A stretch of 64,000 bases of DNA. Source: Peribacillus simplex NBRC 15720 = DSM 1321. GTDB lineage: Bacteria; Bacillota; Bacilli; Bacillales; DSM-1321. Position numbers and translations under genes: made by a program. The notes under the pieces are model-generated. The model had not been told where the DNA came from. It ran no database searches and saw nothing but the letters and a program-made list of their open reading frames with translations. The first letter of the stretch is position 1; every line of letters starts with the position of its first letter. The stretch is from positions 1,899,501 through 1,963,500 of the forward strand of contig NZ_CP017704.1 of NCBI RefSeq assembly GCF_002243645.1. The letters are read 5' to 3'. Shown piece after piece: positions 1 through 64,000 of the stretch.

Positions 1-2
1 AA

Positions 3-155
3 TTATTCCGTAAAGCACAAGAGATCGCTGCAAAAAACTATGAATTTCTACTACTTTACATGGAAGCGGCTGCTTTATATTGGATTTTGTGTACCATTCT
101 ATCTTTCATACAAGGAAGTTTAGAAGACAGACTTAATCGTTATGTAGCAAAATAA
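3..155 (+). CDS. Amino-acid ABC transporter permease, C-terminal end only
   Basis: The window opens inside this gene; about 50 codons in frame 3 end at a TAA at 153-155. The visible peptide starts [20 protein letters not shown], contains one membrane-spanning stretch and ends in a short charged tail ([12 protein letters not shown]). This matches the usual end of HisM/GlnP-type permeases for polar amino acids or cystine, in which an AKNYE segment precedes the last transmembrane helix. A matching ATPase gene starts 29 bases downstream behind its own ribosome binding site, so the two are almost certainly co-transcribed. The binding protein gene is presumably upstream, outside the window. Substrate cannot be judged from this fragment. 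Confidence 0.8.
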
Positions 156-184
156 GAACCGCAGTAGTTAAAGGAGATTTTAAA

Positions 185-922
185 ATGATCAACATTAAGA
201 ATCTTCATAAATCGTTTGGTGACCTTGAAGTTTTAAAGGGCATCGATTTGGAAGTGGAGCAAGGTAAAGTCATTGTATTGATCGGTCCTTCGGGTTCAGG
301 CAAAACAACCTTTCTTCGGTGTTTGAATCTCCTTGAGGTGCCAACGGACGGGACGATTGAAATCGATGAAACGGTAATGGACTTCAAAAAAACCGTTAGA
401 AAAAAATCGATTACATCTTTTCGCAGTTTGACAGGGATGGTTTTTCAAAGCTATAACCTCTTCCCCCACAAAACAGCATTGGAAAATGTAATGGAAGGCC
501 CCATCATAGTAAAAAACATAGCCAAACATCAAGCGAAAGAAACTGCTGCTGCCCTTCTTACAAAAGTGGGCTTAGGTGAAAAAATCGATTTTTATCCGTT
601 TCAATTGTCCGGCGGACAGCAGCAACGAGTCGGAATTGCCAGGGCCCTGGCCATGGAGCCTAAGGTCATGCTATTCGATGAACCCACTTCCGCTTTAGAT
701 CCAGAACTGGTTGGAGATGTGTTACAGGTCATGAAAGACCTGGCGAAAGAAGAAGGCATGACAATGATCGTGGTAACCCATGAAATGCGTTTCGCCCGTG
801 AAGTCGCCGACGAAGTCATTTTCATGGATGAAGGAAAAATAATGGAGCGGGGAAAACCCGAGCAAATTTTTACAAACCCTAAAGAAGCGCGTACACGTAA
901 ATTCCTCAATATGATTCAATAA
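185..922 (+). CDS. Polar amino-acid ABC transporter ATP-binding protein (TcyC/GlnQ type)
   Basis: 245 residues, the normal length for this ATPase family. Walker A is GPSGSGKT at residues 34-41, the ABC signature LSGGQQQR starts at 141, Walker B VMLFDEP is at 161-167, and the switch histidine lies in VVTHEM near 199. It would energise uptake of a polar amino acid or cystine together with the permease that ends just upstream. The start is fixed by AAAGGAG a few bases before the ATG. It is followed by two hairpins and a T-tract, so it closes its operon. The sequence resembles B. subtilis TcyC/TcyN (cystine), but ATPases of this family do not define substrate, so specificity is left open. Confidence 0.9.
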
Positions 923-926
923 AAAA

Positions 927-981
927 CGGTGCTATTCAAGCACCGCTCGCGGCCCCCCATTTTTTAGAAATGGGGGTTTTT
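927..981. terminator. Double-hairpin terminator between convergent genes
   Basis: Two stem-loops in tandem: CGGTGC/GCACCG (927-932 with 940-945) and a 9-bp stem CCCCCATTT/AAATGGGGG (954-962 with 968-976) followed by TTTTT. The second is a typical rho-independent terminator for the ATPase gene. It may also serve the MFS gene that ends at 995 on the other strand, whose stop codon is 14 bases away. Confidence 0.85.
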
Positions 982-994
982 GCCCATCATTAAA

Positions 995-2170
995 TTAATG
1001 AGATGCTTGGACCTGTCTAGTCTGTGTCCTTACATGGTATAACTGAAAAAGAATCAAAGCAAAAACGGAAAGGATCGCGCCCGATATAAATGGTAAATCA
1101 ATCGAAATCGAAAATAACCAACCGCCTATCGGAGGACCTGCAATCCTGCCGAACGAGTCGAAGGAAGATAGCAGTCCAGTGACACTGCCATGGCCTGTCA
1201 TTGAACTTTTGGTCAACAGTGCCGAAATTGCCGGCCGGATGAACCCATTACCCACTCCGAAAATCGTCAGGAAGACCGCCGATGTCCAAAAACCGGAAGA
1301 AAACAGGATCAGAATGAAACCAACTGCCGATACGATGATTCCCATTCTTATGACAGCGCCTTCCCCATATTTCTTTGTCATCCTACCCACTAATCCACCT
1401 TGAACGATCGCACTTCCAACCCCCATGATCATAAAGATATAGCCTAATTGTACAAGACTTATATCAGCCTTTTTGGCTGCAAAATAGGCAAAAGTCGTTT
1501 CGAGTCCTGCCATTGAAAGAGTAACGATCAATTGCAGGAAAAACATGGTTTTAAGAGGCCCTTTAAAGGCTTTCCACATGGACTCTTTATTTTTTGACTG
1601 TTGGGCCCTCTTTTCAACTGTATGTGATTCCTTCAGTATCGCAATCACTAAGAATAAAGTAATCAAAGAGGAAATTCCAGCAATGTAAAACGGTAAATTC
1701 AAACTTGATTTGGAGAATACCCCGCCAATCGCAGGTCCAAAGATGAATCCAAGCCCTGTAGCGGCCCCGATGATTCCCATCCCTTTTCCCCGATCTTCCG
1801 GCGTCGTGATATCAGCCACATACGCCATTGCGGTCGGCATGTTTGCCGATGACAAAATCCCGCCAATGATTCTGGCTACAAATAATACCCATAAGGAATC
1901 TGCCGAAGCCTGGATGAAAAACGAAAGGGCCAGTCCAGCAATCCCGATTATCATGACAGGCTTACGTCCTATCCGGTCAGATATACGTCCCCACATCGGG
2001 GCAAAAAATAATTGCATCAGTGAATAAACAGCCATTAAAAGACCAAGTTGTGTAGGACTGCCACCTACCTTTTCAGCAAGGAACGGAATGACGGGAATGA
2101 TGATACCAAATCCGACCATGACTAAAAACATCACTAAAAAAAGTACGGGTAACACCTTTTTTGTTTCCAT
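995..2170 (-). CDS. MFS transporter, DHA1 (Bmr/NorA-like) drug:H+ antiporter family
   Basis: 391 residues with 12 predicted hydrophobic segments, the usual size for drug:proton antiporters. MFS motif A is visible as GRISDRIGRK at residues 61-70 between helices 2 and 3, and the antiporter motif C appears in helix 5 as GLGFIFGPAIGG. These place it with NorA, Bmr and TetA-like exporters in the cytoplasmic membrane. It is monocistronic: its 3' end meets the upstream terminator and about 360 bases separate its start from the divergent response-regulator gene. No linked regulator of the BmrR type is present. The exported compound cannot be predicted; a sugar or metabolite efflux role is an alternative. 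Confidence 0.85.
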   Translation of the reverse strand: METKKVLPVLFLVMFLVMVGFGIIIPVIPFLAEKVGGSPTQLGLLMAVYSLMQLFFAPMWGRISDRIGRKPVMIIGIAGLALSFFIQASADSLWVLFVARIIGGILSSANMPTAMAYVADITTPEDRGKGMGIIGAATGLGFIFGPAIGGVFSKSSLNLPFYIAGISSLITLFLVIAILKESHTVEKRAQQSKNKESMWKAFKGPLKTMFFLQLIVTLSMAGLETTFAYFAAKKADISLVQLGYIFMIMGVGSAIVQGGLVGRMTKKYGEGAVIRMGIIVSAVGFILILFSSGFWTSAVFLTIFGVGNGFIRPAISALLTKSSMTGHGSVTGLLSSFDSFGRIAGPPIGGWLFSISIDLPFISGAILSVFALILFQLYHVRTQTRQVQASH

Positions 2171-2548
2171 TATATTTTTCTCCTTTTATTCTTCCACATT
2201 CGCTACATACTTTTATAGAAAGATTTGGGTCAAAAGAACAGCAACGAATTCCTTAATCATATTACCTAGCATAATATTCCTAACAATACTTTAAACAGTT
2301 TATCATACAACCTTTACCAAATCAGTATGAAGCACGATCTTCTTTCGGAAACTCCCTTAACAAAATAAGAACCACGCATCAGAATCCGGATCACTACAGT
2401 AATTTTTCATGTAATGGTACTTTCGTTTTTTCCACTCTGTTTCGTGAAGATAATGGAATGAGTTCGTTAAAAATCTTTTCCTCCCCTTATTTTTTCTTAA
2501 GGGGTACTCTATACTGTAGGGTATGATTGATGTTTGGGAGGTAGAAGA
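2171..2548. promoter_or_regulatory. Divergent intergenic region with an inverted repeat before the response regulator
   Basis: No gene is seen in this 378-base gap. About 45 bases before the response-regulator start lies CCCCTTA-N8-TAAGGGG (2483-2489 with 2498-2504), immediately followed by a TATACT stretch that could be a -10. The ribosome binding site GGGAGGT (about 2536-2542) precedes the ATG at 2549. The repeat could be an autoregulatory operator or part of a leader hairpin; there is no T-tract, so a terminator is unlikely. Confidence 0.4.
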
Positions 2549-3259
2549 ATGTCTAATGATCAGTGGATTTTAATTATTGACGATGAAGAAGATTTGGCAC
2601 GTCTCATGGAGACAGTTTTACATAAAGAAGGTATCCCGAATATTGTTACGGCGGGGACGATTGCGGATGGGTGGGTAAAGTTTCAGAAGTTCCATCCATC
2701 ACTAGTCTTGCTAGATATTATGTTGCCAGATGGTGAAGGCTATGATTTATGCAAGCAAATTCGTGAAGTGTCGAATGTGCCCATTTTATTTTTGTCGGCA
2801 AAGGATGAGGAAATTGATAAGCTTTTAGGGTTGGCGATTGGCGGGGATGATTATATTACCAAGCCATTCAGTCCGAAAGAAGTTGCATATCGAGTAAAGG
2901 CGCAGCTGAGGCGTGCGGGCTTTTCAGAGGAAAAAGCGACTCCGAAAAAATTTCAAGTTGGTCCTTTTGAGCTTAGTGCAAATGAAAATGAAGTGAAAAA
3001 GGATGGCAAAACGCTTGAGCTCACAGCTAAAGAAATCGGACTGATGAGCTGTTTTATGCATCACCCGAATCAGATTTTGAGCAAGGAAACTTTATTTGAA
3101 CATGTGTGGGGCGATGATTTCTTTGGCTCTGATAATACAGTGATGGTACATATTCGCCGTTTACGCGAAAAAATCGAGGCAGATCCTTCAAAGCCTTCTT
3201 TTTTAATAACCGTTAAAGGACTTGGTTATAAATTACAAACCAAGGGTGAATCAAGATGA
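2549..3259 (+). CDS. Two-component response regulator, OmpR/PhoB family
   Basis: 236 residues from the ATG at 2549, chosen over the longer TTG frame from 2534 because GGGAGGT lies directly before it. The receiver domain has the acidic pair D11-D12, phosphoacceptor D56 in LVLLDIMLPDG, and conserved K105 in ITKPF. The C-terminal winged helix ends in VMVHIRRLREKIE...VKGLGYKL, the PhoB-type recognition helix and wing. It is translationally coupled to the downstream kinase (ATGA overlap at 3256-3259). The convergent Yxd-like ABC operon, whose promoter carries a 22-bp-spaced direct repeat, is a likely target, although this regulator does not look like a BceR-class protein. Confidence 0.92.
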   Translation: MSNDQWILIIDDEEDLARLMETVLHKEGIPNIVTAGTIADGWVKFQKFHPSLVLLDIMLPDGEGYDLCKQIREVSNVPILFLSAKDEEIDKLLGLAIGGDDYITKPFSPKEVAYRVKAQLRRAGFSEEKATPKKFQVGPFELSANENEVKKDGKTLELTAKEIGLMSCFMHHPNQILSKETLFEHVWGDDFFGSDNTVMVHIRRLREKIEADPSKPSFLITVKGLGYKLQTKGESR

Positions 3260-4656
3260 AGTGGAAATTGACACGGCGCTTTTTAGGATCCGTTGTGACA
3301 ATTGTTGTAATCGTAGGGATCGTAAATACAATTTTACTTTTATCTCTACTCTTTTATCGAGCCATGCATAATTTCGAGGCAGAAGAAGTATCTGCAGAAA
3401 ACTTTAGCAGAACATTTTCACAATATGTGGAACTAAAAGATAACAAACCAATCGTAAATGAAGAAGGGCTTAAAAAACTGAGGAACAATAACGCCTGGAT
3501 ACAATTTTTGAATGATAAGGGTGAGCAAGTTGCAGCCTTTTATACACCTCAAAAATTGCAAACCGTATATTCTCCTATTGAAATCGTCCAAATGTATAAG
3601 TATAAGGAAATTGATGCAGAGACGACTGTTTTTGTCGGCGAAGCCCATAATTTCAGCTATTTTGTAGGAGTTAAGGAACAGGGAATTGGCCGCTATGTAA
3701 TTACTTATGATTATGAAAAAGTTTTTAAGAACTTTAACATCTTACTAGTAATATTTTTAATCGTGGATATCATTATTGCATTAGTCATTGGATTCTTATT
3801 TGGAAAAAAATTAACGAGTCCGCTGAACATATTAATAGAAGGAATTCAGCAGCTTCGGGAGCGGCGCTTTAAAAAAATGAGCATACCAAAAGGCGTTTAT
3901 GAAGATGTATTTCGCAATATGAATGAACTATCGGTGAAATTGGATCAGTATGAAAAAGAACGTAATCAACTCGACCAAATGCGTGAGGAATGGATTAGCA
4001 ATGTTTCTCATGACATGAGGACACCACTTGCTTCTATCCATGGTTATACAGAATTGATGAAAGATAACGCCACTGAATTAACACCACATGAATTGTATGA
4101 GTTTACATCCATTATTAATAGACAGTCCGTTTATATGAAAGATTTGTTGGATGACCTGAATTTAACGATGCGTTTGCGCAACCAACGACTTCCCTTGCAA
4201 TTTGAAGATGTTGATATCGTTGGGTTTATAAGAGAAATGACGATCGAGCTTTTAAATGATTCACAATTTGGTGATCAACAGGTTGAGTTTGTGGCAAATG
4301 TGGACAAAGCAACACATAAAGTGGATAAAAAATTGCTGAAACGGGCGATTTTTAACCTTATCTATAATGCACTCGTGCATAACGAGGAAAATGTCGTTGT
4401 GAAAATACAAATTGATGATATTCATCTACAATCAGAACTGCATACCCAAATTACGATTGCCGATAATGGCCGCGGTATTCCCGCCAAAGATTTAGAACAG
4501 GTTTTTGAACGCTACTATCGAGGTACGAATACTGCCAGTACACATGGGACCGGTTTAGGAATGGCCATTGCAAGGGACATTATTCTGGCTCATAAAGGTA
4601 AACTGGATTTGACTAGCATTGAAAATAAGGGAACCACAATTACGATACTTTTATAA
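3256..4656 (+). CDS. Sensor histidine kinase with extracytoplasmic domain and HAMP
   Basis: 466 residues. Transmembrane helix 1 is at about 11-34, an extracytoplasmic sensor domain at about 35-160, and helix 2 at about 161-182. A HAMP linker follows, then a dimerisation helix with the H-box SHDMRTPLAS (His252), and an ATPase domain with N-box NLIYNALVH, G1 DNGRGIP and G2 GTGLGMAI. The start overlaps the response-regulator stop (ATGA). The 125-residue sensor domain separates it from the compact BceS/YxdK kinases, which lack one, although the neighbouring ABC operon is of Bce/Yxd type. The signal is unknown; cell-envelope stress or antimicrobial peptides are plausible from context only. Confidence 0.92.
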   Translation: MKWKLTRRFLGSVVTIVVIVGIVNTILLLSLLFYRAMHNFEAEEVSAENFSRTFSQYVELKDNKPIVNEEGLKKLRNNNAWIQFLNDKGEQVAAFYTPQKLQTVYSPIEIVQMYKYKEIDAETTVFVGEAHNFSYFVGVKEQGIGRYVITYDYEKVFKNFNILLVIFLIVDIIIALVIGFLFGKKLTSPLNILIEGIQQLRERRFKKMSIPKGVYEDVFRNMNELSVKLDQYEKERNQLDQMREEWISNVSHDMRTPLASIHGYTELMKDNATELTPHELYEFTSIINRQSVYMKDLLDDLNLTMRLRNQRLPLQFEDVDIVGFIREMTIELLNDSQFGDQQVEFVANVDKATHKVDKKLLKRAIFNLIYNALVHNEENVVVKIQIDDIHLQSELHTQITIADNGRGIPAKDLEQVFERYYRGTNTASTHGTGLGMAIARDIILAHKGKLDLTSIENKGTTITILL

Positions 4657-4674
4657 TTATTTTTCTTACAGAGA

Positions 4675-4705
4675 AAGGGCTGTCCATAACTTACAGACAA
4701 CCCTT
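4675..4705. terminator. Candidate bidirectional terminator between kinase and YxeA-like genes
   Basis: AAGGGCTGTC (4675-4684) pairs with GACAACCCTT (4696-4705) around an 11-base loop, with one C/A mismatch on the plus strand that becomes a G-U pair on the minus strand. The plus side is followed by a pyrimidine-rich TCTTTCC stretch. It lies in the 58-base gap between two convergent stop codons. Confidence 0.6.
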
Positions 4706-4714
4706 CTTTCCTAT

Positions 4715-5068
4715 TTATTTTGTTTGTGCCTTTTTTGGAATATCCTCAAATTTCACTTCATCATATGACGAAACTTCATCACCATTTTTCACGTACATCT
4801 TTAAGTAAGCATCTTTTCGAAGATTTTTTTGTGCCGTGAATTCAAGCGGTATCGTTTCACCATCTGCATTTTTGGCATCCAGTTTATAAGAATAATAAGT
4901 CATCACTGAACCATCATCCAGTTTGGTTTCATGTTGTACCCCATCCTCAGTAATTTGCAAATAATAATTATCGGCATTCATGCGGTTAAAGTCTATTTTA
5001 GTAAGCGCGAAGACTCCTGCCGCTCCCAGTATAAACAAAATGCCAACTACCATAAGAAATTTCTTCAT
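4715..5068 (-). CDS. yxeA: YxeA-family (DUF1093) secreted or anchored protein
   Basis: 117 residues from the ATG at 5068 (MKKFLMVVG...). The in-frame ATG at 5077 is less likely because AGAAGGA sits at the right distance only for 5068. An N-terminal hydrophobic segment (about 3-22) is followed by a YYLQITEDG...YSYKLDAKNADG...YLKMYVKNGDEVSSYDEV core typical of YxeA/DUF1093 proteins. In B. subtilis, yxeA sits at the end of the yxdJKLM-yxeA antimicrobial-peptide-response operon. The same position is kept here, right behind the permease, with the ribosome binding site inside the permease 3' end. The family's biochemical role is not established. Confidence 0.8.
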   Translation of the reverse strand: MKKFLMVVGILFILGAAGVFALTKIDFNRMNADNYYLQITEDGVQHETKLDDGSVMTYYSYKLDAKNADGETIPLEFTAQKNLRKDAYLKMYVKNGDEVSSYDEVKFEDIPKKAQTK

Positions 5069-5073
5069 CTCGA

Positions 5074-6993
5074 TCATCCTTCTGTTTTATTATTTTGTGT
5101 GATAATACGATTATAGGAAGCTACCGTTAAGATATAATACAGACCGTAAATAACCGTATAAGCGATCATCCAGATCAACACAGGTTTTGCAAGATTCATC
5201 ATCAATAAGCCCGAGAAGGCTTTTAAAGCAACCGCACTGTGTAATAACCCCACTGCCAGTGGAACGAAAAAGATTACAAACACTTGTGATGCAATGGATT
5301 TCCGCATTTCTTTTGCGTTAACGCCCATTTTATGAAGCATATTGTATTGTGATTTATCTTCCTCTGCTTCCGTTAGAACTTTAAAGTAAATGATACTGCC
5401 TGTTGCCGCTAAAAAAACCAGACCAAGAAAACTTCCGATAAATAGCAATGAGCCTACACTTTCGATGCTTGTTTGGAAATCTTGAGGGGCACTAGAAAAT
5501 AGCGCTTCTTCAGGTACTTGTTTTGCAATTTTTCCAGATAAATCCGTGGAAGCATGATCAACACCGATGACACGATATTTTAGCTCTTCCCCTTCTTTTT
5601 GCAATGATTTAAATTGATCATTCGATACGACCACTGCAATGCCTGCTGTTCCGGCATTTAATACTGTTTGTGTTTTAAAGCTTTGGAATGTGATTGCCGT
5701 GTTGTTTTCTGTCCTGATGGTCTTGTCCTTGTATTCAGGTGAGAATCTTTTGTCATATCCAATATCTAAAATGACTGCTTTGCCATTATTCACATGCAGT
5801 GCTTCCTTGCCTTGCACTTCTGCTAATTCGTTATATGTTCTTTCATCGATAACCGTGTAAATTCTTTTATCCGAGCTATCGAATGCAGATCCCTTATTAA
5901 ATTCTTTCGTATTAAATGTGACAGATAGTGCTTCGACATTTTCATCATACTTTGTATCTGGCAATACAGCGCTGACTTGATGATCGCTATTTGCATCCGT
6001 TTGCTGATACATGAAGGTATTCGGATCAACGGTCATAACTTGGTCATTCGCGTTGTAATAAAGACCATAAACCGAACCGCCAGCTGTTACCGTTGTAGCA
6101 CTTAACACCGCAATTACGGTCAATGTACGTGCATTACCCCGAATGCGATATAGCAGTTGCGAGATCGTCATCAGATGCAGACCTTTCCATAGCCATTTTT
6201 CATTTTTCTTAATCACCGCTAACACAAAGCCTGTCACGCTATGAAACAATAAAAACGTACCGGCAATAACAGTTGTCAAAATAATGAGTGCCGTCATTAA
6301 AAAGCCGACTTTTTCCCACACTTTAGAAGTAAAAAGATCTTGCATCGCCAACCAATAACCCATGACAATCAGGAAAATTCCCAGAAAGGCTACAATCATT
6401 GATGGCTTCGGAGCAACCTCCCCCTTTTTCGATGCATGGAAGAGATCAATTAATTTAAATTGATAAATCAAACGATAGCCCTGGAATGATGTCACCAAGA
6501 AAATAATAAGAAATACGAGAGAGGTGTTCAAAGCTGCAGATCCCGAAAATGTAAATGGTGCTATGACATCATAGCCCATTAAATAGATCAAAATCGTCAT
6601 GAACCCTTTTGAACAAAGAAATCCAAGTAAAATCCCCACAACTAATGAAACCAAACCTAGCAATAGGTTTTCAAAGAAGAGCATCAAACCAATCTGACGA
6701 TTACGTACGCCAAGCAATGCATATAATGCCACTTCTTTTTTACGTTTTTTCATAAAAAATGAATTGGAATAGGCAATAAAAATGGCAACGAAGAAAATCA
6801 GGATGACTGCCGCACCACTCATTAATGAATCTAATTTCTGTGATGAAGCCGTATGTTCTGCAACTGTATCGCTATATTTTAATGTTACAAATGTGAAGTA
6901 GATGATAATGCTAAATACCATGGATGCGATATATAAAAAATATTGGGAGAAGTTTCGAGCAATATTTTTTCTCGCTAGACTAAATAACGTCAT
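5074..6993 (-). CDS. Bce/Yxd-type ABC transporter permease (FtsX domains, large extracellular loop)
   Basis: 639 residues, matching BceB, YvcS and YxdM (about 620-650). The profile is four N-terminal transmembrane segments carrying an FtsX/MacB core (with KKRKKEVALYALLGVRNRQI), further helices, a hydrophilic extracellular domain at about 310-510, and a C-terminal FtsX-like trio (EEDKSQYNMLHKMGVNAKEM). Such permeases recognise cell-wall-active peptides outside the membrane and confer resistance. It overlaps the upstream ATPase gene by 14 bases and abuts the YxeA-like gene, so the three form one operon. The closest architecture in known genomes is yxdLM-yxeA. The peptide recognised is not predictable. 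Confidence 0.88.
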   Translation of the reverse strand: MTLFSLARKNIARNFSQYFLYIASMVFSIIIYFTFVTLKYSDTVAEHTASSQKLDSLMSGAAVILIFFVAIFIAYSNSFFMKKRKKEVALYALLGVRNRQIGLMLFFENLLLGLVSLVVGILLGFLCSKGFMTILIYLMGYDVIAPFTFSGSAALNTSLVFLIIFLVTSFQGYRLIYQFKLIDLFHASKKGEVAPKPSMIVAFLGIFLIVMGYWLAMQDLFTSKVWEKVGFLMTALIILTTVIAGTFLLFHSVTGFVLAVIKKNEKWLWKGLHLMTISQLLYRIRGNARTLTVIAVLSATTVTAGGSVYGLYYNANDQVMTVDPNTFMYQQTDANSDHQVSAVLPDTKYDENVEALSVTFNTKEFNKGSAFDSSDKRIYTVIDERTYNELAEVQGKEALHVNNGKAVILDIGYDKRFSPEYKDKTIRTENNTAITFQSFKTQTVLNAGTAGIAVVVSNDQFKSLQKEGEELKYRVIGVDHASTDLSGKIAKQVPEEALFSSAPQDFQTSIESVGSLLFIGSFLGLVFLAATGSIIYFKVLTEAEEDKSQYNMLHKMGVNAKEMRKSIASQVFVIFFVPLAVGLLHSAVALKAFSGLLMMNLAKPVLIWMIAYTVIYGLYYILTVASYNRIITQNNKTEG

Positions 6994-7747
6994 CTACCTC
7001 ACCTCCAATTGTTGCAAGGACATCCATAATTTCTTGGAAGAAAGCTTTACGTGATTGACCACGACGATATATTTCTGTTGAAAGCGTACCATCCTTGATG
7101 AAAATGATCCGCCGGCAGAAGCTTGCGGCATATGCATCATGTGTCACCAACATGATGGTGGAATTATTATTTTCATTTAGTTCACTTAAACTTTCCAGCA
7201 AACCAGTTGCTGATTTAGAATCAAGTGCACCTGTTGGCTCATCAGCCAGGATCAATGCAGGCTCTGTCACAAGCGCTCTGGCTGCAGCTGTTCTTTGCTT
7301 TTGCCCTCCGGAGATTTGGTATGGATATTTAGCTAATAAATCTTCAATCCCAAATGCTTTAGCAATACGATTCACCAAGGTAGTAATTTCGTTTGCTGGA
7401 ATTTTCGCAATCGCCAGTGGTAATAATATATTTTCCTTCACAGTCAATGAGTCTAGCAAATTGTAATCCTGGAAGATGAAACCAAGATTATCACGTCTGA
7501 AATCCGTTAAGTCAGCTCCTTTCATATCGTGAATGCTCGTATCATTCATATAAATTTCCCCTTCAGTCGGCGAGTCAATGGTTGCTAACATATTGAGCAA
7601 CGTCGATTTCCCCGCTCCAGAAGGTCCCATGATCCCTACAAACTCTCCTTCATGAATGTCAAAAGATATATTTTCCAACGCTGTGTAGGCAGCGCTTGAT
7701 TTACCATATGTTTTTTTTATATTTTCCACTTTTAATAATGGTTCCAT
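6980..7747 (-). CDS. Bce/Yxd-type ABC transporter ATP-binding protein
   Basis: 255 residues from the ATG at 7747, which has GAGGTG at good spacing; an in-frame GTG at 7756 lies inside that ribosome binding site and is unlikely. Walker A GPSGAGKS is at about 41-48, followed by signature YQISGGQKQR and Walker B LILADEPTGALD. The ADEPTGALDSKSA stretch is characteristic of the MacB/LolD/BceA group, whose ATPases pair with FtsX-type permeases. It heads the operon ATPase-permease-YxeA. Its promoter carries two TGCTGTAAG direct repeats 22 bp apart, indicating activation by a two-component response regulator. Confidence 0.9.
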   Translation of the reverse strand: MEPLLKVENIKKTYGKSSAAYTALENISFDIHEGEFVGIMGPSGAGKSTLLNMLATIDSPTEGEIYMNDTSIHDMKGADLTDFRRDNLGFIFQDYNLLDSLTVKENILLPLAIAKIPANEITTLVNRIAKAFGIEDLLAKYPYQISGGQKQRTAAARALVTEPALILADEPTGALDSKSATGLLESLSELNENNNSTIMLVTHDAYAASFCRRIIFIKDGTLSTEIYRRGQSRKAFFQEIMDVLATIGGEVDDVI

Positions 7748-7775
7748 TTGTTTCACCTCTTCAGTATTGTTGATT

Positions 7776-7827
7776 CTTATACTTTACATGCTCATTCTTA
7801 CAGCATCTTTGTGCCAACCTTACAGCA
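7776..7827 (-). promoter_or_regulatory. Activator-dependent promoter with 22-bp-spaced direct repeats
   Basis: Read on the minus strand, TGCTGTAAG occurs twice (plus-strand 7819-7827 and 7797-7805), start to start 22 bp, two helical turns. The proximal copy occupies the place of the -35 element 17 bp before TATAAG (7776-7781), itself about 28 bases before the ATG. Tandem half-sites overlapping a poor -35 are the classical layout for OmpR-family activators. The sequence does not fit the BceR-type inverted TnACA-N4-TGTAA site. Confidence 0.65.
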
Positions 7828-7840
7828 AGCTTAAATCCAT

Positions 7841-7878
7841 AAAAAAAACGCCTTCCATTTAAATAGAAAGACGTTTTT
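7841..7878 (-). terminator. Rho-independent terminator of the DUF3817 gene
   Basis: On the minus strand AAAAACGTCTT pairs with AAGGCGTTTTT around a short AT loop with one mismatch, followed by eight T residues. It lies about 50 bases after the stop codon at 7928. Confidence 0.75.
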
Positions 7879-7927
7879 ATTATGGATTTTTCAAAAGTAA
7901 AAGTATCAGGGCATGGTTCTTTATCAT

Positions 7928-8218
7928 TTAACCTTGCTTCAATAGCCTGCGATCGATTACAAAATTTCCAAATGGGATGAATGAAACGATGAAAATCATC
8001 GCCATTTTTAAAAAGGACCATTTTGATACGATGCTCACATAAAGTAATAAAAGCCCAAACACGACAAATAAGAAACCATGGATGCTGCCTAAAATGAGTG
8101 TTGCTTCCCCAATATCCAATATGTACTTAATGGGCATACCAATGGCAAGCAATAGAACATACGAGATTCCCTCAATTATTGTAATAAACCGAAACCAACC
8201 AATAGCTGTCGAAAACAT
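7928..8218 (-). CDS. DUF3817 small integral membrane protein (YdzA-like)
   Basis: 96 residues with three hydrophobic segments and the family features FRFITIIEGISYVLLL near the N-terminus and LGSIHGFLFVVFGLLLL in the middle. It starts behind AAGGGGATGAGCGA and is monocistronic with its own terminator. The same domain occurs in B. subtilis YdzA and in many actinobacterial and Bacillus proteins annotated only as membrane proteins. No catalytic residues are visible and the function is unknown. Confidence 0.8.
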   Translation of the reverse strand: MFSTAIGWFRFITIIEGISYVLLLAIGMPIKYILDIGEATLILGSIHGFLFVVFGLLLLYVSIVSKWSFLKMAMIFIVSFIPFGNFVIDRRLLKQG

Positions 8219-8376
8219 TCGCTCATCCCCTTATTCATTGTACAAGAACGACACACAAACAGACTTCCAGCTTCTTGTCCCCAATCCAAAATATGTTACT
8301 CTATCATATTATATTACTGGAAGATCCACTAATAAATAGTACCAGGATTCTTTTGCCTAAAATTAGAACAGCAAAA

Positions 8377-8396
8377 GCCCAATCCAAGGATTGGGC
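8377..8396 (-). terminator. Rho-independent terminator of the C45-family gene
   Basis: Perfect inverted repeat GCCCAATCC/GGATTGGGC (8377-8385 with 8388-8396). On the minus strand it is followed by TTTTGC. It lies about 40 bases beyond the stop codon at 8435. Confidence 0.75.
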
Positions 8397-8434
8397 CTGC
8401 TAACAACGTAAGGTTCAAATTTACTTAAAGACGT

Positions 8435-9499
8435 TCAATTCCGAAACCAATTCGCTCCCTCATCCATATGCACAAATGGAATATCCGTATCAATTACACC
8501 TTTGATTCGTTCTAACTCAACATCTTCCCCTTCGAGCCATTTCGCAAAATCTATTGAAGTCGGCTCCTGGTTCCCTCCCAATGCAATCCAAGCTTTCATC
8601 TCCTGAGGTAAATAAGCGGATGTATGAATCGTTCCCGCCCAGCTGCTATATAAATCCGAGAAGACCCCTTGGTTGGTATCATTAAACAACCTATAAGCAT
8701 CGTAGGCTGATGAAAGTTTCCCTTCATGATCTTGTATAATCTCCAATCGGCGTTTCGAATCGATAAGATGGTTACGGTTTTCATTTTTCATGATTTCAAA
8801 GTGATTGGTACAGGCATTTGACGTGCGCACCTCTACATTTCTCGGAGAGGTCTCCACAATATAGGTACTTCCGCTTTTATCATAGACGACGTAAGTGAAA
8901 GAATGACGATGCGGGATTTCCTTCAACATCGCGACCGCTTCCTGAACGTTCGCACAAGATTCAATAATCAGTCTGCCAATCATGCAACAAATGAAACCAT
9001 CACCAGGGTTCTTGCGATTCATGAAGTTATATCCTATCACCAACCCTTTTTCGTTCATTCCATCCATCCGGCCAGTCCCTCGCTGACTCGGGCCGATGCT
9101 TGAATACCCTTGATCGGTTGGCTGGAATAAGACATAGCGTCCTTCATAAGTCTTTGGGTGGTAATCATAATTGCGAATGAGATAATCATCGCCTGTCATG
9201 ATGGAGCATCCCGACCGAACATAATCCAATCGGTATCCACCGAATTCTTGCAGCACGCGGTCCATTGGCCATTTCAGCGCTTCTTGCAACCCCAGTAATT
9301 CTTCCCAAACTCCAGGTGCGAATTGTGTAATTGCTGTCTTGACCTCTTCTTCTTCAACCGTAAACCGAGGCTGCCTAATCTTCCACTGATCTTCACGATT
9401 TTTTACCGTTAGTGAATCTTTTAATTCCTCCCCTTGCATGTATCCAAACTCATAATGTGTACCCCGAAATTGTATGACATCACTATATATTTGCTTCAC
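8435..9499 (-). CDS. C45-family acyltransferase/autoproteolytic peptidase (penicillin acyltransferase-like)
   Basis: 354 residues. The segment RSGCSIMTGDDYLIRNYDYH (Gly97-Cys98) matches the self-cleavage site and N-terminal nucleophile of C45 enzymes (acyl-CoA:6-aminopenicillanate acyltransferase family, Ntn-hydrolase fold). Cleavage before Cys98 would give a small alpha chain and a 257-residue beta chain. GRMDGMNEKGLVIGYNF and the THTSAY-like segment near the end (IHTSAYLPQ) agree with bacterial relatives that hydrolyse amide bonds or acyl amino acids. It is cytoplasmic (no signal peptide) and stands alone between a small membrane protein and a permease. The real substrate is unknown; N-acyl amino acids or acyl-homoserine lactone-like amides are guesses. 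Confidence 0.8.
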   Translation of the reverse strand: MKQIYSDVIQFRGTHYEFGYMQGEELKDSLTVKNREDQWKIRQPRFTVEEEEVKTAITQFAPGVWEELLGLQEALKWPMDRVLQEFGGYRLDYVRSGCSIMTGDDYLIRNYDYHPKTYEGRYVLFQPTDQGYSSIGPSQRGTGRMDGMNEKGLVIGYNFMNRKNPGDGFICCMIGRLIIESCANVQEAVAMLKEIPHRHSFTYVVYDKSGSTYIVETSPRNVEVRTSNACTNHFEIMKNENRNHLIDSKRRLEIIQDHEGKLSSAYDAYRLFNDTNQGVFSDLYSSWAGTIHTSAYLPQEMKAWIALGGNQEPTSIDFAKWLEGEDVELERIKGVIDTDIPFVHMDEGANWFRN

Positions 9500-9556
9500 C
9501 GCTTATCCCTCATTTACAGTAGTTGCTATTCAAGTTAAGAATACTTGAAGTAATGT

Positions 9557-9955
9557 TGAAAATAAAGAAGATAAGCCTTTTAATTTATGAAGCAATTCAC
9601 TTGGGCCTGTTCTGCTCCCCGTTGTTTTACGGGTCCTAACTGGCTTGGGGAATATTTTTAATGAAGAGGCATCTCTGGCTTTTAAAGTAGACTAAACTAA
9701 ACTAAATTGAACATATCTTATTTATATTTAACTTTTATATAAGGAGCACCTACACCATATGCAGTATTTGAATAAAAAGTATTTATAATCTTTCCAGTAG
9801 GATTTTTCACTTCGTGTTTAAATCTCTTGAAAGTAATATCTGACCATACACCTAATCTACTATATTTTTTTGAATTAGCTGGGATTGTGATCTCGTTATT
9901 TACCTCATTAGTGAAAATAAAGAAGATAAGCCTTTTAATTTATGAAACAACTCAC
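9557..9955. repeat. 44-bp direct repeats bracketing gene debris; eroded duplication of the gntP-like locus
   Basis: The 44-base stretch at 9557-9600 recurs at 9912-9955 with two mismatches (AAAATAAAGAAGATAAGCC is shared). Immediately after the first copy, 9599-9632 resembles an internal part of the downstream permease gene (10398-10432; shared CTGTTCTGCTCCCCGTTG and TTACGGG). The first copy therefore looks like the leader plus an internal piece of an old second permease gene with its 5' half deleted. Between the repeats lies another gene fragment (9718-9912). Confidence 0.75.
9718..9912 (-). pseudogene. 3' fragment of an unidentified protein gene
   Basis: On the minus strand an open frame of about 65 codons ends at TAA (9718-9720). 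The peptide starts TNEVNNEITIPANSKKYSRL, continues through GVWSDITFKRFKHEV and ends with GAPYIKVKYK. It has protein-like composition (alternating beta pattern, many Tyr, Lys and Thr) but no start codon: the frame runs into the 44-bp repeat at 9912. It is read as the C-terminal remnant of a beta-rich, possibly secreted protein, truncated by the rearrangement that created the repeats. I do not recognise the family. Confidence 0.55.
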
Positions 9956-10011
9956 CACCCCGTACCTCCCTCATAATCTGTAACTAGGCACATTTATGAG
10001 GGGGACGGATC

Positions 10012-11403
10012 ATGGAGATGGAATTAACGGCACTCCATTGGATTTATGTTGTATTTATTGCATTGATAATCGGGTTTATGGTAAAACGTCGTGATACTAC
10101 CCTCATCTGTATAATTGGTATTTTCCTTTTGGCTTTAGTGGCTACAGGCAGTTTAGCATCCTCCATAAGCGGGATATTCAACAGCTTCATTTTCGCAATC
10201 ACGGAATTAATGTCCACGATTTTAATCATTTCAATCATCGTTGCCATGAGCACGGTTTTAACGAAGTCCGGCATTAATGATGTCATGATTGCACCGTTTG
10301 CGAAATTCATTAAGAATCCTACACTTGCCTTTTGGGTAATTGGAATCGTCATGATGATCATATCCTGGTTTTTCTGGCCATCACCTGCCGTTGCCTTACT
10401 TGGGGCTGTTCTGCTCCCCGTTGCCTTACGGGCTGGTTTACCTGCCCTTGGCGTGGCAATGGCGATGAACCTTTTTGGTCACGGAATAGCATTATCAGGG
10501 GATTTCATAATTCAGGCTGCCCCTAAACTAACGGGTGATGCGGCTTCCATACCAGTCGGTGATGTCATCGCTGCAAGCATCCCCCTTGTCATTACAATGG
10601 GGGTCGTCACCACACTCTCCGCCTTTATCCTTTTAAAGCGGGATATGAAGCTTGGAAGAATCAAGGCGGCGGATAATGAGGGAATCGTCCAAGATCAAAC
10701 AATCAGTGAAGATCTGCTTACACTGACACAAAAGAAGTTTTTTGCCATTTTCATTCCGATCGCCTTTCTGTTGGATGTTGTGGCATTGTCGATTTTGAAG
10801 TTGCAAGGCGGAGATGCAACAGCATTGGTTGGCGGTACAGCCGTTTTCATTTTGCTGATTTTATCTCTTGTCGCACATAAACAACAAGGCCTTGAAAAAT
10901 CAACGGCCTATTTGATTCAAGGTTTTCAATTTGGCTTCAAAGTATTCGGACCCGTCATTCCAATCGCTGCATTCTTCTATTTAGGTGATTCTGGATTCAA
11001 TCAGATCATCGGTGACTACTTACCAAAAACGTCACTCGGCATCGTCAATGACCTTGGTGCCGCCTTAGCGGCCTCCGTTCCTTTAACGAAAGAAATAGCT
11101 GCCGTCACATTAACCGGCATCGGTGCCATCACGGGCTTGGATGGATCAGGCTTCTCAGGCATTTCTTTAGCGGGATCTGTCGCCAAACTTTTTGGCACGG
11201 CAATCGGAAGCGGAACCGCCACCTTGACTGCACTCGGGCAAATAACAGCGATTTGGGTTGGTGGAGGTACCCTTATTCCATGGGCATTGATACCAGCCGC
11301 TGCTATATGTAACGTCAGTCCCTTTGAACTCGCCCGCCGGAATCTGCTTCCGGTAACCATTGGTTTAGCAGTCACTACGATAGTCGCGATGTTTCTCATT
11401 TAA
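10012..11403 (+). CDS. GntP-family permease
   Basis: 463 residues, almost entirely hydrophobic, with about 12-13 transmembrane helices. GHGIALSGDFIIQAAPK, GLDGSGFSGISLAGSVAKLFG and IWVGGGTLIPWALIPAAAICNVSPFELARRNLLPV are reminiscent of the GntP/ion-transporter superfamily of H+-coupled gluconate and carboxylate carriers. The start ATG follows AGGGGGA with 6 bases spacing. It is monocistronic and ends in a strong terminator. No sugar-acid kinase or regulator adjoins, so the substrate (an organic or sugar acid) is uncertain. A degraded partial copy of this gene lies upstream. Confidence 0.75.
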   Translation: MEMELTALHWIYVVFIALIIGFMVKRRDTTLICIIGIFLLALVATGSLASSISGIFNSFIFAITELMSTILIISIIVAMSTVLTKSGINDVMIAPFAKFIKNPTLAFWVIGIVMMIISWFFWPSPAVALLGAVLLPVALRAGLPALGVAMAMNLFGHGIALSGDFIIQAAPKLTGDAASIPVGDVIAASIPLVITMGVVTTLSAFILLKRDMKLGRIKAADNEGIVQDQTISEDLLTLTQKKFFAIFIPIAFLLDVVALSILKLQGGDATALVGGTAVFILLILSLVAHKQQGLEKSTAYLIQGFQFGFKVFGPVIPIAAFFYLGDSGFNQIIGDYLPKTSLGIVNDLGAALAASVPLTKEIAAVTLTGIGAITGLDGSGFSGISLAGSVAKLFGTAIGSGTATLTALGQITAIWVGGGTLIPWALIPAAAICNVSPFELARRNLLPVTIGLAVTTIVAMFLI

Positions 11404-11470
11404 GTGATCTGCATCGATGTTTATAGACTCTAAAGCACGGAACGGCCTCTCAATTTCCATTCCAATATTT

Positions 11471-11502
11471 AAAAAGGACTGAGTAAAAAATCAGTCCTTT
11501 TT
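11471..11502 (+). terminator. Rho-independent terminator of the GntP-like permease gene
   Basis: AAAAAGGACTGA (11471-11482) pairs perfectly with TCAGTCCTTTTT (11491-11502) around GTAAAAAA. The arm itself ends in a T-run. Confidence 0.85.
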
Positions 11503-11546
11503 CATTTCAGATAAAAATCGGGTGTCATGCTAATCCGGCAATGCAA

Positions 11547-11660
11547 TCGTCGATATAACTGTAGATTTCGTCGATATATTCCTATTTTCGGAGATATAAC
11601 TGTAGATTTCGTCGATATATTTTTATTTTCGGAGATATAACTGTAGACTTCGTCGATATA
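11547..11660. repeat. Intergenic tandem array, 41-bp unit with about 20.5-bp sub-period
   Basis: Six copies of TCG(T/G)(C/A)GATATA begin at 11547, 11568, 11588, 11609, 11629 and 11650, so the intervals are 21, 20, 21, 20 and 21. Alternate spacers are ACTGTAGATT and a T-rich stretch ending in TATTTT, giving a 41-bp higher-order unit. It lies between the permease terminator and the 3' end of the ABC-2 permease gene and codes for nothing recognisable. Confidence 0.9.
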
Positions 11661-11679
11661 TTTTTCCTTCATACCCAAC

Positions 11680-12465
11680 TTACTCGTTATTGAATTTCTT
11701 TTTTGAAATCCATAAGTTCGTAACCGATATAGTTACTGCCGTCAACGCAAGTGCAGCTAATGCACCCCAAATCGCCTGTGAATTGACTGTGCCTAAAATT
11801 AGTACTTCCATGGCATATTTACTCATGCTTGCCGGATTCACATTGTCAATTACAGGACTTAATCCAATGATTCTACAGCCGAGGAGAAATACTATAGAAA
11901 TTAATGCAATAATACCCTGACTATTAAAAATGGTACTGATCATCGTCGTGAATGAAACGATAAATAGAATCCACAGCAGATAGAACAGCAAAGCCAATAT
12001 TAAATCCGCAAAATCAACACTCGTAAACAAAAAAACTACATACAGATATGAAACCAAATATCCCAATGCTACACTGCAAGCAACAAACAGATAATTGGAA
12101 ATGATTTTCCCGCTTATATAAGATCCAACCGTCACGGGCCTTGTAAGAATGAAGGCCAGCATACCATTTGCTTTATCGGATTGTACGACTCCCATCATGG
12201 AAACGATGATGATCATGACCCCTAGCTGATCAAATTGAGACCCTAAGGTACTAGCAAGAACTTCGCCGCCTTTTTGGGCAGCCATGCTTGGATCAATGGT
12301 GATCCCTTGGCCCCCGCCCAGTGCCTCTAATATTGAAGGTAAATAATAGCTTACAACTGGTTGAGTTATTCCTAATAATATAAATACAAGCGGCAGCCAA
12401 ATCACTTTAAATTCACGTACCATCTGAATAAATTCCTTTTTAGCTAAAACAGAAAAATTATTCAC
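11680..12465 (-). CDS. ABC-2 type transporter permease (YxlG-like)
   Basis: 261 residues with six transmembrane helices and the ABC-2/NosY arrangement: a cytoplasmic N-terminus (FSVLAKKEFIQMVREFK), helix 1, a long extracellular loop (about 40-80), then five helices with MGVVQSDKANGMLAFILTRPVTVGSYISGKI between helices 2 and 3. Its start overlaps the stop of the ATPase gene (ATGA at 12462-12465). Together with the upstream ATPase and small PLDc_N protein it reproduces the yxlE-yxlF-yxlG order of the B. subtilis sigY operon, where the products act negatively on SigY. No sigY-like gene is present here. The transported compound is unknown. Confidence 0.8.
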   Translation of the reverse strand: MNNFSVLAKKEFIQMVREFKVIWLPLVFILLGITQPVVSYYLPSILEALGGGQGITIDPSMAAQKGGEVLASTLGSQFDQLGVMIIIVSMMGVVQSDKANGMLAFILTRPVTVGSYISGKIISNYLFVACSVALGYLVSYLYVVFLFTSVDFADLILALLFYLLWILFIVSFTTMISTIFNSQGIIALISIVFLLGCRIIGLSPVIDNVNPASMSKYAMEVLILGTVNSQAIWGALAALALTAVTISVTNLWISKKKFNNE

Positions 12466-13367
12466 TTTTCCACCACCAATTTTAAGAATATCTCTTCCAA
12501 TGTATCGTTATCTATTTCGAACCTTACAAGATCAACATTATGCTCCAAAGCATTCGCCAGTAACATATTCTTGTTTGACTCAATGTTTTCCACTTCTATC
12601 TTCAATTTATTTCCCATTACCTCTACACCTTTGACAAAGTTCAAGCTTTTAACATTTTCAATCCATTTTTGACTTTTAGAGGTTATGTCGACATTGATTT
12701 TATTTCCGCTATTCCTATTTAATAATTCCGACATTGTTGTGTCCTCAATTTTTTTACCACTTTTTATAATGACAAACCTCTCACATATTTCTTCTGCATC
12801 GCTTAATATATGCGTCGATAATAAAATTGTCGTATCTTTCTTTATCTCTTTTATGATATTCAACACTTCTCTCCGGCCGATTGGATCTAATGCCGAAACC
12901 GGTTCATCCATAACAATCAATGCTGGTTTATGTAACAGCGCCTGTGCAATTCCAAGCCTTTGTTTCATTCCGCCTGAAAAAGTCCGCACCTTGGAATTCT
13001 CTTCCCCGCTCAACCCCACTTTCGACAATATCTCTGGAATGCCGCTTAATAATTCTTCCTTCTTGATACCCGAGAGCTGCCCCATGAAAGTAAGGGTTTC
13101 TTTGGCAGTCATCCATTGAAAGAAGTTAGGGTATTGTGGTAAGTAGCCTATTTCCTTTTTCATTTTTGAAATTTTCTTACCATCAAGCAATACTTCTCCC
13201 ATACTTGGATCTATAATATCTGCAATCACTTTTATTAGTGTCGACTTACCAGCCCCATTTGGCCCTATCAATCCAACACATTCCCCTGATTGCAGTTCCA
13301 TTGAAAAATTATTGACCGCTGTTTTTTCTTTGAATTTTTTTGTAACATTTTTAATCTCTAATTTCAT
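12462..13367 (-). CDS. ABC transporter ATP-binding protein (YxlF-like)
   Basis: 301 residues. Walker A GPNGAGKST is at 35-43, signature TFSGGMKQRLG in the middle and Walker B LIVMDEPVSALDPIG, followed by the C-terminal extension of about 90 residues common to CcmA/YxlF-type exporters. Both ends overlap neighbours: 4 bases with the upstream small membrane-protein gene and 4 bases with the permease gene, indicating translational coupling. The order small PLDc_N protein, ATPase, ABC-2 permease matches yxlEFG. Probable role: export or immunity-type transport. The divergent HTH gene probably regulates the operon. Confidence 0.85.
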   Translation of the reverse strand: MKLEIKNVTKKFKEKTAVNNFSMELQSGECVGLIGPNGAGKSTLIKVIADIIDPSMGEVLLDGKKISKMKKEIGYLPQYPNFFQWMTAKETLTFMGQLSGIKKEELLSGIPEILSKVGLSGEENSKVRTFSGGMKQRLGIAQALLHKPALIVMDEPVSALDPIGRREVLNIIKEIKKDTTILLSTHILSDAEEICERFVIIKSGKKIEDTTMSELLNRNSGNKINVDITSKSQKWIENVKSLNFVKGVEVMGNKLKIEVENIESNKNMLLANALEHNVDLVRFEIDNDTLEEIFLKLVVEK

Positions 13368-13603
13368 ATTCTCTCACTGTGCTTTCTACCAATAACGAAG
13401 TAAAGAATTGGACCGATAGTATTTGCAAAAATAATGATGAGTGTCCACACTAAAACATTTTTCCTCGTCTTTCGATTTCTGTATAAATCAATTAATGCTA
13501 TAAGCACTAAAATCAATCCAATAGCAATCACCGGTAAAATAACCAGCAGAATAGACATGAAATCAATATCTTTCAATTCGTTCCATCCATAATGCAATTC
13601 CAT
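13364..13603 (-). CDS. PLDc_N-domain small membrane protein (YxlE-like)
   Basis: 79 residues from the ATG at 13603, chosen because AAAGGAG lies 8 bases upstream; the in-frame GTG at 13612 is part of that ribosome binding site. Two transmembrane segments flank IDLYRNRKTRKNVLVWTLII and the protein ends GPILYFVIGRKHSERI, the signature of the phospholipase D-nuclease N-terminal (PLDc_N) membrane module. In B. subtilis YxlE, encoded beside YxlF and YxlG, contributes to negative control of SigY. Here it opens the ABC operon. It has no catalytic HKD motif. Confidence 0.8.
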   Translation of the reverse strand: MELHYGWNELKDIDFMSILLVILPVIAIGLILVLIALIDLYRNRKTRKNVLVWTLIIIFANTIGPILYFVIGRKHSERI

Positions 13604-13987
13604 ATATATCACTCCTTTGAAAACGAAATATTATTATCATTATCGATAATGATAGCATGTGAATTGGAATTTTTCACCTATTATTTCTTTAATAAAATAT
13701 TGTTTTAGTTTTTATCGTTATTTATAATGATAATATTATCATAATGAATAATAATAAAAATATAGCGATATTTATTAATTTTTCACAATTGATATTATTT
13801 GAAAAAGGCTTATTATTTACTTCGAAAAAATATTTCGGTAATATTATTTTTCGAACCTTGTCATTTTTATTTAAATGAGAATGATTCAAATATTACAATA
13901 TATGACGAATTAAACTTATAATTCATGGTCAACATTAAAATTGATTAAAAATTATTCAGTTATAATTTTCAATATGAGGAGAATAAG
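13604..13987. promoter_or_regulatory. Very AT-rich divergent control region with perfect palindromes
   Basis: This 384-base gap holds no gene. Two perfect palindromes stand out: TATCATTATCGATAATGATA (13635-13654), about 32 bases before the YxlE-like start, and ATGATAATATTATCAT (13727-13742). The first is a likely operator of the divergent ABC operon. The second is one base short of a Fur-type TGATAAT-N-ATTATCA site. A weaker TGAGAATGATTC motif lies near 13877. The divergent HTH protein (13988) is the obvious candidate regulator; iron control is possible but unproved. Confidence 0.55.
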
Positions 13988-14533
13988 ATGATTAATAAAG
14001 CCGAAATTTTAATACACCCTGTAAGAATAAAGATTTCCCAAGCTTTAATGAGAAACAGGGAAAATGGTTTAACACCATTAGAAATGTTAAAAATCATTAA
14101 AGATGTACCCCAAGCAACATTATATAGACATATACAGGTTTTGTTGGATTCAGGGGTCATTCGCATTGTAAAAGAGAAAAAAGTGAGATCCGTTTCCGAA
14201 AAATACTATGTTTTAAATGAAGAAGAAGCACGACTTAGCGGAGAAGAATGGAAAAAATCTTCTAATGAGAAAAAGGTGAACTATTTTTCTTATTATCAAT
14301 TATCCCTTATGACTCAATATCAAAACTATCTTACTAAATTAGAAGAAAGAGACTGCGCGGAAGATGGTTCAACCTTTTCCCTTATAGAGCTAAAGCTTGA
14401 TGATGAAAGCTTTATTAACTTCCAAAATGAATTGAACGATTTAATGTTGAAATACTACAAAGCTACGAATCAAAGTGCTAAACAAGACTCTCCTATTCGA
14501 ACAATCGGCGTTACAATTATTCCAGAATCTTAA
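13988..14533 (+). CDS. Winged-helix transcriptional regulator (ArsR/HTH_20-like)
   Basis: 181 residues. The first 85 form a winged helix: ILIHPVRIKISQALM (helix 1), GLTPLEMLKIIKDVPQATLYRHIQVLLDSGVIRIV (helix-turn-helix) and KEKKVRSVSEKYYVL (wing). The helical C-terminal half resembles ligand or dimerisation domains of ArsR-like regulators controlling transporters. GAGGAG precedes the ATG. It is divergent from the YxlEFG-like ABC operon across a palindrome-rich intergenic region, so it is probably the operon's repressor. No metal-binding cysteines cluster in the recognition helix, which argues against a classical arsenic or zinc sensor. Confidence 0.8.
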   Translation: MINKAEILIHPVRIKISQALMRNRENGLTPLEMLKIIKDVPQATLYRHIQVLLDSGVIRIVKEKKVRSVSEKYYVLNEEEARLSGEEWKKSSNEKKVNYFSYYQLSLMTQYQNYLTKLEERDCAEDGSTFSLIELKLDDESFINFQNELNDLMLKYYKATNQSAKQDSPIRTIGVTIIPES

Positions 14534-14542
14534 AAATGAAAA

Positions 14543-14643
14543 GGCTGTTCCAAAACCATGGACTCAAGAACAGTGAATTCTATAGAAGGAATCGTATCTA
14601 TATATTCAACCAATCAGGTTGCAGTCTCCGTTTTGAAACAGCC
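14543..14643. repeat. Long imperfect inverted repeat with 73-base loop
   Basis: GGCTGTTCCAAAAC (14543-14556) is complementary to GTTTTGAAACAGCC (14630-14643) at 13 of 14 positions, and the pairing continues imperfectly (GGACT with AGTCTCC). It lies between two convergent genes. Short GGCTGTTCC...ACAGCC hairpins are common Bacillus terminators; the long loop makes this more like a small inverted-repeat element or a terminator with an insertion. Confidence 0.6.
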
Positions 14644-14717
14644 ATAATTATGGAAGAAACTCTAAAATGGGCTTACCACCCTTTTTTTGGACAGGTCAAA
14701 AGGTGCCATACCCGCTG

Positions 14718-15278
14718 TCAGCAGCTCCCCAATGCTTCCTTGATGCTACTGTATACTTCGTCCCACAGGTGTTTTTCTTCAGCAAAAGCCGCAGTTATCT
14801 TTTTAATAACTGCTTTTTGCTCTGCCTCGAAACGTTCATCATCCTTGGCCGGCAGGTCAGACCTCAACTCCATTACGTACTCTTGTACCTTTGGTGCACG
14901 AGGTCCCCAAACAGCTTTTTCTTCACCATTCTTATCAATGAATATAAAAATGGGGATCGAACGCGCTGTTCCATTCGTTAAGTATTGATCTATCAGTTCA
15001 AGATTTTGATCTCGTAAAACCATGCGAGTTTCAATATTTGCCGCTTCAGATATATTCAACAATATAGGAATATTCATCATCGCGTCTCCGCACCAGTCTT
15101 CAGTAATGACAATGGCTCGAATTTCCTTCGTCTTTAATTCATCAAAGAACCCTTTGTCCTCTACAGAAATGGAAAAAACCTCCTGAATTGATTGTAAGTT
15201 TTCTTTATGAACTTTCATCGAAGATACAAATTCTTTAGCAGGAATCCCCTTTTCAAACCATTCATTCAGTGTCGTCAT
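14718..15278 (-). CDS. Thioredoxin-like protein with single active-site cysteine (WCGD)
   Basis: 186 residues from the ATG at 15278, which has AGGAGAAATAGT before it; the longer frame from 15323 lacks a ribosome binding site. IRAIVITEDWCGDAMMNIPIL has the thioredoxin fold strand and motif, but the second cysteine of CxxC is Asp (Cys63-Gly-Asp). A cis-Pro equivalent lies in ARSIPIFIFID. This matches a Bacillaceae family of about 185-residue thioredoxin_9-type proteins. A monothiol site suggests a thiol peroxidase-like, glutathione/bacillithiol or chaperone role rather than dithiol exchange. It is monocistronic. Confidence 0.75.
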   Translation of the reverse strand: MTTLNEWFEKGIPAKEFVSSMKVHKENLQSIQEVFSISVEDKGFFDELKTKEIRAIVITEDWCGDAMMNIPILLNISEAANIETRMVLRDQNLELIDQYLTNGTARSIPIFIFIDKNGEEKAVWGPRAPKVQEYVMELRSDLPAKDDERFEAEQKAVIKKITAAFAEEKHLWDEVYSSIKEALGSC

Positions 15279-15494
15279 ACTATTTCTCCTAACTATTTTT
15301 AAATTAAAAGTACCATAAACCACTTATTATTTCATTGTTTCCATCCTGAAAAATAAAATGACAAATTGGTAAATTAAAACCATGTTTTTCTTTCCCGTGT
15401 AAAGGGAAAACTATAAATACATTCAATAGCTTACTAACTACCTATTTTTTATTTTCATTAATACATTGTTTTTTAGTTTAGGAGATGAAATTTT

Positions 15495-16346
15495 GTGGAA
15501 GGTTTTCTCTTTGCACTACTCCCTGCATTGACATGGGGCAGCTTAGTGCTTGTTTCCGAAAAACTCGGAGGCAACTCTTATAATCAAACGCTGGGCATCA
15601 CATTCGGTTCATTACTGTTCGCCATCATGATGTCTTTCATCAATCCGCCGGAATGGAACAGTCTAGTGTGGATTGTCGGCAGCATTTCCGGGATAGGCTG
15701 GGCATTCGGGCAGTTATTTCAATTCAATAGCGTCAAGGAAATCGGGGTATCGAAAACAGTCCCCATCTCAACAGGATTGCAAATTCTAGGAAATACATTT
15801 TTTGCGGTTATCATTTTCAGGGAATGGAATGACAAGATGACAATCATCATCGGCATTGTTGCAATAATCTGTTTGATTACAGGTGTCTTGCTGACGAGCT
15901 ACGGCGATGGTGATAACAAAAAAGCAGGAAGCTTAAAAAAAGGGGTTTTTTACCTTGCCATTTCAACGGTGGGTTATGTTACATATGTCATTGTTGTCAG
16001 ATGGAATGAAGTTGACGGATGGTCGGCGATCCTGCCGCAAGCAATCGGCATGTTCCTGGCTGCACTGCTCCTTTCCATCAAACATAAACCGTTTAATAAG
16101 TATGCTAGGCGTAATATTCTAACCGGATTGATGTGGGCAGTCGGTAATATCGGTCTCCTGCTCGCTAATCCAAAAGTGGGCGTTGCCATTGCATTCTCAT
16201 TTTCCCAAATGGGAATCGTCATTTCCACTTTAGGAGGCATCTTTCTTTTAGGAGAGAAAAAATCCAAAAAGCAAATGGCCTTCGTCATCATCGGGTGTGT
16301 ACTCGTAATTGCTGGCGGAGTCATGATAGGCTTCACAAAAGAATAG
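15495..16346 (+). CDS. glcU: Glucose/sugar uptake protein GlcU (GRP family)
   Basis: 283 residues with ten transmembrane segments and the drug/metabolite-transporter fold. FLFALLPALTWGSLVLVSEKLGG and TLGITFGSLLFAIMM match GlcU of B. subtilis and B. megaterium closely. The start is a GTG behind GGAGATGAAATTTT. Only 15 bases separate it from the glucose dehydrogenase gene, the same glcU-gdh pairing as in Bacillus, where it is expressed in the forespore under SigG and serves non-phosphorylated glucose use during germination. I could not identify a convincing SigG promoter here. Confidence 0.85.
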   Translation: MEGFLFALLPALTWGSLVLVSEKLGGNSYNQTLGITFGSLLFAIMMSFINPPEWNSLVWIVGSISGIGWAFGQLFQFNSVKEIGVSKTVPISTGLQILGNTFFAVIIFREWNDKMTIIIGIVAIICLITGVLLTSYGDGDNKKAGSLKKGVFYLAISTVGYVTYVIVVRWNEVDGWSAILPQAIGMFLAALLLSIKHKPFNKYARRNILTGLMWAVGNIGLLLANPKVGVAIAFSFSQMGIVISTLGGIFLLGEKKSKKQMAFVIIGCVLVIAGGVMIGFTKE

Positions 16347-16361
16347 TCAAAGGAGCGATGA

Positions 16362-17150
<789 letters not shown>

Positions 17151-17194
17151 ACTTAACTTAGCTTATTAGCAAGAAACATTTATGTATATGGAGT

Positions 17195-17248
17195 AGGAGA
17201 AAAGAATTTGAGGGACTGGGGATTTCTCCTTAGTCTCTCTTTTCTTTG
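17195..17248 (+). terminator. Candidate terminator after gdh
   Basis: An imperfect stem pairs AAAGAATTTGAGGGACT with AGTCTCTCTTTTCTTT, and an alternative inner pairing is AGGAGAAA/TTTCTCCT. It ends in a T-rich tract about 50 bases past the gdh stop codon. Confidence 0.5.
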
Positions 17249-17306
17249 TCCTCACCATATATATGACCTTATTTGAATAGATTCTAATGAAAATGCGAGA
17301 TATTCC

Positions 17307-18659
17307 TTATTCCAAATAATTTGCTATTTCTTCATTGGCAAAGCGATTTTTTGGATTCTTTAATCCAAGGTGATTACGGAGAGTGTCTCCTTCATAGTCC
17401 AAACGGAACAAACCCCTCTCTTGTAAAATTGGAACAACCTTCTCGACGAAATCCTCTAAGTCGCCTGGTAACAGTGGAAATTGAAGCATAAAGCCATCTG
17501 CAGCTTTTTCAGTAAACCATACCTCCATTTCATCAGCTACTTGAGTTGGTGTACCGACAAATCTATCTCGTCTGGCAGGACTGAAAAATCTCGCATATAA
17601 TTCACCCACTTTTATGTCTTCTTCACCAATAATTTTCTTCATTTCATTAAAGTTACTTTGTATGCTATTTACTGATGGAAATTCAACATCCTTCGCTGGT
17701 GTATCTAAAGAATATTTTGAAAAATCTACGTTGCCCATATAACCAGAAACGAATTTCAAACTCTCATAAGGGTCGACGAGACTTTGGAGTTTATTGTATT
17801 TTTGAATGGCTATTTCCTCGGTTTCTCCGATAATAGGGGAAATGCCGTGAAGGATGTGGAGCTCTTCCACACCTCTTCCAAAATCCATTAAAGACGATTT
17901 TAATTCTTGATAATATCGTTTGGATTCTTCAATGTTATCCCAATGTGTGAAAACGACTTCGGCTGTTCGAGCGGCTAATCGCTGCCCTGGTATTGACGCA
18001 CCCGCTTGAATGATAACGGGCTGCCCCTGCGCCGAACGTGCAATATTCAACGGACCTTTTACCGAAAAATAGTTGCCTTTATACCGAAGCTCATGCACTT
18101 TATCAGGATTAAAAAATTGTCCCGTTTCTTTGTTATGCACAAACGCATCATCTTCCCACGAATCCCATAACCCTTGGACAACGTCGAGGAACTCCTCCGC
18201 TCGTTCATAACGATGATCGTGTGCCCAATGTTTATCACGACTGAAATTCAAGGCCGTCTCTCCGGTCGCATCAGCTGTAGTAACAACATTCCATCCCACC
18301 CGTCCGCCGCTTATATGATCAACAGAAGCAAATTGGCGAGCGAGTACATATGGTTCACTGTACGTTGTAGAAGCTGTCGCCCCAATGCCGATTTTTTCTG
18401 TCGCTGCAGCTAATGCTGTAATTAGTACAATCGGATCAAATCGATTAAGTATTTGAGGATGCGATTCATGATTAATGGCCAAGCTATCTGCCACAAAGGC
18501 AAGGTCAAATTTCCCTTTTTCCGCAATTTTTGAGAGTCTTTGCAAAGCTTTCACATCAATACTTGCATTCGGATTTGATGCCGGATGCCGCCACGACGCA
18601 ACATGCATACCTGTTCCAATCAGATAAGCAGCTAACTTCATCTTTCTGTCTTGAGCCAT
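17307..18659 (-). CDS. NtaA/SnaA/DszA-family FMN-dependent monooxygenase (YxeK/YtnJ-like)
   Basis: 450 residues, the normal size for the NtaA/DszA branch of bacterial-luciferase-like monooxygenases. MKLAAYLIGTGMHVASWRHP, FDLAFVADS, ARQFASVDHISGGRVGWNVVTT and the QAGASIPGQRLAARTAEVVFT stretch are typical of this group. Relatives oxidise C-S or C-N bonds (dibenzothiophene sulfone, nitrilotriacetate, S-(2-succino)cysteine derivatives). It uses FMNH2 from a separate reductase. It is the last gene of the LLM-MetQ-MetN-MetI-MetQ-monooxygenase operon, 16 bases after the second MetQ gene. A paralogue opens the neighbouring operon (29397-30731). Probable role: releasing sulfur from an imported organosulfur compound. 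Confidence 0.85.
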   Translation of the reverse strand: MAQDRKMKLAAYLIGTGMHVASWRHPASNPNASIDVKALQRLSKIAEKGKFDLAFVADSLAINHESHPQILNRFDPIVLITALAAATEKIGIGATASTTYSEPYVLARQFASVDHISGGRVGWNVVTTADATGETALNFSRDKHWAHDHRYERAEEFLDVVQGLWDSWEDDAFVHNKETGQFFNPDKVHELRYKGNYFSVKGPLNIARSAQGQPVIIQAGASIPGQRLAARTAEVVFTHWDNIEESKRYYQELKSSLMDFGRGVEELHILHGISPIIGETEEIAIQKYNKLQSLVDPYESLKFVSGYMGNVDFSKYSLDTPAKDVEFPSVNSIQSNFNEMKKIIGEEDIKVGELYARFFSPARRDRFVGTPTQVADEMEVWFTEKAADGFMLQFPLLPGDLEDFVEKVVPILQERGLFRLDYEGDTLRNHLGLKNPKNRFANEEIANYLE

Positions 18660-18675
18660 TCTAATCTCTCCTTCC

Positions 18676-19530
18676 TTATTTATTAGAATATATCTCTTTA
18701 TAACTGCTCAATTCTTTCAAGGAAATGAATGTTGGAATATAGTTTCCATTGTAAGTTTCTTCAATAAATTTAGCCGTTTTCTCTGATTGATAGAGATCAA
18801 CTAATTTTCGGTAAATTTCATTGTCTTGATCTTTACTCCTAGCCGCTATGATATTAATATAAGGCTTTGCAGTACTACTTTCATAAATAAGAGCATCTTT
18901 TAAATTTAGTCCCGCTTCTACCGCAACTCCATTATTAATCACCGAACCAGCTGTATCTTCCATCACACGTGGGGCACTGGCACCATCGACAGGAACAATT
19001 TTGATTTTCTTCGGATTTTCCTTTATTTTGTCCTGTCCACCATTCCCGTCAAAGTCTTCCACAACCTTTAAGAGTTTTGCTTCTTGTAATAACAATAAAG
19101 CTCTTCCCCAGTTAGCTTGGTCATTGGGCACAGCAATTTGTGCACCATTTGGGATCTCTTCCACCGATTTATATTTGCTTGAATACAAACCGAGAGGAGC
19201 AATAATTGTAGTCCCAATTGGAACGATGTCTGTATTATTATTCGCATTAAATGAATCTAAATAGGCAACATGTTGAAAGGCGTTGATATCAATATCCCCT
19301 TCTGCCAGCGCTTCGTTCGGATCATAAGCCGATGAGAAATTAACAATTTCAATTTCCACCCCTTCTTTTTCAGCCTGTTCCTTTAAAAATTCCCATGTTC
19401 GAAGTTCAGAATTTCTAATCCCTACCTTCACTTTCGTTTGTTTCCCTCCTGCATTCGTTGAATCACTTGAACAACCTGCCAATAACACCCCCAAGATAAG
19501 CAGTATAGGTAAAATACATTTTTTCATCAT
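18676..19530 (-). CDS. NlpA/MetQ-family substrate-binding lipoprotein
   Basis: 284 residues. The lipoprotein signal MMKKCILPILLILGVLLAGC ends in lipobox LAGC (Cys20). The mature part follows the NlpA fold: KVKVGIRNSELRTWEFLKEQAE, DINAFQHVAYLDSF, IAVPNDQANWGRALLLLQ. It would deliver substrate to the MetN/MetI proteins encoded immediately upstream. The usual MetQ motif around FNQH is changed (INAFQH), and a second, diverged MetQ-type lipoprotein is encoded in the same operon (21280-22113), so the transporter may use two receptors of different specificity. The setting between two monooxygenase genes points to an organosulfur ligand rather than plain methionine. Confidence 0.85.
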   Translation of the reverse strand: MMKKCILPILLILGVLLAGCSSDSTNAGGKQTKVKVGIRNSELRTWEFLKEQAEKEGVEIEIVNFSSAYDPNEALAEGDIDINAFQHVAYLDSFNANNNTDIVPIGTTIIAPLGLYSSKYKSVEEIPNGAQIAVPNDQANWGRALLLLQEAKLLKVVEDFDGNGGQDKIKENPKKIKIVPVDGASAPRVMEDTAGSVINNGVAVEAGLNLKDALIYESSTAKPYINIIAARSKDQDNEIYRKLVDLYQSEKTAKFIEETYNGNYIPTFISLKELSSYKEIYSNK

Positions 19531-19562
19531 TCATTCCACTCTCCCTCTGTATACTACCGCAA

Positions 19563-20213
19563 CTACACTCTTCTAATTTTCCGTTCGAAAATATTTCCTA
19601 AACTTTGTACTCCCTGAACAACAATTACTAGAATTACAACGGTGACGAATATCGTAATAGTGCTAAAGCGTTGATAGCCATATGTTATCGCTACATCTCC
19701 AAGTCCACCGCCACCTATAGCTCCTGCCATTGCTGTAGCGCCCACTAAACCAATTGTTGCAGTTGTTATACTTAGAATTAATGACGCAAAAGCTTCAGGC
19801 ATTAAAAACCTGAAAATAATTTGTAACGGCGTTGCTCCCATGGCTTTCGCGGCTTCAATAATGCCTTCATCCACTTCCAATAGTGAATTCTCCACAAGTC
19901 TTGAGATATATGGGCCAATATGAAGCACTAGTGGCACAATTGCTGCTGTCGTACCAATCGACGTACCAACAATTAGTCTTGTAAATGGAATAATCGCCAC
20001 AAGCAAGATAATAAACGGAATCGACCGGAAAATGTTTACAATCGGATTCACTATAGAAAAAATAAATCTATTTTCATAAATATGACCTTTTCTTGTTACA
20101 ACCAATAAAATGCCTAAGAATATTCCAATGATGCTTCCAAAAAAAAGTGAAATACTAACCATGTACAGCGTTTCCCACAAGGCGTTTAAAATGAGCTCTT
20201 GGCTTACTTCCAT
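19563..20213 (-). CDS. metI: MetI-type ABC transporter permease
   Basis: 216 residues, five transmembrane segments, the standard MetI length. The EAA loop is GIIEAAKAMGATPLQIIFRFLMPEA, with the conserved GAIGGGGLGDVAITYGYQRF segment near the C-terminus. The start codon lies 59 bases inside the ATPase gene and is preceded by AAGGAGGTGACGAAGG, so the long overlap is real and implies coupling. Together with MetN and one or both MetQ lipoproteins it would import methionine or a related sulfur compound. Confidence 0.88.
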   Translation of the reverse strand: MEVSQELILNALWETLYMVSISLFFGSIIGIFLGILLVVTRKGHIYENRFIFSIVNPIVNIFRSIPFIILLVAIIPFTRLIVGTSIGTTAAIVPLVLHIGPYISRLVENSLLEVDEGIIEAAKAMGATPLQIIFRFLMPEAFASLILSITTATIGLVGATAMAGAIGGGGLGDVAITYGYQRFSTITIFVTVVILVIVVQGVQSLGNIFERKIRRV

Positions 20214-21243
20214 CCTTCGTCACCTCCTTCACTTTGACATTTTGATTCTTTATAAACTGTAATGCCCGATCAATTTCATCTTCATTACCTATTATTTCAA
20301 CAATTAAATTACCAAATGGGATGCCTTGTAACTCAGTAATATTGCCGAACAGAACGTTTATTTCCACATTAAACCTCTTCGCTGTTTTTGAAACGATAGG
20401 CTGCCCAGAGCTCGATCCCAAAAAATCAATTTTAAAAATCCGGCTGAAATAGGCATCCTCATTGAGCAATCCATAAACACTTGATGGCACTTCATCGCGA
20501 ACAACCGATCGAATGAAGTTACGAGTTGTTTCTGTTCGCGGACGGGCAAAAATATCGATCACATTTCCTGATTCAATCACGCTCCCATCCTCCATCACTG
20601 CAACCCGATTACAAATTTCTTTAATCACTTCCATTTCGTGCGTGATAATTAGAATGGTAATTTTATATTCTTCATTTATCCGTTTCAGCAGATTCAGGAT
20701 TGATTTTGTTGTTTGTGGATCCAATGCTGATGTTGCTTCATCACATAATAAAATCGAAGGGTTTGTGGCCAAAGCACGGGCAATCCCGACACGCTGCTTT
20801 TGTCCACCTGAAAGCTGATTTGGATAGTTCATTGCTTTGTCTTCTAGACCAACAAAGCGGAGAATCTCATTAACTCGTTCTTCAATCTCATTTTTCTTTT
20901 TTTTACTTAACAATAATGGCATCGCCACATTATCAAAGACTGTTTTGGAATTAAGTAAATTAAAATGCTGAAAAATCATGCCAATATTTTTCTTAGCTTC
21001 ACGCAAATCTTTTTCAGACATCTTGGCAAGATTTTTTCCTTCTACAATCACTTCACCTGAAGTAGGATATTCCAGTAGATTCACAGTTCGGATGAGTGTA
21101 CTTTTTCCGGCTCCACTAAAACCGATAACCCCGAATATATCCCCTTTTTCAACGGTTATATTAATCTCCTTTAACGCTTCAATTTTCTTCTCCCCGTCAT
21201 CAAAAACTTTTGAAACCCGACGAAATTCTATCAAAGTGGCCAC
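20155..21243 (-). CDS. metN: MetN-type ABC transporter ATP-binding protein with NIL domain
   Basis: 362 residues. Walker A GFSGAGKST is at about 41-49, signature [15 protein letters not shown], Walker B ILLCDEATSALDPQTT (the DEATSALDP variant is typical of MetN), then a C-terminal NIL ligand-binding domain (about 270-345) which in MetN proteins gives feedback inhibition by intracellular methionine. It lies between two MetQ genes in the operon and overlaps the permease gene. Whether the substrate is methionine or another thioether cannot be seen from the sequence; the flanking monooxygenases favour the latter. Confidence 0.9.
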   Translation of the reverse strand: MATLIEFRRVSKVFDDGEKKIEALKEINITVEKGDIFGVIGFSGAGKSTLIRTVNLLEYPTSGEVIVEGKNLAKMSEKDLREAKKNIGMIFQHFNLLNSKTVFDNVAMPLLLSKKKKNEIEERVNEILRFVGLEDKAMNYPNQLSGGQKQRVGIARALATNPSILLCDEATSALDPQTTKSILNLLKRINEEYKITILIITHEMEVIKEICNRVAVMEDGSVIESGNVIDIFARPRTETTRNFIRSVVRDEVPSSVYGLLNEDAYFSRIFKIDFLGSSSGQPIVSKTAKRFNVEINVLFGNITELQGIPFGNLIVEIIGNEDEIDRALQFIKNQNVKVKEVTKDGSKPRAHFKRLVGNAVHG

Positions 21244-21279
21244 CTCCTCTTTTTAATCAGCTTGGTATAGAAGCCACCC

Positions 21280-22113
21280 TTAAAACGCGGGCACGACGGC
21301 TCCTTCATATTGATCTAAAATAAATTCTTTGACCTTTTCCGTCGTTAATGCATTCGCAAGCTTTTGGATCGCTTTATCGTCCTTATTGTCTGGACGAGCA
21401 ACTAAAATGTTAACATATGGTGAATCTTTCCCTTCAATTATCAGTGCATCATCGAGAGGTTTTAACCCTCCTTCTAAAGCATAGTTTGTGTTAATGGCCG
21501 ATGCTTCCACATCATCTAGCGAGTGAACTAAAAGAGGGGAATCGACTGGAATGAATTCTATTTTTTTAGCATTTTTTGTAATGTCCTCAATCGTATAATC
21601 ACCTGACTTGGAAGCTTCCAACTCAATGATATTATTTGCCGCAAAAAGCTGTAACGATCGCGAAAAGTTTACTGGATCTTTCGGTACGGCTACTTTCGCT
21701 CCGTCTGACAATTCACCTATAGACTTAATTTTTTTGGAATAGACACCAAATGGTTCAATATGTACACCCTTCACATTAACCAAATTCAGACCACTATCTT
21801 TATTTACTTGCTCTAAGTAAGGGGTATGTTGAAAGAAGTTTGCATCCAATTCTTTGTCTGCTGTTTGTTGATTCGTTTGAATACCATCCGTAGAAATCAC
21901 TACATCCAGTTTCACGCCTTGTTTTTCTAAATCCGGTGCAATAAACTCTAAAATTTCTGCATGTGGTATTGAGGCTGCACTAATTTTCAAAGTCACTTCC
22001 TCATCCTTGTCTCCTTTACTCTCCGATGATGTTTGCTCATTACTTCCACAAGCACCCAATATCAGCAATACTACTGTTAAAACCGTTACGGACAGCCATT
22101 TAATTTTCTTCAA
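21280..22113 (-). CDS. NlpA/MetQ-family substrate-binding lipoprotein (first of two)
   Basis: 277 residues. Signal peptide and lipobox LILGACGSN, then a negatively charged linker and the NlpA domain: LKISAASIPHAEILEFIAPDLEKQGVKLDV, DANFFQHTPYLEQV, VAVPKDPVNFSRSLQLFA and NTNYALEGGLKP. The FFQHTPYL motif is the canonical MetQ ligand-site segment, more typical than in the second lipoprotein of this operon. It sits 88 bases downstream of the luciferase-like monooxygenase gene and 36 bases before metN. The gene ends early after EGAVVPAF, as other MetQ proteins do. Confidence 0.88.
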   Translation of the reverse strand: MKKIKWLSVTVLTVVLLILGACGSNEQTSSESKGDKDEEVTLKISAASIPHAEILEFIAPDLEKQGVKLDVVISTDGIQTNQQTADKELDANFFQHTPYLEQVNKDSGLNLVNVKGVHIEPFGVYSKKIKSIGELSDGAKVAVPKDPVNFSRSLQLFAANNIIELEASKSGDYTIEDITKNAKKIEFIPVDSPLLVHSLDDVEASAINTNYALEGGLKPLDDALIIEGKDSPYVNILVARPDNKDDKAIQKLANALTTEKVKEFILDQYEGAVVPAF

Positions 22114-22201
22114 TGTTTCTCGCTCCTTTTTTTATCCTTTTATATTGGAATAACAAATATTTATCAGCTGCTTCATGCCCTCTGGATCTTTTCTTTTCCT
22201 T

Positions 22202-23206
22202 CTATATGATAGTCTCTTCCCCTAAGAGAAGCGGACTCAACAACTGAAAGGATTGGATCCGTTCTGCTTCTCTTCGAAGCGGTGTATGCAAAATAAATTC
22301 ATCCACTTGAAAAACTTTCTGAAGTTCCTTTAAAATCCCGTTAACATATCCTGGAGTCCCAGCAATAACACTTGCGGTCTGCTCTTCTATTTCGTAAGCT
22401 TCACCAGCCTGCTTCTCAAATGACTCAGCCTGCTCACGTGATTGAACTGTCAGCGTCCGTCCACTTTGTAGATGAACTTTAAACAGTTTGTGTTCGCTTG
22501 CCAGCTCCTCTGCTTTTTGCTGGGTAGGAGCTGCCACAACCGCTACTGATACGATAAAGCGACCTTCTGGGTACTTGCTTCGGTAAGCAGAAGACGCTTC
22601 ATACAGCATGGTATCATCACTATTAATAAATCTGGCGAATACAAAATCCATTCCGAGGTTAGCGGCTAGTTGAGCGCTGTCTGAACTTGCACCTAGCAGA
22701 AAGGTTTCTGGCTTTTCAGGAGGTATCGGTGTTGCTTGAATACCAGAGAGCAAGTGATCATCATCGATTGAATTTTCAATTATCTTTTGCAATAAGGATG
22801 CACGTTCCCCAAAATCTTTTCCATCATTCACAGTTCCAAATTGTAACGCCTTTGTTGATAAAGGAAATCCACCTGGTGCTTTACCAATGCCAAGATCTAC
22901 CCTGCCCGGGGCAAGAGTGGATAAAACATGAAAATTTTCAGCGACTTTATAAGGACTGTAATGCTGAAGCATGACACCTCCCGAACCTACACGAATGGAT
23001 GTGGTTATCGATAATAAATAAGAAATTAATACTTCTGGTGAAGATCCAGCAACTTGTTCCATATGATGATGTTCCGATACCCAAAAACGGCTATATCCCC
23101 ATTCTTCAGCTTTTTGAGCTAGGTTTACGGTTTGCTTAAGTGCATCAACTGCCGAATTCCCAGGAAAAATGGGGCTTTGATCTAATATTCCAAGCTTAAA
23201 ACTCAT
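22202..23206 (-). CDS. Luciferase-like (LLM class) flavin monooxygenase, YtmO-like, paralogue B
   Basis: 334 residues. SFKLGILDQSPIFPG at the start, SRFWVSEHHHMEQVAGSSPEVLISYL and VGSGGVMLQHYSPYKVAENFHVLSTLAPGRVDLGIGKAPGG are diagnostic of the MsnO/YtmO branch of the luciferase-like family. It is clearly a paralogue of the protein at 30806-31828; most conserved blocks are nearly identical. It opens the Met-type importer operon behind a promoter that matches, element for element, the one before the paralogue. Probable role: FMN-dependent oxidation in organosulfur breakdown. RBS GGAGAGAAAGTCAT precedes the ATG. Confidence 0.85.
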   Translation of the reverse strand: MSFKLGILDQSPIFPGNSAVDALKQTVNLAQKAEEWGYSRFWVSEHHHMEQVAGSSPEVLISYLLSITTSIRVGSGGVMLQHYSPYKVAENFHVLSTLAPGRVDLGIGKAPGGFPLSTKALQFGTVNDGKDFGERASLLQKIIENSIDDDHLLSGIQATPIPPEKPETFLLGASSDSAQLAANLGMDFVFARFINSDDTMLYEASSAYRSKYPEGRFIVSVAVVAAPTQQKAEELASEHKLFKVHLQSGRTLTVQSREQAESFEKQAGEAYEIEEQTASVIAGTPGYVNGILKELQKVFQVDEFILHTPLRREAERIQSFQLLSPLLLGEETII

Positions 23207-23276
23207 ATGACTTTCTCTCCAATCATTAATACCGAGTTAACAAATCGAATTAGTTGTTTTAATGTAATTGAAATTC

Positions 23277-23358
23277 ATCCTAACATTGTAAACAAGCACT
23301 TGACAACACCTTATTTGATAGAAAAATTTATTTAATTGATAAAAAAATTCTATCAATT
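23277..23358 (-). promoter_or_regulatory. LysR-type promoter of the LLM-B/Met importer operon
   Basis: On the minus strand, in order: palindrome AATTGATA-N9-TATCAATT (23334-23358), half-site CTATCAA (23315-23321), -35 TTGTCA (23301-23306), 18 bp, -10 TAGGAT (23277-23282). Palindrome plus a proximal half-site abutting -35 is the usual recognition-site and activation-site layout of LysR regulators. Spacings equal those of the promoter at 31886-31966. The ATG lies about 65 bases downstream of the start region. Confidence 0.75.
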
Positions 23359-23658
23359 GCTTATGAATTTGGAATGCCTTTGCCTAATAATTAACCAAGC
23401 TCCCGCCTATCATGGTTTGAGATCTATTCTTCTTACCGCAATCAGAATAGGATTCATCAATGAGAGGAAGAGAAAAGGAGAGAGAAGTCTATGAAAAGCT
23501 GGAATGAAAGAATGAAGAGTGGCTATGTATGGTAGGTAAAATGGGGGGAATGTTCGCATCATGACTATGCTTGAAATCAAGTTGGAACGAAGCCTTTGGA
23601 ATTATAACAACAAAGGTGCTAGGCACGAAATCGTGTCTGGCACCTTTGTCAAATATGT
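23359..23658. other. Operon boundary, 300 bases without a convincing gene
   Basis: Between the LysR-type promoter and the deacylase stop codon I see no convincing gene. A 14-codon frame with a good ribosome binding site (23491-23535, MKSWNERMKSGYVW) is too short to call. The end near the deacylase gene carries the hairpin at 23611-23648. Confidence 0.5.
23611..23648. repeat. Near-perfect 38-base palindromic hairpin at an operon end
   Basis: CAAAGGTGC and GCACCTTTG form the outer 9-bp arms; the inner arms AGGCACGA and TCGTGTCT pair with one G-U, leaving a 2-base loop. It lies 11 bases from the deacylase stop codon and can act as terminator or transcript-stabilising hairpin for that operon. 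The compact palindromic core with GGTGC/GCACC resembles dispersed intergenic hairpins of Bacillus genomes, but copy number cannot be judged here. Confidence 0.8.
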
Positions 23659-24801
23659 TCACCACTTACCATGGTTAGATAATAAATCCTTGGCACTTTC
23701 AGATAAAAAATGAGCGGCTTTAATAATGGATTTTTCATCAACAGTAAAAGCTGGATGATGCCAGTCTTCGTTTCCGTTTGTACCAAAAAAGGCAAAGGTA
23801 CCGGGGATATGTTGTAGGTAATAAGCGAAATCTTCACCACCCATTGAAGGTTCTGGATGGATTACATGCAATGATTGTTGCCGAGCAGACAAGCGGGCCA
23901 TCTCGGTGACTGCCGGATGATTAAGAAGCGCGGGGGGCCCAGGAAACCAACCAATCGCAGCTTCCAGTGAAAAAGCAGCTGCAATATGATTCACAATTGA
24001 ATAAAACTTTTCTTTTACTTCTTCGCGTATCTCAGAATTAAAGGTTCGAATCGTTCCTTCCAATATGACGTCGCCCGGAATTACATTCCAAGTGTTTCCG
24101 CCTGTTATTCTCGTGACACTCACCACAGCACTATCTAATGGGGATACATTCCGGCTGACGATAGTTTGAAGAGCGGTAATAAGCTGAGCCGCTGCCGCTA
24201 TTGGATCTTTTCCGTTTTGAGGGATGGCCGCGTGGCTCCCCTTCCCTTGAAGGACAATATGAAAACGGTCCACTGCCGCCATTAACGGACCTTCTTTTAT
24301 CCCAATGGTGCCGACAGGCAAATTGGGTTTATTGTGCAGACCAATTACAGCCGCTACATCGTCAATTTGACCATCTTTTATCACATGCTCCGCTCCGCCA
24401 CCTAATTCTTCTGCGGGTTGAAAAAGCAATCGCACTGTCCCGCACAACTCTGATTGATATTCTTTTAAAAGGTAGGCAGCTCCTATTGCAGCTGCCGTAT
24501 GAAAATCATGGCCGCACGCATGCATCACTCCTTTTACTTTCGAAGCAAACGGAAGCCCAGTTTGTTCCTCAATCGGAAGAGCATCGATATCCGCCCTTAT
24601 GGCTACTGTCGGTCCGGGTTTGCCACCCTTTATATCTGCAAAAACACCTGTTTTCAATCCTGTATTTCGTATTTCAATGCCCTCTTCCTCGAGCCAATTT
24701 TTAATTGATTTTGTCGTTTCAAATTCTTCATTTGATAACTCCGGATATTGATGTAAATGGCGCCTTATCGATATTAAGCGCTTTTCCAGCTCTCGACTCA
24801 T
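23659..24801 (-). CDS. M20-family amidohydrolase/deacetylase (YxeP/YtnL-like)
   Basis: 380 residues from the ATG at 24801, which follows AAGGAGGCGTCTGT; a longer frame from 24837 is untenable because it overlaps the upstream gene without a ribosome binding site. This is the exact length of B. subtilis YxeP. M20 metal-site segments are visible: RADIDALPIEEQTG, MHACGHDFHTAAAIGAA, LFQPAEELGGGAEHVI and a C-terminal GGEDFAYYLQ...HHPAF. Such enzymes remove acyl groups from N-acyl amino acids. In the B. subtilis yxe/ytm pathways the homologues deacetylate N-acetylated S-(2-succino)cysteine derivatives. It is the last gene of the long sulfur operon. Confidence 0.85.
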   Translation of the reverse strand: MSRELEKRLISIRRHLHQYPELSNEEFETTKSIKNWLEEEGIEIRNTGLKTGVFADIKGGKPGPTVAIRADIDALPIEEQTGLPFASKVKGVMHACGHDFHTAAAIGAAYLLKEYQSELCGTVRLLFQPAEELGGGAEHVIKDGQIDDVAAVIGLHNKPNLPVGTIGIKEGPLMAAVDRFHIVLQGKGSHAAIPQNGKDPIAAAAQLITALQTIVSRNVSPLDSAVVSVTRITGGNTWNVIPGDVILEGTIRTFNSEIREEVKEKFYSIVNHIAAAFSLEAAIGWFPGPPALLNHPAVTEMARLSARQQSLHVIHPEPSMGGEDFAYYLQHIPGTFAFFGTNGNEDWHHPAFTVDEKSIIKAAHFLSESAKDLLSNHGKW

Positions 24802-24815
24802 ACAGACGCCTCCTT

Positions 24816-25325
24816 CTATAAATCTAAGCGATAGCATTTTACTAAAATATCATGATTTTGAAATTCTTTCGTTCGATCCCGTTTAAAGCCAAACCATTCG
24901 TATAGTTTTATGGCTTTATGCATCTTATCAGTAGAATGTAAATACAAACTGGACGCACCTTGCGATTTTGCATAAATTACACTAGCTTTTAATAATTCCT
25001 GTGCGATACCGCGTCCCCTTGATTCGGGATGAACGGCCAACAACCGAATGATTGGTGAAAGGATCCCAAGTTCCGGCTTTTCATATGCTTTTTCAGATGA
25101 CTGAAAAAGCTGTAATGTACCAAGGATATCCTGATTGCATTTTGCAACCAACACCTTATCAACATGTGGATTATCCACCGAGGATTCAATATTTTTTAAA
25201 TATCCTTCCCAAGCTTCCGGGTTCGAATATTCATGTTCATATTGTTGATAACTTTCTACCAATAAGCGGCGCACCGTCTCTTTATCTTCTTCAATCAATT
25301 CATCGACCACGATTGTATTAATCAT
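24816..25325 (-). CDS. GNAT-family N-acetyltransferase (operon copy 2)
   Basis: 169 residues. Acetyl-CoA motif A is LLAVHPESRGRGIAQELLKASVIYAKSQGA (RGRGIA pyrophosphate loop); motif B follows in LYLHSTDKMHKAIKLYEWFGFKRDR. It lies between the ABC ATPase gene and the deacylase gene, 14 bases before the latter's start. A second GNAT gene is at the other end of the transporter cluster. In the related B. subtilis operons an acetyltransferase N-acetylates the imported thioether before monooxygenation and deacetylation, which suggests the same acetylate-oxidise-deacetylate logic here. Which GNAT acts on which substrate is unknown. Confidence 0.82.
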   Translation of the reverse strand: MINTIVVDELIEEDKETVRRLLVESYQQYEHEYSNPEAWEGYLKNIESSVDNPHVDKVLVAKCNQDILGTLQLFQSSEKAYEKPELGILSPIIRLLAVHPESRGRGIAQELLKASVIYAKSQGASSLYLHSTDKMHKAIKLYEWFGFKRDRTKEFQNHDILVKCYRLDL

Positions 25326-25348
25326 ACGTCCTCCTTTGGCCCCTTCCT

Positions 25349-26119
25349 TTAATTGGCCCTTTCTTCTAAAACCGATAAGGAAAAATCTCTTGATATCCGG
25401 TTTAAAAATTGTCTTGTTCGCTCTTCCTTTGGAGCATTGAAAATCTCTAATGGTGCCCCTTCTTCTACAATGACCCCGCCATCCATGAAAAGAACGCGAT
25501 CCGATATCTCTTTAGCAAAACTCATTTCATGGGTTACAATCACCATCGTGATGCCTTCCTGTGCAATTGCTTTTATGACAGAAAGCACCTCCCCAACCAA
25601 CTCAGGGTCGAGTGCCGACGTTGGCTCGTCAAATAGAATGACCTCCGGATTTAAAGCAAGTGCCCTGGCAATTCCAACACGTTGCTGTTGACCTCCTGAC
25701 AATTGCGAAGGGAAATAGTTATGCTTATCTCCCAAACCTACTTTTTCCAATAACAGCTTGCTTTCCCGAATTGCATCAGCTTTCTTATATTTTTTTGTAA
25801 CAATTAAACCTTCCATTACATTTTCCAAAACAGTTTTATGAGCAAATAAGTTATAATGCTGAAAAACCATCGCCGATTGTCTTCTAAGAGACAAGATTTC
25901 CCTTTTAGTCGCCTTCTTAGACTTCACCTGTATATCTCCCACTTGAACGATTCCCTCATCTGGTTTCTCCAGAAAATTCAAGCATCTAAGCAGGGTGGTT
26001 TTCCCAGATCCACTTGGTCCAAGAATGGTAACTACTTCTCCCTTGCCTATTTTCAAATTAATTCCTTTTAAAACTGGCTGCTGGTTAAATGATTTTTTTA
26101 TATCTTTTAAATAAATCAT
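25349..26119 (-). CDS. Amino-acid/cystine ABC transporter ATP-binding protein (TcyN-like)
   Basis: 256 residues. Walker A GPSGSGKT is near 33-40, signature [16 protein letters not shown], Walker [18 protein letters not shown] and switch [10 protein letters not shown]. It overlaps the permease stop by 4 bases (ATGA), with its ribosome binding site inside the permease 3' end. With the two permeases and the lipoprotein it makes a complete importer of the TcyJKLMN type (L-cystine and S-substituted cysteines). The cluster with GNAT, glutaredoxin, monooxygenase and M20 genes mirrors the ytmI-tcyJKLMN-ytmO-ytnI-J-L operon of B. subtilis. Confidence 0.9.
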
Positions 26120-26826
26120 TGTACTCCTCCTCGATTATAGGCAGTGGCCTTTTTCTCAATTAAAAACGAAAGCCCCTCTGCTATGATTGTGAGACCCCAA
26201 TAAATTAAACCAGCAGCGATAAAAGACTCCAAAAATTTCAAATTGGTGGATGCAACAATATTGGCTGCTCCAGTCATTTCTTTTTGCGATACAATGAATG
26301 CAATGGATGACGTATGCAGAAATCCAATGAAAATATTCGTGAAATTCGGGATGGACTGAGCAATGGCCTGTGGCAAAACAATTCGCGTCATGGCTTGAAA
26401 CGAATTCATACCCACGGAATAGGCTGCCTCAATTTGGCCATTGGAGACACTGATAATTCCCGATCTGAATATTTCAGATAAATAAGCACCCGCACTCAAC
26501 GATAAGGCGGTTAAGACAAATAAAATAATCGGAATGGAATTAGATTGTATACCCAAATCAAATTTCTTAGAAATTTGATCGATTAATAATGGAAAACCGA
26601 AATAAATGAGCATTATGTGCATGATAATCGGTGTTCCTCTAAAGAAGGAAACATAACCATTTGCAACTCTACATAGAAATTTCACTTTATATATCCTAAT
26701 CAAGGCAACAGCGAGACCGATAATAAAACCTGCAAGAAGAGGAAGCATCGTTAAGATAAGTGTGATCGGAAGTGCTTTAATAATCTCCTTAAAAGCAGTC
26801 CAAATAAATAGAATATCAATCGTCAA
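26116..26826 (-). CDS. Amino-acid ABC transporter permease (TcyM-like)
   Basis: 236 residues, five transmembrane helices, HisM/GlnP domain. [21 protein letters not shown] and the EAA-loop sequence [33 protein letters not shown] are typical. The start is a TTG at 26826, preceded by GGGAGGAGGG, 20 bases after the first permease gene. It pairs with the other permease as a heterodimer, as TcyL and TcyM do in B. subtilis. Substrate assignment (cystine or S-substituted cysteine) rests on operon context only. Confidence 0.88.
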
Positions 26827-26846
26827 GTCCTTCCCTCCTCCCTTTG

Positions 26847-27554
26847 TTATCCAGTAACAGACACATCAACAGTTTGATGCCGATTAATGCGGTTTTCATA
26901 AAGTCTGAATATTTTCTCAAACAATAGCACGACTGCATAATAGATAACAGCTAATGAGAGATAGACTTCGAGAGCATGTGCAGTTGCAGCAATTAATGTC
27001 TCTCCCCTACCCATCATATCCATTACGCCGATGGTAAAGGCAAGTGAGGTATCCTTCAAGGATCCGATAATAGAGTTTGCGATATTCGGAAAAGCAATCC
27101 GTATTGCCTGAGGAAGCACAATTCGAAAAAAACTTTGACTATTATTCATACCAACAGAATAGGCTGCTTCCGTTTGCCCATAATCGACAGCCTTAATCGC
27201 TCCTCGGAATATTTCTGCGAAATGCGCCCCATTACTTAATGCATAAGTAATAATGACAAAATACAGAGCATCCATTCTTGAAATATCAATATTAATGAAT
27301 AAAAGGATTGCAGGCAGTCCATAAAAAACTAGAAATAATTGTATTAAAATAGGCGTTCCCCGAATGAATGAAATATACAAAATGACAAATTGATTCAAAA
27401 CAGGGATACGAAATAATCTCAGGATGGCTGCCGCTATCCCGATGACCATTCCTAATAAAACGGATGCTGCCAGAATTTGCAATGTTACTCCAAGATAATA
27501 TATTAACGTCGGAATGAAATCGACGATTAATGAAGGATCAAATGCTTTCCCCAT
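26847..27554 (-). CDS. Amino-acid ABC transporter permease (TcyL-like)
   Basis: 235 residues, five transmembrane helices. YISFIRGTPILIQLFLVFYGLPAIL and [33 protein letters not shown] (EAA loop) define the HisM/GlnP class. The C-terminus carries a short soluble tail (RLYENRINRHQTVDVSVTG). It is the first of two tandem permease genes behind the binding-protein gene and closely resembles the second, indicating ancient duplication. It acts in the membrane as half of the import channel. Confidence 0.88.
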   Translation of the reverse strand: MGKAFDPSLIVDFIPTLIYYLGVTLQILAASVLLGMVIGIAAAILRLFRIPVLNQFVILYISFIRGTPILIQLFLVFYGLPAILLFINIDISRMDALYFVIITYALSNGAHFAEIFRGAIKAVDYGQTEAAYSVGMNNSQSFFRIVLPQAIRIAFPNIANSIIGSLKDTSLAFTIGVMDMMGRGETLIAATAHALEVYLSLAVIYYAVVLLFEKIFRLYENRINRHQTVDVSVTG

Positions 27555-27586
27555 GCTTTAGCACCTCCGCGCTTACTACTATCTAA

Positions 27587-28411
27587 TTAAAATCCTACTG
27601 AATAGTCTGCACCCAGCCACTTTTTACTTAGTTCGCTAACTACCCCATCTTTTTTCAGTTCCACAAGTGCTTCATCAATTCTCTTCTGTAAAGGCGTTTC
27701 GTCTTTTCTTAGCAAAAAGTATACTTTTGAATTAAGAAGTGGCTCACCCACAACCTTTTGCTGGGCATCTGCTTGTTTATTTAAGAAGTCGACTGCAAAT
27801 GGTGTAGTAATGGTAGCATCCGCCCGACCAGTTTTGATTTGATTCTTCGTATCATCTACGCCTTGGCCAGAATAGACAATTTCAATACCGGCATTATTTT
27901 CTTTATTATACTTTTCAAGAAATACAGCAGAATTGCTCGTTGCACTCACTATCGCTTTTTTTCCTTTTAGATCTTTAATGGAGTGAATATCATTGTTGTC
28001 CTGATGAACTGTAACTTGAAGGGGAAAGACATTATATGGTTCTTTATTAAATAGAAATTTTTCTTTTCGTTCATCATTCACCTCCATTTGGTGAGCAACA
28101 AAATCTATTTTGTTCGTTTCTAAACTTAATAATAGATTAGAAAATTCCATCGTTTTAAATTCAAATTCATATTCAGGCAGCTTTTCATCGATTTGCCGAA
28201 CCAACTCGACATCATAACCTGTCAGCTTACCATTACTATCCAAAAAGCAAATATTCGGGAATTGCGTCCCTGTTCCGACAATGATTTTCTGAACTTTTTT
28301 ATTTTTTGAATCTCCAGAACTTGATTTAGCAGTACTCGTTGTTTCTTTCGAAGAGCAAGCTCCCAAAAAAGTAAGTAGCAGTGCCATAACAATTAATAAT
28401 GTTTTTTTCAT
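27587..28411 (-). CDS. Amino-acid-binding lipoprotein of the Tcy-type importer
   Basis: 274 residues. Signal and lipobox LLTFLGACSS (Cys19), Ser/Lys-rich linker, then the SBP_bac_3 fold: KIIVGTGTQFPNICFLDSNGKLTGYDVELVRQIDEKLPEYEFEF, LETNKIDFVAHQMEVNDERKEKFLFNKEPYN and GRADATITTPFAVDFL. These match TcyJ/TcyK cystine-binding proteins; B. subtilis has two such genes, here only one is present. It is anchored outside the membrane and feeds the TcyL/M-like permeases encoded next. The odd spot is NICFLDSNG, where most relatives have P(F/Y)(S/E)F. Confidence 0.87.
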   Translation of the reverse strand: MKKTLLIVMALLLTFLGACSSKETTSTAKSSSGDSKNKKVQKIIVGTGTQFPNICFLDSNGKLTGYDVELVRQIDEKLPEYEFEFKTMEFSNLLLSLETNKIDFVAHQMEVNDERKEKFLFNKEPYNVFPLQVTVHQDNNDIHSIKDLKGKKAIVSATSNSAVFLEKYNKENNAGIEIVYSGQGVDDTKNQIKTGRADATITTPFAVDFLNKQADAQQKVVGEPLLNSKVYFLLRKDETPLQKRIDEALVELKKDGVVSELSKKWLGADYSVGF

Positions 28412-28431
28412 CTCAAATTCCCCCGACGTTT

Positions 28432-28965
28432 TTAATTACTAACAATTGGTTCTTTATTTTCAATAATGCGATACAGCGTTTCATCTAGAATTTTACGAAG
28501 ATACACAATTTTTTCTCCATCGTGATCTCGTTCAGCAAAAATCTCATAGCCTCTTCTTTCATAAATGGAAACAAGCCAAGGATGACGATCAGCTGTCGCC
28601 AAATAGACGGCCGGCGCTTTCACCTGTTCCCGAAGTGCATTTTCTTCCACCCAGGTTAACAAAGTCGAGCCTATACCTTTTTGTTTGTATAGGGGGTCGA
28701 CTGCAAACCACCAAATGAATGGGTACGGACTGAAATGATCAGGATCATTCCATGGATGACGAACTGTCACAGTGGAAACAATTTGACCCTCCTGTTCTAA
28801 AACATAAGTGAGATTCCGCCTAATATTATTCATCACTAGCTGCAAATCAGCTGTCGCAGCCAGAAAGTTAATATTCAATTCTCTAATTGGTTCATAAGCC
28901 CGAAGTGTGACGTTTAGCACTTCTGGAGCATCCTTTACAGTAGCAAGACGGATTAGCTGTGTCAT
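28432..28965 (-). CDS. GNAT-family N-acetyltransferase (YtmI-like)
   Basis: 177 residues. Motif A is WWFAVDPLYKQKGIGSTLLTWVEENA (QKGIG), followed by VYLATADRHPWLVSIYERRGYEIF. The overall layout and its place directly before the binding-protein gene match YtmI (SnaA), which N-acetylates S-(2-succino)cysteine in B. subtilis. The 136-base gap to the upstream glutaredoxin gene is the largest within the operon and could hold an internal promoter, but I could not define one. RBS GGGGAGTTAATC precedes the ATG. Confidence 0.83.
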   Translation of the reverse strand: MTQLIRLATVKDAPEVLNVTLRAYEPIRELNINFLAATADLQLVMNNIRRNLTYVLEQEGQIVSTVTVRHPWNDPDHFSPYPFIWWFAVDPLYKQKGIGSTLLTWVEENALREQVKAPAVYLATADRHPWLVSIYERRGYEIFAERDHDGEKIVYLRKILDETLYRIIENKEPIVSN

Positions 28966-29101
28966 GATTAACTCCCCATTTCTATAACATATTATTTACA
29001 CAAGAATAGTCGGATTTATATCTGCAATTCCCCATTAAATCACTCGCTCTAGCTCTATTTCATAATGTTCTTAGTCATCTTTTTAAGTCCGTTAAATTTT
29101 G

Positions 29102-29362
29102 TTATTGTAAGCGTTCGAGTACTTTTTCAAGATAAGGTATGCCAATTTCCGTAACACTCTCATATACGTTGCCTCTCCCAATTTCAATAATAGGCACATA
29201 CCGAACACCATATTTGATTTCTAAAATATCTCGCCGTTCATCATGATTGGTAACATCCACCGTTTGATAAGCGATTTCCTTTTCTTTTAAGTATTGTTTA
29301 ACTTCTTCGCAATAGTGACAACCTTGTTTTGACCAAACGACGACAGATAACGCTTCTCCCAT
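29102..29362 (-). CDS. Glutaredoxin-like protein (YtnI-like)
   Basis: 86 residues with a glutaredoxin fold: VVWSKQGCHYCEEVKQYLKEKEIAYQTVDV carries the dithiol motif Cys-His-Tyr-Cys near residues 15-18, and YVPIIEIG supplies the cis-proline. It starts 34 bases after the monooxygenase gene. B. subtilis has the equivalent small glutaredoxin gene ytnI at the same place in the ytm operon. Likely role: reducing a mixed disulfide or providing electrons during thioether breakdown. Its exact partner is not established. Confidence 0.85.
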   Translation of the reverse strand: MGEALSVVVWSKQGCHYCEEVKQYLKEKEIAYQTVDVTNHDERRDILEIKYGVRYVPIIEIGRGNVYESVTEIGIPYLEKVLERLQ

Positions 29363-29396
29363 TTCTTATTCCTCCTTCAATTTTTAAAATAATACT

Positions 29397-30731
29397 TCAA
29401 TGATTAATCTTTTCTTTCGTATAACGATTTTCTGGGAATGGAAGCCCCAAGTTGCCTCTTAATGTTTCTGCTTCATATTCAGTACGATATATTCCCCTTT
29501 TTTGAAGGATAGGAATCACATAAGATACAAAGTCACTTAAAGCATTGGGAACACTTGAAGCAAAAATAAATCCATCCGCACCCTTCTCTTCGAACCATTG
29601 CTGAATCAAATTCGCCACTTTCTCGGGAGTTCCAATAAAAGAAGTCCGGGGTGTAGCCTCTATAAGTGCTACTTGACGAAGCGTTAACTGTTTCTCCTTG
29701 GCTTCCTGTTTAATTCGATCAGTCGTACTTCGGAAACTGTTTTTTCCGATGTCTCCGAGATCTGGGAAAGGTGCATCCAGTTCATATTGGGTAAAATCAT
29801 GATGATCGAAATATCGTCCCAAATAGTCAAGCGCCTTATCTATAGAAACCAGGTTAGCGAGTTCTTGGTATTTGTGCTCAGCCTCTTCCTCAGTTGCACC
29901 AATGATTGGCGCGATACCTGGCAGAATAACAATTTCAGCAGGTTTTCTCCCGAATGCAATAGCCCTGTTTTTTACATCTTGATAAAAAATCTTGGCATCT
30001 TCCAAAGTTGGTTGACCTGTAAAGATTGCATCCGCTTCTTTAGCCGCAAGATTTTTTCCAGCTTCTGATGAACCTGCTTGAAAAACGACAGGTCTCCCCT
30101 GTTTAGATCTAGCAATGTTGAGTGGTCCTTGCACGGAGAAAAATTCTCCTTTATGTTTTAATTGATGCATTTTAGAAGGCTCAAAAAACTCACCGGACTC
30201 TTTATCCCGAGTAAACGCGTCATCCTCCCATGAATCCCAAAGCCCTTTGGTAACTTTTATATATTCTGATGCTATCCGATAGCGTTTGGCATGATCAGGG
30301 TGTTCTTCAATTGTTTTGTTATAGTTCAAGGCCGTACTCTCAAGAGGGGTAGTAACAAGGTTCCATCCGCCACGACCTTGACTAATGTGATCAAGTGAAG
30401 CAAATTGCCGGGCTACAGTAAATGGCTCACTGTATGAGGTGGAAACTGTTCCGACAAGCCCTATTCTTGATGTGAAAGCAGCGAGTGCGGATAAAATGGT
30501 AAGTGGTTCAAATCGATTTAAAAAATGCGGAATTGACTTCTCATTGATAAACAAACCGTCAGCAATGAAAAGTAAATCGAACTTTCCCTCTTCAGCCTTC
30601 TGGGCCTGCTCCTTATAAAATTCAAGACTAACACTGGCATCTGCTTGAATATCAGGATGTCTCCAACCAGATATACTCCCTCCAACTCCATGAATAAGCG
30701 CTCCAAATTTCAACTTTCTCTGCTCAGACAT
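29397..30731 (-). CDS. NtaA/DszA-family FMN-dependent monooxygenase (YtnJ-like)
   Basis: 444 residues from the ATG at 30731, behind AAAGGAGGAGTATTG; the longer frame to 30782 lacks a ribosome binding site. Conserved blocks: [58 protein letters not shown] and the [21 protein letters not shown] substrate/FMN segment. It is a paralogue of the protein at 17307-18659 and corresponds in position to ytnJ. The family cleaves C-S or C-N bonds with FMNH2 and O2. It is 74 bases downstream of the LLM gene, second in the operon. Confidence 0.86.
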
Positions 30732-30805
30732 CAATACTCCTCCTTTAATTAATCGGTATTTAGCTTTGCTGACATCTAGCATCTTCCCTATTTACTGAAG
30801 ACTTT

Positions 30806-31828
30806 TTAATTTTGGCTCGTAACGTGTTTCTGTTCAGATAAGGCTAATTGAAGTGGACTCAACAATCGGAATGATCTTAACCTTTCTGCTTCCTTTAAAA
30901 TCGGCGAATGTAGGATAAACTCATCTACCCCGTACTTTTCTTGTAAATTTGATAAGACTTCTTTTACATAAGAGGGAGTTCCAGCAATAATATTGGAATC
31001 CTGTTCTTCAATTTCATAAGACTCCCCAGATTGCTTCCCAAATAACTCTGCTTGCACCAGTGTTTGGACCGTAACAGAACGACCGCTTTTAAGATGAACT
31101 TTCACAATCTTCTGATCACCTGTTAACTGTTCTGCTTCCTGTTGTGAAGGAGCAGCAATCACTGAAACCGATACCTTAAAGCTCCCAGTTGGAAAGATAC
31201 TTTTGTAAATGCGTGAAGCATCTTCGAGTACAGTCTCATTACTATTGATAAATCGGGCAAATACATAAGCTATACCAAGATCGGCTGCTAGCCTGGCACT
31301 GTCAGCACTTGCACCAAGCAGAAACATCTTTGGCTTTTTTGAAGGGAGTGGTGTCGCTTGAATGCCTGCAAGCGGGTGAGTTTCATTAACTGAATTTTCG
31401 ATTATTTTTTGCAAGAAAGATAACCGCTCTTCGAAATCTTTTCCATCATTCACAGTTCCAAACTGTAGTGCCTTCGTTGATAAGGGGAGACCACCTGGTG
31501 CCTTTCCGATGCCAAGGTCTACCCTGCCTGGCGAAAGATTTGATAACACGTGAAAGTTTTCCGCCACTTTATATGGACTATAATGCTGAAGCATAACACC
31601 TCCGGACCCTACCCGAATCGATTTTGTTTGGGCTAATAAATAAGAAATCAATACTTCCGGGGAGGACCCCGCTAACTGTTCGGCATGATGATGTTCCGAT
31701 ACCCAGAAACGAGTATAACCCCACTCTTCTGCATGTCTAGCCAGATTAATGGTTTGCTGTAGTGCATCAAATGCTGAAGCTCCTGGAAATATCGGGCTCT
31801 GGTCTAAAATGCCAAGCTTATAACTCAT
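30806..31828 (-). CDS. Luciferase-like (LLM class) flavin monooxygenase, YtmO-like, paralogue A
   Basis: 340 residues. SYKLGILDQSPIFPG, TRFWVSEHHHAEQLAGSSPEVLISYLL and VGSGGVMLQHYSPYKVAENFHVLSNLSPGRVDLGIGKAPGG mark the YtmO/MsnO group. First gene of the long operon, behind GCGGAGGAGAGAAT and a LysR-type promoter whose operator overlaps the stop codon of the upstream lysR gene. The paralogue at 22202-23206 heads the second operon. The two proteins differ mostly in their middle and C-terminal parts, so they may act on different thioethers or sulfonates. Confidence 0.86.
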   Translation of the reverse strand: MSYKLGILDQSPIFPGASAFDALQQTINLARHAEEWGYTRFWVSEHHHAEQLAGSSPEVLISYLLAQTKSIRVGSGGVMLQHYSPYKVAENFHVLSNLSPGRVDLGIGKAPGGLPLSTKALQFGTVNDGKDFEERLSFLQKIIENSVNETHPLAGIQATPLPSKKPKMFLLGASADSARLAADLGIAYVFARFINSNETVLEDASRIYKSIFPTGSFKVSVSVIAAPSQQEAEQLTGDQKIVKVHLKSGRSVTVQTLVQAELFGKQSGESYEIEEQDSNIIAGTPSYVKEVLSNLQEKYGVDEFILHSPILKEAERLRSFRLLSPLQLALSEQKHVTSQN

Positions 31829-31885
31829 ATTCTCTCCTCCGCTTTAATTCAAAGTTTACTTATGCGAATAATTATATTTTGACTT

Positions 31886-31966
31886 ATCCTATCACCTAAA
31901 ACATGCTAATGGCAATGGTTTTACTAATAGAAAAAAATATTGTATTGATAGAAAATATCTATCAAT
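31886..31966 (-). promoter_or_regulatory. LysR-type promoter of the LLM-A/Tcy operon
   Basis: On the minus strand: palindrome ATTGATAG-N7-CTATCAAT (31944-31966), half-site CTATTAG (31924-31930), -35 TTGCCA (31910-31915), 18 bp, -10 TAGGAT (31886-31891). The palindrome overlaps the last codons and stop of the lysR gene. Spacings match the promoter at 23277-23358 exactly: half-site 14 bp and distal palindrome arm 49 bp from the -35 reference point. Confidence 0.78.
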
Positions 31967-32873
31967 TCGATTGTATCTGTAATTGCTGATGGTTTTTCTC
32001 AAATTTCCGAATTGATAAAAGAATGTCTTTCCATAGTAAGGGTGATTCCAACCCGTGATTTAAATGCGTTAGATAGATATGCTGCTTTATCTTGATTAAA
32101 TGTGACACATCCACTTCAACCAGAGTGCCCTGTTCCAACTCTTTTTTAATACATAAGTACGGTAAAAATCCGATACAGCTTCTGCTAAGAATTAACGACT
32201 TCGCCACTTCCAGGTGATCAACCTGAAATTCAATGCGCGGCTCTACATTAGATACTTCAAAAATTTTATGAACGTGGTTCCAGTCAAACGCACCGCACTC
32301 AAAAAATACCAACGGCTCCATTGCTAATTCCTGTACTGTTAGCTCAGTTTGAAGTTGAAATGGATGTCCTGGATACACGACTAAACGAATTGAATTATCA
32401 AGGGTTTTGTAATTTTGCAGACCACTATGTGTAACATCCTTCATAAAGGCTATATCAACCTGTTTCTGAAGCAATTTTTCCATTAATGCATCATTTGTTG
32501 CTGAAATAAATTTAAAGCGTAAATTGGGGTTTTCCTTTTTCCATAGAGGAAGAGCATATGGAATAAAGTATTGCGATGTAATGATATTAGCCCCTATTGT
32601 TATTTCCTCCAGTTCGCTTCCTGTTTTCAATTGCTTTTTCCCCTGGTGAAAGGTACGAATAATTTGATCAGCAAATGGAATGAAGGCTTTCCCTTTTTCA
32701 GTTAAAATAATCCCTCTCCCTTGCCTCTCAAATAGTACTGAATCGAGTTCACTCTCAAGCGTCTTAATTCTTGCGGAAACCGTCGGTTGTGATAAAAACA
32801 TTGCCTCTGCGGCTTTATGAAAACTATTAAGGTGAACAACATACATAAAAGCTTCAATATGATCAATATTCAT
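31962..32873 (-). CDS. LysR-family transcriptional regulator (YtlI/CysL-like)
   Basis: 303 residues from the ATG at 32873 (MNIDHIEAFMYVV), which has AAAGGAG 8 bases upstream and gives the standard LysR start; the longer frame to 32951 merely reads through a leader hairpin. The helix-turn-helix is SFHKAAEAMFLSQPTVSARIKTLE; the C-terminal two-lobed effector domain runs from about 90. It sits directly upstream of the Tcy-type sulfur operon in the same direction, not divergently, and its 3' end overlaps the operator of that operon. In B. subtilis the LysR protein YtlI activates ytmI. It is the best candidate to bind both TTGATAG-type promoters; the effector is probably a sulfur metabolite. Confidence 0.87.
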   Translation of the reverse strand: MNIDHIEAFMYVVHLNSFHKAAEAMFLSQPTVSARIKTLESELDSVLFERQGRGIILTEKGKAFIPFADQIIRTFHQGKKQLKTGSELEEITIGANIITSQYFIPYALPLWKKENPNLRFKFISATNDALMEKLLQKQVDIAFMKDVTHSGLQNYKTLDNSIRLVVYPGHPFQLQTELTVQELAMEPLVFFECGAFDWNHVHKIFEVSNVEPRIEFQVDHLEVAKSLILSRSCIGFLPYLCIKKELEQGTLVEVDVSHLIKIKQHIYLTHLNHGLESPLLWKDILLSIRKFEKNHQQLQIQSN

Positions 32874-33368
32874 CTTGCCAACTCCTTTTTCCAAAATGAA
32901 CGCCAAAAGCTCCTGTTCGCTTATCGCGTTCAGGAGCTTTTGGTTGTCCAATCAGCTCATCCTCTTATAATAATTCTTTCTCCGATTTTAATCTTATAAA
33001 ACCAATAAGTAAAGTGTAATTTAATTAACTGAACAACCAACAAGTCACGATATATTTATTACGATTTCATACAACATGATATTCAAGGAACGTAATACTA
33101 TTTATGCAGATGAAATTTTAAGGATTCTAAGTAAATAAAACTAATAATTTCATTCTCTTTCTGCCTGTTTTTCAGTCCTAAGGGTGTATCTATTTTACGA
33201 ATTTGTATTGTCCATAAATTTTGCATAGTTTATTTAAATTGTTTATCCCAATGGACTTGGCCGTTAAAATCCATCCTGTCTACGTTATATTTTTTTCTCC
33301 TTATAAAAAAGAAAAGAAAGGTCATCCTAATGGAGTAATTCCAATAATGACATAAGGAGAGAAACTAC
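32874..33368. other. Intergenic region between lysR and the small helical protein gene
   Basis: Apart from the lysR leader hairpin at 32903-32943, this roughly 495-base AT-rich stretch holds the lysR promoter region and the upstream region of the gene at 33369. I see no gene in it and no convincing sporulation-type promoter. Confidence 0.4.
32903..32943 (-). promoter_or_regulatory. Strong hairpin in the leader of the LysR gene
   Basis: A perfect 13-bp stem CCAAAAGCTCCTG/CAGGAGCTTTTGG (32903-32915 with 32931-32943) with a 15-base loop that can form three more pairs (CGC/GCG). It lies about 20 bases before the ribosome binding site of lysR and has no following T-run on the minus strand. It may affect lysR translation or transcript stability, be an LysR operator, or be a relic of an older terminator. 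Confidence 0.65.
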
Positions 33369-33581
33369 ATGCCTCAACAACAAATTGATATCAATCAATT
33401 AAATCAAGCAAAAGCAAACGTTACCCTTACGCAAACCTTACTTTCACAAGCAATTGAAAAATCTTCCTCTGATCCAACTTTGGCACAAGAAGCCATTAAA
33501 CAAGCTGCTCAAGAAATCGCACAAGCCCAATCTTCCGTAAATCAGGTTTACAGTGCAGTGCAAACGCCGCAAGCCGAATGA
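33369..33581 (+). CDS. Small hydrophilic helical protein, unknown function
   Basis: 70 residues behind a good ribosome binding site (AAGGAGAGAAACTAC) and followed by a terminator, so it is a real gene. The product is rich in Gln (about one fifth), Ala and Ser with heptad-like helical spacing (LNQAKANVTLTQTLLSQAIEK, QEAIKQAAQEIAQAQSSVNQVYSA) and has no Cys, Trp or signal peptide. A soluble helical bundle or coiled coil is likely. The Gln/Ala/Ser composition resembles small spore-associated proteins, but I do not recognise the family. Confidence 0.75.
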   Translation: MPQQQIDINQLNQAKANVTLTQTLLSQAIEKSSSDPTLAQEAIKQAAQEIAQAQSSVNQVYSAVQTPQAE

Positions 33582-33604
33582 TTTTGGGGAAATGAAAATA
33601 AAAG

Positions 33605-33637
33605 AGGCCTATATCCCACTTGAGGAATAGGCCTTTT
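33605..33637. terminator. Terminator between the small protein and CotQ-like genes
   Basis: AGGCCTAT (33605-33612) pairs with ATAGGCCT (33627-33634), flanked by AAA and TTT runs, so it can work in both directions for the two convergent genes. Confidence 0.8.
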
Positions 33638-33676
33638 AATAACGAATGTTTTTCGTGCATCCAAGCTTTTTCAACC

Positions 33677-35020
33677 TCACTTATTTAATGGAGGTATGCT
33701 TTGAGGGAACTTAAACGTATTGTATGGATCATACCTCGTTTTCACTTCTCGAAGCCGTTTGAAATTTTCCCCATAGTAGGCGGTTGGCCAATCTTTAATG
33801 AGAGTATCCGGCCAATTTACGTAGTCACCGGTAGTAAATGGTGATAAAGCGTGTTTCAGGTCCTTGATCCACCGAATATTTTGCCGTTCTTCTTCTGGAT
33901 TGGTCCATGTAGCCTGATACTCCTGGGCGATGATGGCATCGCGATAATAAAAAGCTGTCTCCTTTGGATCTTTAAGACCCGCCACTCCTCCTAGAGATTG
34001 GTGCCAAATGGCTGCATTTTCATTTGGAGCATTTCCTAAAAAATGTTTCATGGTCATGATTGCTTGCTGTGGAAAAGCTTTTTCAATGAAAGATCCTGAC
34101 CTCTTTCGATGAGCCGGTTGATTTCCACTTGGATAATCAAAGAATCGCACAGCTTCAATGTATGGGACTTCCTTTATCATGACATTTATTGGTGAACCAG
34201 TTTTTGTCAAAGGCTTTAAAAGCTGCTTCAATCTTTGTGACGTTCCAACAAATTCACCTTTAGCAATAATTTCGTTTGCTTCCTTTGCCTTGAATTCTAT
34301 TTCTGAAGTTAAGCATTCATCAGCCTGAGGGGCCCAATCCTGCCACGCTTCAAACACCGCTTCGAAATCTTCCCACCCCCATGTGACGGAGAAAACGGAT
34401 ACCCTTGATACGGGGTGTACCCTGAAAGTAAGAGAAGTGATAATCCCGAAGTTTCCACCTCCTCCACCGCAGCTTGCCCAAAATAAATCACTATTAATTT
34501 TCCTGTTTGCTTTAATGAGTTTGGCGCCCCTCTTTCCACACGCCCTTACCATTTCTATTTCAAGAAGATTGTCACAAGTAAGTCCAAAGCGCCTCGTTAA
34601 CATACCTATTCCACCGCCGAGCGTAAGACCTACAAGACCAACACTGCTTTCGGTCCCTGCCGGAATCGTCGTGCCATAGTTCCATAGCTTATTATATACT
34701 CGGCCTAAATCAGCTCCGGCTTCAATTTTTGCGATCATTTTTTCACGATTGACCTTGATATTGTACATTTCACTAATATCAATGATTAGACCGCCATTCA
34801 CTAATGAAAAATTTTCATAACTATGCCTGCCGCTCCTAACCCGGAAAGGTGTATGATTTTCCCGGGCCCACTTCAGTGAATTCAATACATCATTGGAATT
34901 TTGACAAAACACAATGACCTTTGGGAATTTAGAAAAACTTAAGTTATTATTTACCCTGGCTTGCTCATACTCAGCATCATTTGGTGTAACGATACGCCCG
35001 GTAAGCTTTGTTCTTTCCAA
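33677..35020 (-). CDS. FAD-linked oxidase, berberine-bridge type (CotQ/YvdP-like)
   Basis: 447 residues when started at the TTG at 35020, which has GGAAGGGG 7 bases upstream; this equals the length of B. subtilis CotQ (YvdP). A longer frame to 35089 has no ribosome binding site. PCMH-type FAD domain: VIVFCQNSNDVLNSLKWARENHTPFRVRSGRHSYEN, PAGTESSVGLVGLTLGGGIGMLTRRFGLTCDNL, CGGGGGNFGIIT; a BBE domain ends YYGENFKRLREVKTRYDPYNTFKFPQSI. The His for covalent FAD attachment is kept but the usual RSGGHS reads RSGRHS. Relatives oxidise alcohols or sugars; B. subtilis CotQ is a spore-coat protein. No sporulation promoter was identified. Confidence 0.83.
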   Translation of the reverse strand: MERTKLTGRIVTPNDAEYEQARVNNNLSFSKFPKVIVFCQNSNDVLNSLKWARENHTPFRVRSGRHSYENFSLVNGGLIIDISEMYNIKVNREKMIAKIEAGADLGRVYNKLWNYGTTIPAGTESSVGLVGLTLGGGIGMLTRRFGLTCDNLLEIEMVRACGKRGAKLIKANRKINSDLFWASCGGGGGNFGIITSLTFRVHPVSRVSVFSVTWGWEDFEAVFEAWQDWAPQADECLTSEIEFKAKEANEIIAKGEFVGTSQRLKQLLKPLTKTGSPINVMIKEVPYIEAVRFFDYPSGNQPAHRKRSGSFIEKAFPQQAIMTMKHFLGNAPNENAAIWHQSLGGVAGLKDPKETAFYYRDAIIAQEYQATWTNPEEERQNIRWIKDLKHALSPFTTGDYVNWPDTLIKDWPTAYYGENFKRLREVKTRYDPYNTFKFPQSIPPLNK

Positions 35021-35148
35021 AATATAACCCCTTCCTCGGGTTAAGATGTTACATCCTATGAAAAAACCTGGCTGGAAGACACATTCCATAAGCTTTTTGA
35101 TTCATTCACCCTGCTGGCCCTCCCTTGTTATGGGGGCAAATTAGCTTT

Positions 35149-35222
35149 ACTCGTGAATTCAACTACTTTACTCGTGAATTTCGCAGAATTACTCGTGAAT
35201 TCCACAGTTTTACTCGTGAACT
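35149..35222. repeat. Intergenic tandem array with exact 21-bp period
   Basis: ACTCGTGAA occurs at 35149, 35170, 35191 and 35212, exactly 21 bases apart, each followed by TTC or CTC and a variable 9-10 base spacer. The array lies between the terminator of the amino-acid permease and the start region of the CotQ-like gene. It is in no recognised coding frame. Confidence 0.9.
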
Positions 35223-35248
35223 CCAACAATTGATCCACAATGACAAAA

Positions 35249-35279
35249 AAAGCCCTTCTCGAATTAAGAGAAGGGCTTT
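35249..35279 (-). terminator. Rho-independent terminator of the amino-acid permease gene
   Basis: AAAGCCCTTCTC (35249-35260) and GAGAAGGGCTTT (35268-35279) form a perfect 12-bp stem with a 7-base loop, followed on the minus strand by TTTTTTGTC. It lies 14 bases after the stop codon. Confidence 0.9.
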
Positions 35280-35292
35280 CTAATAGAATTTC

Positions 35293-36681
35293 TTATCCCG
35301 AAATCTCATCATCGGATTTAACATCCAATGGTGTTCGTTTATCCATTTTCAGCATGTAATAACTTGCCACGACCAAGGCTAAGAAAACGATTCCGACAAC
35401 CAAGGAAATCCGGGTACTCGGATTGAACCACATACCGACCAGCACCATCAGCAAAAAGGCAATTGTCGCATAGTTACTGTAAGGGGCCAACGGCATCTTG
35501 AACGGATGTTTCTCCATTTCAGCTGCATTTACCTTTCTGAACTTCAGCTCACTGATAAGTAAGACAAACCATGGAATCATCCCAGGTAAAACACTCGCAC
35601 TATATACATAAAGGAATAGTTGCGGCGGTGCAAGGTAGTTCAGGACAACACCAATGCCCAGGCCTAAAAGTACAGCGATCGTACAATAGGCCGGCACTCC
35701 ATTTTTAGATACTTTTGCAAATATTTTCGGAGCTTGGCCGTTCAATGCTAATGTGTAAAGCATACGACCTGCACTGAAAATCCCACTGTTACATCCAGAC
35801 ATGGCTGCTGTGATAACGACAAAGTTAATGATTCCTGCCGCTGCTGTGATACCTATTTTAGCAAAGGTTGAAACGAATGGACTTCCTAAGTCATCCAGTT
35901 GATCCCAAGGGAAGACTGTCACGATAACGAATATGGCGCCAATATAAAAGATTAAAATGCGCCATATGATTGATTGGATCGCTTTTGTTACGGTCTTCGT
36001 TGGATTTTTCGCTTCTCCGGCAGTGATGCCGATAAGCTCAACGCCTTGATAGGAAGCCACGACAAGGGAAAGCGCGAAGAAGAATCCTGTCCAGCCCCCC
36101 GTGAAGAAGCCGCCGTTTGCCCAAAGATTCGATAATCCAATTGCGTCTCCACCATTCCCTATTCCAAAGAAGATAAGGCCAAGGCCGGCAATGATCATCA
36201 ATACAATCGTTATTATTTTTATAAGCGCAAACCAAAATTCAAATTCCCCGAAGGATTTAACGGAAATGAGGTTGGCCGCTCCCAAGATGATCATGGCGAC
36301 CACACCTGGTATCCAAGCAGGTAACTCCGGGAACCAATATTGCATATACAACCCAACCGCGATAATTTCGGACATTCCGACGATTACCCATTGAAACCAA
36401 TTGCTCCAAGCAGTCATATAACCTGCCAAAGGATGTATATAGCTGCTCGCAAAGGTTGCAAAAGAACCTGTAGTCGGTTCTAAATATAGCATCTCACCCA
36501 TAGAACGCATGATGAAAAAAATAAAAATACCTGCGATGGCATACGCAAGCATTACAGAGGGCCCGGTCCATTTGATCGTGCTCGCCGATCCCATGAATAA
36601 CCCGACTCCGATGGTTCCGCCCAAAGCTATCATTTGAATATGACGTGCTTCCAGCCCTCGCTTTAATTCCTTGTTTGACAT
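35293..36681 (-). CDS. Amino-acid permease, APC superfamily (AAT family)
   Basis: 462 residues from the ATG at 36681 ([22 protein letters not shown]), preceded by GGGGGAGTTAATC; an upstream frame start at 36714 is less likely. Twelve transmembrane helices with the AAT consensus: [24 protein letters not shown] in helix 1, [32 protein letters not shown] in helix 6, and [18 protein letters not shown]. It resembles AapA, RocE and YbxG-type H+ symporters. No catabolic neighbour indicates the substrate. Upstream lie two palindromes (36838-36857, 36871-36887) that may control it. Confidence 0.85.
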
Positions 36682-36837
36682 GATTAACTCCCCCAGATGC
36701 AATATAAGCGGCATGCTTTTCTATCCTTGCCAACCACTGTACTCTCTATTAATTATTGCGGTTAGAAATTTTCTATCGAAACAATATCAATAATACTTTA
36801 ATTTTATTTTCTTATCTTATAATAGTAAATATTCTGT

Positions 36838-36887
36838 AAAAATACAAATGTATTTTTCAAATAAACAGTTGCCAAATATATCTTGGC
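36838..36887 (-). promoter_or_regulatory. Two adjacent palindromes upstream of the amino-acid permease
   Basis: AAAAATACA-AA-TGTATTTTT is a perfect 9-bp inverted repeat (36838-36857). Twelve bases further, GCCAA-N7-TTGGC (36871-36887) extends imperfectly by two pairs (TTGCCAA with TTGGCGA). They lie about 160-200 bases before the permease start codon, in an AT-rich region with no gene, and could be operators. Confidence 0.4.
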
Positions 36888-37179
36888 GATTTTTCCAATC
36901 TAAAAATATCATTTTAATAAAGCGATGATCAGTATTTTATAATAGTGATGATTCAAAAAGAGTGGAAAAAAATCATATTTACTTGGAGTCCCTCCAAGTA
37001 ACCGTTAATAAATAAAAAAACTTAAACGCCTGTTAACTACCAAAATAATTTGTTGACCTATATAAGAATAGATGATAGAATTCCAATATTATTTTATAAG
37101 CATAATGAATGTTCAAGCGTGAAAGAGCCTTTCATCTCTTTCACAGACAGACATTTTCACAACCGCATACAAGCAAGCG

Positions 37180-37290
37180 ATGAATGCTATGGATAACACT
37201 ATAGCAGGAGCAGCTTCTGGAGAGACTGTACAAGATGCAGCGCCGAAGGATTCACAATCTCAGGCAAAAGGACAGAAGAGTAACGAATGA
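37180..37290 (+). pseudogene. Short open frame, probably a remnant or very small gene
   Basis: 36 codons from an ATG at 37180 (MNAMDNTIAGAASGETVQDA and on to KGQKSNE). The frame is open back to a stop near 37120, adding SLSSLSQTDIFTTAYKQA. There is no ribosome binding site before any start. The composition (Ala, Gln, Ser, Asp, no aromatic cluster) looks like a genuine protein tail, so loss of the 5' end is the likeliest reading. The following terminator fits a transcription unit. Family not recognised. Confidence 0.4.
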
Positions 37291-37313
37291 TAAATTGTTA
37301 TTCTGAACCCTTT

Positions 37314-37345
37314 AAGAGATTGGTATTATCCAATCTCTTTTTTTA
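37314..37345 (+). terminator. Rho-independent terminator of the small transcription unit
   Basis: AAGAGATTGG (37314-37323) pairs perfectly with CCAATCTCTT (37330-37339) around a 6-base loop, followed by a T-run. Confidence 0.85.
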
Positions 37346-37490
37346 TTGTCCACTTTGTGTTTGTACGTAAATAACACACTCGTGAAACCATTAGGAAAGG
37401 AAGCTGGGCGAAAAATCACGTCCCTCTCTCCAAGACCGTGCAGGTTTGAAATCATTCACTACCAAGACTATAAAGATGGGGGCGTACGAA

Positions 37491-38831
37491 TTGGCTAAAC
37501 AAGAATTAAAAAGAGATTTAAAGAATCGTCATGTACAACTGATTGCAATAGGAGGAACCATTGGTACCGGTTTATTTTTAGGATCAGGAAAAGCCATACA
37601 ATTGGCGGGTCCATCCATCATCTTTACCTATCTAATCATAGGGATTTCCTTGTTTTTTGTCATGAGGGCTTTAGGGGAATTGCTTTTATCCAACGCAGGG
37701 TATACGTCATTCACTGAATTCGCAACCGAATATATCGGTCCATGGGCCGGGTTCGTCACCGGATGGACCTATTGGTTCTGTTGGATCATGACCGCAATGG
37801 CCGATATCATCGCTGTCGGTGTCTATATCCAATACTGGTTCGATATCCCTCAATGGGTCCCGGCTCTAATATGCCTTGTCGTTCTGTTAGGATTGAACCT
37901 ATTGACCGTTAAGTTATTTGGCGAATTGGAATTCTGGTTTGCCATCATTAAAGTAATCACGATCATCGCCTTGATCATCGTAGGAATCTTTCTTTTGATC
38001 ATCGGCTTCAAAACAAATACAGGAACAGTTTCCGTAACGAACTTATGGAGTCATGGGGGTATGTTCCCCAATGGCATTTCCGGATTCCTGTTATCTTTAC
38101 AGTTGGTCGTCTTCTCCTTTGTAGGGGTCGAATTGGTCGGGGTTTCCGCAGCAGAGACGGCGAACCCGAGAAAAAACATTCCGTCGGCCATCAATAAAAT
38201 CCCCGTCCGGATTTCACTTTTTTACGTAGGTGCCCTATTCGTCATTCTCTGCGTAAACCCTTGGACACAATTGGATGCCTCGAGCAGCCCATTTGTTGAA
38301 GTATTTGCATTAATCGGCATTCCTGTCGCTGCAGGGGTCATCAATTTCGTTGTTTTGACATCTGCTGCTTCTGCATGCAACAGCGGTTTGTTTTCAACAA
38401 GCCGAATACTTTATACGTTAAGCAAGAATGACGAAGCCCCTGCTAAGCTTGCAAAATTAAATAAGCAGGCTGTTCCAAGCAATGCCTTGCTGACATCAAC
38501 GATCGTTGTCTCACTAGGGGCATTGTTAAGCAAATTGATACCGGAACAGGCATTTACCGTTGTGACGACCATAAGTGCCATCTGTTTCATTTGGGTATGG
38601 AGCATCATTTTGATTTCCCATATCAAATATTCGAAAACACGACCGGACTTAAGAGCCGAATCGACTTTCAAGGCTCCTTTTACACCCTTTGTCAATTACG
38701 CCATTTTAGGATTATTCCTGTTCATCCTAATCGTTATGCTATTCGCTGAAGCTACACGACTATCACTGCTCTTGACCCCAATCTGGTTCATACTCTTGGT
38801 GATACTATATAACTATCGGAAAAGAAGATAG
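37491..38831 (+). CDS. Amino-acid permease, APC superfamily (AAT family), second copy
   Basis: 446 residues from the TTG at 37491 (read MAKQELKRDLKNRHVQLIAIGG), chosen because GGGGG lies 8 bases upstream and the family starts there; frames from ATG 37476 or TTG 37446 lack a ribosome binding site. Twelve transmembrane helices, IAIGGTIGTGLFLGSGKAIQLAGPS in helix 1, FVGVELVGVSAAETANPRKNIPSAI and SACNSGLFSTSRILYTLSKNDEAP. It resembles proline/histidine/aromatic-type carriers of the AAT family and is distinct from the copy at 35293. It is monocistronic. Substrate unknown. Confidence 0.85.
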   Translation: MAKQELKRDLKNRHVQLIAIGGTIGTGLFLGSGKAIQLAGPSIIFTYLIIGISLFFVMRALGELLLSNAGYTSFTEFATEYIGPWAGFVTGWTYWFCWIMTAMADIIAVGVYIQYWFDIPQWVPALICLVVLLGLNLLTVKLFGELEFWFAIIKVITIIALIIVGIFLLIIGFKTNTGTVSVTNLWSHGGMFPNGISGFLLSLQLVVFSFVGVELVGVSAAETANPRKNIPSAINKIPVRISLFYVGALFVILCVNPWTQLDASSSPFVEVFALIGIPVAAGVINFVVLTSAASACNSGLFSTSRILYTLSKNDEAPAKLAKLNKQAVPSNALLTSTIVVSLGALLSKLIPEQAFTVVTTISAICFIWVWSIILISHIKYSKTRPDLRAESTFKAPFTPFVNYAILGLFLFILIVMLFAEATRLSLLLTPIWFILLVILYNYRKRR

Positions 38832-38841
38832 CTAATGGAAA

Positions 38842-38885
38842 TAAAGCCTTGAACTCAATATGAATTCAAGGCTTTATCCGTCTTA
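38842..38885 (+). terminator. Rho-independent terminator of the second amino-acid permease
   Basis: ATAAAGCCTTGAA (38842-38854) and TTCAAGGCTTTAT (38866-38878) make a perfect 13-bp stem with an 11-base loop, ten bases after the stop codon. Confidence 0.85.
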
Positions 38886-38971
38886 TGAAACACTTCAGGG
38901 TTCGGCTGTCTGCGCGTTGTTGCTAAAATATATCAGGCAACTGCATTAAATTTTATATCAAAATAGTGTAA

Positions 38972-39118
38972 GCTAATATATATTAGCGGTCCTTCTTTAA
39001 AGAAGGTCAATCCGTCATGTATGAATTTTTCATCCCGGTTTGGTCCACCCATCCATCAGTGGCATTGAAGAATAAACCCCCATTGGTGGACGTTTCACTT
39101 TATTTAAAACGGAGGGGT
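38972..39118 (+). promoter_or_regulatory. Palindromic control region and structured leader of the YhjCB-like operon
   Basis: Two perfect 16-bp palindromes lie next to each other: GCTAATATATATTAGC (38972-38987) and CCTTCTTTAAAGAAGG (38991-39006). Farther on, GTCCACC near 39040 can pair with GGTGGAC near 39087, and CGGAGGGG before the ATG is the ribosome binding site. The palindromes look like operators; the leader pairing could sequester or expose downstream sequence. No known riboswitch consensus was recognised. Confidence 0.5.
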
Positions 39119-39125
39119 TTGTTTA

Positions 39126-39326
39126 ATGAAGATTATATATATTCTTACTCTAGTTCCTTTTATAGGCATACTAGGATTTCTACCTTTTGTTAATAAAATA
39201 GAACCATATGTATTAGGGATGCCTTTCAATATGTTCTGGATGGCTATGTGGGTGGTCCTTACCTCTGCCATACTGGGCATCATGTATATGCTGGATCCCA
39301 GGAATCGGGAAGGTGACCAGGAATGA
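39126..39326 (+). CDS. DUF3311 small membrane protein (YhjC-like)
   Basis: 66 residues with two transmembrane segments: IIYILTLVPFIGILGFLPFVNKIEPYVLGMPFNMFWMAMWVVLTSAILGIMYMLDPRNR. The LPFVNKIEP...LGMPFNMFW core is the DUF3311 signature. It overlaps the symporter gene by 4 bases (ATGA). This pair recurs in B. subtilis as yhjC-yhjB, and DUF3311 proteins generally accompany SSF symporters as small subunits. RBS CGGAGGGG precedes the ATG. Function as an accessory subunit is inferred from the conserved pairing. Confidence 0.85.
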   Translation: MKIIYILTLVPFIGILGFLPFVNKIEPYVLGMPFNMFWMAMWVVLTSAILGIMYMLDPRNREGDQE

Positions 39327-40801
39327 ATATTGCTCTCTTAATCATTTTAGCATTTTTACTTCTATCGATATTTTTAGGCATACGCTCTTCAAAAGGGAAA
39401 GATATGGACTTGGAACAATGGACGGTGGGCGGACGTGGTTTTGGTGCGATTTTCGTCTTTCTGCTGATGGCCGGGGAAATCTATACGACCTTCTCCTTCC
39501 TTGGCGGCAGCGGCTGGGCTTATGGCAAGGGCGCACCCGCTCTATATGTTCTAATTTACATTACTTTGTCTTACGTATTATCCTATTGGCTCCTACCGGA
39601 AATATGGAGATATGCCAAAGAAAATAAACTGATGTCTCAATCCGATTTCTTTGTAAGCAAATATAAGAGTCCCAGTTTAGGAATTTTGGCTGCGCTTGTC
39701 GGTGTGGTGTCCATGATTCCAGTGATCGTCGTGCAGCTGAAAGGATTGGGGATCATTGTCTCAGAAGCATCTTATGGTGCCATCTCAATGTCTGAGGCAG
39801 TTTGGATGGGGGCAATCAGCCTTACCATTTATGTGATGATCTCCGGTATACACGGTTCAGTTTGGACAGCGGTCATTAAAGATATCATGATGGTCGCCAT
39901 AATAGGATTCTTAGGGATTTATCTGCCGATTCATTACTTTGGCGGATTTCAGCCGATGTTTGAAGCGATTGATGCGGTCAAGCCTGGTTTTCTAAAGTTC
40001 CCTGATCAGGGTCTTAGCGTATCATGGTTTATCTCCACGGTAATATTGCTCGTATTCGGTTTCTATATGTGGCCCCAAGTTTTCAGTGCTGTTTATTCAG
40101 CACGCAGCGGCAAGGTATTTCGAAAAAATGCCATCATCAGCCCTTTATATACACTCATGCTGTTATTCGTCTTTTTCGTTGGGTTTACAGCTATATTGAA
40201 AGTGCCCGGACTTGTTGGGGCAGATGCAGACCTCTCATTGCTGCGCCTTTCGATCGAGACCTTTGATCCATGGTTTATAGGCATAATCGGCGGAGCTGGA
40301 TTGTTGACCGCATTGGTACCGGGATCCATGCTTTTGATGAGCGTCGCTACACTGCTCGCGAAAAACGTCTATAAGGAATTTGCACCTGCAGTATCCGATC
40401 GCCACGTTGTACGATTGGCAAAGTTCCTTGTTCCAGTCATCGCCCTTATAGCCGTCTACTTCACCCTAAGCGGCGGCGAAACGATGTCAGCATTAATTCT
40501 TATGGGATACAGTCTCATCACACAGCTTTTCCCGTCCCTTCTCTTTAGTCTGAAAAGGAATAATCCGATCAATAAATTTGGCGCAATTGCCGGCATCATC
40601 ACAGGATTGGCCATCGTAATCTGCATTACACTCAGTCATTCGACAATAGGAACCTTATTTCCATCCTTGCCGCAAGCAGCGAAAGATTTGAATGTGGGAA
40701 TCATCGCATTGGCAGTCAATTTCATTGTGATGATCACAGTAAGTCTTGCTTTCAGAAAGCACGCGGTTCAGTTGGAACCTAAAACCGTTAACGATATATG
40801 A
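39323..40801 (+). CDS. Sodium:solute symporter (SSF family, YhjB-like)
   Basis: 492 residues, 13 predicted transmembrane segments. The SSF pattern is visible: DLEQWTVGGRGFGAIFVFLLMAGEIYTTFSFLGGSGWAYGKG, then WPQVFSAVYSARSGKVFRKNAIISPLYTLMLLFVFFVGF, with Na+-site helices in between. It matches YhjB/PanF-type symporters of about 490 residues. Encoded with its DUF3311 partner behind a palindrome-bearing promoter. A monocarboxylate or pantothenate-like solute is typical of the clade, but the substrate cannot be fixed from sequence. Confidence 0.85.
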   Translation: MNIALLIILAFLLLSIFLGIRSSKGKDMDLEQWTVGGRGFGAIFVFLLMAGEIYTTFSFLGGSGWAYGKGAPALYVLIYITLSYVLSYWLLPEIWRYAKENKLMSQSDFFVSKYKSPSLGILAALVGVVSMIPVIVVQLKGLGIIVSEASYGAISMSEAVWMGAISLTIYVMISGIHGSVWTAVIKDIMMVAIIGFLGIYLPIHYFGGFQPMFEAIDAVKPGFLKFPDQGLSVSWFISTVILLVFGFYMWPQVFSAVYSARSGKVFRKNAIISPLYTLMLLFVFFVGFTAILKVPGLVGADADLSLLRLSIETFDPWFIGIIGGAGLLTALVPGSMLLMSVATLLAKNVYKEFAPAVSDRHVVRLAKFLVPVIALIAVYFTLSGGETMSALILMGYSLITQLFPSLLFSLKRNNPINKFGAIAGIITGLAIVICITLSHSTIGTLFPSLPQAAKDLNVGIIALAVNFIVMITVSLAFRKHAVQLEPKTVNDI

Positions 40802-40854
40802 AGCAATCTCTAATGCTAGTTATTTTGGATAAAGAAACATTAGAAGAACATCGG

Positions 40855-40885
40855 AAGGCTCAGTCAAAAGACTGAGCCTTCCTTA
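40855..40885 (+). terminator. Rho-independent terminator of the symporter operon
   Basis: AAGGCTCAGTC (40855-40865) and GACTGAGCCTT (40870-40880) form a perfect 11-bp stem with an AAAA loop, followed by CCTTATT. Confidence 0.85.
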
Positions 40886-40976
40886 TTATCGACATCCAAA
40901 GTCATAATGTCCTATTTCTAAAGAGTGATTATAGAAAGTTAATAGCAGACAAAAAACAATGTCTCATAATAAACTA

Positions 40977-41183
40977 CTAATCTTTTTTGTTTATAATCAA
41001 ATCCCCTATTTTAACTAATAAATACAACGAAAAAATAATCATCAAGGTTCTGGCTACTACTAGACCATCAATAGCTAATGCATACCCTTTAGGTATTAAT
41101 AATTTAGGATTTAAGCAAAAAGTAATCGATATTACGAAAGCTATTAAAATCAGGATAAAACCGAACTGAGATCTATTTGACAT
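40977..41183 (-). CDS. Small two-helix membrane protein, unknown
   Basis: 68 residues from the second ATG at 41183 (MSNRSQFGF), for which AAGGCGGA is correctly spaced; the ATG at 41189 is too close to that site. Two hydrophobic segments (about 5-25 and 42-60) flank NPKLLIPKGYALAIDGLVV, and the tail is lysine-rich. Low GC like its surroundings. I know no named family; similar short membrane proteins are annotated as hypothetical in Bacillus genomes. Confidence 0.6.
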   Translation of the reverse strand: MSNRSQFGFILILIAFVISITFCLNPKLLIPKGYALAIDGLVVARTLMIIFSLYLLVKIGDLIINKKD

Positions 41184-41290
41184 TAACATTCCGCCTTATA
41201 TTATGGATTTTACAAATAATAGCATCGTTTTTGGGAATAATCTACATTTATTATCATTAGGGAGATCTCAGTTGCAAAAAAACAAAATAA

Positions 41291-41317
41291 ATAGCCACCC
41301 TAATAAAGAATGACTAT
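41291..41317 (-). terminator. Weak candidate terminator after the ArgH-like lyase gene
   Basis: On the minus strand ATAGTCA pairs with TGGCTAT (one G-U) around 13 bases and is followed by TTATTTTG. It lies about 80 bases beyond the lyase stop codon. No better terminator was seen. Confidence 0.35.
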
Positions 41318-41396
41318 CTATTATGAAATATGAGCTTTCGCAGTTAGCAGATAAAATACATCCCGTTTAAACTCATTTCCTTTTTACCTCGTACCT

Positions 41397-42881
41397 TCAG
41401 TAATCCACTAAAGCCTTCCTGCAATCATTCAATGTTTTGACCACTTCCTTATATTCCTGCAACTCTTGATCCAGTTTTTGTTTTCTATTTACAATCATCC
41501 TCGTAACCTCTTTCGGGCTAGGCCCGCCTTGAATGCTTCTAATCTCCACAAAATATTCGGGAGAGATTATTTTTTCCCATTCATCTTCTGCTAAGTTCAC
41601 TGAAACGAATTCATTGATAATCTTGTTGATTTCTTGTGTGTCCCAATCATATAGCTCTTTCCCTTCACTAATTGACCTTTTTGCAATATGACTGGCTATG
41701 GTATGCGCTTTTCTAAATGATATGTCGTAATCTCTTGATAGGGTATCCGCTAATTCAGTAACCGTTATACTGGATTTTGCGGCCATTTTCTTTGTATGTT
41801 CTTCATTTACTTTCAAAGTCGATATGACGGCATACATTATTTTCATGACACGTCCTGCGTTCGAAAAAGCTCGATATAAATGCGGCTGTAAATCATCTTC
41901 CGTATCTACGATATCACCAAATGGTGTATTGTGGATCATATTCATTGCAGCAAGTGCATCACCATAAGAACTGCTTGCAATCGAACGGGAATGTTCAATT
42001 GAGACTGGATTTCTTTTTTGCGGCATGATGCTGCTCACTTGAACATAAGGATCCGCCACATGAAATGTACCAAACTCCCTTGTCACATGCTGCAGGAAAT
42101 CTTGAATCCATCTTCCAGTATTGACCATGCACGTCATGATGGCAGTTGCGGTTTCCAATAAATAATCTGCCCCGCCTATCGAGTCATAGGAATTCTCAAT
42201 CACCGAATCAAATCCAAGCAGTTCAGCAGTACGGTTCCGGCTGATCGGAAAACCGGTAGTCGTTAACGCGGCCGCGCCCAAAGGGGATTGGTTAACCGTT
42301 TCATAGGCTGCCCATAACCGTCCAATATCCCTTTGAAGCACATCATAAATGGCTAAAAAGTAATGTCCTATCGTAGTCGGCTGAGCCGGTTGGGTATGCG
42401 TGTAACCTGTAATATAGGTTTCTGTATGTTTTTCAGCCTGCACCAAGAATGCCTCACTCAAATGGTTTGCATAGCCAATCAATTGGAGCAGATGACCTCT
42501 CAAAACAAGCCGGTACATCGCAACTCCCATATCATTACGACTGCGCCCGATATGAATCTTTCCTGCAAGTTCATGACCGATTTCCTCACCGATCTTAGCC
42601 TCCATCATAAAAAATAAGTCTTCGAATTGAGGCTGATAGGTCAGCAGGGTAAAATCTGTTTGGGCCACTTTCCGAATCCCATCAAGCATGGTTTTGGCCT
42701 CTTCATCTTTAATGATCTTTTGTTCCGAAAGCATGATGACATGTGCCCGATGAATATCGAACATCGCATGGAATAAGAAATCTCTTTGATCATTAAAAAC
42801 AGGCATCAGAAGCTCTTCTGCATATGTTTTTCCGGGAAAGACACTACCTTCATTTTTGATAAATTCTTCAAGCCTGCTCAT
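41397..42881 (-). CDS. ArgH-like lyase of the aspartase/fumarase superfamily
   Basis: 494 residues. Superfamily signature SSIMPQKRNP is at 283-292 (catalytic serine loop), with GRSRNDMGVAMYRL near 112-125 and GYTHTQPAQPTTIGHY near 159-174, as in argininosuccinate lyase. Lysine of QKRNP and the SRND segment bind the succinyl/fumarate part, so the reaction should be reversible cleavage of an N-substituted aspartate to fumarate plus an amine. The protein diverges from true ArgH (PQKRNPVSIEHSRS instead of PQKKNPD), there is no argG nearby, and it is the last gene of an importer operon 15 bases after the permease gene. Catabolism of an imported aspartate conjugate, as in ethylenediaminedisuccinate lyase, is more likely than arginine synthesis. 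Confidence 0.83.
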   Translation of the reverse strand: MSRLEEFIKNEGSVFPGKTYAEELLMPVFNDQRDFLFHAMFDIHRAHVIMLSEQKIIKDEEAKTMLDGIRKVAQTDFTLLTYQPQFEDLFFMMEAKIGEEIGHELAGKIHIGRSRNDMGVAMYRLVLRGHLLQLIGYANHLSEAFLVQAEKHTETYITGYTHTQPAQPTTIGHYFLAIYDVLQRDIGRLWAAYETVNQSPLGAAALTTTGFPISRNRTAELLGFDSVIENSYDSIGGADYLLETATAIMTCMVNTGRWIQDFLQHVTREFGTFHVADPYVQVSSIMPQKRNPVSIEHSRSIASSSYGDALAAMNMIHNTPFGDIVDTEDDLQPHLYRAFSNAGRVMKIMYAVISTLKVNEEHTKKMAAKSSITVTELADTLSRDYDISFRKAHTIASHIAKRSISEGKELYDWDTQEINKIINEFVSVNLAEDEWEKIISPEYFVEIRSIQGGPSPKEVTRMIVNRKQKLDQELQEYKEVVKTLNDCRKALVDY

Positions 42882-42896
42882 CTTTGAACCTCCTAT

Positions 42897-44585
42897 TTAT
42901 AAAGCTTTTTCCGCTTTGATTCCAAAAAACTTGTTCGAAATAAAGAGAACGATTACAATCAGCGTGATTTGAATCATCCCATAGGCAGCTGCCTGCCCCA
43001 TATTGAACATCCGAAGCTGATTCATGATTTCAATGGATATGGGCCTGTTTGAAATCGTGTACAACAGGACCGAGGTCGGGAATTCCCCCACAGATTCGAT
43101 AAATGCCAATAATGTCCCTGATAAAACACCAGGCATAATAATCGGAAATATGACCTTTCTGAAGGTATAAAACCACTTTGCCCCCAAGTTTCTGGCTGCT
43201 TCTTCAATCGAATCATCCAGCTGCTCCAGAACGGCGTTAGTCGAACGGACAACGAGTGGGATATGCCTGATGAAATAGGCAAGTGGCAATATCCAAAATG
43301 TTCCTACCAATATTTGACCGAAAGAAAAAACGCTAGGTTCATTGAATGCGAATATCAAGTTCATCCCTATTACCGTTGCAGGCAACGCCCAAGGAATCAT
43401 GACTAGAATATCAACAAAGCTTTTCCCGACGAATTTCCGTTTGACAAGTACATAGGACGCTATGACCCCAAACACCAGATTCGCCAGCGTTGCAATAACC
43501 GCCATCAGTAAGCTATTTCGTAACGGTTTGAAGATATTAGGGTCTTCAAACAAAAGCCGGAAATTTTCTATATTAAATACTGTTGGATACGTTTGAAATG
43601 TCCAGGTTCCATCCGGCACAAGTGAAAGCAATAGAATCGTAAAGTGCGGTAAAAGCAGAATGATTACTCCGATGATACCCGTTACGACCATCACCCATTT
43701 CATAAACGGGTTCTTCACTTCACTCCTGTGCGCCCCAATTCCTTTCGAAGCCATGCGATAATCTTTCCTATTCTGGTACCAACGCATGAATAATAGAAAT
43801 GAAATCGAAACGATGGATAGAATGACGGATTGAGTAGCGGCAATTTCCATATCACCATTGATTTTTGAAAAATAAATTTGCAGGCTCAACACCCTGTATC
43901 CGCCAGCTAATAAAAACGGGGCACTGAAAGAAGCCATTGATATCATGAAAACAAGTAAAGAAGCGGCAACGATGGCAGGTGTCAATAATGGAAATGTCAC
44001 CTTCCAAAAAACCTTGAATTTGTTTGCGCCTAAGTTATAAGCAGCTTCTTCAAGGGACGGATCTATTTTATTGATTGCAGCGGATACGGTCATATAAAAA
44101 TAAACATACATCGTATAGGCATGCACGATAAGGATTCCCGATACTCCGCCAATTTTAAATGGAACTTTATCGAGACCAAACAGATCCTTGATGGCATTTG
44201 GAATTAATCCCGATTCTCCATATAAAAACATAAAGGCCATGACCCCTACCAATGATGGAAGAACAATAGGCAAAATCGCTGCTGATGAAAAGAAGCTTCT
44301 GCCGGGAAAATCGTAACGGTTAAAAATGAATGCGAGCGGAATGCCAATCAAGGCACTAACCAATACACTCAATAAGGATATATAAACAGAATTCCATAGA
44401 GCCTCTAAGTTCGTTTTCGATTCCTGTACGAAGAAGTCCTGATAATTTCCAAGGGATATCGTTTCGTCTTTTTGCAGACTTTCTATAAAGGTCCTCAACG
44501 ATGGGTAGAGTACATAAGCTACGAGCACCAATACAACTGGTATAAGAAGCCAAACCGTCAATCTCGTATCACGATTTTTAATCAT
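42897..44585 (-). CDS. Fused ABC transporter permease, Fbp/Pot type (two domains)
   Basis: 562 residues, twelve transmembrane segments in two homologous halves. Each half has an EAA loop: DPSLEEAAYNLGANKFKVFWKVTFPLLTPAIVA in the first and DDSIEEAARNLGAKWFYTFRKVIFPIIMPGVLS in the second. This double-length arrangement is typical of FbpB-type permeases for iron, 2-aminoethylphosphonate, thiamine and similar anionic ligands. It overlaps the ATPase gene by 4 bases and is followed by the lyase gene. The permease alone does not show the substrate. Confidence 0.87.
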   Translation of the reverse strand: MIKNRDTRLTVWLLIPVVLVLVAYVLYPSLRTFIESLQKDETISLGNYQDFFVQESKTNLEALWNSVYISLLSVLVSALIGIPLAFIFNRYDFPGRSFFSSAAILPIVLPSLVGVMAFMFLYGESGLIPNAIKDLFGLDKVPFKIGGVSGILIVHAYTMYVYFYMTVSAAINKIDPSLEEAAYNLGANKFKVFWKVTFPLLTPAIVAASLLVFMISMASFSAPFLLAGGYRVLSLQIYFSKINGDMEIAATQSVILSIVSISFLLFMRWYQNRKDYRMASKGIGAHRSEVKNPFMKWVMVVTGIIGVIILLLPHFTILLLSLVPDGTWTFQTYPTVFNIENFRLLFEDPNIFKPLRNSLLMAVIATLANLVFGVIASYVLVKRKFVGKSFVDILVMIPWALPATVIGMNLIFAFNEPSVFSFGQILVGTFWILPLAYFIRHIPLVVRSTNAVLEQLDDSIEEAARNLGAKWFYTFRKVIFPIIMPGVLSGTLLAFIESVGEFPTSVLLYTISNRPISIEIMNQLRMFNMGQAAAYGMIQITLIVIVLFISNKFFGIKAEKAL

Positions 44586-45694
44586 GGAGCATCACCGCTT
44601 ATGACAGGGATAAGACGCAGCTGTTTCTCAGGAAGCTGGACATACACTTCCTTCCCTTGATAAAAGTATCCAAATTCATGTGTATTAAATACATCCACCC
44701 TTAGTGATACGTTTTGAACATCCACCATGACATTCACAACAGATCCAAAGAATTGGACGGAATTTATTTTACCTTTAAAGATATTCATTCCTTCTTCTGT
44801 CACATCCAGAATTCTGATTGCTTCAGGACGAATGGAAACAGCCAGGTCATCATCAGTCTGCAAGATTGAAATTCCTTCCCCAGCTTGATTTTCTACATTC
44901 AATTTAATCGGTTTTTCACTATTTTTAAGGGAAACCACTATATTATCTTGTTGAACTTTTTCGACTTGAACGGGCAAAAGATTAATCTCGCCTATAAAAC
45001 TCGCCACAAAATCATTGGCCGGCCGATTATAAATTTCTGCCGGCGTCCCGACCTGGTGACAGACTCCATAATTGAACACAGCGATTCGATCACTCATGGA
45101 TAATGCCTCAGCCTGATCATGTGTGACATAAATGGTGGTAATTTTATAATCACGCTGCAGTCTTAAGATTTCCACTCTCATTTCATCACGAAGCTTGGCA
45201 TCCAGATTACTTAATGGTTCATCCAGCAGTAATATTTCCGGTTCAATGACCAGTGCTCTCGCAAGGGCCACCCGCTGCTGCTGTCCTCCGCTTAACTGGC
45301 TCACTTGACGATTCGAGTAGCTCTCCAGCCTGACCTTTTGGAGGGCATCCAGCACTCTCTTCTTCAAGTCAGCGGAAGAAACTTTTCTCACACGCAAGCC
45401 AAACGCTACATTTTCAAAAACAGTCATGTGGGGAAAGAGGGCATAGTTTTGAAAAACCATGCCTGTATTTCTTTTCTCCGGAGGTACACGCGTCATATCT
45501 TTGCCGCCAAATCGGACGACACCTTTTGTTGGATAATAAAAACCGGCAATCATCCGAAGCGTCGTCGTTTTACCGCAGCCACTTGGACCAAGAAAGGTAA
45601 AAAACTCACCTTCTTGGATTTCCAGATTTAAATGGTCAACAGCTATCGTTTTCCCGAAGGCTTTTTGGACATTCTCAATTTTTATTGACGCCAT
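44582..45694 (-). CDS. ABC transporter ATP-binding protein, Fbp/Pot type
   Basis: 370 residues. Walker A GPSGCGKTTT is near 35-44, signature [19 protein letters not shown], Walker B ILLLDEPLSNLDAKLRDEM, then a C-terminal TOBE domain (about 240-365) with ISIRPEAIRI. This is the normal PotA/FbpC/PhnT layout; the TOBE domain often senses substrate. Encoded between the binding-protein and permease genes, 16 bases after the former. Serves the importer whose function probably is supply of the ArgH-like lyase substrate. Confidence 0.88.
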   Translation of the reverse strand: MASIKIENVQKAFGKTIAVDHLNLEIQEGEFFTFLGPSGCGKTTTLRMIAGFYYPTKGVVRFGGKDMTRVPPEKRNTGMVFQNYALFPHMTVFENVAFGLRVRKVSSADLKKRVLDALQKVRLESYSNRQVSQLSGGQQQRVALARALVIEPEILLLDEPLSNLDAKLRDEMRVEILRLQRDYKITTIYVTHDQAEALSMSDRIAVFNYGVCHQVGTPAEIYNRPANDFVASFIGEINLLPVQVEKVQQDNIVVSLKNSEKPIKLNVENQAGEGISILQTDDDLAVSIRPEAIRILDVTEEGMNIFKGKINSVQFFGSVVNVMVDVQNVSLRVDVFNTHEFGYFYQGKEVYVQLPEKQLRLIPVISGDAP

Positions 45695-45709
45695 CCCAAC
45701 GACACTTCC

Positions 45710-46801
45710 TTATTCTTTAATTTCTTTATCTCCGCTTTTAATATTTTCGTCCCAATATTTCATCCACTCGTCACCTTTTTCCTGGAATGCATTCCAATCA
45801 ATATCCATCGTTTTAATTTCTGTTTCCGTGATCCATTTAGGTAAATCCTTCACATCACTTCTGGTCGGAACCCTGTAAAACTCTTCTGCCAAATTTTTTG
45901 CTGCTTCTGGTGAATTCACAAACTCATAAAAGGCTTCTGCCGCTTTTGGATGCTTGGCACCTTCAACGATGGCGATACCTTCTGTCAATACTGGCGTTCC
46001 GCTTTCTGGAATGACGAACTCAAACGGATAATTTTTATTTTCTTTCAGCATGACAACATCCGGCATTGCCCAAACAGAAAGTGAGCCCTCTCCTTTTGCT
46101 ACCTTGTTATACATCATTTCAGGGTTCGCTGAATATTCCTTTGTGTTTTGGTCGAGCTTCTTTAACCAGTCATACCCTTCTTTTGGATCATTTGTATCCT
46201 TATACGTACGATAGATCATCGCAGAAAAAATTGTCCTCATCGTTCCGGAGGCTAACGGATAGCGGATGATGATTTCGTCTTTCCACTTCGGATCAAGCAG
46301 TTCATCCCAATCTTTTGGAACCTCGTCTTTTGAGAGTTCTTTGCTGTTATACATGATGACTTCCGGTGTCTGGCTCGTTCCCGTCCAATACCATTCCGGA
46401 TCGTGGAATCCTTCATCGAGACTATCGGAATAGCTAGGCTTATAAGCAGCCAGCAGCCCATCATCCTTTGCTTGATTGAAATTCGTGGAAGGTGCACCCC
46501 ACCAAACGTCTGCCTGCGGATTACTTTTCTCTGATCGAACACGGTCAAGGATTTCCTGGGACCCCATATCAAGCCACTCAACATCAATACCATACTTATC
46601 TTCGAACTGCTTTTCGAACTTTGATAAAATATCTTTGCCATGCGGTGAATAAACAACGATTTTATCTTCCAGCTCACCCTTTTCTCCCTTGGCACCGCCA
46701 GCATCCGAATTCGTTTTCGTATCTGTACCGTTACATCCCGAAATCAATAGTGCTGCCGATAAGGTCAGTGCTGAAACAAGCGACTTTTTCCTATTTTTCA
46801 T
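45710..46801 (-). CDS. Fbp/AfuA-type extracellular substrate-binding lipoprotein
   Basis: 363 residues. Signal peptide with lipobox LLISGCNG (Cys23), charged linker, then a type-2 binding fold opening IVVYSPHGKDILSKFEKQFEDKYGIDVEWLDMGSQEILDRVRSE, with ADVWWGAPSTNFNQAKDDGLL and LASGTMRTIFSAMIYR. This is the SBP_bac_6/8 family of iron(III), phosphonate, thiamine and sugar-phosphate receptors. The paired tyrosines that bind iron in FbpA (YY near the C-terminal third) are not evident, so ferric iron is unlikely as the direct ligand. It follows the ROK regulator gene with a 1-base overlap. Confidence 0.85.
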   Translation of the reverse strand: MKNRKKSLVSALTLSAALLISGCNGTDTKTNSDAGGAKGEKGELEDKIVVYSPHGKDILSKFEKQFEDKYGIDVEWLDMGSQEILDRVRSEKSNPQADVWWGAPSTNFNQAKDDGLLAAYKPSYSDSLDEGFHDPEWYWTGTSQTPEVIMYNSKELSKDEVPKDWDELLDPKWKDEIIIRYPLASGTMRTIFSAMIYRTYKDTNDPKEGYDWLKKLDQNTKEYSANPEMMYNKVAKGEGSLSVWAMPDVVMLKENKNYPFEFVIPESGTPVLTEGIAIVEGAKHPKAAEAFYEFVNSPEAAKNLAEEFYRVPTRSDVKDLPKWITETEIKTMDIDWNAFQEKGDEWMKYWDENIKSGDKEIKE

Positions 46802-48027
46802 TAATAATCCCCCTCATCACGAAAATTCAAAATGCTATCATGTTCCCTTAAGAATAGGGAAACCGCTCCTAGTACTCCTGCGTTTTCTCCCAATTGTGAA
46901 GTTTTCAATTCTACTAAACTTGGAAGATATCGATCAACGATCTCCCGGATTCTAGGTAAAATGTATTCAGATGAATTTAATACACCACCTCCTAAAATAA
47001 TCACTTCTGGATTTAGCAAACTAGCCGCATTGACAATTCCGCAGGCTAAATGTTCGATGGCTTCATTTATGACGGCCATAGCTGTCGCGTCTCCTTTTTT
47101 TGCTGACAAAAAAGCATCCTCCCCAGATAGTTCGGAAGATTTGGCCCGTTCGAATAAAAAATGATGAGGATCCTTGAGAACCTCCCTTGTAAAATGACCG
47201 CCAATCGACTTTCCTCCTGCGACACTTTCCAAATAGCCGTATCTATGGAAAATCGGCTTGAATTCACTCTTCATATCCTCTTTGTCCGTTACCATATATC
47301 CCATTTCCCCAGCTGCACTGGAAGCCCCTCTGTATAACTGGTTATTCAAGATAATGCCGCTTCCTATTCCCGTGCCAACCGCAATGAACAGCAAATTCCG
47401 CTTATTTTGTGCATTACCCAGCCACTGTTCACCTAGTGCAGCCGCGTTTACATCATTGTCCAGAAAAATGGGGAACTCAAAATACCGCTTCGCTTCGGCT
47501 ATAAACGGATATTGTACCCAACCTAAACTCGGTGCCTCTATTACTAATCCACTTGCCGTTTGCGTTATACCAGGGATCCCGACTCCCATCCCTAATATCC
47601 TGCCTTTCGCAATCTGATTCTTTGCAATTAACCGTTCCGTTTCAATCGCCATTTGTTTAAGAAGCCCTGATTGTAAATAGGTGTTTGTTGAAAAACTAGT
47701 ATCGGCAAGGATGTTGCCACTTAAATCACTTAAAACGATTTTCACCTTCGTCCCGCCTATATCAACCCCAATGATATAGGCAGCCTTTTCATTAAAAAAG
47801 AGCTGGATAGGCCTCCTCCCACCTTGAGAAGAGGATTCTCCTATTCCTTTCTCAAATACCCATTTCTCCTGTATAAGTTCATCCACAGCCAGAGAGACAG
47901 TTGGTTTACTTAGCTGAAGTTTAACGGCGATTTCAGCTCTTGAAATGGGTGAACATTCTTGGATGCATTGAATGATCCTTTTTTTATTTACATATTTTTG
48001 ATGACTGGGTGTTCTTTTAAAACTCAT
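46801..48027 (-). CDS. ROK-family transcriptional repressor (XylR/NagC type)
   Basis: 408 residues from the ATG at 48027. N-terminal winged helix: NKKRIIQCIQECSPISRAEIAVKLQLSKPTVSLAVDELIQEKWV. The ROK domain follows: IIGVDIGGTKVKIVLSDLSG, GMGVGIPGI, LDNDVNAAALGE and FIAVGTGIGSGIIL. The zinc-binding CxCGxxGCxE block is replaced by HRYGYLESVAGGKSIG, so the structural zinc is missing and a sugar-kinase function is improbable. It is the first gene of the ABC-lyase operon, so it is probably an autorepressor responding to the imported compound. An operator-like repeat lies at 48210-48234. Confidence 0.87.
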   Translation of the reverse strand: MSFKRTPSHQKYVNKKRIIQCIQECSPISRAEIAVKLQLSKPTVSLAVDELIQEKWVFEKGIGESSSQGGRRPIQLFFNEKAAYIIGVDIGGTKVKIVLSDLSGNILADTSFSTNTYLQSGLLKQMAIETERLIAKNQIAKGRILGMGVGIPGITQTASGLVIEAPSLGWVQYPFIAEAKRYFEFPIFLDNDVNAAALGEQWLGNAQNKRNLLFIAVGTGIGSGIILNNQLYRGASSAAGEMGYMVTDKEDMKSEFKPIFHRYGYLESVAGGKSIGGHFTREVLKDPHHFLFERAKSSELSGEDAFLSAKKGDATAMAVINEAIEHLACGIVNAASLLNPEVIILGGGVLNSSEYILPRIREIVDRYLPSLVELKTSQLGENAGVLGAVSLFLREHDSILNFRDEGDY

Positions 48028-48048
48028 CACATCACGGCCTTACATCAT

Positions 48049-48234
48049 TTAGTTAGTAAATCTTCCTAATTAAGTAAAAATATAACTTAAAAAAATTCTT
48101 CACACAAGTTATTTATCTGAACATTTATAATGTTAGATCTTTAATAGTTACTTCGCATCATTTACATTTATAACCAATAATGCTATTTATTAGATAAGAT
48201 TTTCCGCCTGGTTAGTTAGAAAATATTACTAACC
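48049..48234. promoter_or_regulatory. Probable ROK operators between divergent genes
   Basis: GGTTAGT-N11-ACTAACC (48210-48234) is a perfect inverted repeat of the kind bound by ROK repressors, which favour TTAGT...ACTAA arms. A TTAGTTAGTAAA copy lies near the regulator start at 48049. Their positions on both sides of the 270-base divergent gap suggest that the ROK operon and the PIG-L gene share control. Confidence 0.5.
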
Positions 48235-48296
48235 TACATTTTTTTCTTCACAAAAGCTTAGGTGTTTCATTAAAGTTGAAGGAGGTTAAAAGTATA

Positions 48297-50804
48297 ATGA
48301 AAAAAGCTTTGTTATCGTTGCTTTCCCTTTTGTTAGTTCTTGCATTATCGCCGCCTGGAGGTAGCGCTGCAAATCCTGATGAAACCAACGTTGAATTATG
48401 GAATGCGGTCAAGCCGCTCGAGACGACTGTGACATTCTTGAACAGCGGTGCCCATCCAGATGATGAACGCAGTGACTTTCTCGCTTATCTATCCAGAGGG
48501 TTAGGGGTGAAGACATCCAGCCTTATTGCAAACCGTGGTGAAGGAGGACAAAATGAAATTGGGGATGAACTGGACAATGCTCTTGGAATCATCCGTTCGA
48601 GGGAAATGATAGAAGCTGCAAAAATCACCGGGGTTAAGGCCTATCATCTAAGTGAAACTACCTCAGATCCCATTTATGATTTCGGCTTCTCTAAAACACC
48701 AGAGGAAACATTAGAAAAATGGGGCGAAGAACTCACCTATGAACGGCTTATCCGCTTTATTCGGACGTATCAGCCGGATATATTGATGCCATCCTTTCAA
48801 AATGATGATACCCAGCATGGACATCATCGAACAATGACAATCTTAAGTGAACGCGCCTTTAAGGATGCCGCCGACCCAACTGTGTTTCCACAACAATTGA
48901 AACAAGGTCTATCCGTATGGCAAGTGAAAAAGTTATATTTGCCTGTTTCCTCGGCAGATCAAGCAACCACTTCGATTGAAATCGGTAAATATGACCCAAT
49001 ATACAATATGACTTACCCACAGCTTGGAGAACAATCCCGCTATCTGCATAAAAGCCAAGGCATGGGTTCTGATATCCCAGCAGCACCTCGCCAGATCCAT
49101 CTAGATTTGAAGCAAAGCTCGGTTGATACAAAAAACCAGACAGACCTCTTTGCGGGTGTACCTTACAATTTTACTGAATGGGCTGAAAAACTCCCTCGCT
49201 CAGCTTCAAAATTAAAAGGTGAAGTTAAATACCTACAACGGAATTTGGACGCTGTTATTGCGGCTTATCCAAATGATAAACGTGTTTTTTCAACATCCCA
49301 AACAGCTCTCTCCAATGTTCGTTCAATTACTGCGCAAGTCAAAAAGGCAAAGCTAAGCCCTGCCATTAAGAACGACTTGCTTCATAAGCTCTCATTAAAA
49401 GAAGAGCAATTGCAAAACGTCAGTTATGTCTCCTCAGGACTCGAAGTTCAAGCTAAAGCAGCTTCAAAGATCCTTACGAAAGGTCAAAATACGTACGTAA
49501 CCGTAACCGTAAAGAATAACGGGAAACAAACATTGAAAAAAGTCGCTGCCGCATTGAACGTGCCTAAAGGATGGAAGACCAAAACAAAATATAAAGATAT
49601 CAATCTAGCACCAAATAAATCAACGACAATGACCTACCTGGTTGAAGTCCCTGAAGATGCAGCCTATTACCATGCCTATGATGAGTCAACCATTACAGCC
49701 AGCATTTCTTATAAATACGGCAGCACAAAAACCGCCATCAAGAAAGAATTGGACGGAACGATCGCTGTCCTTCCCGACGTTGGCCTTTCCCTATCTCCTG
49801 AAGATATCGTCGTAAATACAGCAGATGTAAAAGAGGAAATCCCAGTGACCGTAACCTTGAAAAACTATACAGAAGGAAAAGCATCAGCAAAGGTCGCTTT
49901 AAAAGTCCCTGAAAATTGGGGAGTCCAACCCCAAAATGCCACTGTATCATTTAATGAAAAGTCAGAAGAAAAACAAGTGAAGTTCACCCTCAGACCACCG
50001 AAGGCAATCCAAAATGGTGAATATCAGGTTAAGGCAGTTGCTACTGTCAATGGAAAAACCTTTGATTCGACCATTCAGGAAATTTCCTATGACCATATCG
50101 GAACATTCTATTACCAATACCCAGCAGCTATCAACACCGTTGCATTTGAGCTTTTGATGCCAGCTTCATTAAAAGTGGGTTACATTGAGAGTGGATTCGA
50201 TAAAGTAGCAGATTACTTAAGCAATGCAGGCCTTAATATAACAAAATTAACCGAGGCTGATTTAACAAAAGGTGATTTGAGCCAATACGACACGATCGTT
50301 ACCGGCATACGTGCCTATCTATCGAGGGAAGATCTAAAGGCAAACAACGCGCGCTTACTGGAATATGTTGAAAACGGCGGTCATCTCGTCGTTCAATATC
50401 ACAAACCAGGTGATGGATGGGATGCCCTGACGACCGCTCCATACCCGCTTACCCTCGGAAATCCATCCATTCGCTGGAGGGTTACCGATGAAAAAGCCAC
50501 AGTAAACGTATTGAAACCAGAATCAGCGCTTTTCAACTATCCAAATAAAATAACAAGTGACGACTGGAACAATTGGGTTCAAGAAAGAGGATTGTACTTC
50601 CCAATGAAATGGGACGATCGATTTGAAACATTCATTTCCATGGCTGATCCAAATGAAGAACCATTTGATGGCGGAATCCTTATGACTAAATATGGTAATG
50701 GCACCTACCTCTATACCAACCTTGTACTATACAGGCAAATTCAAGGCCAGGTTCCAGGCGGATATCGGATCATGACGAACTTGATTAGTTACGGTGCCAA
50801 GTAA
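48297..50804 (+). CDS. Secreted PIG-L family deacetylase with NEW3-like and C-terminal domains
   Basis: 835 residues from the ATG at 48297, behind AAGGAGG (an in-frame codon at 48276 lacks a site). Signal peptide MKKALLSLLSLLLVLALS with cleavage near AANP. The PIG-L zinc deacetylase domain (about 40-270) carries AHPDDE (His53, Asp55, Asp56), NRGEGGQNEIG and a second zinc-site region FQNDDTQHGHHRTM. A middle part (about 375-590) has two Ig-like NEW3 repeats (VTVKNNGKQTLKKVAAALNVPKGW; VTLKNYTEGKASAKVALKVPENW). The last 200 residues resemble a glutamine-amidotransferase-like fold (YDTIVTGIRAYLSREDLKANNARLLEYVENGG). A de-N-acetylase of an extracellular glycan is likely. Confidence 0.85.
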   Translation: MKKALLSLLSLLLVLALSPPGGSAANPDETNVELWNAVKPLETTVTFLNSGAHPDDERSDFLAYLSRGLGVKTSSLIANRGEGGQNEIGDELDNALGIIRSREMIEAAKITGVKAYHLSETTSDPIYDFGFSKTPEETLEKWGEELTYERLIRFIRTYQPDILMPSFQNDDTQHGHHRTMTILSERAFKDAADPTVFPQQLKQGLSVWQVKKLYLPVSSADQATTSIEIGKYDPIYNMTYPQLGEQSRYLHKSQGMGSDIPAAPRQIHLDLKQSSVDTKNQTDLFAGVPYNFTEWAEKLPRSASKLKGEVKYLQRNLDAVIAAYPNDKRVFSTSQTALSNVRSITAQVKKAKLSPAIKNDLLHKLSLKEEQLQNVSYVSSGLEVQAKAASKILTKGQNTYVTVTVKNNGKQTLKKVAAALNVPKGWKTKTKYKDINLAPNKSTTMTYLVEVPEDAAYYHAYDESTITASISYKYGSTKTAIKKELDGTIAVLPDVGLSLSPEDIVVNTADVKEEIPVTVTLKNYTEGKASAKVALKVPENWGVQPQNATVSFNEKSEEKQVKFTLRPPKAIQNGEYQVKAVATVNGKTFDSTIQEISYDHIGTFYYQYPAAINTVAFELLMPASLKVGYIESGFDKVADYLSNAGLNITKLTEADLTKGDLSQYDTIVTGIRAYLSREDLKANNARLLEYVENGGHLVVQYHKPGDGWDALTTAPYPLTLGNPSIRWRVTDEKATVNVLKPESALFNYPNKITSDDWNNWVQERGLYFPMKWDDRFETFISMADPNEEPFDGGILMTKYGNGTYLYTNLVLYRQIQGQVPGGYRIMTNLISYGAK

Positions 50805-50810
50805 ATAGAG

Positions 50811-50851
50811 AAGAAACCTATGCATGTGTCGAATGCATAGGTTTCTTTTTT
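50811..50851 (+). terminator. Rho-independent terminator of the PIG-L gene
   Basis: AAGAAACCTATGCAT (50811-50825) and ATGCATAGGTTTCTT (50833-50847) form a perfect 15-bp stem with a 7-base loop, followed by TTTT. Confidence 0.9.
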
Positions 50852-51082
50852 GATGTTTGCCCGATTGAAGCAGATATAAATAAAAACATCGCCTGACTGA
50901 TAAGTTTCTACTATAAAACAAAAAAAGGTTATGCACAAAGATAAGGGAAAGGCTATGCGTTTGGGCTTCCCCTCAATTCCCGCATTCCTTTGTCCACACT
51001 TTATGCACAACTTCATTCATTACCAACATCAATGCCAGCAATAATACTCTATTACTTGTATTTCCACGCTCGCTATTCCTGC

Positions 51083-51817
51083 CTAAAGCACTTTACTCAA
51101 GAAGGATTTAGTTCTCTCATGCTGAGGGTTACCGAATAATGCATTCGGCTCATTTTCCTCGACAATATACCCTCCATCCATGAATATGACGCGGTCCCCG
51201 ACTTCCCGGGCAAAGCCCATTTCATGCGTAACTACAACCATTGTCATGCCTTCTTTAGCAAGTTGTTTCATGACTTCCAAAACATCTCCGACCATTTCAG
51301 GGTCAAGCGCAGAAGTTGGCTCGTCAAATAGCATGATCTTTGGATTCATCGCTAATGCCCTTGCGATGGCAACCCGTTGTTTTTGTCCACCGGAAAGTTC
51401 TCCTGGATAGCTATTTGCTTTTTCCTTAAGGCCAACCTTATCCAATAAGTCAAGCGCTAATCTTTCCGCTTCCGCTTTAGCCGTGGCGCGAATTTTAATA
51501 GGACCCAGCGTGATGTTTTCCATAACGGTTTTATGAGGAAACAGATTGAAATGTTGAAAAACCATTCCAACCTCTTGCCTGACTTTATTTATATTGATTT
51601 TCCTTTTAGGATCGGTGATATTATGTCCGTTAATTACCACCTCACCGCCCGTAACTTCCTCAAGAAGATTCAGGCAACGCAGAAATGTACTCTTTCCAGA
51701 TCCAGAAGGGCCTATTACACAAATTACTTCCTTTTCTTGCACTTCTGCATTTATATCTTTTAAAACCTCGACAGTCCCAAATGATTTTCTCAGGTTTTTT
51801 ACAGTAATGATACTCAT
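51083..51817 (-). CDS. Polar amino-acid ABC transporter ATP-binding protein (GlnQ/ArtR type)
   Basis: 244 residues. Walker A GPSGSGKS is near 34-41, signature [16 protein letters not shown], Walker [18 protein letters not shown] and switch [15 protein letters not shown]. Overlaps the permease stop by 4 bases. It is the last gene of a three-gene importer (binding protein, permease, ATPase), the layout used for arginine or glutamine in Bacillus and Geobacillus. Substrate from sequence alone remains open. Confidence 0.9.
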
Positions 51818-52467
51818 CGAACTTGTACCCTCCTTTCTATGAAATTAGCAATAAGGGTTAACAAATAGATGATGATAAAGTAAATCACGCCGACAACCAA
51901 CCAAATCTTAAATGCTTCAAAGGTTGCCGAAGCTTGAATTTGGCCTTGCTGGGTTAAATCCGCTATACCGATGACGGATAATAGAGATGTGTCTTTCAAG
52001 CTAATGATCGATTGGTTCGTAATGGTAGGGAGCATCCTTCTAAAGGCTTGGGGCAGCACGACATATCTCATTGTTTGAGTACCGGTGAACCCGATTGATC
52101 TTGCCGCTTCCGTTTGTCCTTTATCGATGGATTGTATCCCCGCTCTTATTATTTCAGCAAAATATGCCCCTGCATTGATAGCAACGGTTATTATTCCAGC
52201 TGTTGTACTGTTCAAAGAAATCAAATTTAGTGAATTCACACCGAAATATATAAAAAACAACTGCACAATGAACGGTGTCCCTCGTATCGCATCCACATAA
52301 ACCTTTGCAATCCAGTTCAAGATCTTGATCGGGGCAAGTCGCAGTAAGGCAATCACTAAACCAATCAAAAAACCTAGGATAATGGCAATCACAAAGATAT
52401 AAAGTGTCACCTGAAGTCCTTTTAATAAAATGGGCAATGCCGCAACAATTATATCCATTCCTTTCAC
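51814..52467 (-). CDS. Polar amino-acid ABC transporter permease (GlnP/ArtQ type)
   Basis: 217 residues, five transmembrane helices. [23 protein letters not shown] and [36 protein letters not shown] (EAA loop) define the class. As the only permease of the operon it should act as a homodimer. It lies 48 bases after the binding-protein gene, and that gap carries a GC-rich hairpin that could reduce read-through and set the ratio of receptor to membrane proteins. Confidence 0.9.
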
Positions 52468-52483
52468 CCCTTTGAAAAAGAAA

Positions 52484-52500
52484 GCGCGCTTTATGCGCGC
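52484..52500 (-). terminator. Intra-operon attenuating hairpin between binding-protein and permease genes
   Basis: GCGCGC (52495-52500) pairs with GCGCGC (52484-52489) around a 5-base loop. On the minus strand it is followed by TTTCTTTTTC. It lies 16 bases after the binding-protein stop and before the permease start, so it is likely to act as a partial terminator or 3'-end protector. Confidence 0.65.
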
Positions 52501-52515
52501 CTATTTTGCATGAAT

Positions 52516-53292
52516 CTATTCACCAAGATACGTTTTTATTATTTCATCATACGTGCCGTCTTTTTTAAGATTAGCAAGACCATCATTTATTTTCTTCAAT
52601 AAATCCTTGTTTTGCCCTTTCAATACGGCTATTCCATACTGATCCCCATTCAAACGCTCACCTACGATTTTCAACCCAAGATCTTTTTGGGCGATTGCAT
52701 AGGAGATAACCGGATAATCTTCAATAAGAGCATCGGCGTTGCCGTTTGCCACTTCCTGGAACATCGCTGGACTATCATTGAATTGAACAACTTTAATTCC
52801 TAGTTTCGTAGCATTATCCTGTGCATATTTAGCACCTGTTGTCCCTTTTTTCACTGCTATGGTTTTTCCTTTAAGGTCTTTAACAGTTTTAGTACTTGTA
52901 TTATCTTTTTTAACAACTATTGTTAATCCTGCGTCAAAATACGGTGTTGAGAAATCTACTACCTTTTTTCTTTCCTCTGTAATGCTCATTCCCGCAATGG
53001 CCACATCAAGCTGATTGGCTTGCATCGCTGGAATAATTCCGCCGAAATCCATTGGAGACAATTTGATTTTAAAATCCTGGTCTTTCGCTATTGCATTGAT
53101 CAATTCAATATCAATACCTTTATAGTCGTTCCCCTCTTTAAATTCAAAGGGAGGATAAGTCGTATCCACACCAACTTTATATACCTTTTCAGGTTTCTTT
53201 TCTTCACCTGCATTTTTTTCATCATTGGTGCCACAAGCCGAGATAAAGATAGTTAGAATCAAAAACATACTAAGTAAACCAAGTTTCTTCAT
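52516..53292 (-). CDS. Polar amino-acid-binding lipoprotein (GlnH/ArtP type)
   Basis: 258 residues. Signal peptide and lipobox FISACGTN (Cys20), then the SBP_bac_3 fold: YKVGVDTTYPPFEFKEGNDYKGIDIELINAIAKDQDFKIKLSPMDFGGIIPAMQANQLDVAIAGMSITEERKKVVDFSTPYFDAGL. The aromatic/acidic cluster TTYPPFEF and AGMSITEERKKVVDFS mark glutamine, arginine or lysine receptors. It heads the operon with permease and ATPase genes. The following hairpin suggests that more receptor than permease is made. Confidence 0.88.
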   Translation of the reverse strand: MKKLGLLSMFLILTIFISACGTNDEKNAGEEKKPEKVYKVGVDTTYPPFEFKEGNDYKGIDIELINAIAKDQDFKIKLSPMDFGGIIPAMQANQLDVAIAGMSITEERKKVVDFSTPYFDAGLTIVVKKDNTSTKTVKDLKGKTIAVKKGTTGAKYAQDNATKLGIKVVQFNDSPAMFQEVANGNADALIEDYPVISYAIAQKDLGLKIVGERLNGDQYGIAVLKGQNKDLLKKINDGLANLKKDGTYDEIIKTYLGE

Positions 53293-53725
53293 TTCAAATC
53301 ACTCCAATTCATAGATTATACGTGATAACAAATAATTCTCCCTATAATATAGCATAAGAACAAAGTATTATAATATGAATTTTTTGAATAAATATTATTT
53401 TCTTCAAATAATGTTTATGGATGTTTTTCCTATTATTGTTCAAGTGATGGAAAATATCAAAAGGGTATGGAATCCTTCACTAAAAAAATAGCCGATCATG
53501 CCTTTAAAGTTGTTTTTTACCAGGTCAGTTTTGAAATCCCTAAGAGGAGACAACCCTTTAAGAGCATTGGAAGCTTACACAATTGAATATCGATGCAACA
53601 AATAAAAGGGACCATTCCCTTTTATGCCCTCCAATATGTTCTTCAAAAGAAATATAAACAAGAGCCTCGATTATCAAACTGAAATCGAGGCCTTCTAATC
53701 AATAAATATAGATTCTAGACTAAGT
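53293..53725. other. Intergenic region with hairpins, no convincing gene
   Basis: 433 AT-rich bases. A perfect inverted repeat ATAAAAGGGA-CCAT-TCCCTTTTAT lies at 53602-53625, and the terminator of the Nik-type operon at 53664-53691. Short open frames near 53413-53487 and 53490-53586 are not convincing genes. The promoter of the amino-acid importer should lie near 53310-53400, where TATAATATAG and TATTATAATATG stretches occur. Confidence 0.5.
53664..53691 (-). terminator. Terminator of the Nik-type operon
   Basis: GCCTCGATT (53664-53672) pairs with AATCGAGGC (53683-53691), a perfect 9-bp stem with a 10-base loop, followed on the minus strand by TCTTGTTTATATTTC. The last gene of the operon ends at 53726. 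Confidence 0.75.
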
Positions 53726-54541
53726 CTAGTTAGTCCTCGTCGGAAGAGAACGAAAACGTGGATGCTCAGCAAGAATAGAGCCTTTCATCTGTTTAATGAC
53801 AGGATGTTCTGACGAAAAAAACTGATCTTTAGAATCGTAAAGCTCGATTAATTCTCCTTTTTCCAGTACACCCAAAGTATCAGAGATTGAATAGGCCGCT
53901 TTAATATCATGTGTAATAAAAAGATAAGATAAGCCGAAGTCTTTTTTCAACTCACTCAATAATTCCAAAATTATTGTTTGATTAACCATATCTAGACTGC
54001 TTACGGATTCGTCTAAGACGATTAGCAGTGGCTTAAGAGAGATTGCTCTAGCAATATTAATTCTTTGCAATTGTCCACCGCTAAATTGGTGTGGGTATTT
54101 TTTCAAATCCTTTTCTCTTAGGCCCACTCTTTCCAATAACTCAATAACAGTTCTTTTTTGTTCGGCTACGGTTAGTTTTTCATAGTTTTCTAATGGCTCG
54201 CCTATAATACTCTCGGCTGTCATTCGTGGATTGACAGATGAATACGAATCCTGAAAGACGACTTGTAGATCTCGGCGTATCTTTTGTCGAGTAAGCTTAT
54301 CAGCAGTATAGATATCATGCCCTTGAAACAGAACCTGTCCTTGCTGTGGACGTTCTAAGCCAAGAATCACTTTTCCTAATGTACTTTTTCCAGCTCCACT
54401 CGTGCCAAGTAGTCCTAAACATGTTCCTTCGTCTATAGAGAGGGAAATGTCAGTGAGTACTTTTTTTGAATGCTCTTTCCATTTAAAAAATGTATGAGAA
54501 TTATAGCTATGAGTTACTTCTTTTACTTGTAATAAACTCAT
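53726..54541 (-). CDS. nikE: Nickel/peptide-type ABC transporter ATP-binding protein (NikE-like)
   Basis: 271 residues from the ATG at 54541 (MSLLQVKEVTHSY), preceded by GAGGGG; the in-frame ATG at 54556 is less suitable. Walker A GTSGAGKST, signature QFSGGQLQRINIARAI, Walker B LIVLDESVSSLDMVNQ, in the order of OppF/DppF/NikE. The DESVSSLD version of Walker B is characteristic of the peptide/nickel family F-type ATPase. Last gene of the five-gene operon. Confidence 0.85.
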   Translation of the reverse strand: MSLLQVKEVTHSYNSHTFFKWKEHSKKVLTDISLSIDEGTCLGLLGTSGAGKSTLGKVILGLERPQQGQVLFQGHDIYTADKLTRQKIRRDLQVVFQDSYSSVNPRMTAESIIGEPLENYEKLTVAEQKRTVIELLERVGLREKDLKKYPHQFSGGQLQRINIARAISLKPLLIVLDESVSSLDMVNQTIILELLSELKKDFGLSYLFITHDIKAAYSISDTLGVLEKGELIELYDSKDQFFSSEHPVIKQMKGSILAEHPRFRSLPTRTN

Positions 54542-54574
54542 TTGTTCACCCCTCAAAAGAATGCAATCTATATA

Positions 54575-55411
54575 TCACAACATATGGGTGATAGGTTCTT
54601 CATGGTTTAAGATAAAGCGGGCATTTAGCAGTTTCTTTGTATACTCATGCTGCGGATTATCAAATAATTCAAATACATTTGCAGTTTCTACAATTCTGCC
54701 ATGTTGCATAACGACTACATCATCTGCCATTTCAGAAATTACTCCTAGATCATGAGAAATGAGTAAAATAGATGTTCCATATTCAGAACGAATTTTATCC
54801 AAGTGGCGAAGTACTTGTAATTGGTTATGAACGTCGAGTGCAGTTGTCGGCTCATCAGCAATAATAACAGTAGGATTTAAACATGCGGCCATCGCAATCA
54901 TCACGCGTTGAAGCATACCTCCACTCAATTGAAAAGGGTAGCTTTTTAATAGTTTCGCGGGATTTGGCAAGTTTACATTTTGCATCGCATCGATGGCAAG
55001 CTCTTTTGCTTGTTTTTTATTCAATGAGGTATGAGACCTAATCGTTTCGATAAATTGATTGCCAATTGTAAAAACAGGCGTAAATGCATTCATCGGATTT
55101 TGCATAATAAAGGCAATATCCTTACCACGAATTTCACGTATTTCTTTATCGTCTAAACCATTCAATTCTCGTCCTTGGAGGGTAATGCTACCTTCAATGG
55201 TCGTTGTTCTCCGATCAAGAAGCTGTAGAATGGACATACTCGTAACGGTTTTACCACTCCCACTTTCCCCAACAAGCCCCAGTACCTTCCCTTTTTCCAG
55301 TTCAAAATTAATATCCTGAACGAGGGTGGAAGCACCATCTTTTGTTTGTACTTGTACATGTAGATCGCTCACTTTTAATACATTCGACCGTTCTGTTCCC
55401 AATCTTCTCAT
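54575..55411 (-). CDS. nikD: Nickel/peptide-type ABC transporter ATP-binding protein (NikD-like)
   Basis: 278 residues. Walker A GESGSGKT, FIMQNPMNAFTPVFTIGNQF (Q-loop segment), signature QLSGGMLQRVMIAMAA and Walker B VIIADEPTTALDVHNQ, all typical of OppD/DppD/NikD. The ATG at 55411 touches AAGGA directly; a TTG at 55402 with better spacing is a realistic alternative start. It pairs with the NikE-like ATPase. Length is somewhat below OppD (about 330) and close to NikD (about 255). Confidence 0.85.
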   Translation of the reverse strand: MRRLGTERSNVLKVSDLHVQVQTKDGASTLVQDINFELEKGKVLGLVGESGSGKTVTSMSILQLLDRRTTTIEGSITLQGRELNGLDDKEIREIRGKDIAFIMQNPMNAFTPVFTIGNQFIETIRSHTSLNKKQAKELAIDAMQNVNLPNPAKLLKSYPFQLSGGMLQRVMIAMAACLNPTVIIADEPTTALDVHNQLQVLRHLDKIRSEYGTSILLISHDLGVISEMADDVVVMQHGRIVETANVFELFDNPQHEYTKKLLNARFILNHEEPITHML

Positions 55412-55420
55412 TCCTTTTTA

Positions 55421-56251
55421 TTAACGACGTTTGACTCCAAAACGTTCTGATAGCGCTTCGCCTAATAAATTGAAGGTGACGACAACGAGCATAATCATCA
55501 AACCTGGATATAGCATTAATTCTGGATTCGTCCGAATATACGATTTCCCTTCATGAATCATTGCTCCCCATTCTGGTGTAGGGGGTTGCACACCTAAACC
55601 TAGAAACGACATGGCTGATATATCCATGATGGCCCAACCCATTTCTAATGTACCCATAACAGCGAGCGGAGGAAGAACATTTGGAACAATATGTTTCTTT
55701 ATTATCTTCCATTGAGAAGAACCGCTTATTTTAGCTGCCGCTATATAGTTTTGTTCTTTCAGACTAAGTACCATTCCTCGGAAAATTCTCGCATAATACA
55801 CCCATTGCACAAGCATCAATGCTAAGATGACCTGTTTAAGGCCAGGTCCCAATATACCAACAAGTCCAAGAATGAGCAAAAGATTCGGAAATGCCATAAC
55901 ACCATCACAAAGTCTCATTAGCACCTGGTCCACCCATCCACCTTTATAACCAGCAATGGTTCCAACAATCAAACCGATGCCTAAAGAAGAAATAAAGATT
56001 AATGTGGCAAACCCTAACGAAATGCGAGCTCCATATAAGATGCGTGATAACGTACATCGTCCTAAATGATCAGTTCCTAATGGATACTCAAAGGAAGAGG
56101 GCTGTAGTTTATTAGCTAAATTTACAGCAATAGGATCATTAGGTGCAATCCAAGGAGCCAAGATGGTGATGATAAATAGGAAGCTCAATATTATCGAACA
56201 AAGGACAATCACTTTCTGACTTTTCATCATAATACGAAGACTTGTTATCAT
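55421..56251 (-). CDS. nikC: Nickel/peptide-type ABC transporter permease (NikC-like)
   Basis: 276 residues from the ATG at 56251 (MITSLRIMMKSQK), behind AAGGAGGGCAACGTCA and overlapping the NikB-like stop (ATGA); the frame extends to 56293 without a ribosome binding site. N-terminal OppC_N helix, NKLQPSSFEYPLGTDHLGRCTLSRILYGARISLG, EAA-like loop YIAAAKISGSSQWKIIKKHIVPNVLPP and PPTPEWGAMIHEGKSYI. Six helices; length as in NikC (277). Confidence 0.87.
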   Translation of the reverse strand: MITSLRIMMKSQKVIVLCSIILSFLFIITILAPWIAPNDPIAVNLANKLQPSSFEYPLGTDHLGRCTLSRILYGARISLGFATLIFISSLGIGLIVGTIAGYKGGWVDQVLMRLCDGVMAFPNLLLILGLVGILGPGLKQVILALMLVQWVYYARIFRGMVLSLKEQNYIAAAKISGSSQWKIIKKHIVPNVLPPLAVMGTLEMGWAIMDISAMSFLGLGVQPPTPEWGAMIHEGKSYIRTNPELMLYPGLMIMLVVVTFNLLGEALSERFGVKRR

Positions 56252-57192
56252 TGACGTTGCCCTCCTTTTCTGGAGATGCGTGGGTCGATACACATTTGAA
56301 TAAGGTCAACAATCAAGTTGCTTAAAATGAATAGTCCCGCTGCTAAAAGCACATAGCATTGAATGACAGGAACATCCCGATTAAAAATAGCTTCAATAAA
56401 ATAACGACCAAATCCTGGCCAGGAAAAGACCGCTTCGACGATAATGGTTCCAGTCAGCAGCTTTCCTAAATTCATCCCTAGACCAGTAATCATAGGAGAT
56501 ATGGCTATTCTCAATACATGTTTTCCCATAATGACTTTTTCATGAATCCCTCTTGTGCGAGCAAAAAGGATATAAGGTTCCTGTAAATTTTCAAGAACGC
56601 TAGCACGTAACAATCGAGTATACAAGGCTATTAATGGCAAAGCTAAAGTAACGGAAGGGAGAACCAGATGTTGCCAAGTCCCGATTCCTTCAACGGGGAA
56701 CAGGTCGAGTTTAACAGAAAAGAAAAAAATCAATAAATAACCAAGCCAAAAAGAGGGGATGGATGCCCCGAAAAAAGAGAGAAGGCGACTAAAATGGTCG
56801 ATACCACTGTTTTTCTTTATGCCTGCCAAATATCCAAGAGGGACACTGACCAGGATAGCTAATATGATGCTACCTAAAGCTAACTGAATGGTCGCTGGCA
56901 TTCGATATGTAACCTCGTCCCAAACAGGTTTATTCGAAAGATAAGATATGCCAAAATCAAATTGGCATATCTTAATAATAGAGTTTACATATTGAACATG
57001 GAGAGGTTGATCTAAGCCAAACTCATGTCTTTTCTGAGCCAATATCTCATCTGTAGATTGGATATGTGCTGCAGATAAATATGCCTCAGCTGGGTCCACG
57101 GGTGAAAGGTGAATCATTCCAAACGTTAGAAGAGTGGCCAAAAGAAAGATGGGAATAATGGCCATAATTCGTTTCAAGATATAAGTGCCCAT
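56248..57192 (-). CDS. nikB: Nickel/peptide-type ABC transporter permease (NikB-like)
   Basis: 314 residues, as NikB (314). MGTYILKRIMAIIPIFLLATLLTFGMIHLSPVDPAEAYL at the N-terminus, ASIPSFWLGYLLIFFFSVKLDLFPVEG and the EAA loop YILFARTRGIHEKVIMGKHVLRIAISPMITGLG. It lies 17 bases after the binding-protein gene, and its partner permease gene overlaps its stop. The pair forms the membrane channel of the NikABCDE-type importer. Confidence 0.88.
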   Translation of the reverse strand: MGTYILKRIMAIIPIFLLATLLTFGMIHLSPVDPAEAYLSAAHIQSTDEILAQKRHEFGLDQPLHVQYVNSIIKICQFDFGISYLSNKPVWDEVTYRMPATIQLALGSIILAILVSVPLGYLAGIKKNSGIDHFSRLLSFFGASIPSFWLGYLLIFFFSVKLDLFPVEGIGTWQHLVLPSVTLALPLIALYTRLLRASVLENLQEPYILFARTRGIHEKVIMGKHVLRIAISPMITGLGMNLGKLLTGTIIVEAVFSWPGFGRYFIEAIFNRDVPVIQCYVLLAAGLFILSNLIVDLIQMCIDPRISRKGGQRQ

Positions 57193-57209
57193 GAAAACCC
57201 TCCTGTAAC

Positions 57210-58835
57210 TTACTTCTCGATGCTAATTCCTGTGAATGGATGTTCATCCCGGTTAGCAGGGAATGTAAAATTAGATACATCTTTTTGGTAAACAGCTATT
57301 TTCTTAATATAAGAAATAGGCACAATCGCTCCTTGGTCTTGTAGTGATTCCAAAATAGTTGAGTAAAGTTCTTGACGTTCTTTTTCATCTGTTGTTCCAG
57401 GAACATCTGCAATTTGTTTTAACAACTTATCTCTGTTCGGATAAGATGAAATGGCTTCGTTAAAACCAAATCCTTCTGAACCAACGATGTTTACGAAAGT
57501 ATGTGGATCATATGGTGCGCCATAGTTACTAAAGAAATTCAATTCAAAATCATTAGCTTTAAATCTTTCAATTTGTACCGTAAGCTCAACTCCTACGATA
57601 TTCAATTTAACACCTAGTGCCGCCCACTCAGATTGTAATGTTTCGGCCATTACTTTTTGAATCGATTCTGCAGAGTCGTACATTAACTCGATTTCAAGTG
57701 GTTTTCCGTCTTTCTCACGAACGTTTTTTCCTTTTGGAAGCTTCCATCCTGCTTCATCTAATAAAGCTTTTGCTTTTTCGACATTATAATCAATCGCTGT
57801 TACATCAATGTCTGAAGTATAAGGGAAGTTTGTCGGTAAAATAAAATCTGCCTTCTCTTCCAACCCAGAAGTAACTCCGTCAACCATTGCTTTTTTATTA
57901 AATCCATATTGTAACGCTTGACGAACACGTAAATCTGAAAGTTGTTCTTTCTTCGTATTCATAACTAGTTGTCTTGTCGCAACCGGATCAGAAATACTAG
58001 TCTCATAGGTACCTGTTGTTTCTAATTGTTTGAAAGCATCTAGACTGATAACACCTTCACCATAAATAAGGTCTAGGTCACCTTTTTCAAAAGCAAGAAC
58101 TCGGGTCTCAGCATCAGGAATGATCTTGATTTTGATTTTCTTTACTTTAGGGAGTTCACCCCAATAATTTTCATTGCGTTTGAAAATAGCATATTCATCT
58201 GGTTTATATTCTTCCAAAACCCATGGGCCTGTACCGACTGGTTTTGTAACACCTTTAGAAGTGTCACCATCTTTAGGGAATCCAGCTTCACCCAAGAAAC
58301 GGACTGGACGAACGACGGCTAACTCTTGAATAGTAGGATAATATGGCTCCTTTAATGTTAGTTTAAACGTGTTTTGGTCAATTACTTCCGTTTGATCCAC
58401 TTTCGGAATAAAGCCCAACCAACTATGTAAATCAACATTTTTCAATATAGTATCAAAGTTCTTTTTCACAATTTCAGCATTAAAGCTTGTACCGTCAGAA
58501 AATTTCACATCTTGACGGAGGTTGAACGTATATTCCTTCCCATCCTTGGAAATTTCCCAAGATTCAGCTAAATGCGGTTTCAGCTCGCCTCCATCTTGGT
58601 AGCTAACCAAAGGTTCATATATCATTGATGTAGCGAATAATTGAGAAGGATTATAGACATGCGGATTCATTTCACCTATATCCCTAGGCCAAGCAAAAGT
58701 AAGCATGTCTTTACTGTCTTTATTTGAAGTTGAATTTTCTTTTGATTCATTTGTACATCCAAGTAAAAGCGTTGATAAAATTAAAACGATTGCGGATATA
58801 AATAACACTTGTTTGCTGTATCTTCTTTTTGACAT
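57210..58835 (-). CDS. nikA: Nickel/metal-chelate-binding lipoprotein (NikA-like)
   Basis: 541 residues. Signal peptide and lipobox TLLLGCTN (Cys27). The SBP_bac_5 fold follows E. coli NikA closely: LTFAWPRDIGEMNPHVYNPSQLFATSMIYEPLV, NENYWGELPKVKKIKIKIIPDAETRVLAFEKGDLDLIYGEG and GTGPWVLEEYKPDEYAIFKRN. Such proteins bind nickel or cobalt as a complex with small chelators (histidine, staphylopine-type metallophores) rather than peptides. Its promoter carries a Fur-like box directly downstream of the -10, so expression is expected to rise under metal limitation. Dipeptide transport is the main alternative. Confidence 0.87.
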   Translation of the reverse strand: MSKRRYSKQVLFISAIVLILSTLLLGCTNESKENSTSNKDSKDMLTFAWPRDIGEMNPHVYNPSQLFATSMIYEPLVSYQDGGELKPHLAESWEISKDGKEYTFNLRQDVKFSDGTSFNAEIVKKNFDTILKNVDLHSWLGFIPKVDQTEVIDQNTFKLTLKEPYYPTIQELAVVRPVRFLGEAGFPKDGDTSKGVTKPVGTGPWVLEEYKPDEYAIFKRNENYWGELPKVKKIKIKIIPDAETRVLAFEKGDLDLIYGEGVISLDAFKQLETTGTYETSISDPVATRQLVMNTKKEQLSDLRVRQALQYGFNKKAMVDGVTSGLEEKADFILPTNFPYTSDIDVTAIDYNVEKAKALLDEAGWKLPKGKNVREKDGKPLEIELMYDSAESIQKVMAETLQSEWAALGVKLNIVGVELTVQIERFKANDFELNFFSNYGAPYDPHTFVNIVGSEGFGFNEAISSYPNRDKLLKQIADVPGTTDEKERQELYSTILESLQDQGAIVPISYIKKIAVYQKDVSNFTFPANRDEHPFTGISIEK

Positions 58836-58858
58836 AACATTGGTGCCTCCAGTACCAT

Positions 58859-58904
58859 ATTGAGAATCATTTTCAATTCTAATGAGTAACTATATTATTG
58901 TCAA
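58859..58904 (-). promoter_or_regulatory. Vegetative promoter with overlapping Fur-like box before nikA
   Basis: On the minus strand: -35 TTGACA (58899-58904), exactly 17 bp, -10 TAGAAT (58876-58881). Right after it lies ATTGAGAATCATTTTCAAT (plus-strand 58859-58877), a 9-1-9 repeat whose core TGAGAAT-C-ATTTTCA differs at two arm positions from the Bacillus Fur consensus TGATAAT-N-ATTATCA. A repressor bound there would block initiation. Zur and PerR consensus sites fit less well. The nikA ATG is 24 bases further. Confidence 0.75.
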
Positions 58905-59078
58905 TATAATGTCGAAATTCTCGAAAGATATAAATATGTTATGTTAGAAACATATAAACTCAATATCCTTTTCTGTGATGATGCTACTCCAAATAATATA
59001 TACTACGTCCCATCATGCCTTCAAATGCCCCGCGCACCCGTACGTCCGACCATGCCTACTGATATAAAAGATTCTAGT

Positions 59079-59115
59079 AAAAAAGGTCAACCAGTAATTT
59101 TTACTGGTCGACCTT
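59079..59115 (-). terminator. Terminator of the YjiH-like gene
   Basis: On the minus strand AAGGTCGACCAGTAA pairs with TTACTGGTTGACCTT (one G-U pair) and is followed by six T residues. It lies about 65 bases beyond the stop codon at 59179. The rest of the gap 58905-59178 shows no supported gene. Confidence 0.85.
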
Positions 59116-59178
59116 ATAGTAAGGCAACTGTTCGATTTGTGATCGATTAAGTTCTCATTATTAATTCGTTGATTTGTA

Positions 59179-60516
59179 CTAAAGCAGCAATATTGCGATA
59201 GGTGCAGTAATAATTAACGTGATGAGTGTCCGTTCAAACCAGATTACAACCAACTTCGTAATGCTGATTGGGATTTCGGTTGATAGGATACAAGGTATCG
59301 TCGCTGAAAAGAACAATATGGATGATACAGATACCACGGCAATAATGAACTTAGTTACCAGAGGTGCTTTAACTACCAGAAGCGCCGGCAGGAACATTTC
59401 TGCAATTCCTATAGCTGAAGCTTTTGCAGCCAAAAATGGTTCAGGTATTTGTAATGCCCAGGTAAATGGGTAAAAAAGATAGGCAAGTAAATTAAATAGT
59501 GGAGTATACTCCGCTAATACAAGGCTGATGAGACCAACGGATAAAATGGACGGTAGAATGCTCATTGTCATAAGAAAACCGTCCTTTAAGTTTTCCCATA
59601 AATTCCTGCCAAGACTTACGGAATTGTTTGCTCCTACCATCGCACTGTTCCAGGCATTTCGGAAAAGTCCTTCTTTGATAACTTCTTCTGGATCCGCATT
59701 ATCCGAATAATACTCGTCGCTCATTTTATTTAATGGCCAAATACGTACGGTAATAGCAGTGACAAGATACGTTATCCCTAAAGAAACCCAAAAGAAAAGG
59801 GACCATATGTCCATAAGCCCGAGAGTTTTTGCTACAACGATCATGAACGTTGCTGAAACGGTTGAAAAACCGGTTGCAATAATAGCAGCTTCTTTAAGGG
59901 TGTATTTTCCTTCTTTATATAGTCGATTCGTAATAAGCATACCAATAGAGTAGCTACCTGCTAAATCAGCAACCATATCAACCGCTGAACGCCCTGGCGT
60001 TTTAAATATCGGCCTCATGATTGGCTGCATCAGTACACCCAAAAATTCGAGAAGCCCGTATCCAATGAGAAGCGCCAAAAATATAGCACCAAAAGGAACG
60101 ACAAGTCCAACAGGTATGACAAGTTTTTCGAAAAGGAAAGGACCCATACTTGGAGCCATTAACCATTCAGGTCCAATCTTGAAATATATTAAGATCGCAA
60201 CAACAGCGCCTATTACTTTTAAGAAAGAAAAAACTATTGATACCTTATCTTTATTCCAGCTTTTTGAAATAAACGGATAAACAGCTCCCAATAGAATGAC
60301 AATAAGCGCATAAATAGGAACGGCAGACGGTAAGTTTACTTTGATCCATGTTACTATATGATCAATTGGTATGCTTGAAACATCATTTATGGTAATAGGA
60401 ATAAAAAACATAAAACTTCCTATTAAACTATATATAATAAACTTCAGTATATTCGTAGTTGATTGAATTTGCGGCTTCTCTTGTTTCGTATTTGTCGCCA
60501 CATTTGGTGATCCCAT
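59179..60516 (-). CDS. YjiH-family (nucleoside-recognition Gate domain) membrane transporter
   Basis: 445 residues from the ATG at 60516 (MGSPNVATNTKQ), preceded by AGGGGGAATAATT. About 11 transmembrane helices; Gate-domain segments are AGSYSIGMLITNRLYKEGKYTLKEAAIIATGFSTVSATFMIVVAKTLGL and PEPFLAAKASAIGIAEMFLPALLV. The family is related to the nucleoside-recognition domain proteins of sporulation and FeoB. The upstream neighbour on the same strand is a decayed hutU fragment, so this gene probably once belonged to a histidine-utilisation operon and may carry histidine or a related compound. No direct evidence for substrate. Confidence 0.78.
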   Translation of the reverse strand: MGSPNVATNTKQEKPQIQSTTNILKFIIYSLIGSFMFFIPITINDVSSIPIDHIVTWIKVNLPSAVPIYALIVILLGAVYPFISKSWNKDKVSIVFSFLKVIGAVVAILIYFKIGPEWLMAPSMGPFLFEKLVIPVGLVVPFGAIFLALLIGYGLLEFLGVLMQPIMRPIFKTPGRSAVDMVADLAGSYSIGMLITNRLYKEGKYTLKEAAIIATGFSTVSATFMIVVAKTLGLMDIWSLFFWVSLGITYLVTAITVRIWPLNKMSDEYYSDNADPEEVIKEGLFRNAWNSAMVGANNSVSLGRNLWENLKDGFLMTMSILPSILSVGLISLVLAEYTPLFNLLAYLFYPFTWALQIPEPFLAAKASAIGIAEMFLPALLVVKAPLVTKFIIAVVSVSSILFFSATIPCILSTEIPISITKLVVIWFERTLITLIITAPIAILLL

Positions 60517-60584
60517 AATTATTCCCCCTATTATATATTTGGTTGCTGGATCCTGTTGCACAAATGATCATTGTCAGCAAATTC

Positions 60585-60867
60585 TCATGGTGCATCGGTA
60601 TGCGTTTTAAAAATGACCACGAGTTTCCCAGATTGGACAAGTAAAGCTTCACCCTCTTCCAGCTCTTTTAATGATTGAACAATTGAATCAAAACACTCCC
60701 AGTTATGTGCCGCTTTTACAATCCCGCCGTATACCGCCACCTTGGTGCTCAGCTACATCATGGTCTAAATTTTTCATTAACATGCGCACTGCCTCTTGTT
60801 TCCAGCCTTTTGTATGCAATCCTGTTCCTTCATAAAGTCGTTATTTCATTTTTGTATCCGCTTTCAT
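60585..60867 (-). pseudogene. hutU: Decayed 5' end of urocanate hydratase gene
   Basis: Read on the minus strand from an ATG at 60867 behind GAGGAGGTCTATCAAA, the peptide pieces in three frames match the N-terminus of urocanase: MKADTKMK, then YEGTGLHTKGWKQEAVRMLM and [10 protein letters not shown], then [35 protein letters not shown] and FKTHTDAP. At least two frameshifts, an early stop and a lost codon interrupt it, and only about the first 95 of some 550 codons remain. HutU hydrates urocanate in histidine degradation. The remnant is directly upstream of the YjiH-like gene, with the rest of the hut genes absent. Confidence 0.85.
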
Positions 60868-61284
60868 TTTGATAGACCTCCTCGTTATTTAACATTCATT
60901 GTATACTGAAAATTCTAATAATATTTTTATTGTTTGATGATTATTTTATATTTTATTTTCAAAAATTAATCTACTATTGTTCATTTTATAATCTATATTA
61001 AAATTAGAGCGAAATTTAATAGCAGATTGGGTAGTTTTGGTGCAAAAAACTTAAACTGATTTTGTAGTCTATTAAACTTGGGCAGATGAAACTTAATGGA
61101 ATTCTCAACAATCCTGCCCCTTTTTTTGCATAAAAAAAAGAGCTGAACGTCACAGATCCTTAAAGAACTAAACTCTCTTTTATATGCTTCTTGCTCCCTA
61201 CTTGGGTAAAAAATGTTTTTACACTTACGTTTAAGGGGAAATATAAATTTAATCGATGATGACTTGAAAACTAGGATGGGTATA
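60868..61284. other. AT-rich intergenic region, no gene seen
   Basis: Apart from the candidate terminator at 61080-61127, no gene or promoter can be supported here. A purine-rich AAAAAAAAGAG/CTCTTT pairing near 61137-61180 may form a long-loop hairpin before the channel gene. Confidence 0.4.
61080..61127 (+). terminator. Candidate terminator without an assigned gene
   Basis: GGGCAG (61080-61085) pairs with CTGCCC (61114-61119) around a 28-base loop and is followed by seven T residues. No intact plus-strand gene precedes it, so it may end an unrecognised short transcript or be a relic. Confidence 0.4.
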
Positions 61285-62315
61285 ATGAGAATTACGGTAA
61301 AAAAAATAATATATTACCTGATTAAATTAAGAGGTCGAATCTTTATACCATCTTCCATTTTATACATATTAGTTGCTACGTATGTTGCTTTTTCTATAGA
61401 GCCACAGACGTTCGAATCATATTTAACCTCAGTTTACTGGATTCTTACAACGCTTGCTACGGTTGGTTTTGGAGACTATGCACCGGTCACCGATCTTGGA
61501 AAAGTATTTACCATTGGTCTTTACATAACGGGTATTGGGCTTGTTAGTCTTTTTATTGGAAAAATCATTAAATCTGTATATCTTATCGAAAAACGTAAAG
61601 TTGGTGGAAAAATGAAATATACAGGTAAAAATCATATCATTCTGATTGGCTGAGTGATAAATCAAAATCAGCACTCCAAGAAATTTTTAAATCTGATGAA
61701 ACCATTGATATTGTAATCATTGATAACTTGGAAAAAGCTCCTATGATGGAGGAGCGTCTGTTTTATGTTCGCGGGGATGCTACCGATGAAGAAACATTAC
61801 TCCGTGCAAACCTGCCTAGAGCAAAAGGAGTTATCATTTTTGCTGACCAAATTACACAAGATAATTATGCTACAAAAGATCCGTTACTTGTCGATGGAAT
61901 GACATTATTGGTTGCCACTGCCATAACGTCCATTCATGTCACCGCCGAGGTGATCAATCAAAAGCATATTCGTTTATTCGAGCGTGTTAAGGCGGATGAG
62001 TTTATTCCTACACAAGAAATGATCTCCCACGCAGCAGTACGATCATTATTTACTCATGGAGTAACCCACATGTATTCTGAACTTATTAGCACAAAGTATG
62101 AAGAAACTATGTATGAGATTCCTAAACAAGATGAATGGCGAACCTATCGTGATGCGTTTATAGATCTTCTTAACAAAGGAGCCACACTGGTAGCAGATCG
62201 TGGTGATCTTAACATAAACCAAAAATTAGATGAACGAATTCCTGATGATGCACAGCTTTTCGATATTTGCGATGAAGAGACCATTACCCAAATAAATTCA
62301 AATACACACATTTAG
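61285..62315 (+). pseudogene. YugO-like potassium channel, split by a frameshift
   Basis: Two frames together make one ion channel of about 343 residues. The first (61285-61653) has two transmembrane helices flanking the potassium selectivity filter TLATVGFGDYAP, then begins the RCK/TrkA-N domain (KNHIILIG) and hits a TGA at 61651. The second frame continues exactly where needed: SDKSKSALQEIFKSDETIDIVIIDNLEKAPMMEERLFYVRGDATDEETLL through TQINSNTHI. The motif ILIGWSDKS, expected from MthK/YugO, would be restored by one extra G (TGG AGT instead of TGA GT). Either a one-base deletion inactivated the gene or there is a sequencing error. The start at 61285 is uncertain. Confidence 0.85.
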
Positions 62316-62329
62316 AAGCCGAAATCTTT

Positions 62330-62357
62330 AGGGATGCTATAATGGCATCCCTTATTG
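62330..62357 (+). terminator. Terminator after the channel gene
   Basis: AGGGATGC (62330-62337) pairs with GCATCCCT (62345-62352) around a 7-base loop, followed by TATTGATTTTTC. Confidence 0.8.
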
Positions 62358-62449
62358 ATTTTTCTTATTAATCTATACTGCCCTCTTTGGTCTAACCTTC
62401 CCTTTCGAAGTAAGCATCATTAATTGAATAAGGCTTTAGGACAAAAAAA

Positions 62450-62482
62450 AGAACCTTCAATCTAAGATAGATTGAAGGTTCT
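62450..62482. terminator. Terminator of the mqo gene
   Basis: AGAACCTTCAATCT (62450-62463) and AGATTGAAGGTTCT (62469-62482) form a perfect 14-bp stem with a 5-base loop. On the minus strand eight T residues follow. It lies about 40 bases after the mqo stop codon. Confidence 0.9.
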
Positions 62483-62520
62483 GTTGTTTTTAATTTCAAT
62501 GTTGCTTCCATATCCAAAAA

Positions 62521-64000
62521 TTAACTATAAACTAGCTCTTTTTTTTTGCTCAGACCAAGCGTCTCTGCTGTTGAAGTTTGAATTTCGTGCAGAAGCTCTG
62601 TATTTTCCATTAGTGACTCTCCATAAGAAGGAATCATTTCTTTAATTTTCGGTTCCCACTCTTTCATACGTTGCGGGAAGCATTTATTAATTACCTCAAG
62701 CATAACTTGTACAGCAGTGGAAGCACCTGGAGAAGCACCTAGCAATGCTGCAATCGAGCCATCAGATGCACTGACAACTTCCGTACCAAATTGAAGTGTA
62801 CCTTTGCCGCCTTCAGCAGTATCTTTGATAACTTGTACACGTTGGCCAGCTACTACTAAATCCCAATCCTCGCTCTTAGCGTTCGGGATGAACTCTCGTA
62901 ACTCTTCCATGCGCTGTTCTTTCGATAACATAACTTGCTGGATCAGGTATTTTGTCAATGACATCTCTTTTGCGCCTGCCGCCAACATAGTTAAAACATT
63001 ATTCGGTTTTACGGAGGTTATTAAATCGAACATTGAACCTGTTTTTAGGAACTTCGGTGAGAAGCCCGCAAATGGTCCAAATAGCAACGATTTTTTATTG
63101 TCGATAAAACGTGTATCAAGATGCGGAACAGACATTGGTGGAGCACCAACTTTAGCTTTTCCGTATACTTTTCCATGATGCTGCGCAACAACTTCCGGAT
63201 TATTACATACCATGAAGTATCCGCTTACTGGGAATCCTCCGATATGTTTCCCTTCAGGAATACCGGATTTTTGCAGCAAATGCAAGCTTCCGCCCCCGCC
63301 TCCGATAAAGACGAATTTAGCATTATGGCGTTCTACGCTACCAGTATCGACATTACGCACTTTTAATTCCCATGAGCCATCGCTAGCCCGTTTAACATTA
63401 TCAACACTATGTTTATATTTGATATCGACGTTTTTAGTCTTTAAGTGGTCAAACAACATGCGTGTTAGAGCACCGAAGTTAACGTCTGTACCATAATCAA
63501 TTTTTGTTGCCGCTATAGAATCATTCGATGGACGGTCTTGCATAATAAGTGGAATCCATTCCATCAGTTTTGCTGGGTCATCGGAATACTCCATACCTTG
63601 GAACAGAGGATTTTTTGACAGCGCTTCAAAACGTTTCTTTAAAAACGCTACATTTTTATCCCCTTGTACCATACTCATATGAGGCAATGGCATGATAAAG
63701 TCTTGCGGATTATCAATCAGCTTACAGTTTACAAGATACGACCAAAACTGCAATGAAACTTGGAACTGTTCATTAATTTTAATTGCTTTGCTAATATCTA
63801 TAGATCCATCAGATTTTTCGGATGTATAGTTAAGCTCGCACAGTGCAGAATGTCCCGTACCCGCATTATTCCATTCGTTAGAGCTTTCTTCTCCTGCGTT
63901 TGCAAGTTTCTCAAATACTTTGATTTCCCATTCCGGTGCTAACTCTTTCAGTAATGATCCCAAAGTCGCGCTCATGACTCCGCCGCCAATTAAGATAACG
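62521..64000 (-). CDS. mqo: Malate:quinone oxidoreductase, 5' end beyond the window
   Basis: At least 492 codons; the frame runs off the window edge, where [20 protein letters not shown] (FAD-binding GGG dinucleotide motif) is already visible, so only about 8-15 codons are missing. Mqo hallmarks: [84 protein letters not shown] and [18 protein letters not shown]. The enzyme is a peripheral membrane flavoprotein that oxidises L-malate to oxaloacetate with quinone as acceptor, linking the TCA cycle and respiration. Length matches the family (about 500). Monocistronic with a strong terminator. Confidence 0.93.

Follow-up and report, generated by a model that had tools for sequence, protein, structure and literature searches.

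A LysR-type protein as the probable regulator of two sulfur-recovery operons with a common composite operator in Peribacillus simplex

A LysR-type protein encoded at positions 31962–32873 of the window, the 64,000-nucleotide stretch of Peribacillus simplex DNA analyzed here, is very likely the dedicated regulator, and most likely an activator, of two operons predicted to recover sulfur from S-alkylated cysteine and similar compounds, acting via a composite operator upstream of both promoters. The architecture of this operator is nearly unique in the genome, is conserved in relatives, where it co-occurs with the LysR-type gene, and in one relative is also present at sulfur operons unlinked to that gene. 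It is a rigid control switch shared by both operons and very probably worked by the protein encoded beside one of them. One LysR dimer would occupy the recognition site, formed by the distal dyad, and another the activation site, the half-site located one 21-bp step nearer to RNA polymerase, where it would help the polymerase at an extended -10 promoter; the effector may well be a sulfur-related compound. Under such control, operon B (CmoO, CmoJ, two acetyltransferases, a cystine-type transporter and a deacetylase) and operon A (a second CmoO-type enzyme, a MetQNIQ-type importer and an NtaA-family monooxygenase) would be switched together.

The two operons and the layout of their promoters

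The lysR gene and both operons lie on the minus strand, as do all other features described below. The likely start codon of lysR is the ATG at 32873–32871, and the proteins of its relatives start with MNIDH or MNIDY; the open reading frame itself, of 329 amino acids, opens at a TTG at 32951, overlapping a leader hairpin. Both Pfam domains of the protein score above their cut-offs, the winged helix-turn-helix domain HTH_1 (PF00126) with 69.1 bits and the substrate-binding domain LysR_substrate (PF03466) with 107.4 bits.

The first gene of operon B encodes a luciferase-like monooxygenase of the MsnO8 family (CmoO/YtmO-like, 30806–31828, TIGR03558 above cut-off), and the operon further comprises genes for an FMN monooxygenase of the NtaA/DmoA family (CmoJ/YtnJ-like, 29397–30782, TIGR03860 above cut-off), a GNAT acetyltransferase identified by Pfam (YtmI/SnaA-like, 28432–28965), a cystine-type ABC transporter (25349–28411), and, at 23659–25325, a second GNAT acetyltransferase (24816–25325) and an M20 amidohydrolase/deacetylase (23659–24837), both with library matches. 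The transporter consists of a binding protein (27587–28411), two permeases (26847–27554 and 26116–26826) and an ATPase (25349–26119); the binding protein has a library match and the other components were named from their sequences. Operon A begins with a second monooxygenase of the MsnO8 family, recognized by a family match (22202–23206). Its remaining part (17307–22113) encodes MetQ (21280–22113, library match), MetN (20155–21243), MetI (19563–20213) and a second MetQ-type protein (18676–19530), the last three named from sequence, and an NtaA/DmoA-family monooxygenase (17307–18659, library match). Genes of the CmoO, CmoJ, N-acetyltransferase and deacetylase types thus occur together as the set for S-alkylcysteine salvage, although these are broad families, none of them an equivalog. 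No dedicated flavin reductase was recognized among the open reading frames of the operons.

The first-pass annotation had described the same upstream design before both luciferase-like monooxygenase genes, and its elements were located at site A (23277–23357) and at site B (31886–31966). In order, the layout comprises a dyad of the LysR type (T-N11-A), a half-site at a distance of 21 bp, a -35 box and, after a spacer of 18 bp, an extended -10 box. At site B the dyad (31944–31966) reads ATTGATAG-N7-CTATCAAT in T-N11-A spacing, with ATTGATAG at 31966–31959 and TATCAAT at 31950–31944. The palindrome, first reported for both sites, is perfect at B only; the dyad of site A (23335–23357) reads ATTGATAG-N8-TATCAAT (23357–23350 and 23341–23335) and has TTATCAAT, so that a search of the whole window for the strict pattern TTGATAG-N5-11-CTATCAA matched B and missed A. 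The proximal half-site is CTATCA at A (23316–23321) and CTATTA at B (31925–31930), the latter two helical turns (21 bp) away from the dyad's right arm. Promoter A (23277–23306) is composed of TTGTCA (23306–23301), 18 bp and the extended -10 box TGTTAGGAT, with TG at 23285–23284 and TAGGAT at 23282–23277; in promoter B (31886–31915) the corresponding elements are TTGCCA (31915–31910), 18 bp and TGATAGGAT, with TG at 31894–31893 and TAGGAT at 31891–31886. The -35 boxes are near consensus and TAGGAT differs from it at two positions; the TG of the extended -10 boxes was absent from the earlier description. The stop codon of lysR (TGA, 31964–31962) lies within operator B, as had been noticed before, and the lysR stop codon was found inside the operator in 16 of 16 loci examined.

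Over a length of 81 bp the two sites can be aligned with no gap, and 56 positions (69%) are identical. The earlier wording "base for base" therefore holds for the spacing, as all element spacings are equal, and fails for the sequence. Likewise, the distances of 14 and 49 bp given for the half-site and the distal arm are equal at both places, and the figures themselves depend on the reference base; counted between start positions, the -35 box is separated by 15 bp from the half-site and by 51 bp from ATTGATAG. Sixty dinucleotide shuffles of both intergenic regions averaged 38.3 identities and reached 44 at most, versus the 56 observed, confirming the likeness noticed at first pass. In a scan for dyads the best-scoring center was that of the T-N11-A dyad, whose T8 and A20 are invariant in all 23 sites from relatives. 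The scan gave no support for a further full dyad at the activation site, which is not among its ten best centers; what can be seen there is the right half alone, repeated at 21 bp with a self-similarity of 0.55, little above the 0.50 at 17 bp.

Gene duplication was not weighed in the first-pass annotation. The promoters could be alike merely because the monooxygenase gene was duplicated with its upstream region, in which case control of both copies by one regulator would not follow. Both sites of the window precede the MsnO8 genes, whose products share about 72% identity, with 81% identity of the DNA over a 300-nt stretch. However, outside the 81-bp core, which kept 69% identity and has no indels, ungapped comparison of the flanks gave 14 identities of 40 upstream and 18 of 59 downstream (31–35%). 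Together with the distribution of the site in relatives, described below, this makes duplication as the sole cause of the likeness very improbable.

Distribution of the site and of the regulator

A profile was built from 23 sites of relatives, none from the window; of 27 listed sites A, B, L011 and L040 had been excluded, the opposite-strand matches L016 and L080 dropped, and sites with a 17-bp spacer were not included. Over the 5.65-Mb genome it gave 78 bits for site B, 69 bits for site A and 18 bits for the third-best place, 150 of 8061 first-look candidates having been scored; the genome-wide search anticipated at first pass thus brought up no crowd of unrelated matches. Three further MsnO8 genes above the family cut-off are present in the genome, and none of them has a profile match among those listed down to 9 bits.

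Among 121 genomes, sites above 60 bits occur in 19, the same 19 that encode an orthologue of LysR (E <1e-90), although the profile is not independent of this set, 11 of the 19 having contributed sites to its training, several of which differ little from A or B. The 102 genomes devoid of the orthologue contain no strong site, the best match reaching 22.6 bits in a scan with filters stricter than those used for the own genome, so that weak matches were lost. Fisher's test gives p = 1.4e-22 for this co-occurrence when the genomes are treated without correction for kinship. Part of the association results from linkage, since the operator adjoins lysR, and from shared ancestry; of the 29 strong sites in total, 19 are the lysR-adjacent ones. 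The small regulon proposed earlier gains support from these data, and so does LysR as its obvious candidate regulator, with the association being short of proof. Of the 27 class-level homologues of LysR examined, 26 have a gene of the cmo, GNAT, cystine-transporter or NtaA type within about 1.5 kb (two of them only by weak matches of 32–33%), and at none of 11 more distant LysR loci was such linkage found.

The sites could also be served by another regulator, such as CymR, CysL or an unknown one, with LysR merely travelling with the operon. According to PMC9239247, the analogous genes of B. subtilis and Listeria are also under CymR/CysK control. A global regulator would, however, be expected to have its sites in genomes without this LysR as well, and the 102 genomes of this kind lack strong sites although 15 of them hold MsnO8 relatives. 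As the dyad has, moreover, the T-N11-A spacing typical of LysR-type regulators, control by another protein appears unlikely.

The arrangement in the relative G053 speaks for a regulon acting in trans rather than for a relic of duplication: two of its three sites lie about 850 kb from lysR, and one of these directly precedes metQ-metN-metI-metQ-ntaA with no CmoO-type gene between. Both the lysR-side site and that of operon A are kept in 8 of the 121 genomes, which also speaks against a relic. In Anoxybacillus caldiproteolyticus a second site stands before other sulfur genes, but a remnant resembling the start of a monooxygenase gene follows it, so there duplication may have brought the site. 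It counts against a fixed regulon that two relatives, G009 and G029, have a SAM riboswitch before their orthologue of operon A and no site detected there; the former of the two has LysR. In the window no S-box leader precedes operon A, as judged by the lack of Rfam matches at the gathering threshold in 17000–36000.

Relation to known sulfur regulators

The two operons resemble, in their predicted activities, the S-alkylcysteine salvage by CmoO and CmoJ described in PMC10863075, with two flavin monooxygenases of matching families, an acetyltransferase, a deacetylase and an importer; as a difference, a second CmoO-type gene is accompanied here by genes of a methionine-type importer. In B. subtilis the LysR-type activator YtlI/AscR adjoins and controls the ytmI operon (PMC9239247). 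In both systems the operon next to the LysR-type gene encodes GNAT, cystine-transporter, CmoO and CmoJ proteins. The YtlI gene is divergent from its operon, whereas lysR of the window has the same direction as operon B. Orthology to YtlI was considered and rejected: in a tree of 64 rows the three of YtlI type group apart in a clade of their own (100/100), and a YtlI-type query ranks the LysR of the window 15th of 16 in its genome, with 30% identity. The YtlI-type proteins, including that of locus L179, were identified by gene order and stand in for the B. subtilis protein. At L179, where a 49% homologue of the operon B acetyltransferase (28432–28965) lies beside a cystine-type transporter, no profile site was reported at E up to 0.1. 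By these comparisons the protein is not YtlI/AscR. In open-licence papers, searches for YtlI sites, for S-alkylcysteine together with LysR and for these gene names returned nothing on this regulator.

The protein is similar in sequence to the solved chains of BenM, CatM and CysB. BenM, CbnR and CysB are LysR-type regulators with recognition and activation sites, and the system of the window is like theirs in its helix-turn-helix and effector domains, the T-N11-A dyad and the proximal half-site on the same helical face. It differs in its target, which points the same way as lysR, and in its operator, within which the stop codon of lysR itself is located. Since LysR-type regulators can act in either mode, the protein could bind both sites and mainly repress, or switch between repression and activation with its effector. 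This is very unlikely here, as the sites lie wholly upstream of the -35 box, the layout of an activator, and YtlI, which serves the analogous operon though it is not an orthologue, is an activator (PMC9239247).

The leader of the lysR gene

Autoregulation via an upstream site was also considered and set aside: at the 18 named loci L063–L080, L079 being without upstream DNA, every match above 33 bits falls downstream of the start of lysR. The expression of lysR may instead be controlled by attenuation in its leader. A candidate promoter (TTTACT-17 bp-TAAAAT, 32985–33013), read from the sequence and conserved in relatives, is followed by a putative sulfur attenuator (32903–32956), in which the core hairpin GCUGAUUGGACAACCAAAAGC (32956–32936) overlaps a terminator-like hairpin (32943–32903). 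In the window the terminator is weaker than in relatives, because its U-run lies within the stem (CUUUUGG). The conserved hairpin and terminator also precede sulfate and sulfonate genes in Bacillales, including ssuB-like and ssuD genes. Two of the 31 core matches (L256 and L257) are without a terminator and are probably due to chance; the R2 matches of 33–41 bits, which may be generic terminators, were left out of the count. A lax Rfam search of the leader gave two matches, both far below the gathering score. Termination control of B. subtilis sulphonate genes was reportedly described by van der Ploeg in 2001; the likeness lies in the terminator-type control of sulfonate genes, the element found here preceding not only lysR but also ssuB-like and ssuD genes.

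Tentatively, the regulon might form the second level of a sulfur circuit not described so far. In this reading the lysR mRNA opens with a short attenuator, its core hairpin (GCYGAUYGGwCAaCCRAArGC) overlapping an intrinsic terminator. Across Bacillales this element is also located ahead of genes for sulfate and sulfonate uptake, alkanesulfonate monooxygenase, flavin reductase and Rrf2 regulators, and it would be either a riboswitch of a new kind that senses sulfur or a target for an antitermination protein. The leader of lysR is a concrete candidate for RNA-level sensing of sulfur supply in Bacillales.

The rigid 81-bp signature lets the regulon be mapped in other genomes. Before the methionine-importer operon some species have this promoter, and in close relatives a SAM riboswitch takes its place. 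The findings point to a second, non-orthologous LysR lineage for the salvage genes of S-alkylcysteine and cystine in Peribacillus and its relatives, where YtlI might be assumed.

Predicted operator and promoter blocks of the two operons

Two 81-bp blocks on the minus strand, A (23357–23277, upstream of operon A) and B (31966–31886, upstream of operon B), each a predicted LysR-type operator with its promoter, are identical at 56 of 81 bases in a gap-free alignment. In 60 shuffled intergenic pairs the best ungapped 81-mer match had at most 44 identities, and the ungapped flanks of A and B share 14/40 and 18/59 bases. The first-pass annotation had described one architecture for both sulfur operons, and this is borne out. 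The palindrome is present at both sites but imperfect at A; the equal distances agree with the gap-free alignment, but their exact values depend on the reference base chosen; the promoter elements occur at A and B, but the TG of the extended −10 had been left out. An inverted repeat (23610–23649; 19-nt arms, 89% complementary, 2-nt loop) lies 3' of the last gene of operon B and is likely the terminator between operons B and A.

The genome of the strain is a single contig of 5.65 Mb. When all of it was searched, as the annotation had proposed, with a composite pattern based on both blocks (up to three mismatches), only A and B matched; the reversed control gave no matches. A sequence profile trained with no site from the window, near-identical orthologues being included, scored B at 78 bits and A at 69, with at most 18 elsewhere in the genome (150 of 8061 first-look candidates scored), which upholds the proposal of a small regulon. 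The genome contains three more MsnO8-family monooxygenase genes (G000:C1 50989–51969, 5291466–5292440, and 5292594–5293556), near which the profile had no match among those listed.

A script that let both spacings vary by a few bases recovered 25 distinct sites in relatives beyond A and B, all with identical spacing. In the alignment of 23 of them (L011 and L040 excluded) the following are invariant: in the distal arm A3, T5, A7–A9, and A11; the T-N11-A pair typical of LysR boxes, T8 and A20; A31; TAT at 40–42, the core of the half-site; the −35 TTG; and TGnTAGGAT. Of all centres in the block, that of the dyad scores highest, 0.76 of positions being complementary (next 0.61, mean 0.31). Self-similarity at offsets 16–27 is highest at 21 bp (0.55), followed by 17 bp (0.50), so that two helical turns separate the right arm from the third half-site. 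Four sites from the same genus that were left out of the profile (in G011, G014, G018, and G034) have lower scores, 60.8–63 bits; the two in readable orientation, L013 and L015, have a 17-bp spacer, so the spacing is not absolute.

The candidate regulator and the predicted pathway

The candidate regulator is encoded directly upstream of operon B (31962–32873, minus strand), most likely from the ATG at 32873, and contains both LysR domains; its closest counterparts among named genomes are mostly from Peribacillus. As the annotation had noted, its stop codon lies inside the operator: it occupies the same place in the distal arm in 16/16 loci, a count that takes in the genus of the strain and at least three further lineages, with L012–L015, L021, and Neobacillus-type loci excluded. 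A 64-row LysR tree places it within a 41-row clade (99/98) with homologues from several families of Bacilli. Within about 1.5 kb, 26 of the 27 class-level homologues whose loci were retrieved have a gene of the cmo, GNAT, cystine-transporter, or NtaA type (two by weak matches only), and none of the 11 loci of more distant LysR proteins does.

Orthology with YtlI of B. subtilis, which serves the same type of operon, is rejected: the YtlI-type proteins, identified from the gene order of three genomes, form a separate clade (100/100) on a long stem (2.07), and with a YtlI-type query the regulator ranks 15th among 16 matches in the genome. The long-branch warnings of the tree concern rows other than YtlI-type ones, including L181 next to the regulator's clade. 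A different LysR lineage thus serves the same kind of operon.

As outlined in PMC10863075, the B. subtilis enzymes CmoO and CmoJ act on N-acetylated S-alkylcysteine, oxidising and cleaving it. Operon B encodes members of corresponding families for import, acetylation, the two flavin steps, and deacetylation; operon A contributes a second enzyme of the CmoO type, a further NtaA/DmoA enzyme, and an importer of the methionine type. A family of small proteins (about 90–130 aa, motif NRGIYNTIDxWF; L075 11154–11528, L221 1617–2006, and L251 1758–2027), with no Pfam family above the cut-off, has its genes between cmoO and lysR in Neobacillus and, elsewhere, downstream of the leader element.

Distribution and alternating control among relatives

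In 121 genomes (the strain's own and relatives in its genus, family, and order) 29 sites exceed 60 bits. They are spread over 19 genomes, the same 19 that carry a LysR orthologue at E below 1e-90; 11 of these contributed training sites to the profile. Nineteen sites are next to lysR; the other ten comprise eight upstream of the operon A monooxygenase and a pair in G053, at a distance of about 850 kb from lysR. Within this pair, one (L132 5413–5951) is followed by a truncated CmoO-like stretch, then by genes for an esterase and an oligopeptide-type ABC importer, the other immediately by metQ-metN-metI-metQ-ntaA (gene names taken from resemblance to proteins of the window or from sequence). The second site of A. 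caldiproteolyticus precedes a glutaredoxin-like/GNAT/M20/met cluster, and is directly followed by an apparent remnant of the monooxygenase start. Five loci, three from Neobacillus and two from Bacillus sp. (L070, L075, L076, L077, and L080), have, besides the full site, a weaker one of 38–43 bits right behind lysR; in L077 and L080 a third precedes cmoJ. In Priestia endophytica (L078) there is a single site, of 33 bits. A 27-bit site in G008 (L134, ~3943–4317), beside short CmoJ-like gene fragments, appears to be a degenerate copy of the regulon promoter.

In two relatives the operon A orthologue is preceded by a SAM riboswitch: G009 (L135 6380–6487, 96.6 bits) and G029 (L136 5178–5285, 94.2 bits). 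The profile scan detected no LysR site at either orthologue; G009 has the LysR protein, with a site at its own cmoO, and G029 is without a LysR orthologue. In the window, positions 17000–36000 contain no riboswitch at the Rfam threshold. The same genes are thus under different controls in close relatives, which points to the LysR promoter as a module; operon A does not belong to the regulon in every relative.

The leader of lysR

The lysR leader (32903–32956, minus strand) has a conserved candidate promoter and, directly 5' of the start codon, a core hairpin overlapping a terminator-like hairpin (fold z-score −5.74). This hairpin and terminator pair recurs ahead of sulfate, sulfonate, and other sulfur genes (L221, L244, L247, L248, L252, L255, L259, L262, L265, L268, and L271). 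Across 11 aligned leaders 14 terminator-hairpin pairs are supported, three with two-sided changes. The 21-nt core pattern, searched with one mismatch allowed in 397 genomes of the order, gave 95 matches in 63 genomes, with none for its reversed control among the matches listed. The inner pair, which the pattern did not constrain, is C-G or T-A in 91 cores, T-G in three, and C-A in one; among 39 distinct core sequences it is Watson–Crick in 36 (Fisher p 1e-7, kinship not corrected). By the script's criterion 29 of 31 cores in 30 loci overlap a terminator, compared with 24 of 150 positions drawn at random from these loci. Rfam returned nothing at the gathering threshold for the 13 of 30 leader loci searched.

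Ten downstream genes were checked in NCBIfam: four passed curated cut-offs (three as sulfate-binding proteins, one as an alkanesulfonate monooxygenase), two belong to the Rrf2 family (CymR model below cut-off), two are ABC ATPases resembling sulfonate/taurine ATPases below cut-off, and two, without a match, presumably resemble sulfite-exporter-type permeases. The remaining downstream genes were named from sequence alone. A flavin reductase gene follows one core (L221/L258), and the second core of the strain's genome (2514060, one mismatch) precedes an SsuA-like protein, likewise so named. At L242, L263, and L270 the next gene is not evidently sulfur-related, and at L245, L249, L256, and L269 the script found no ORF of at least 100 aa behind the core. 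The leader would be an attenuator-like element above the regulon; the sulphonate genes of B. subtilis are reportedly under termination control, as the title of a 2001 paper by van der Ploeg has it.

The first-pass observation is sound and its interpretation mostly right: the blocks would define a small LysR regulon, rigid in layout, that serves organosulfur salvage, with regulator binding, effector, and direction predicted. To this are added a regulator lineage apart from YtlI, a putative LysR promoter alternating with a SAM riboswitch at operon A orthologues, a regulator stop codon fused into the predicted operator, and an attenuator-like leader upstream of lysR.
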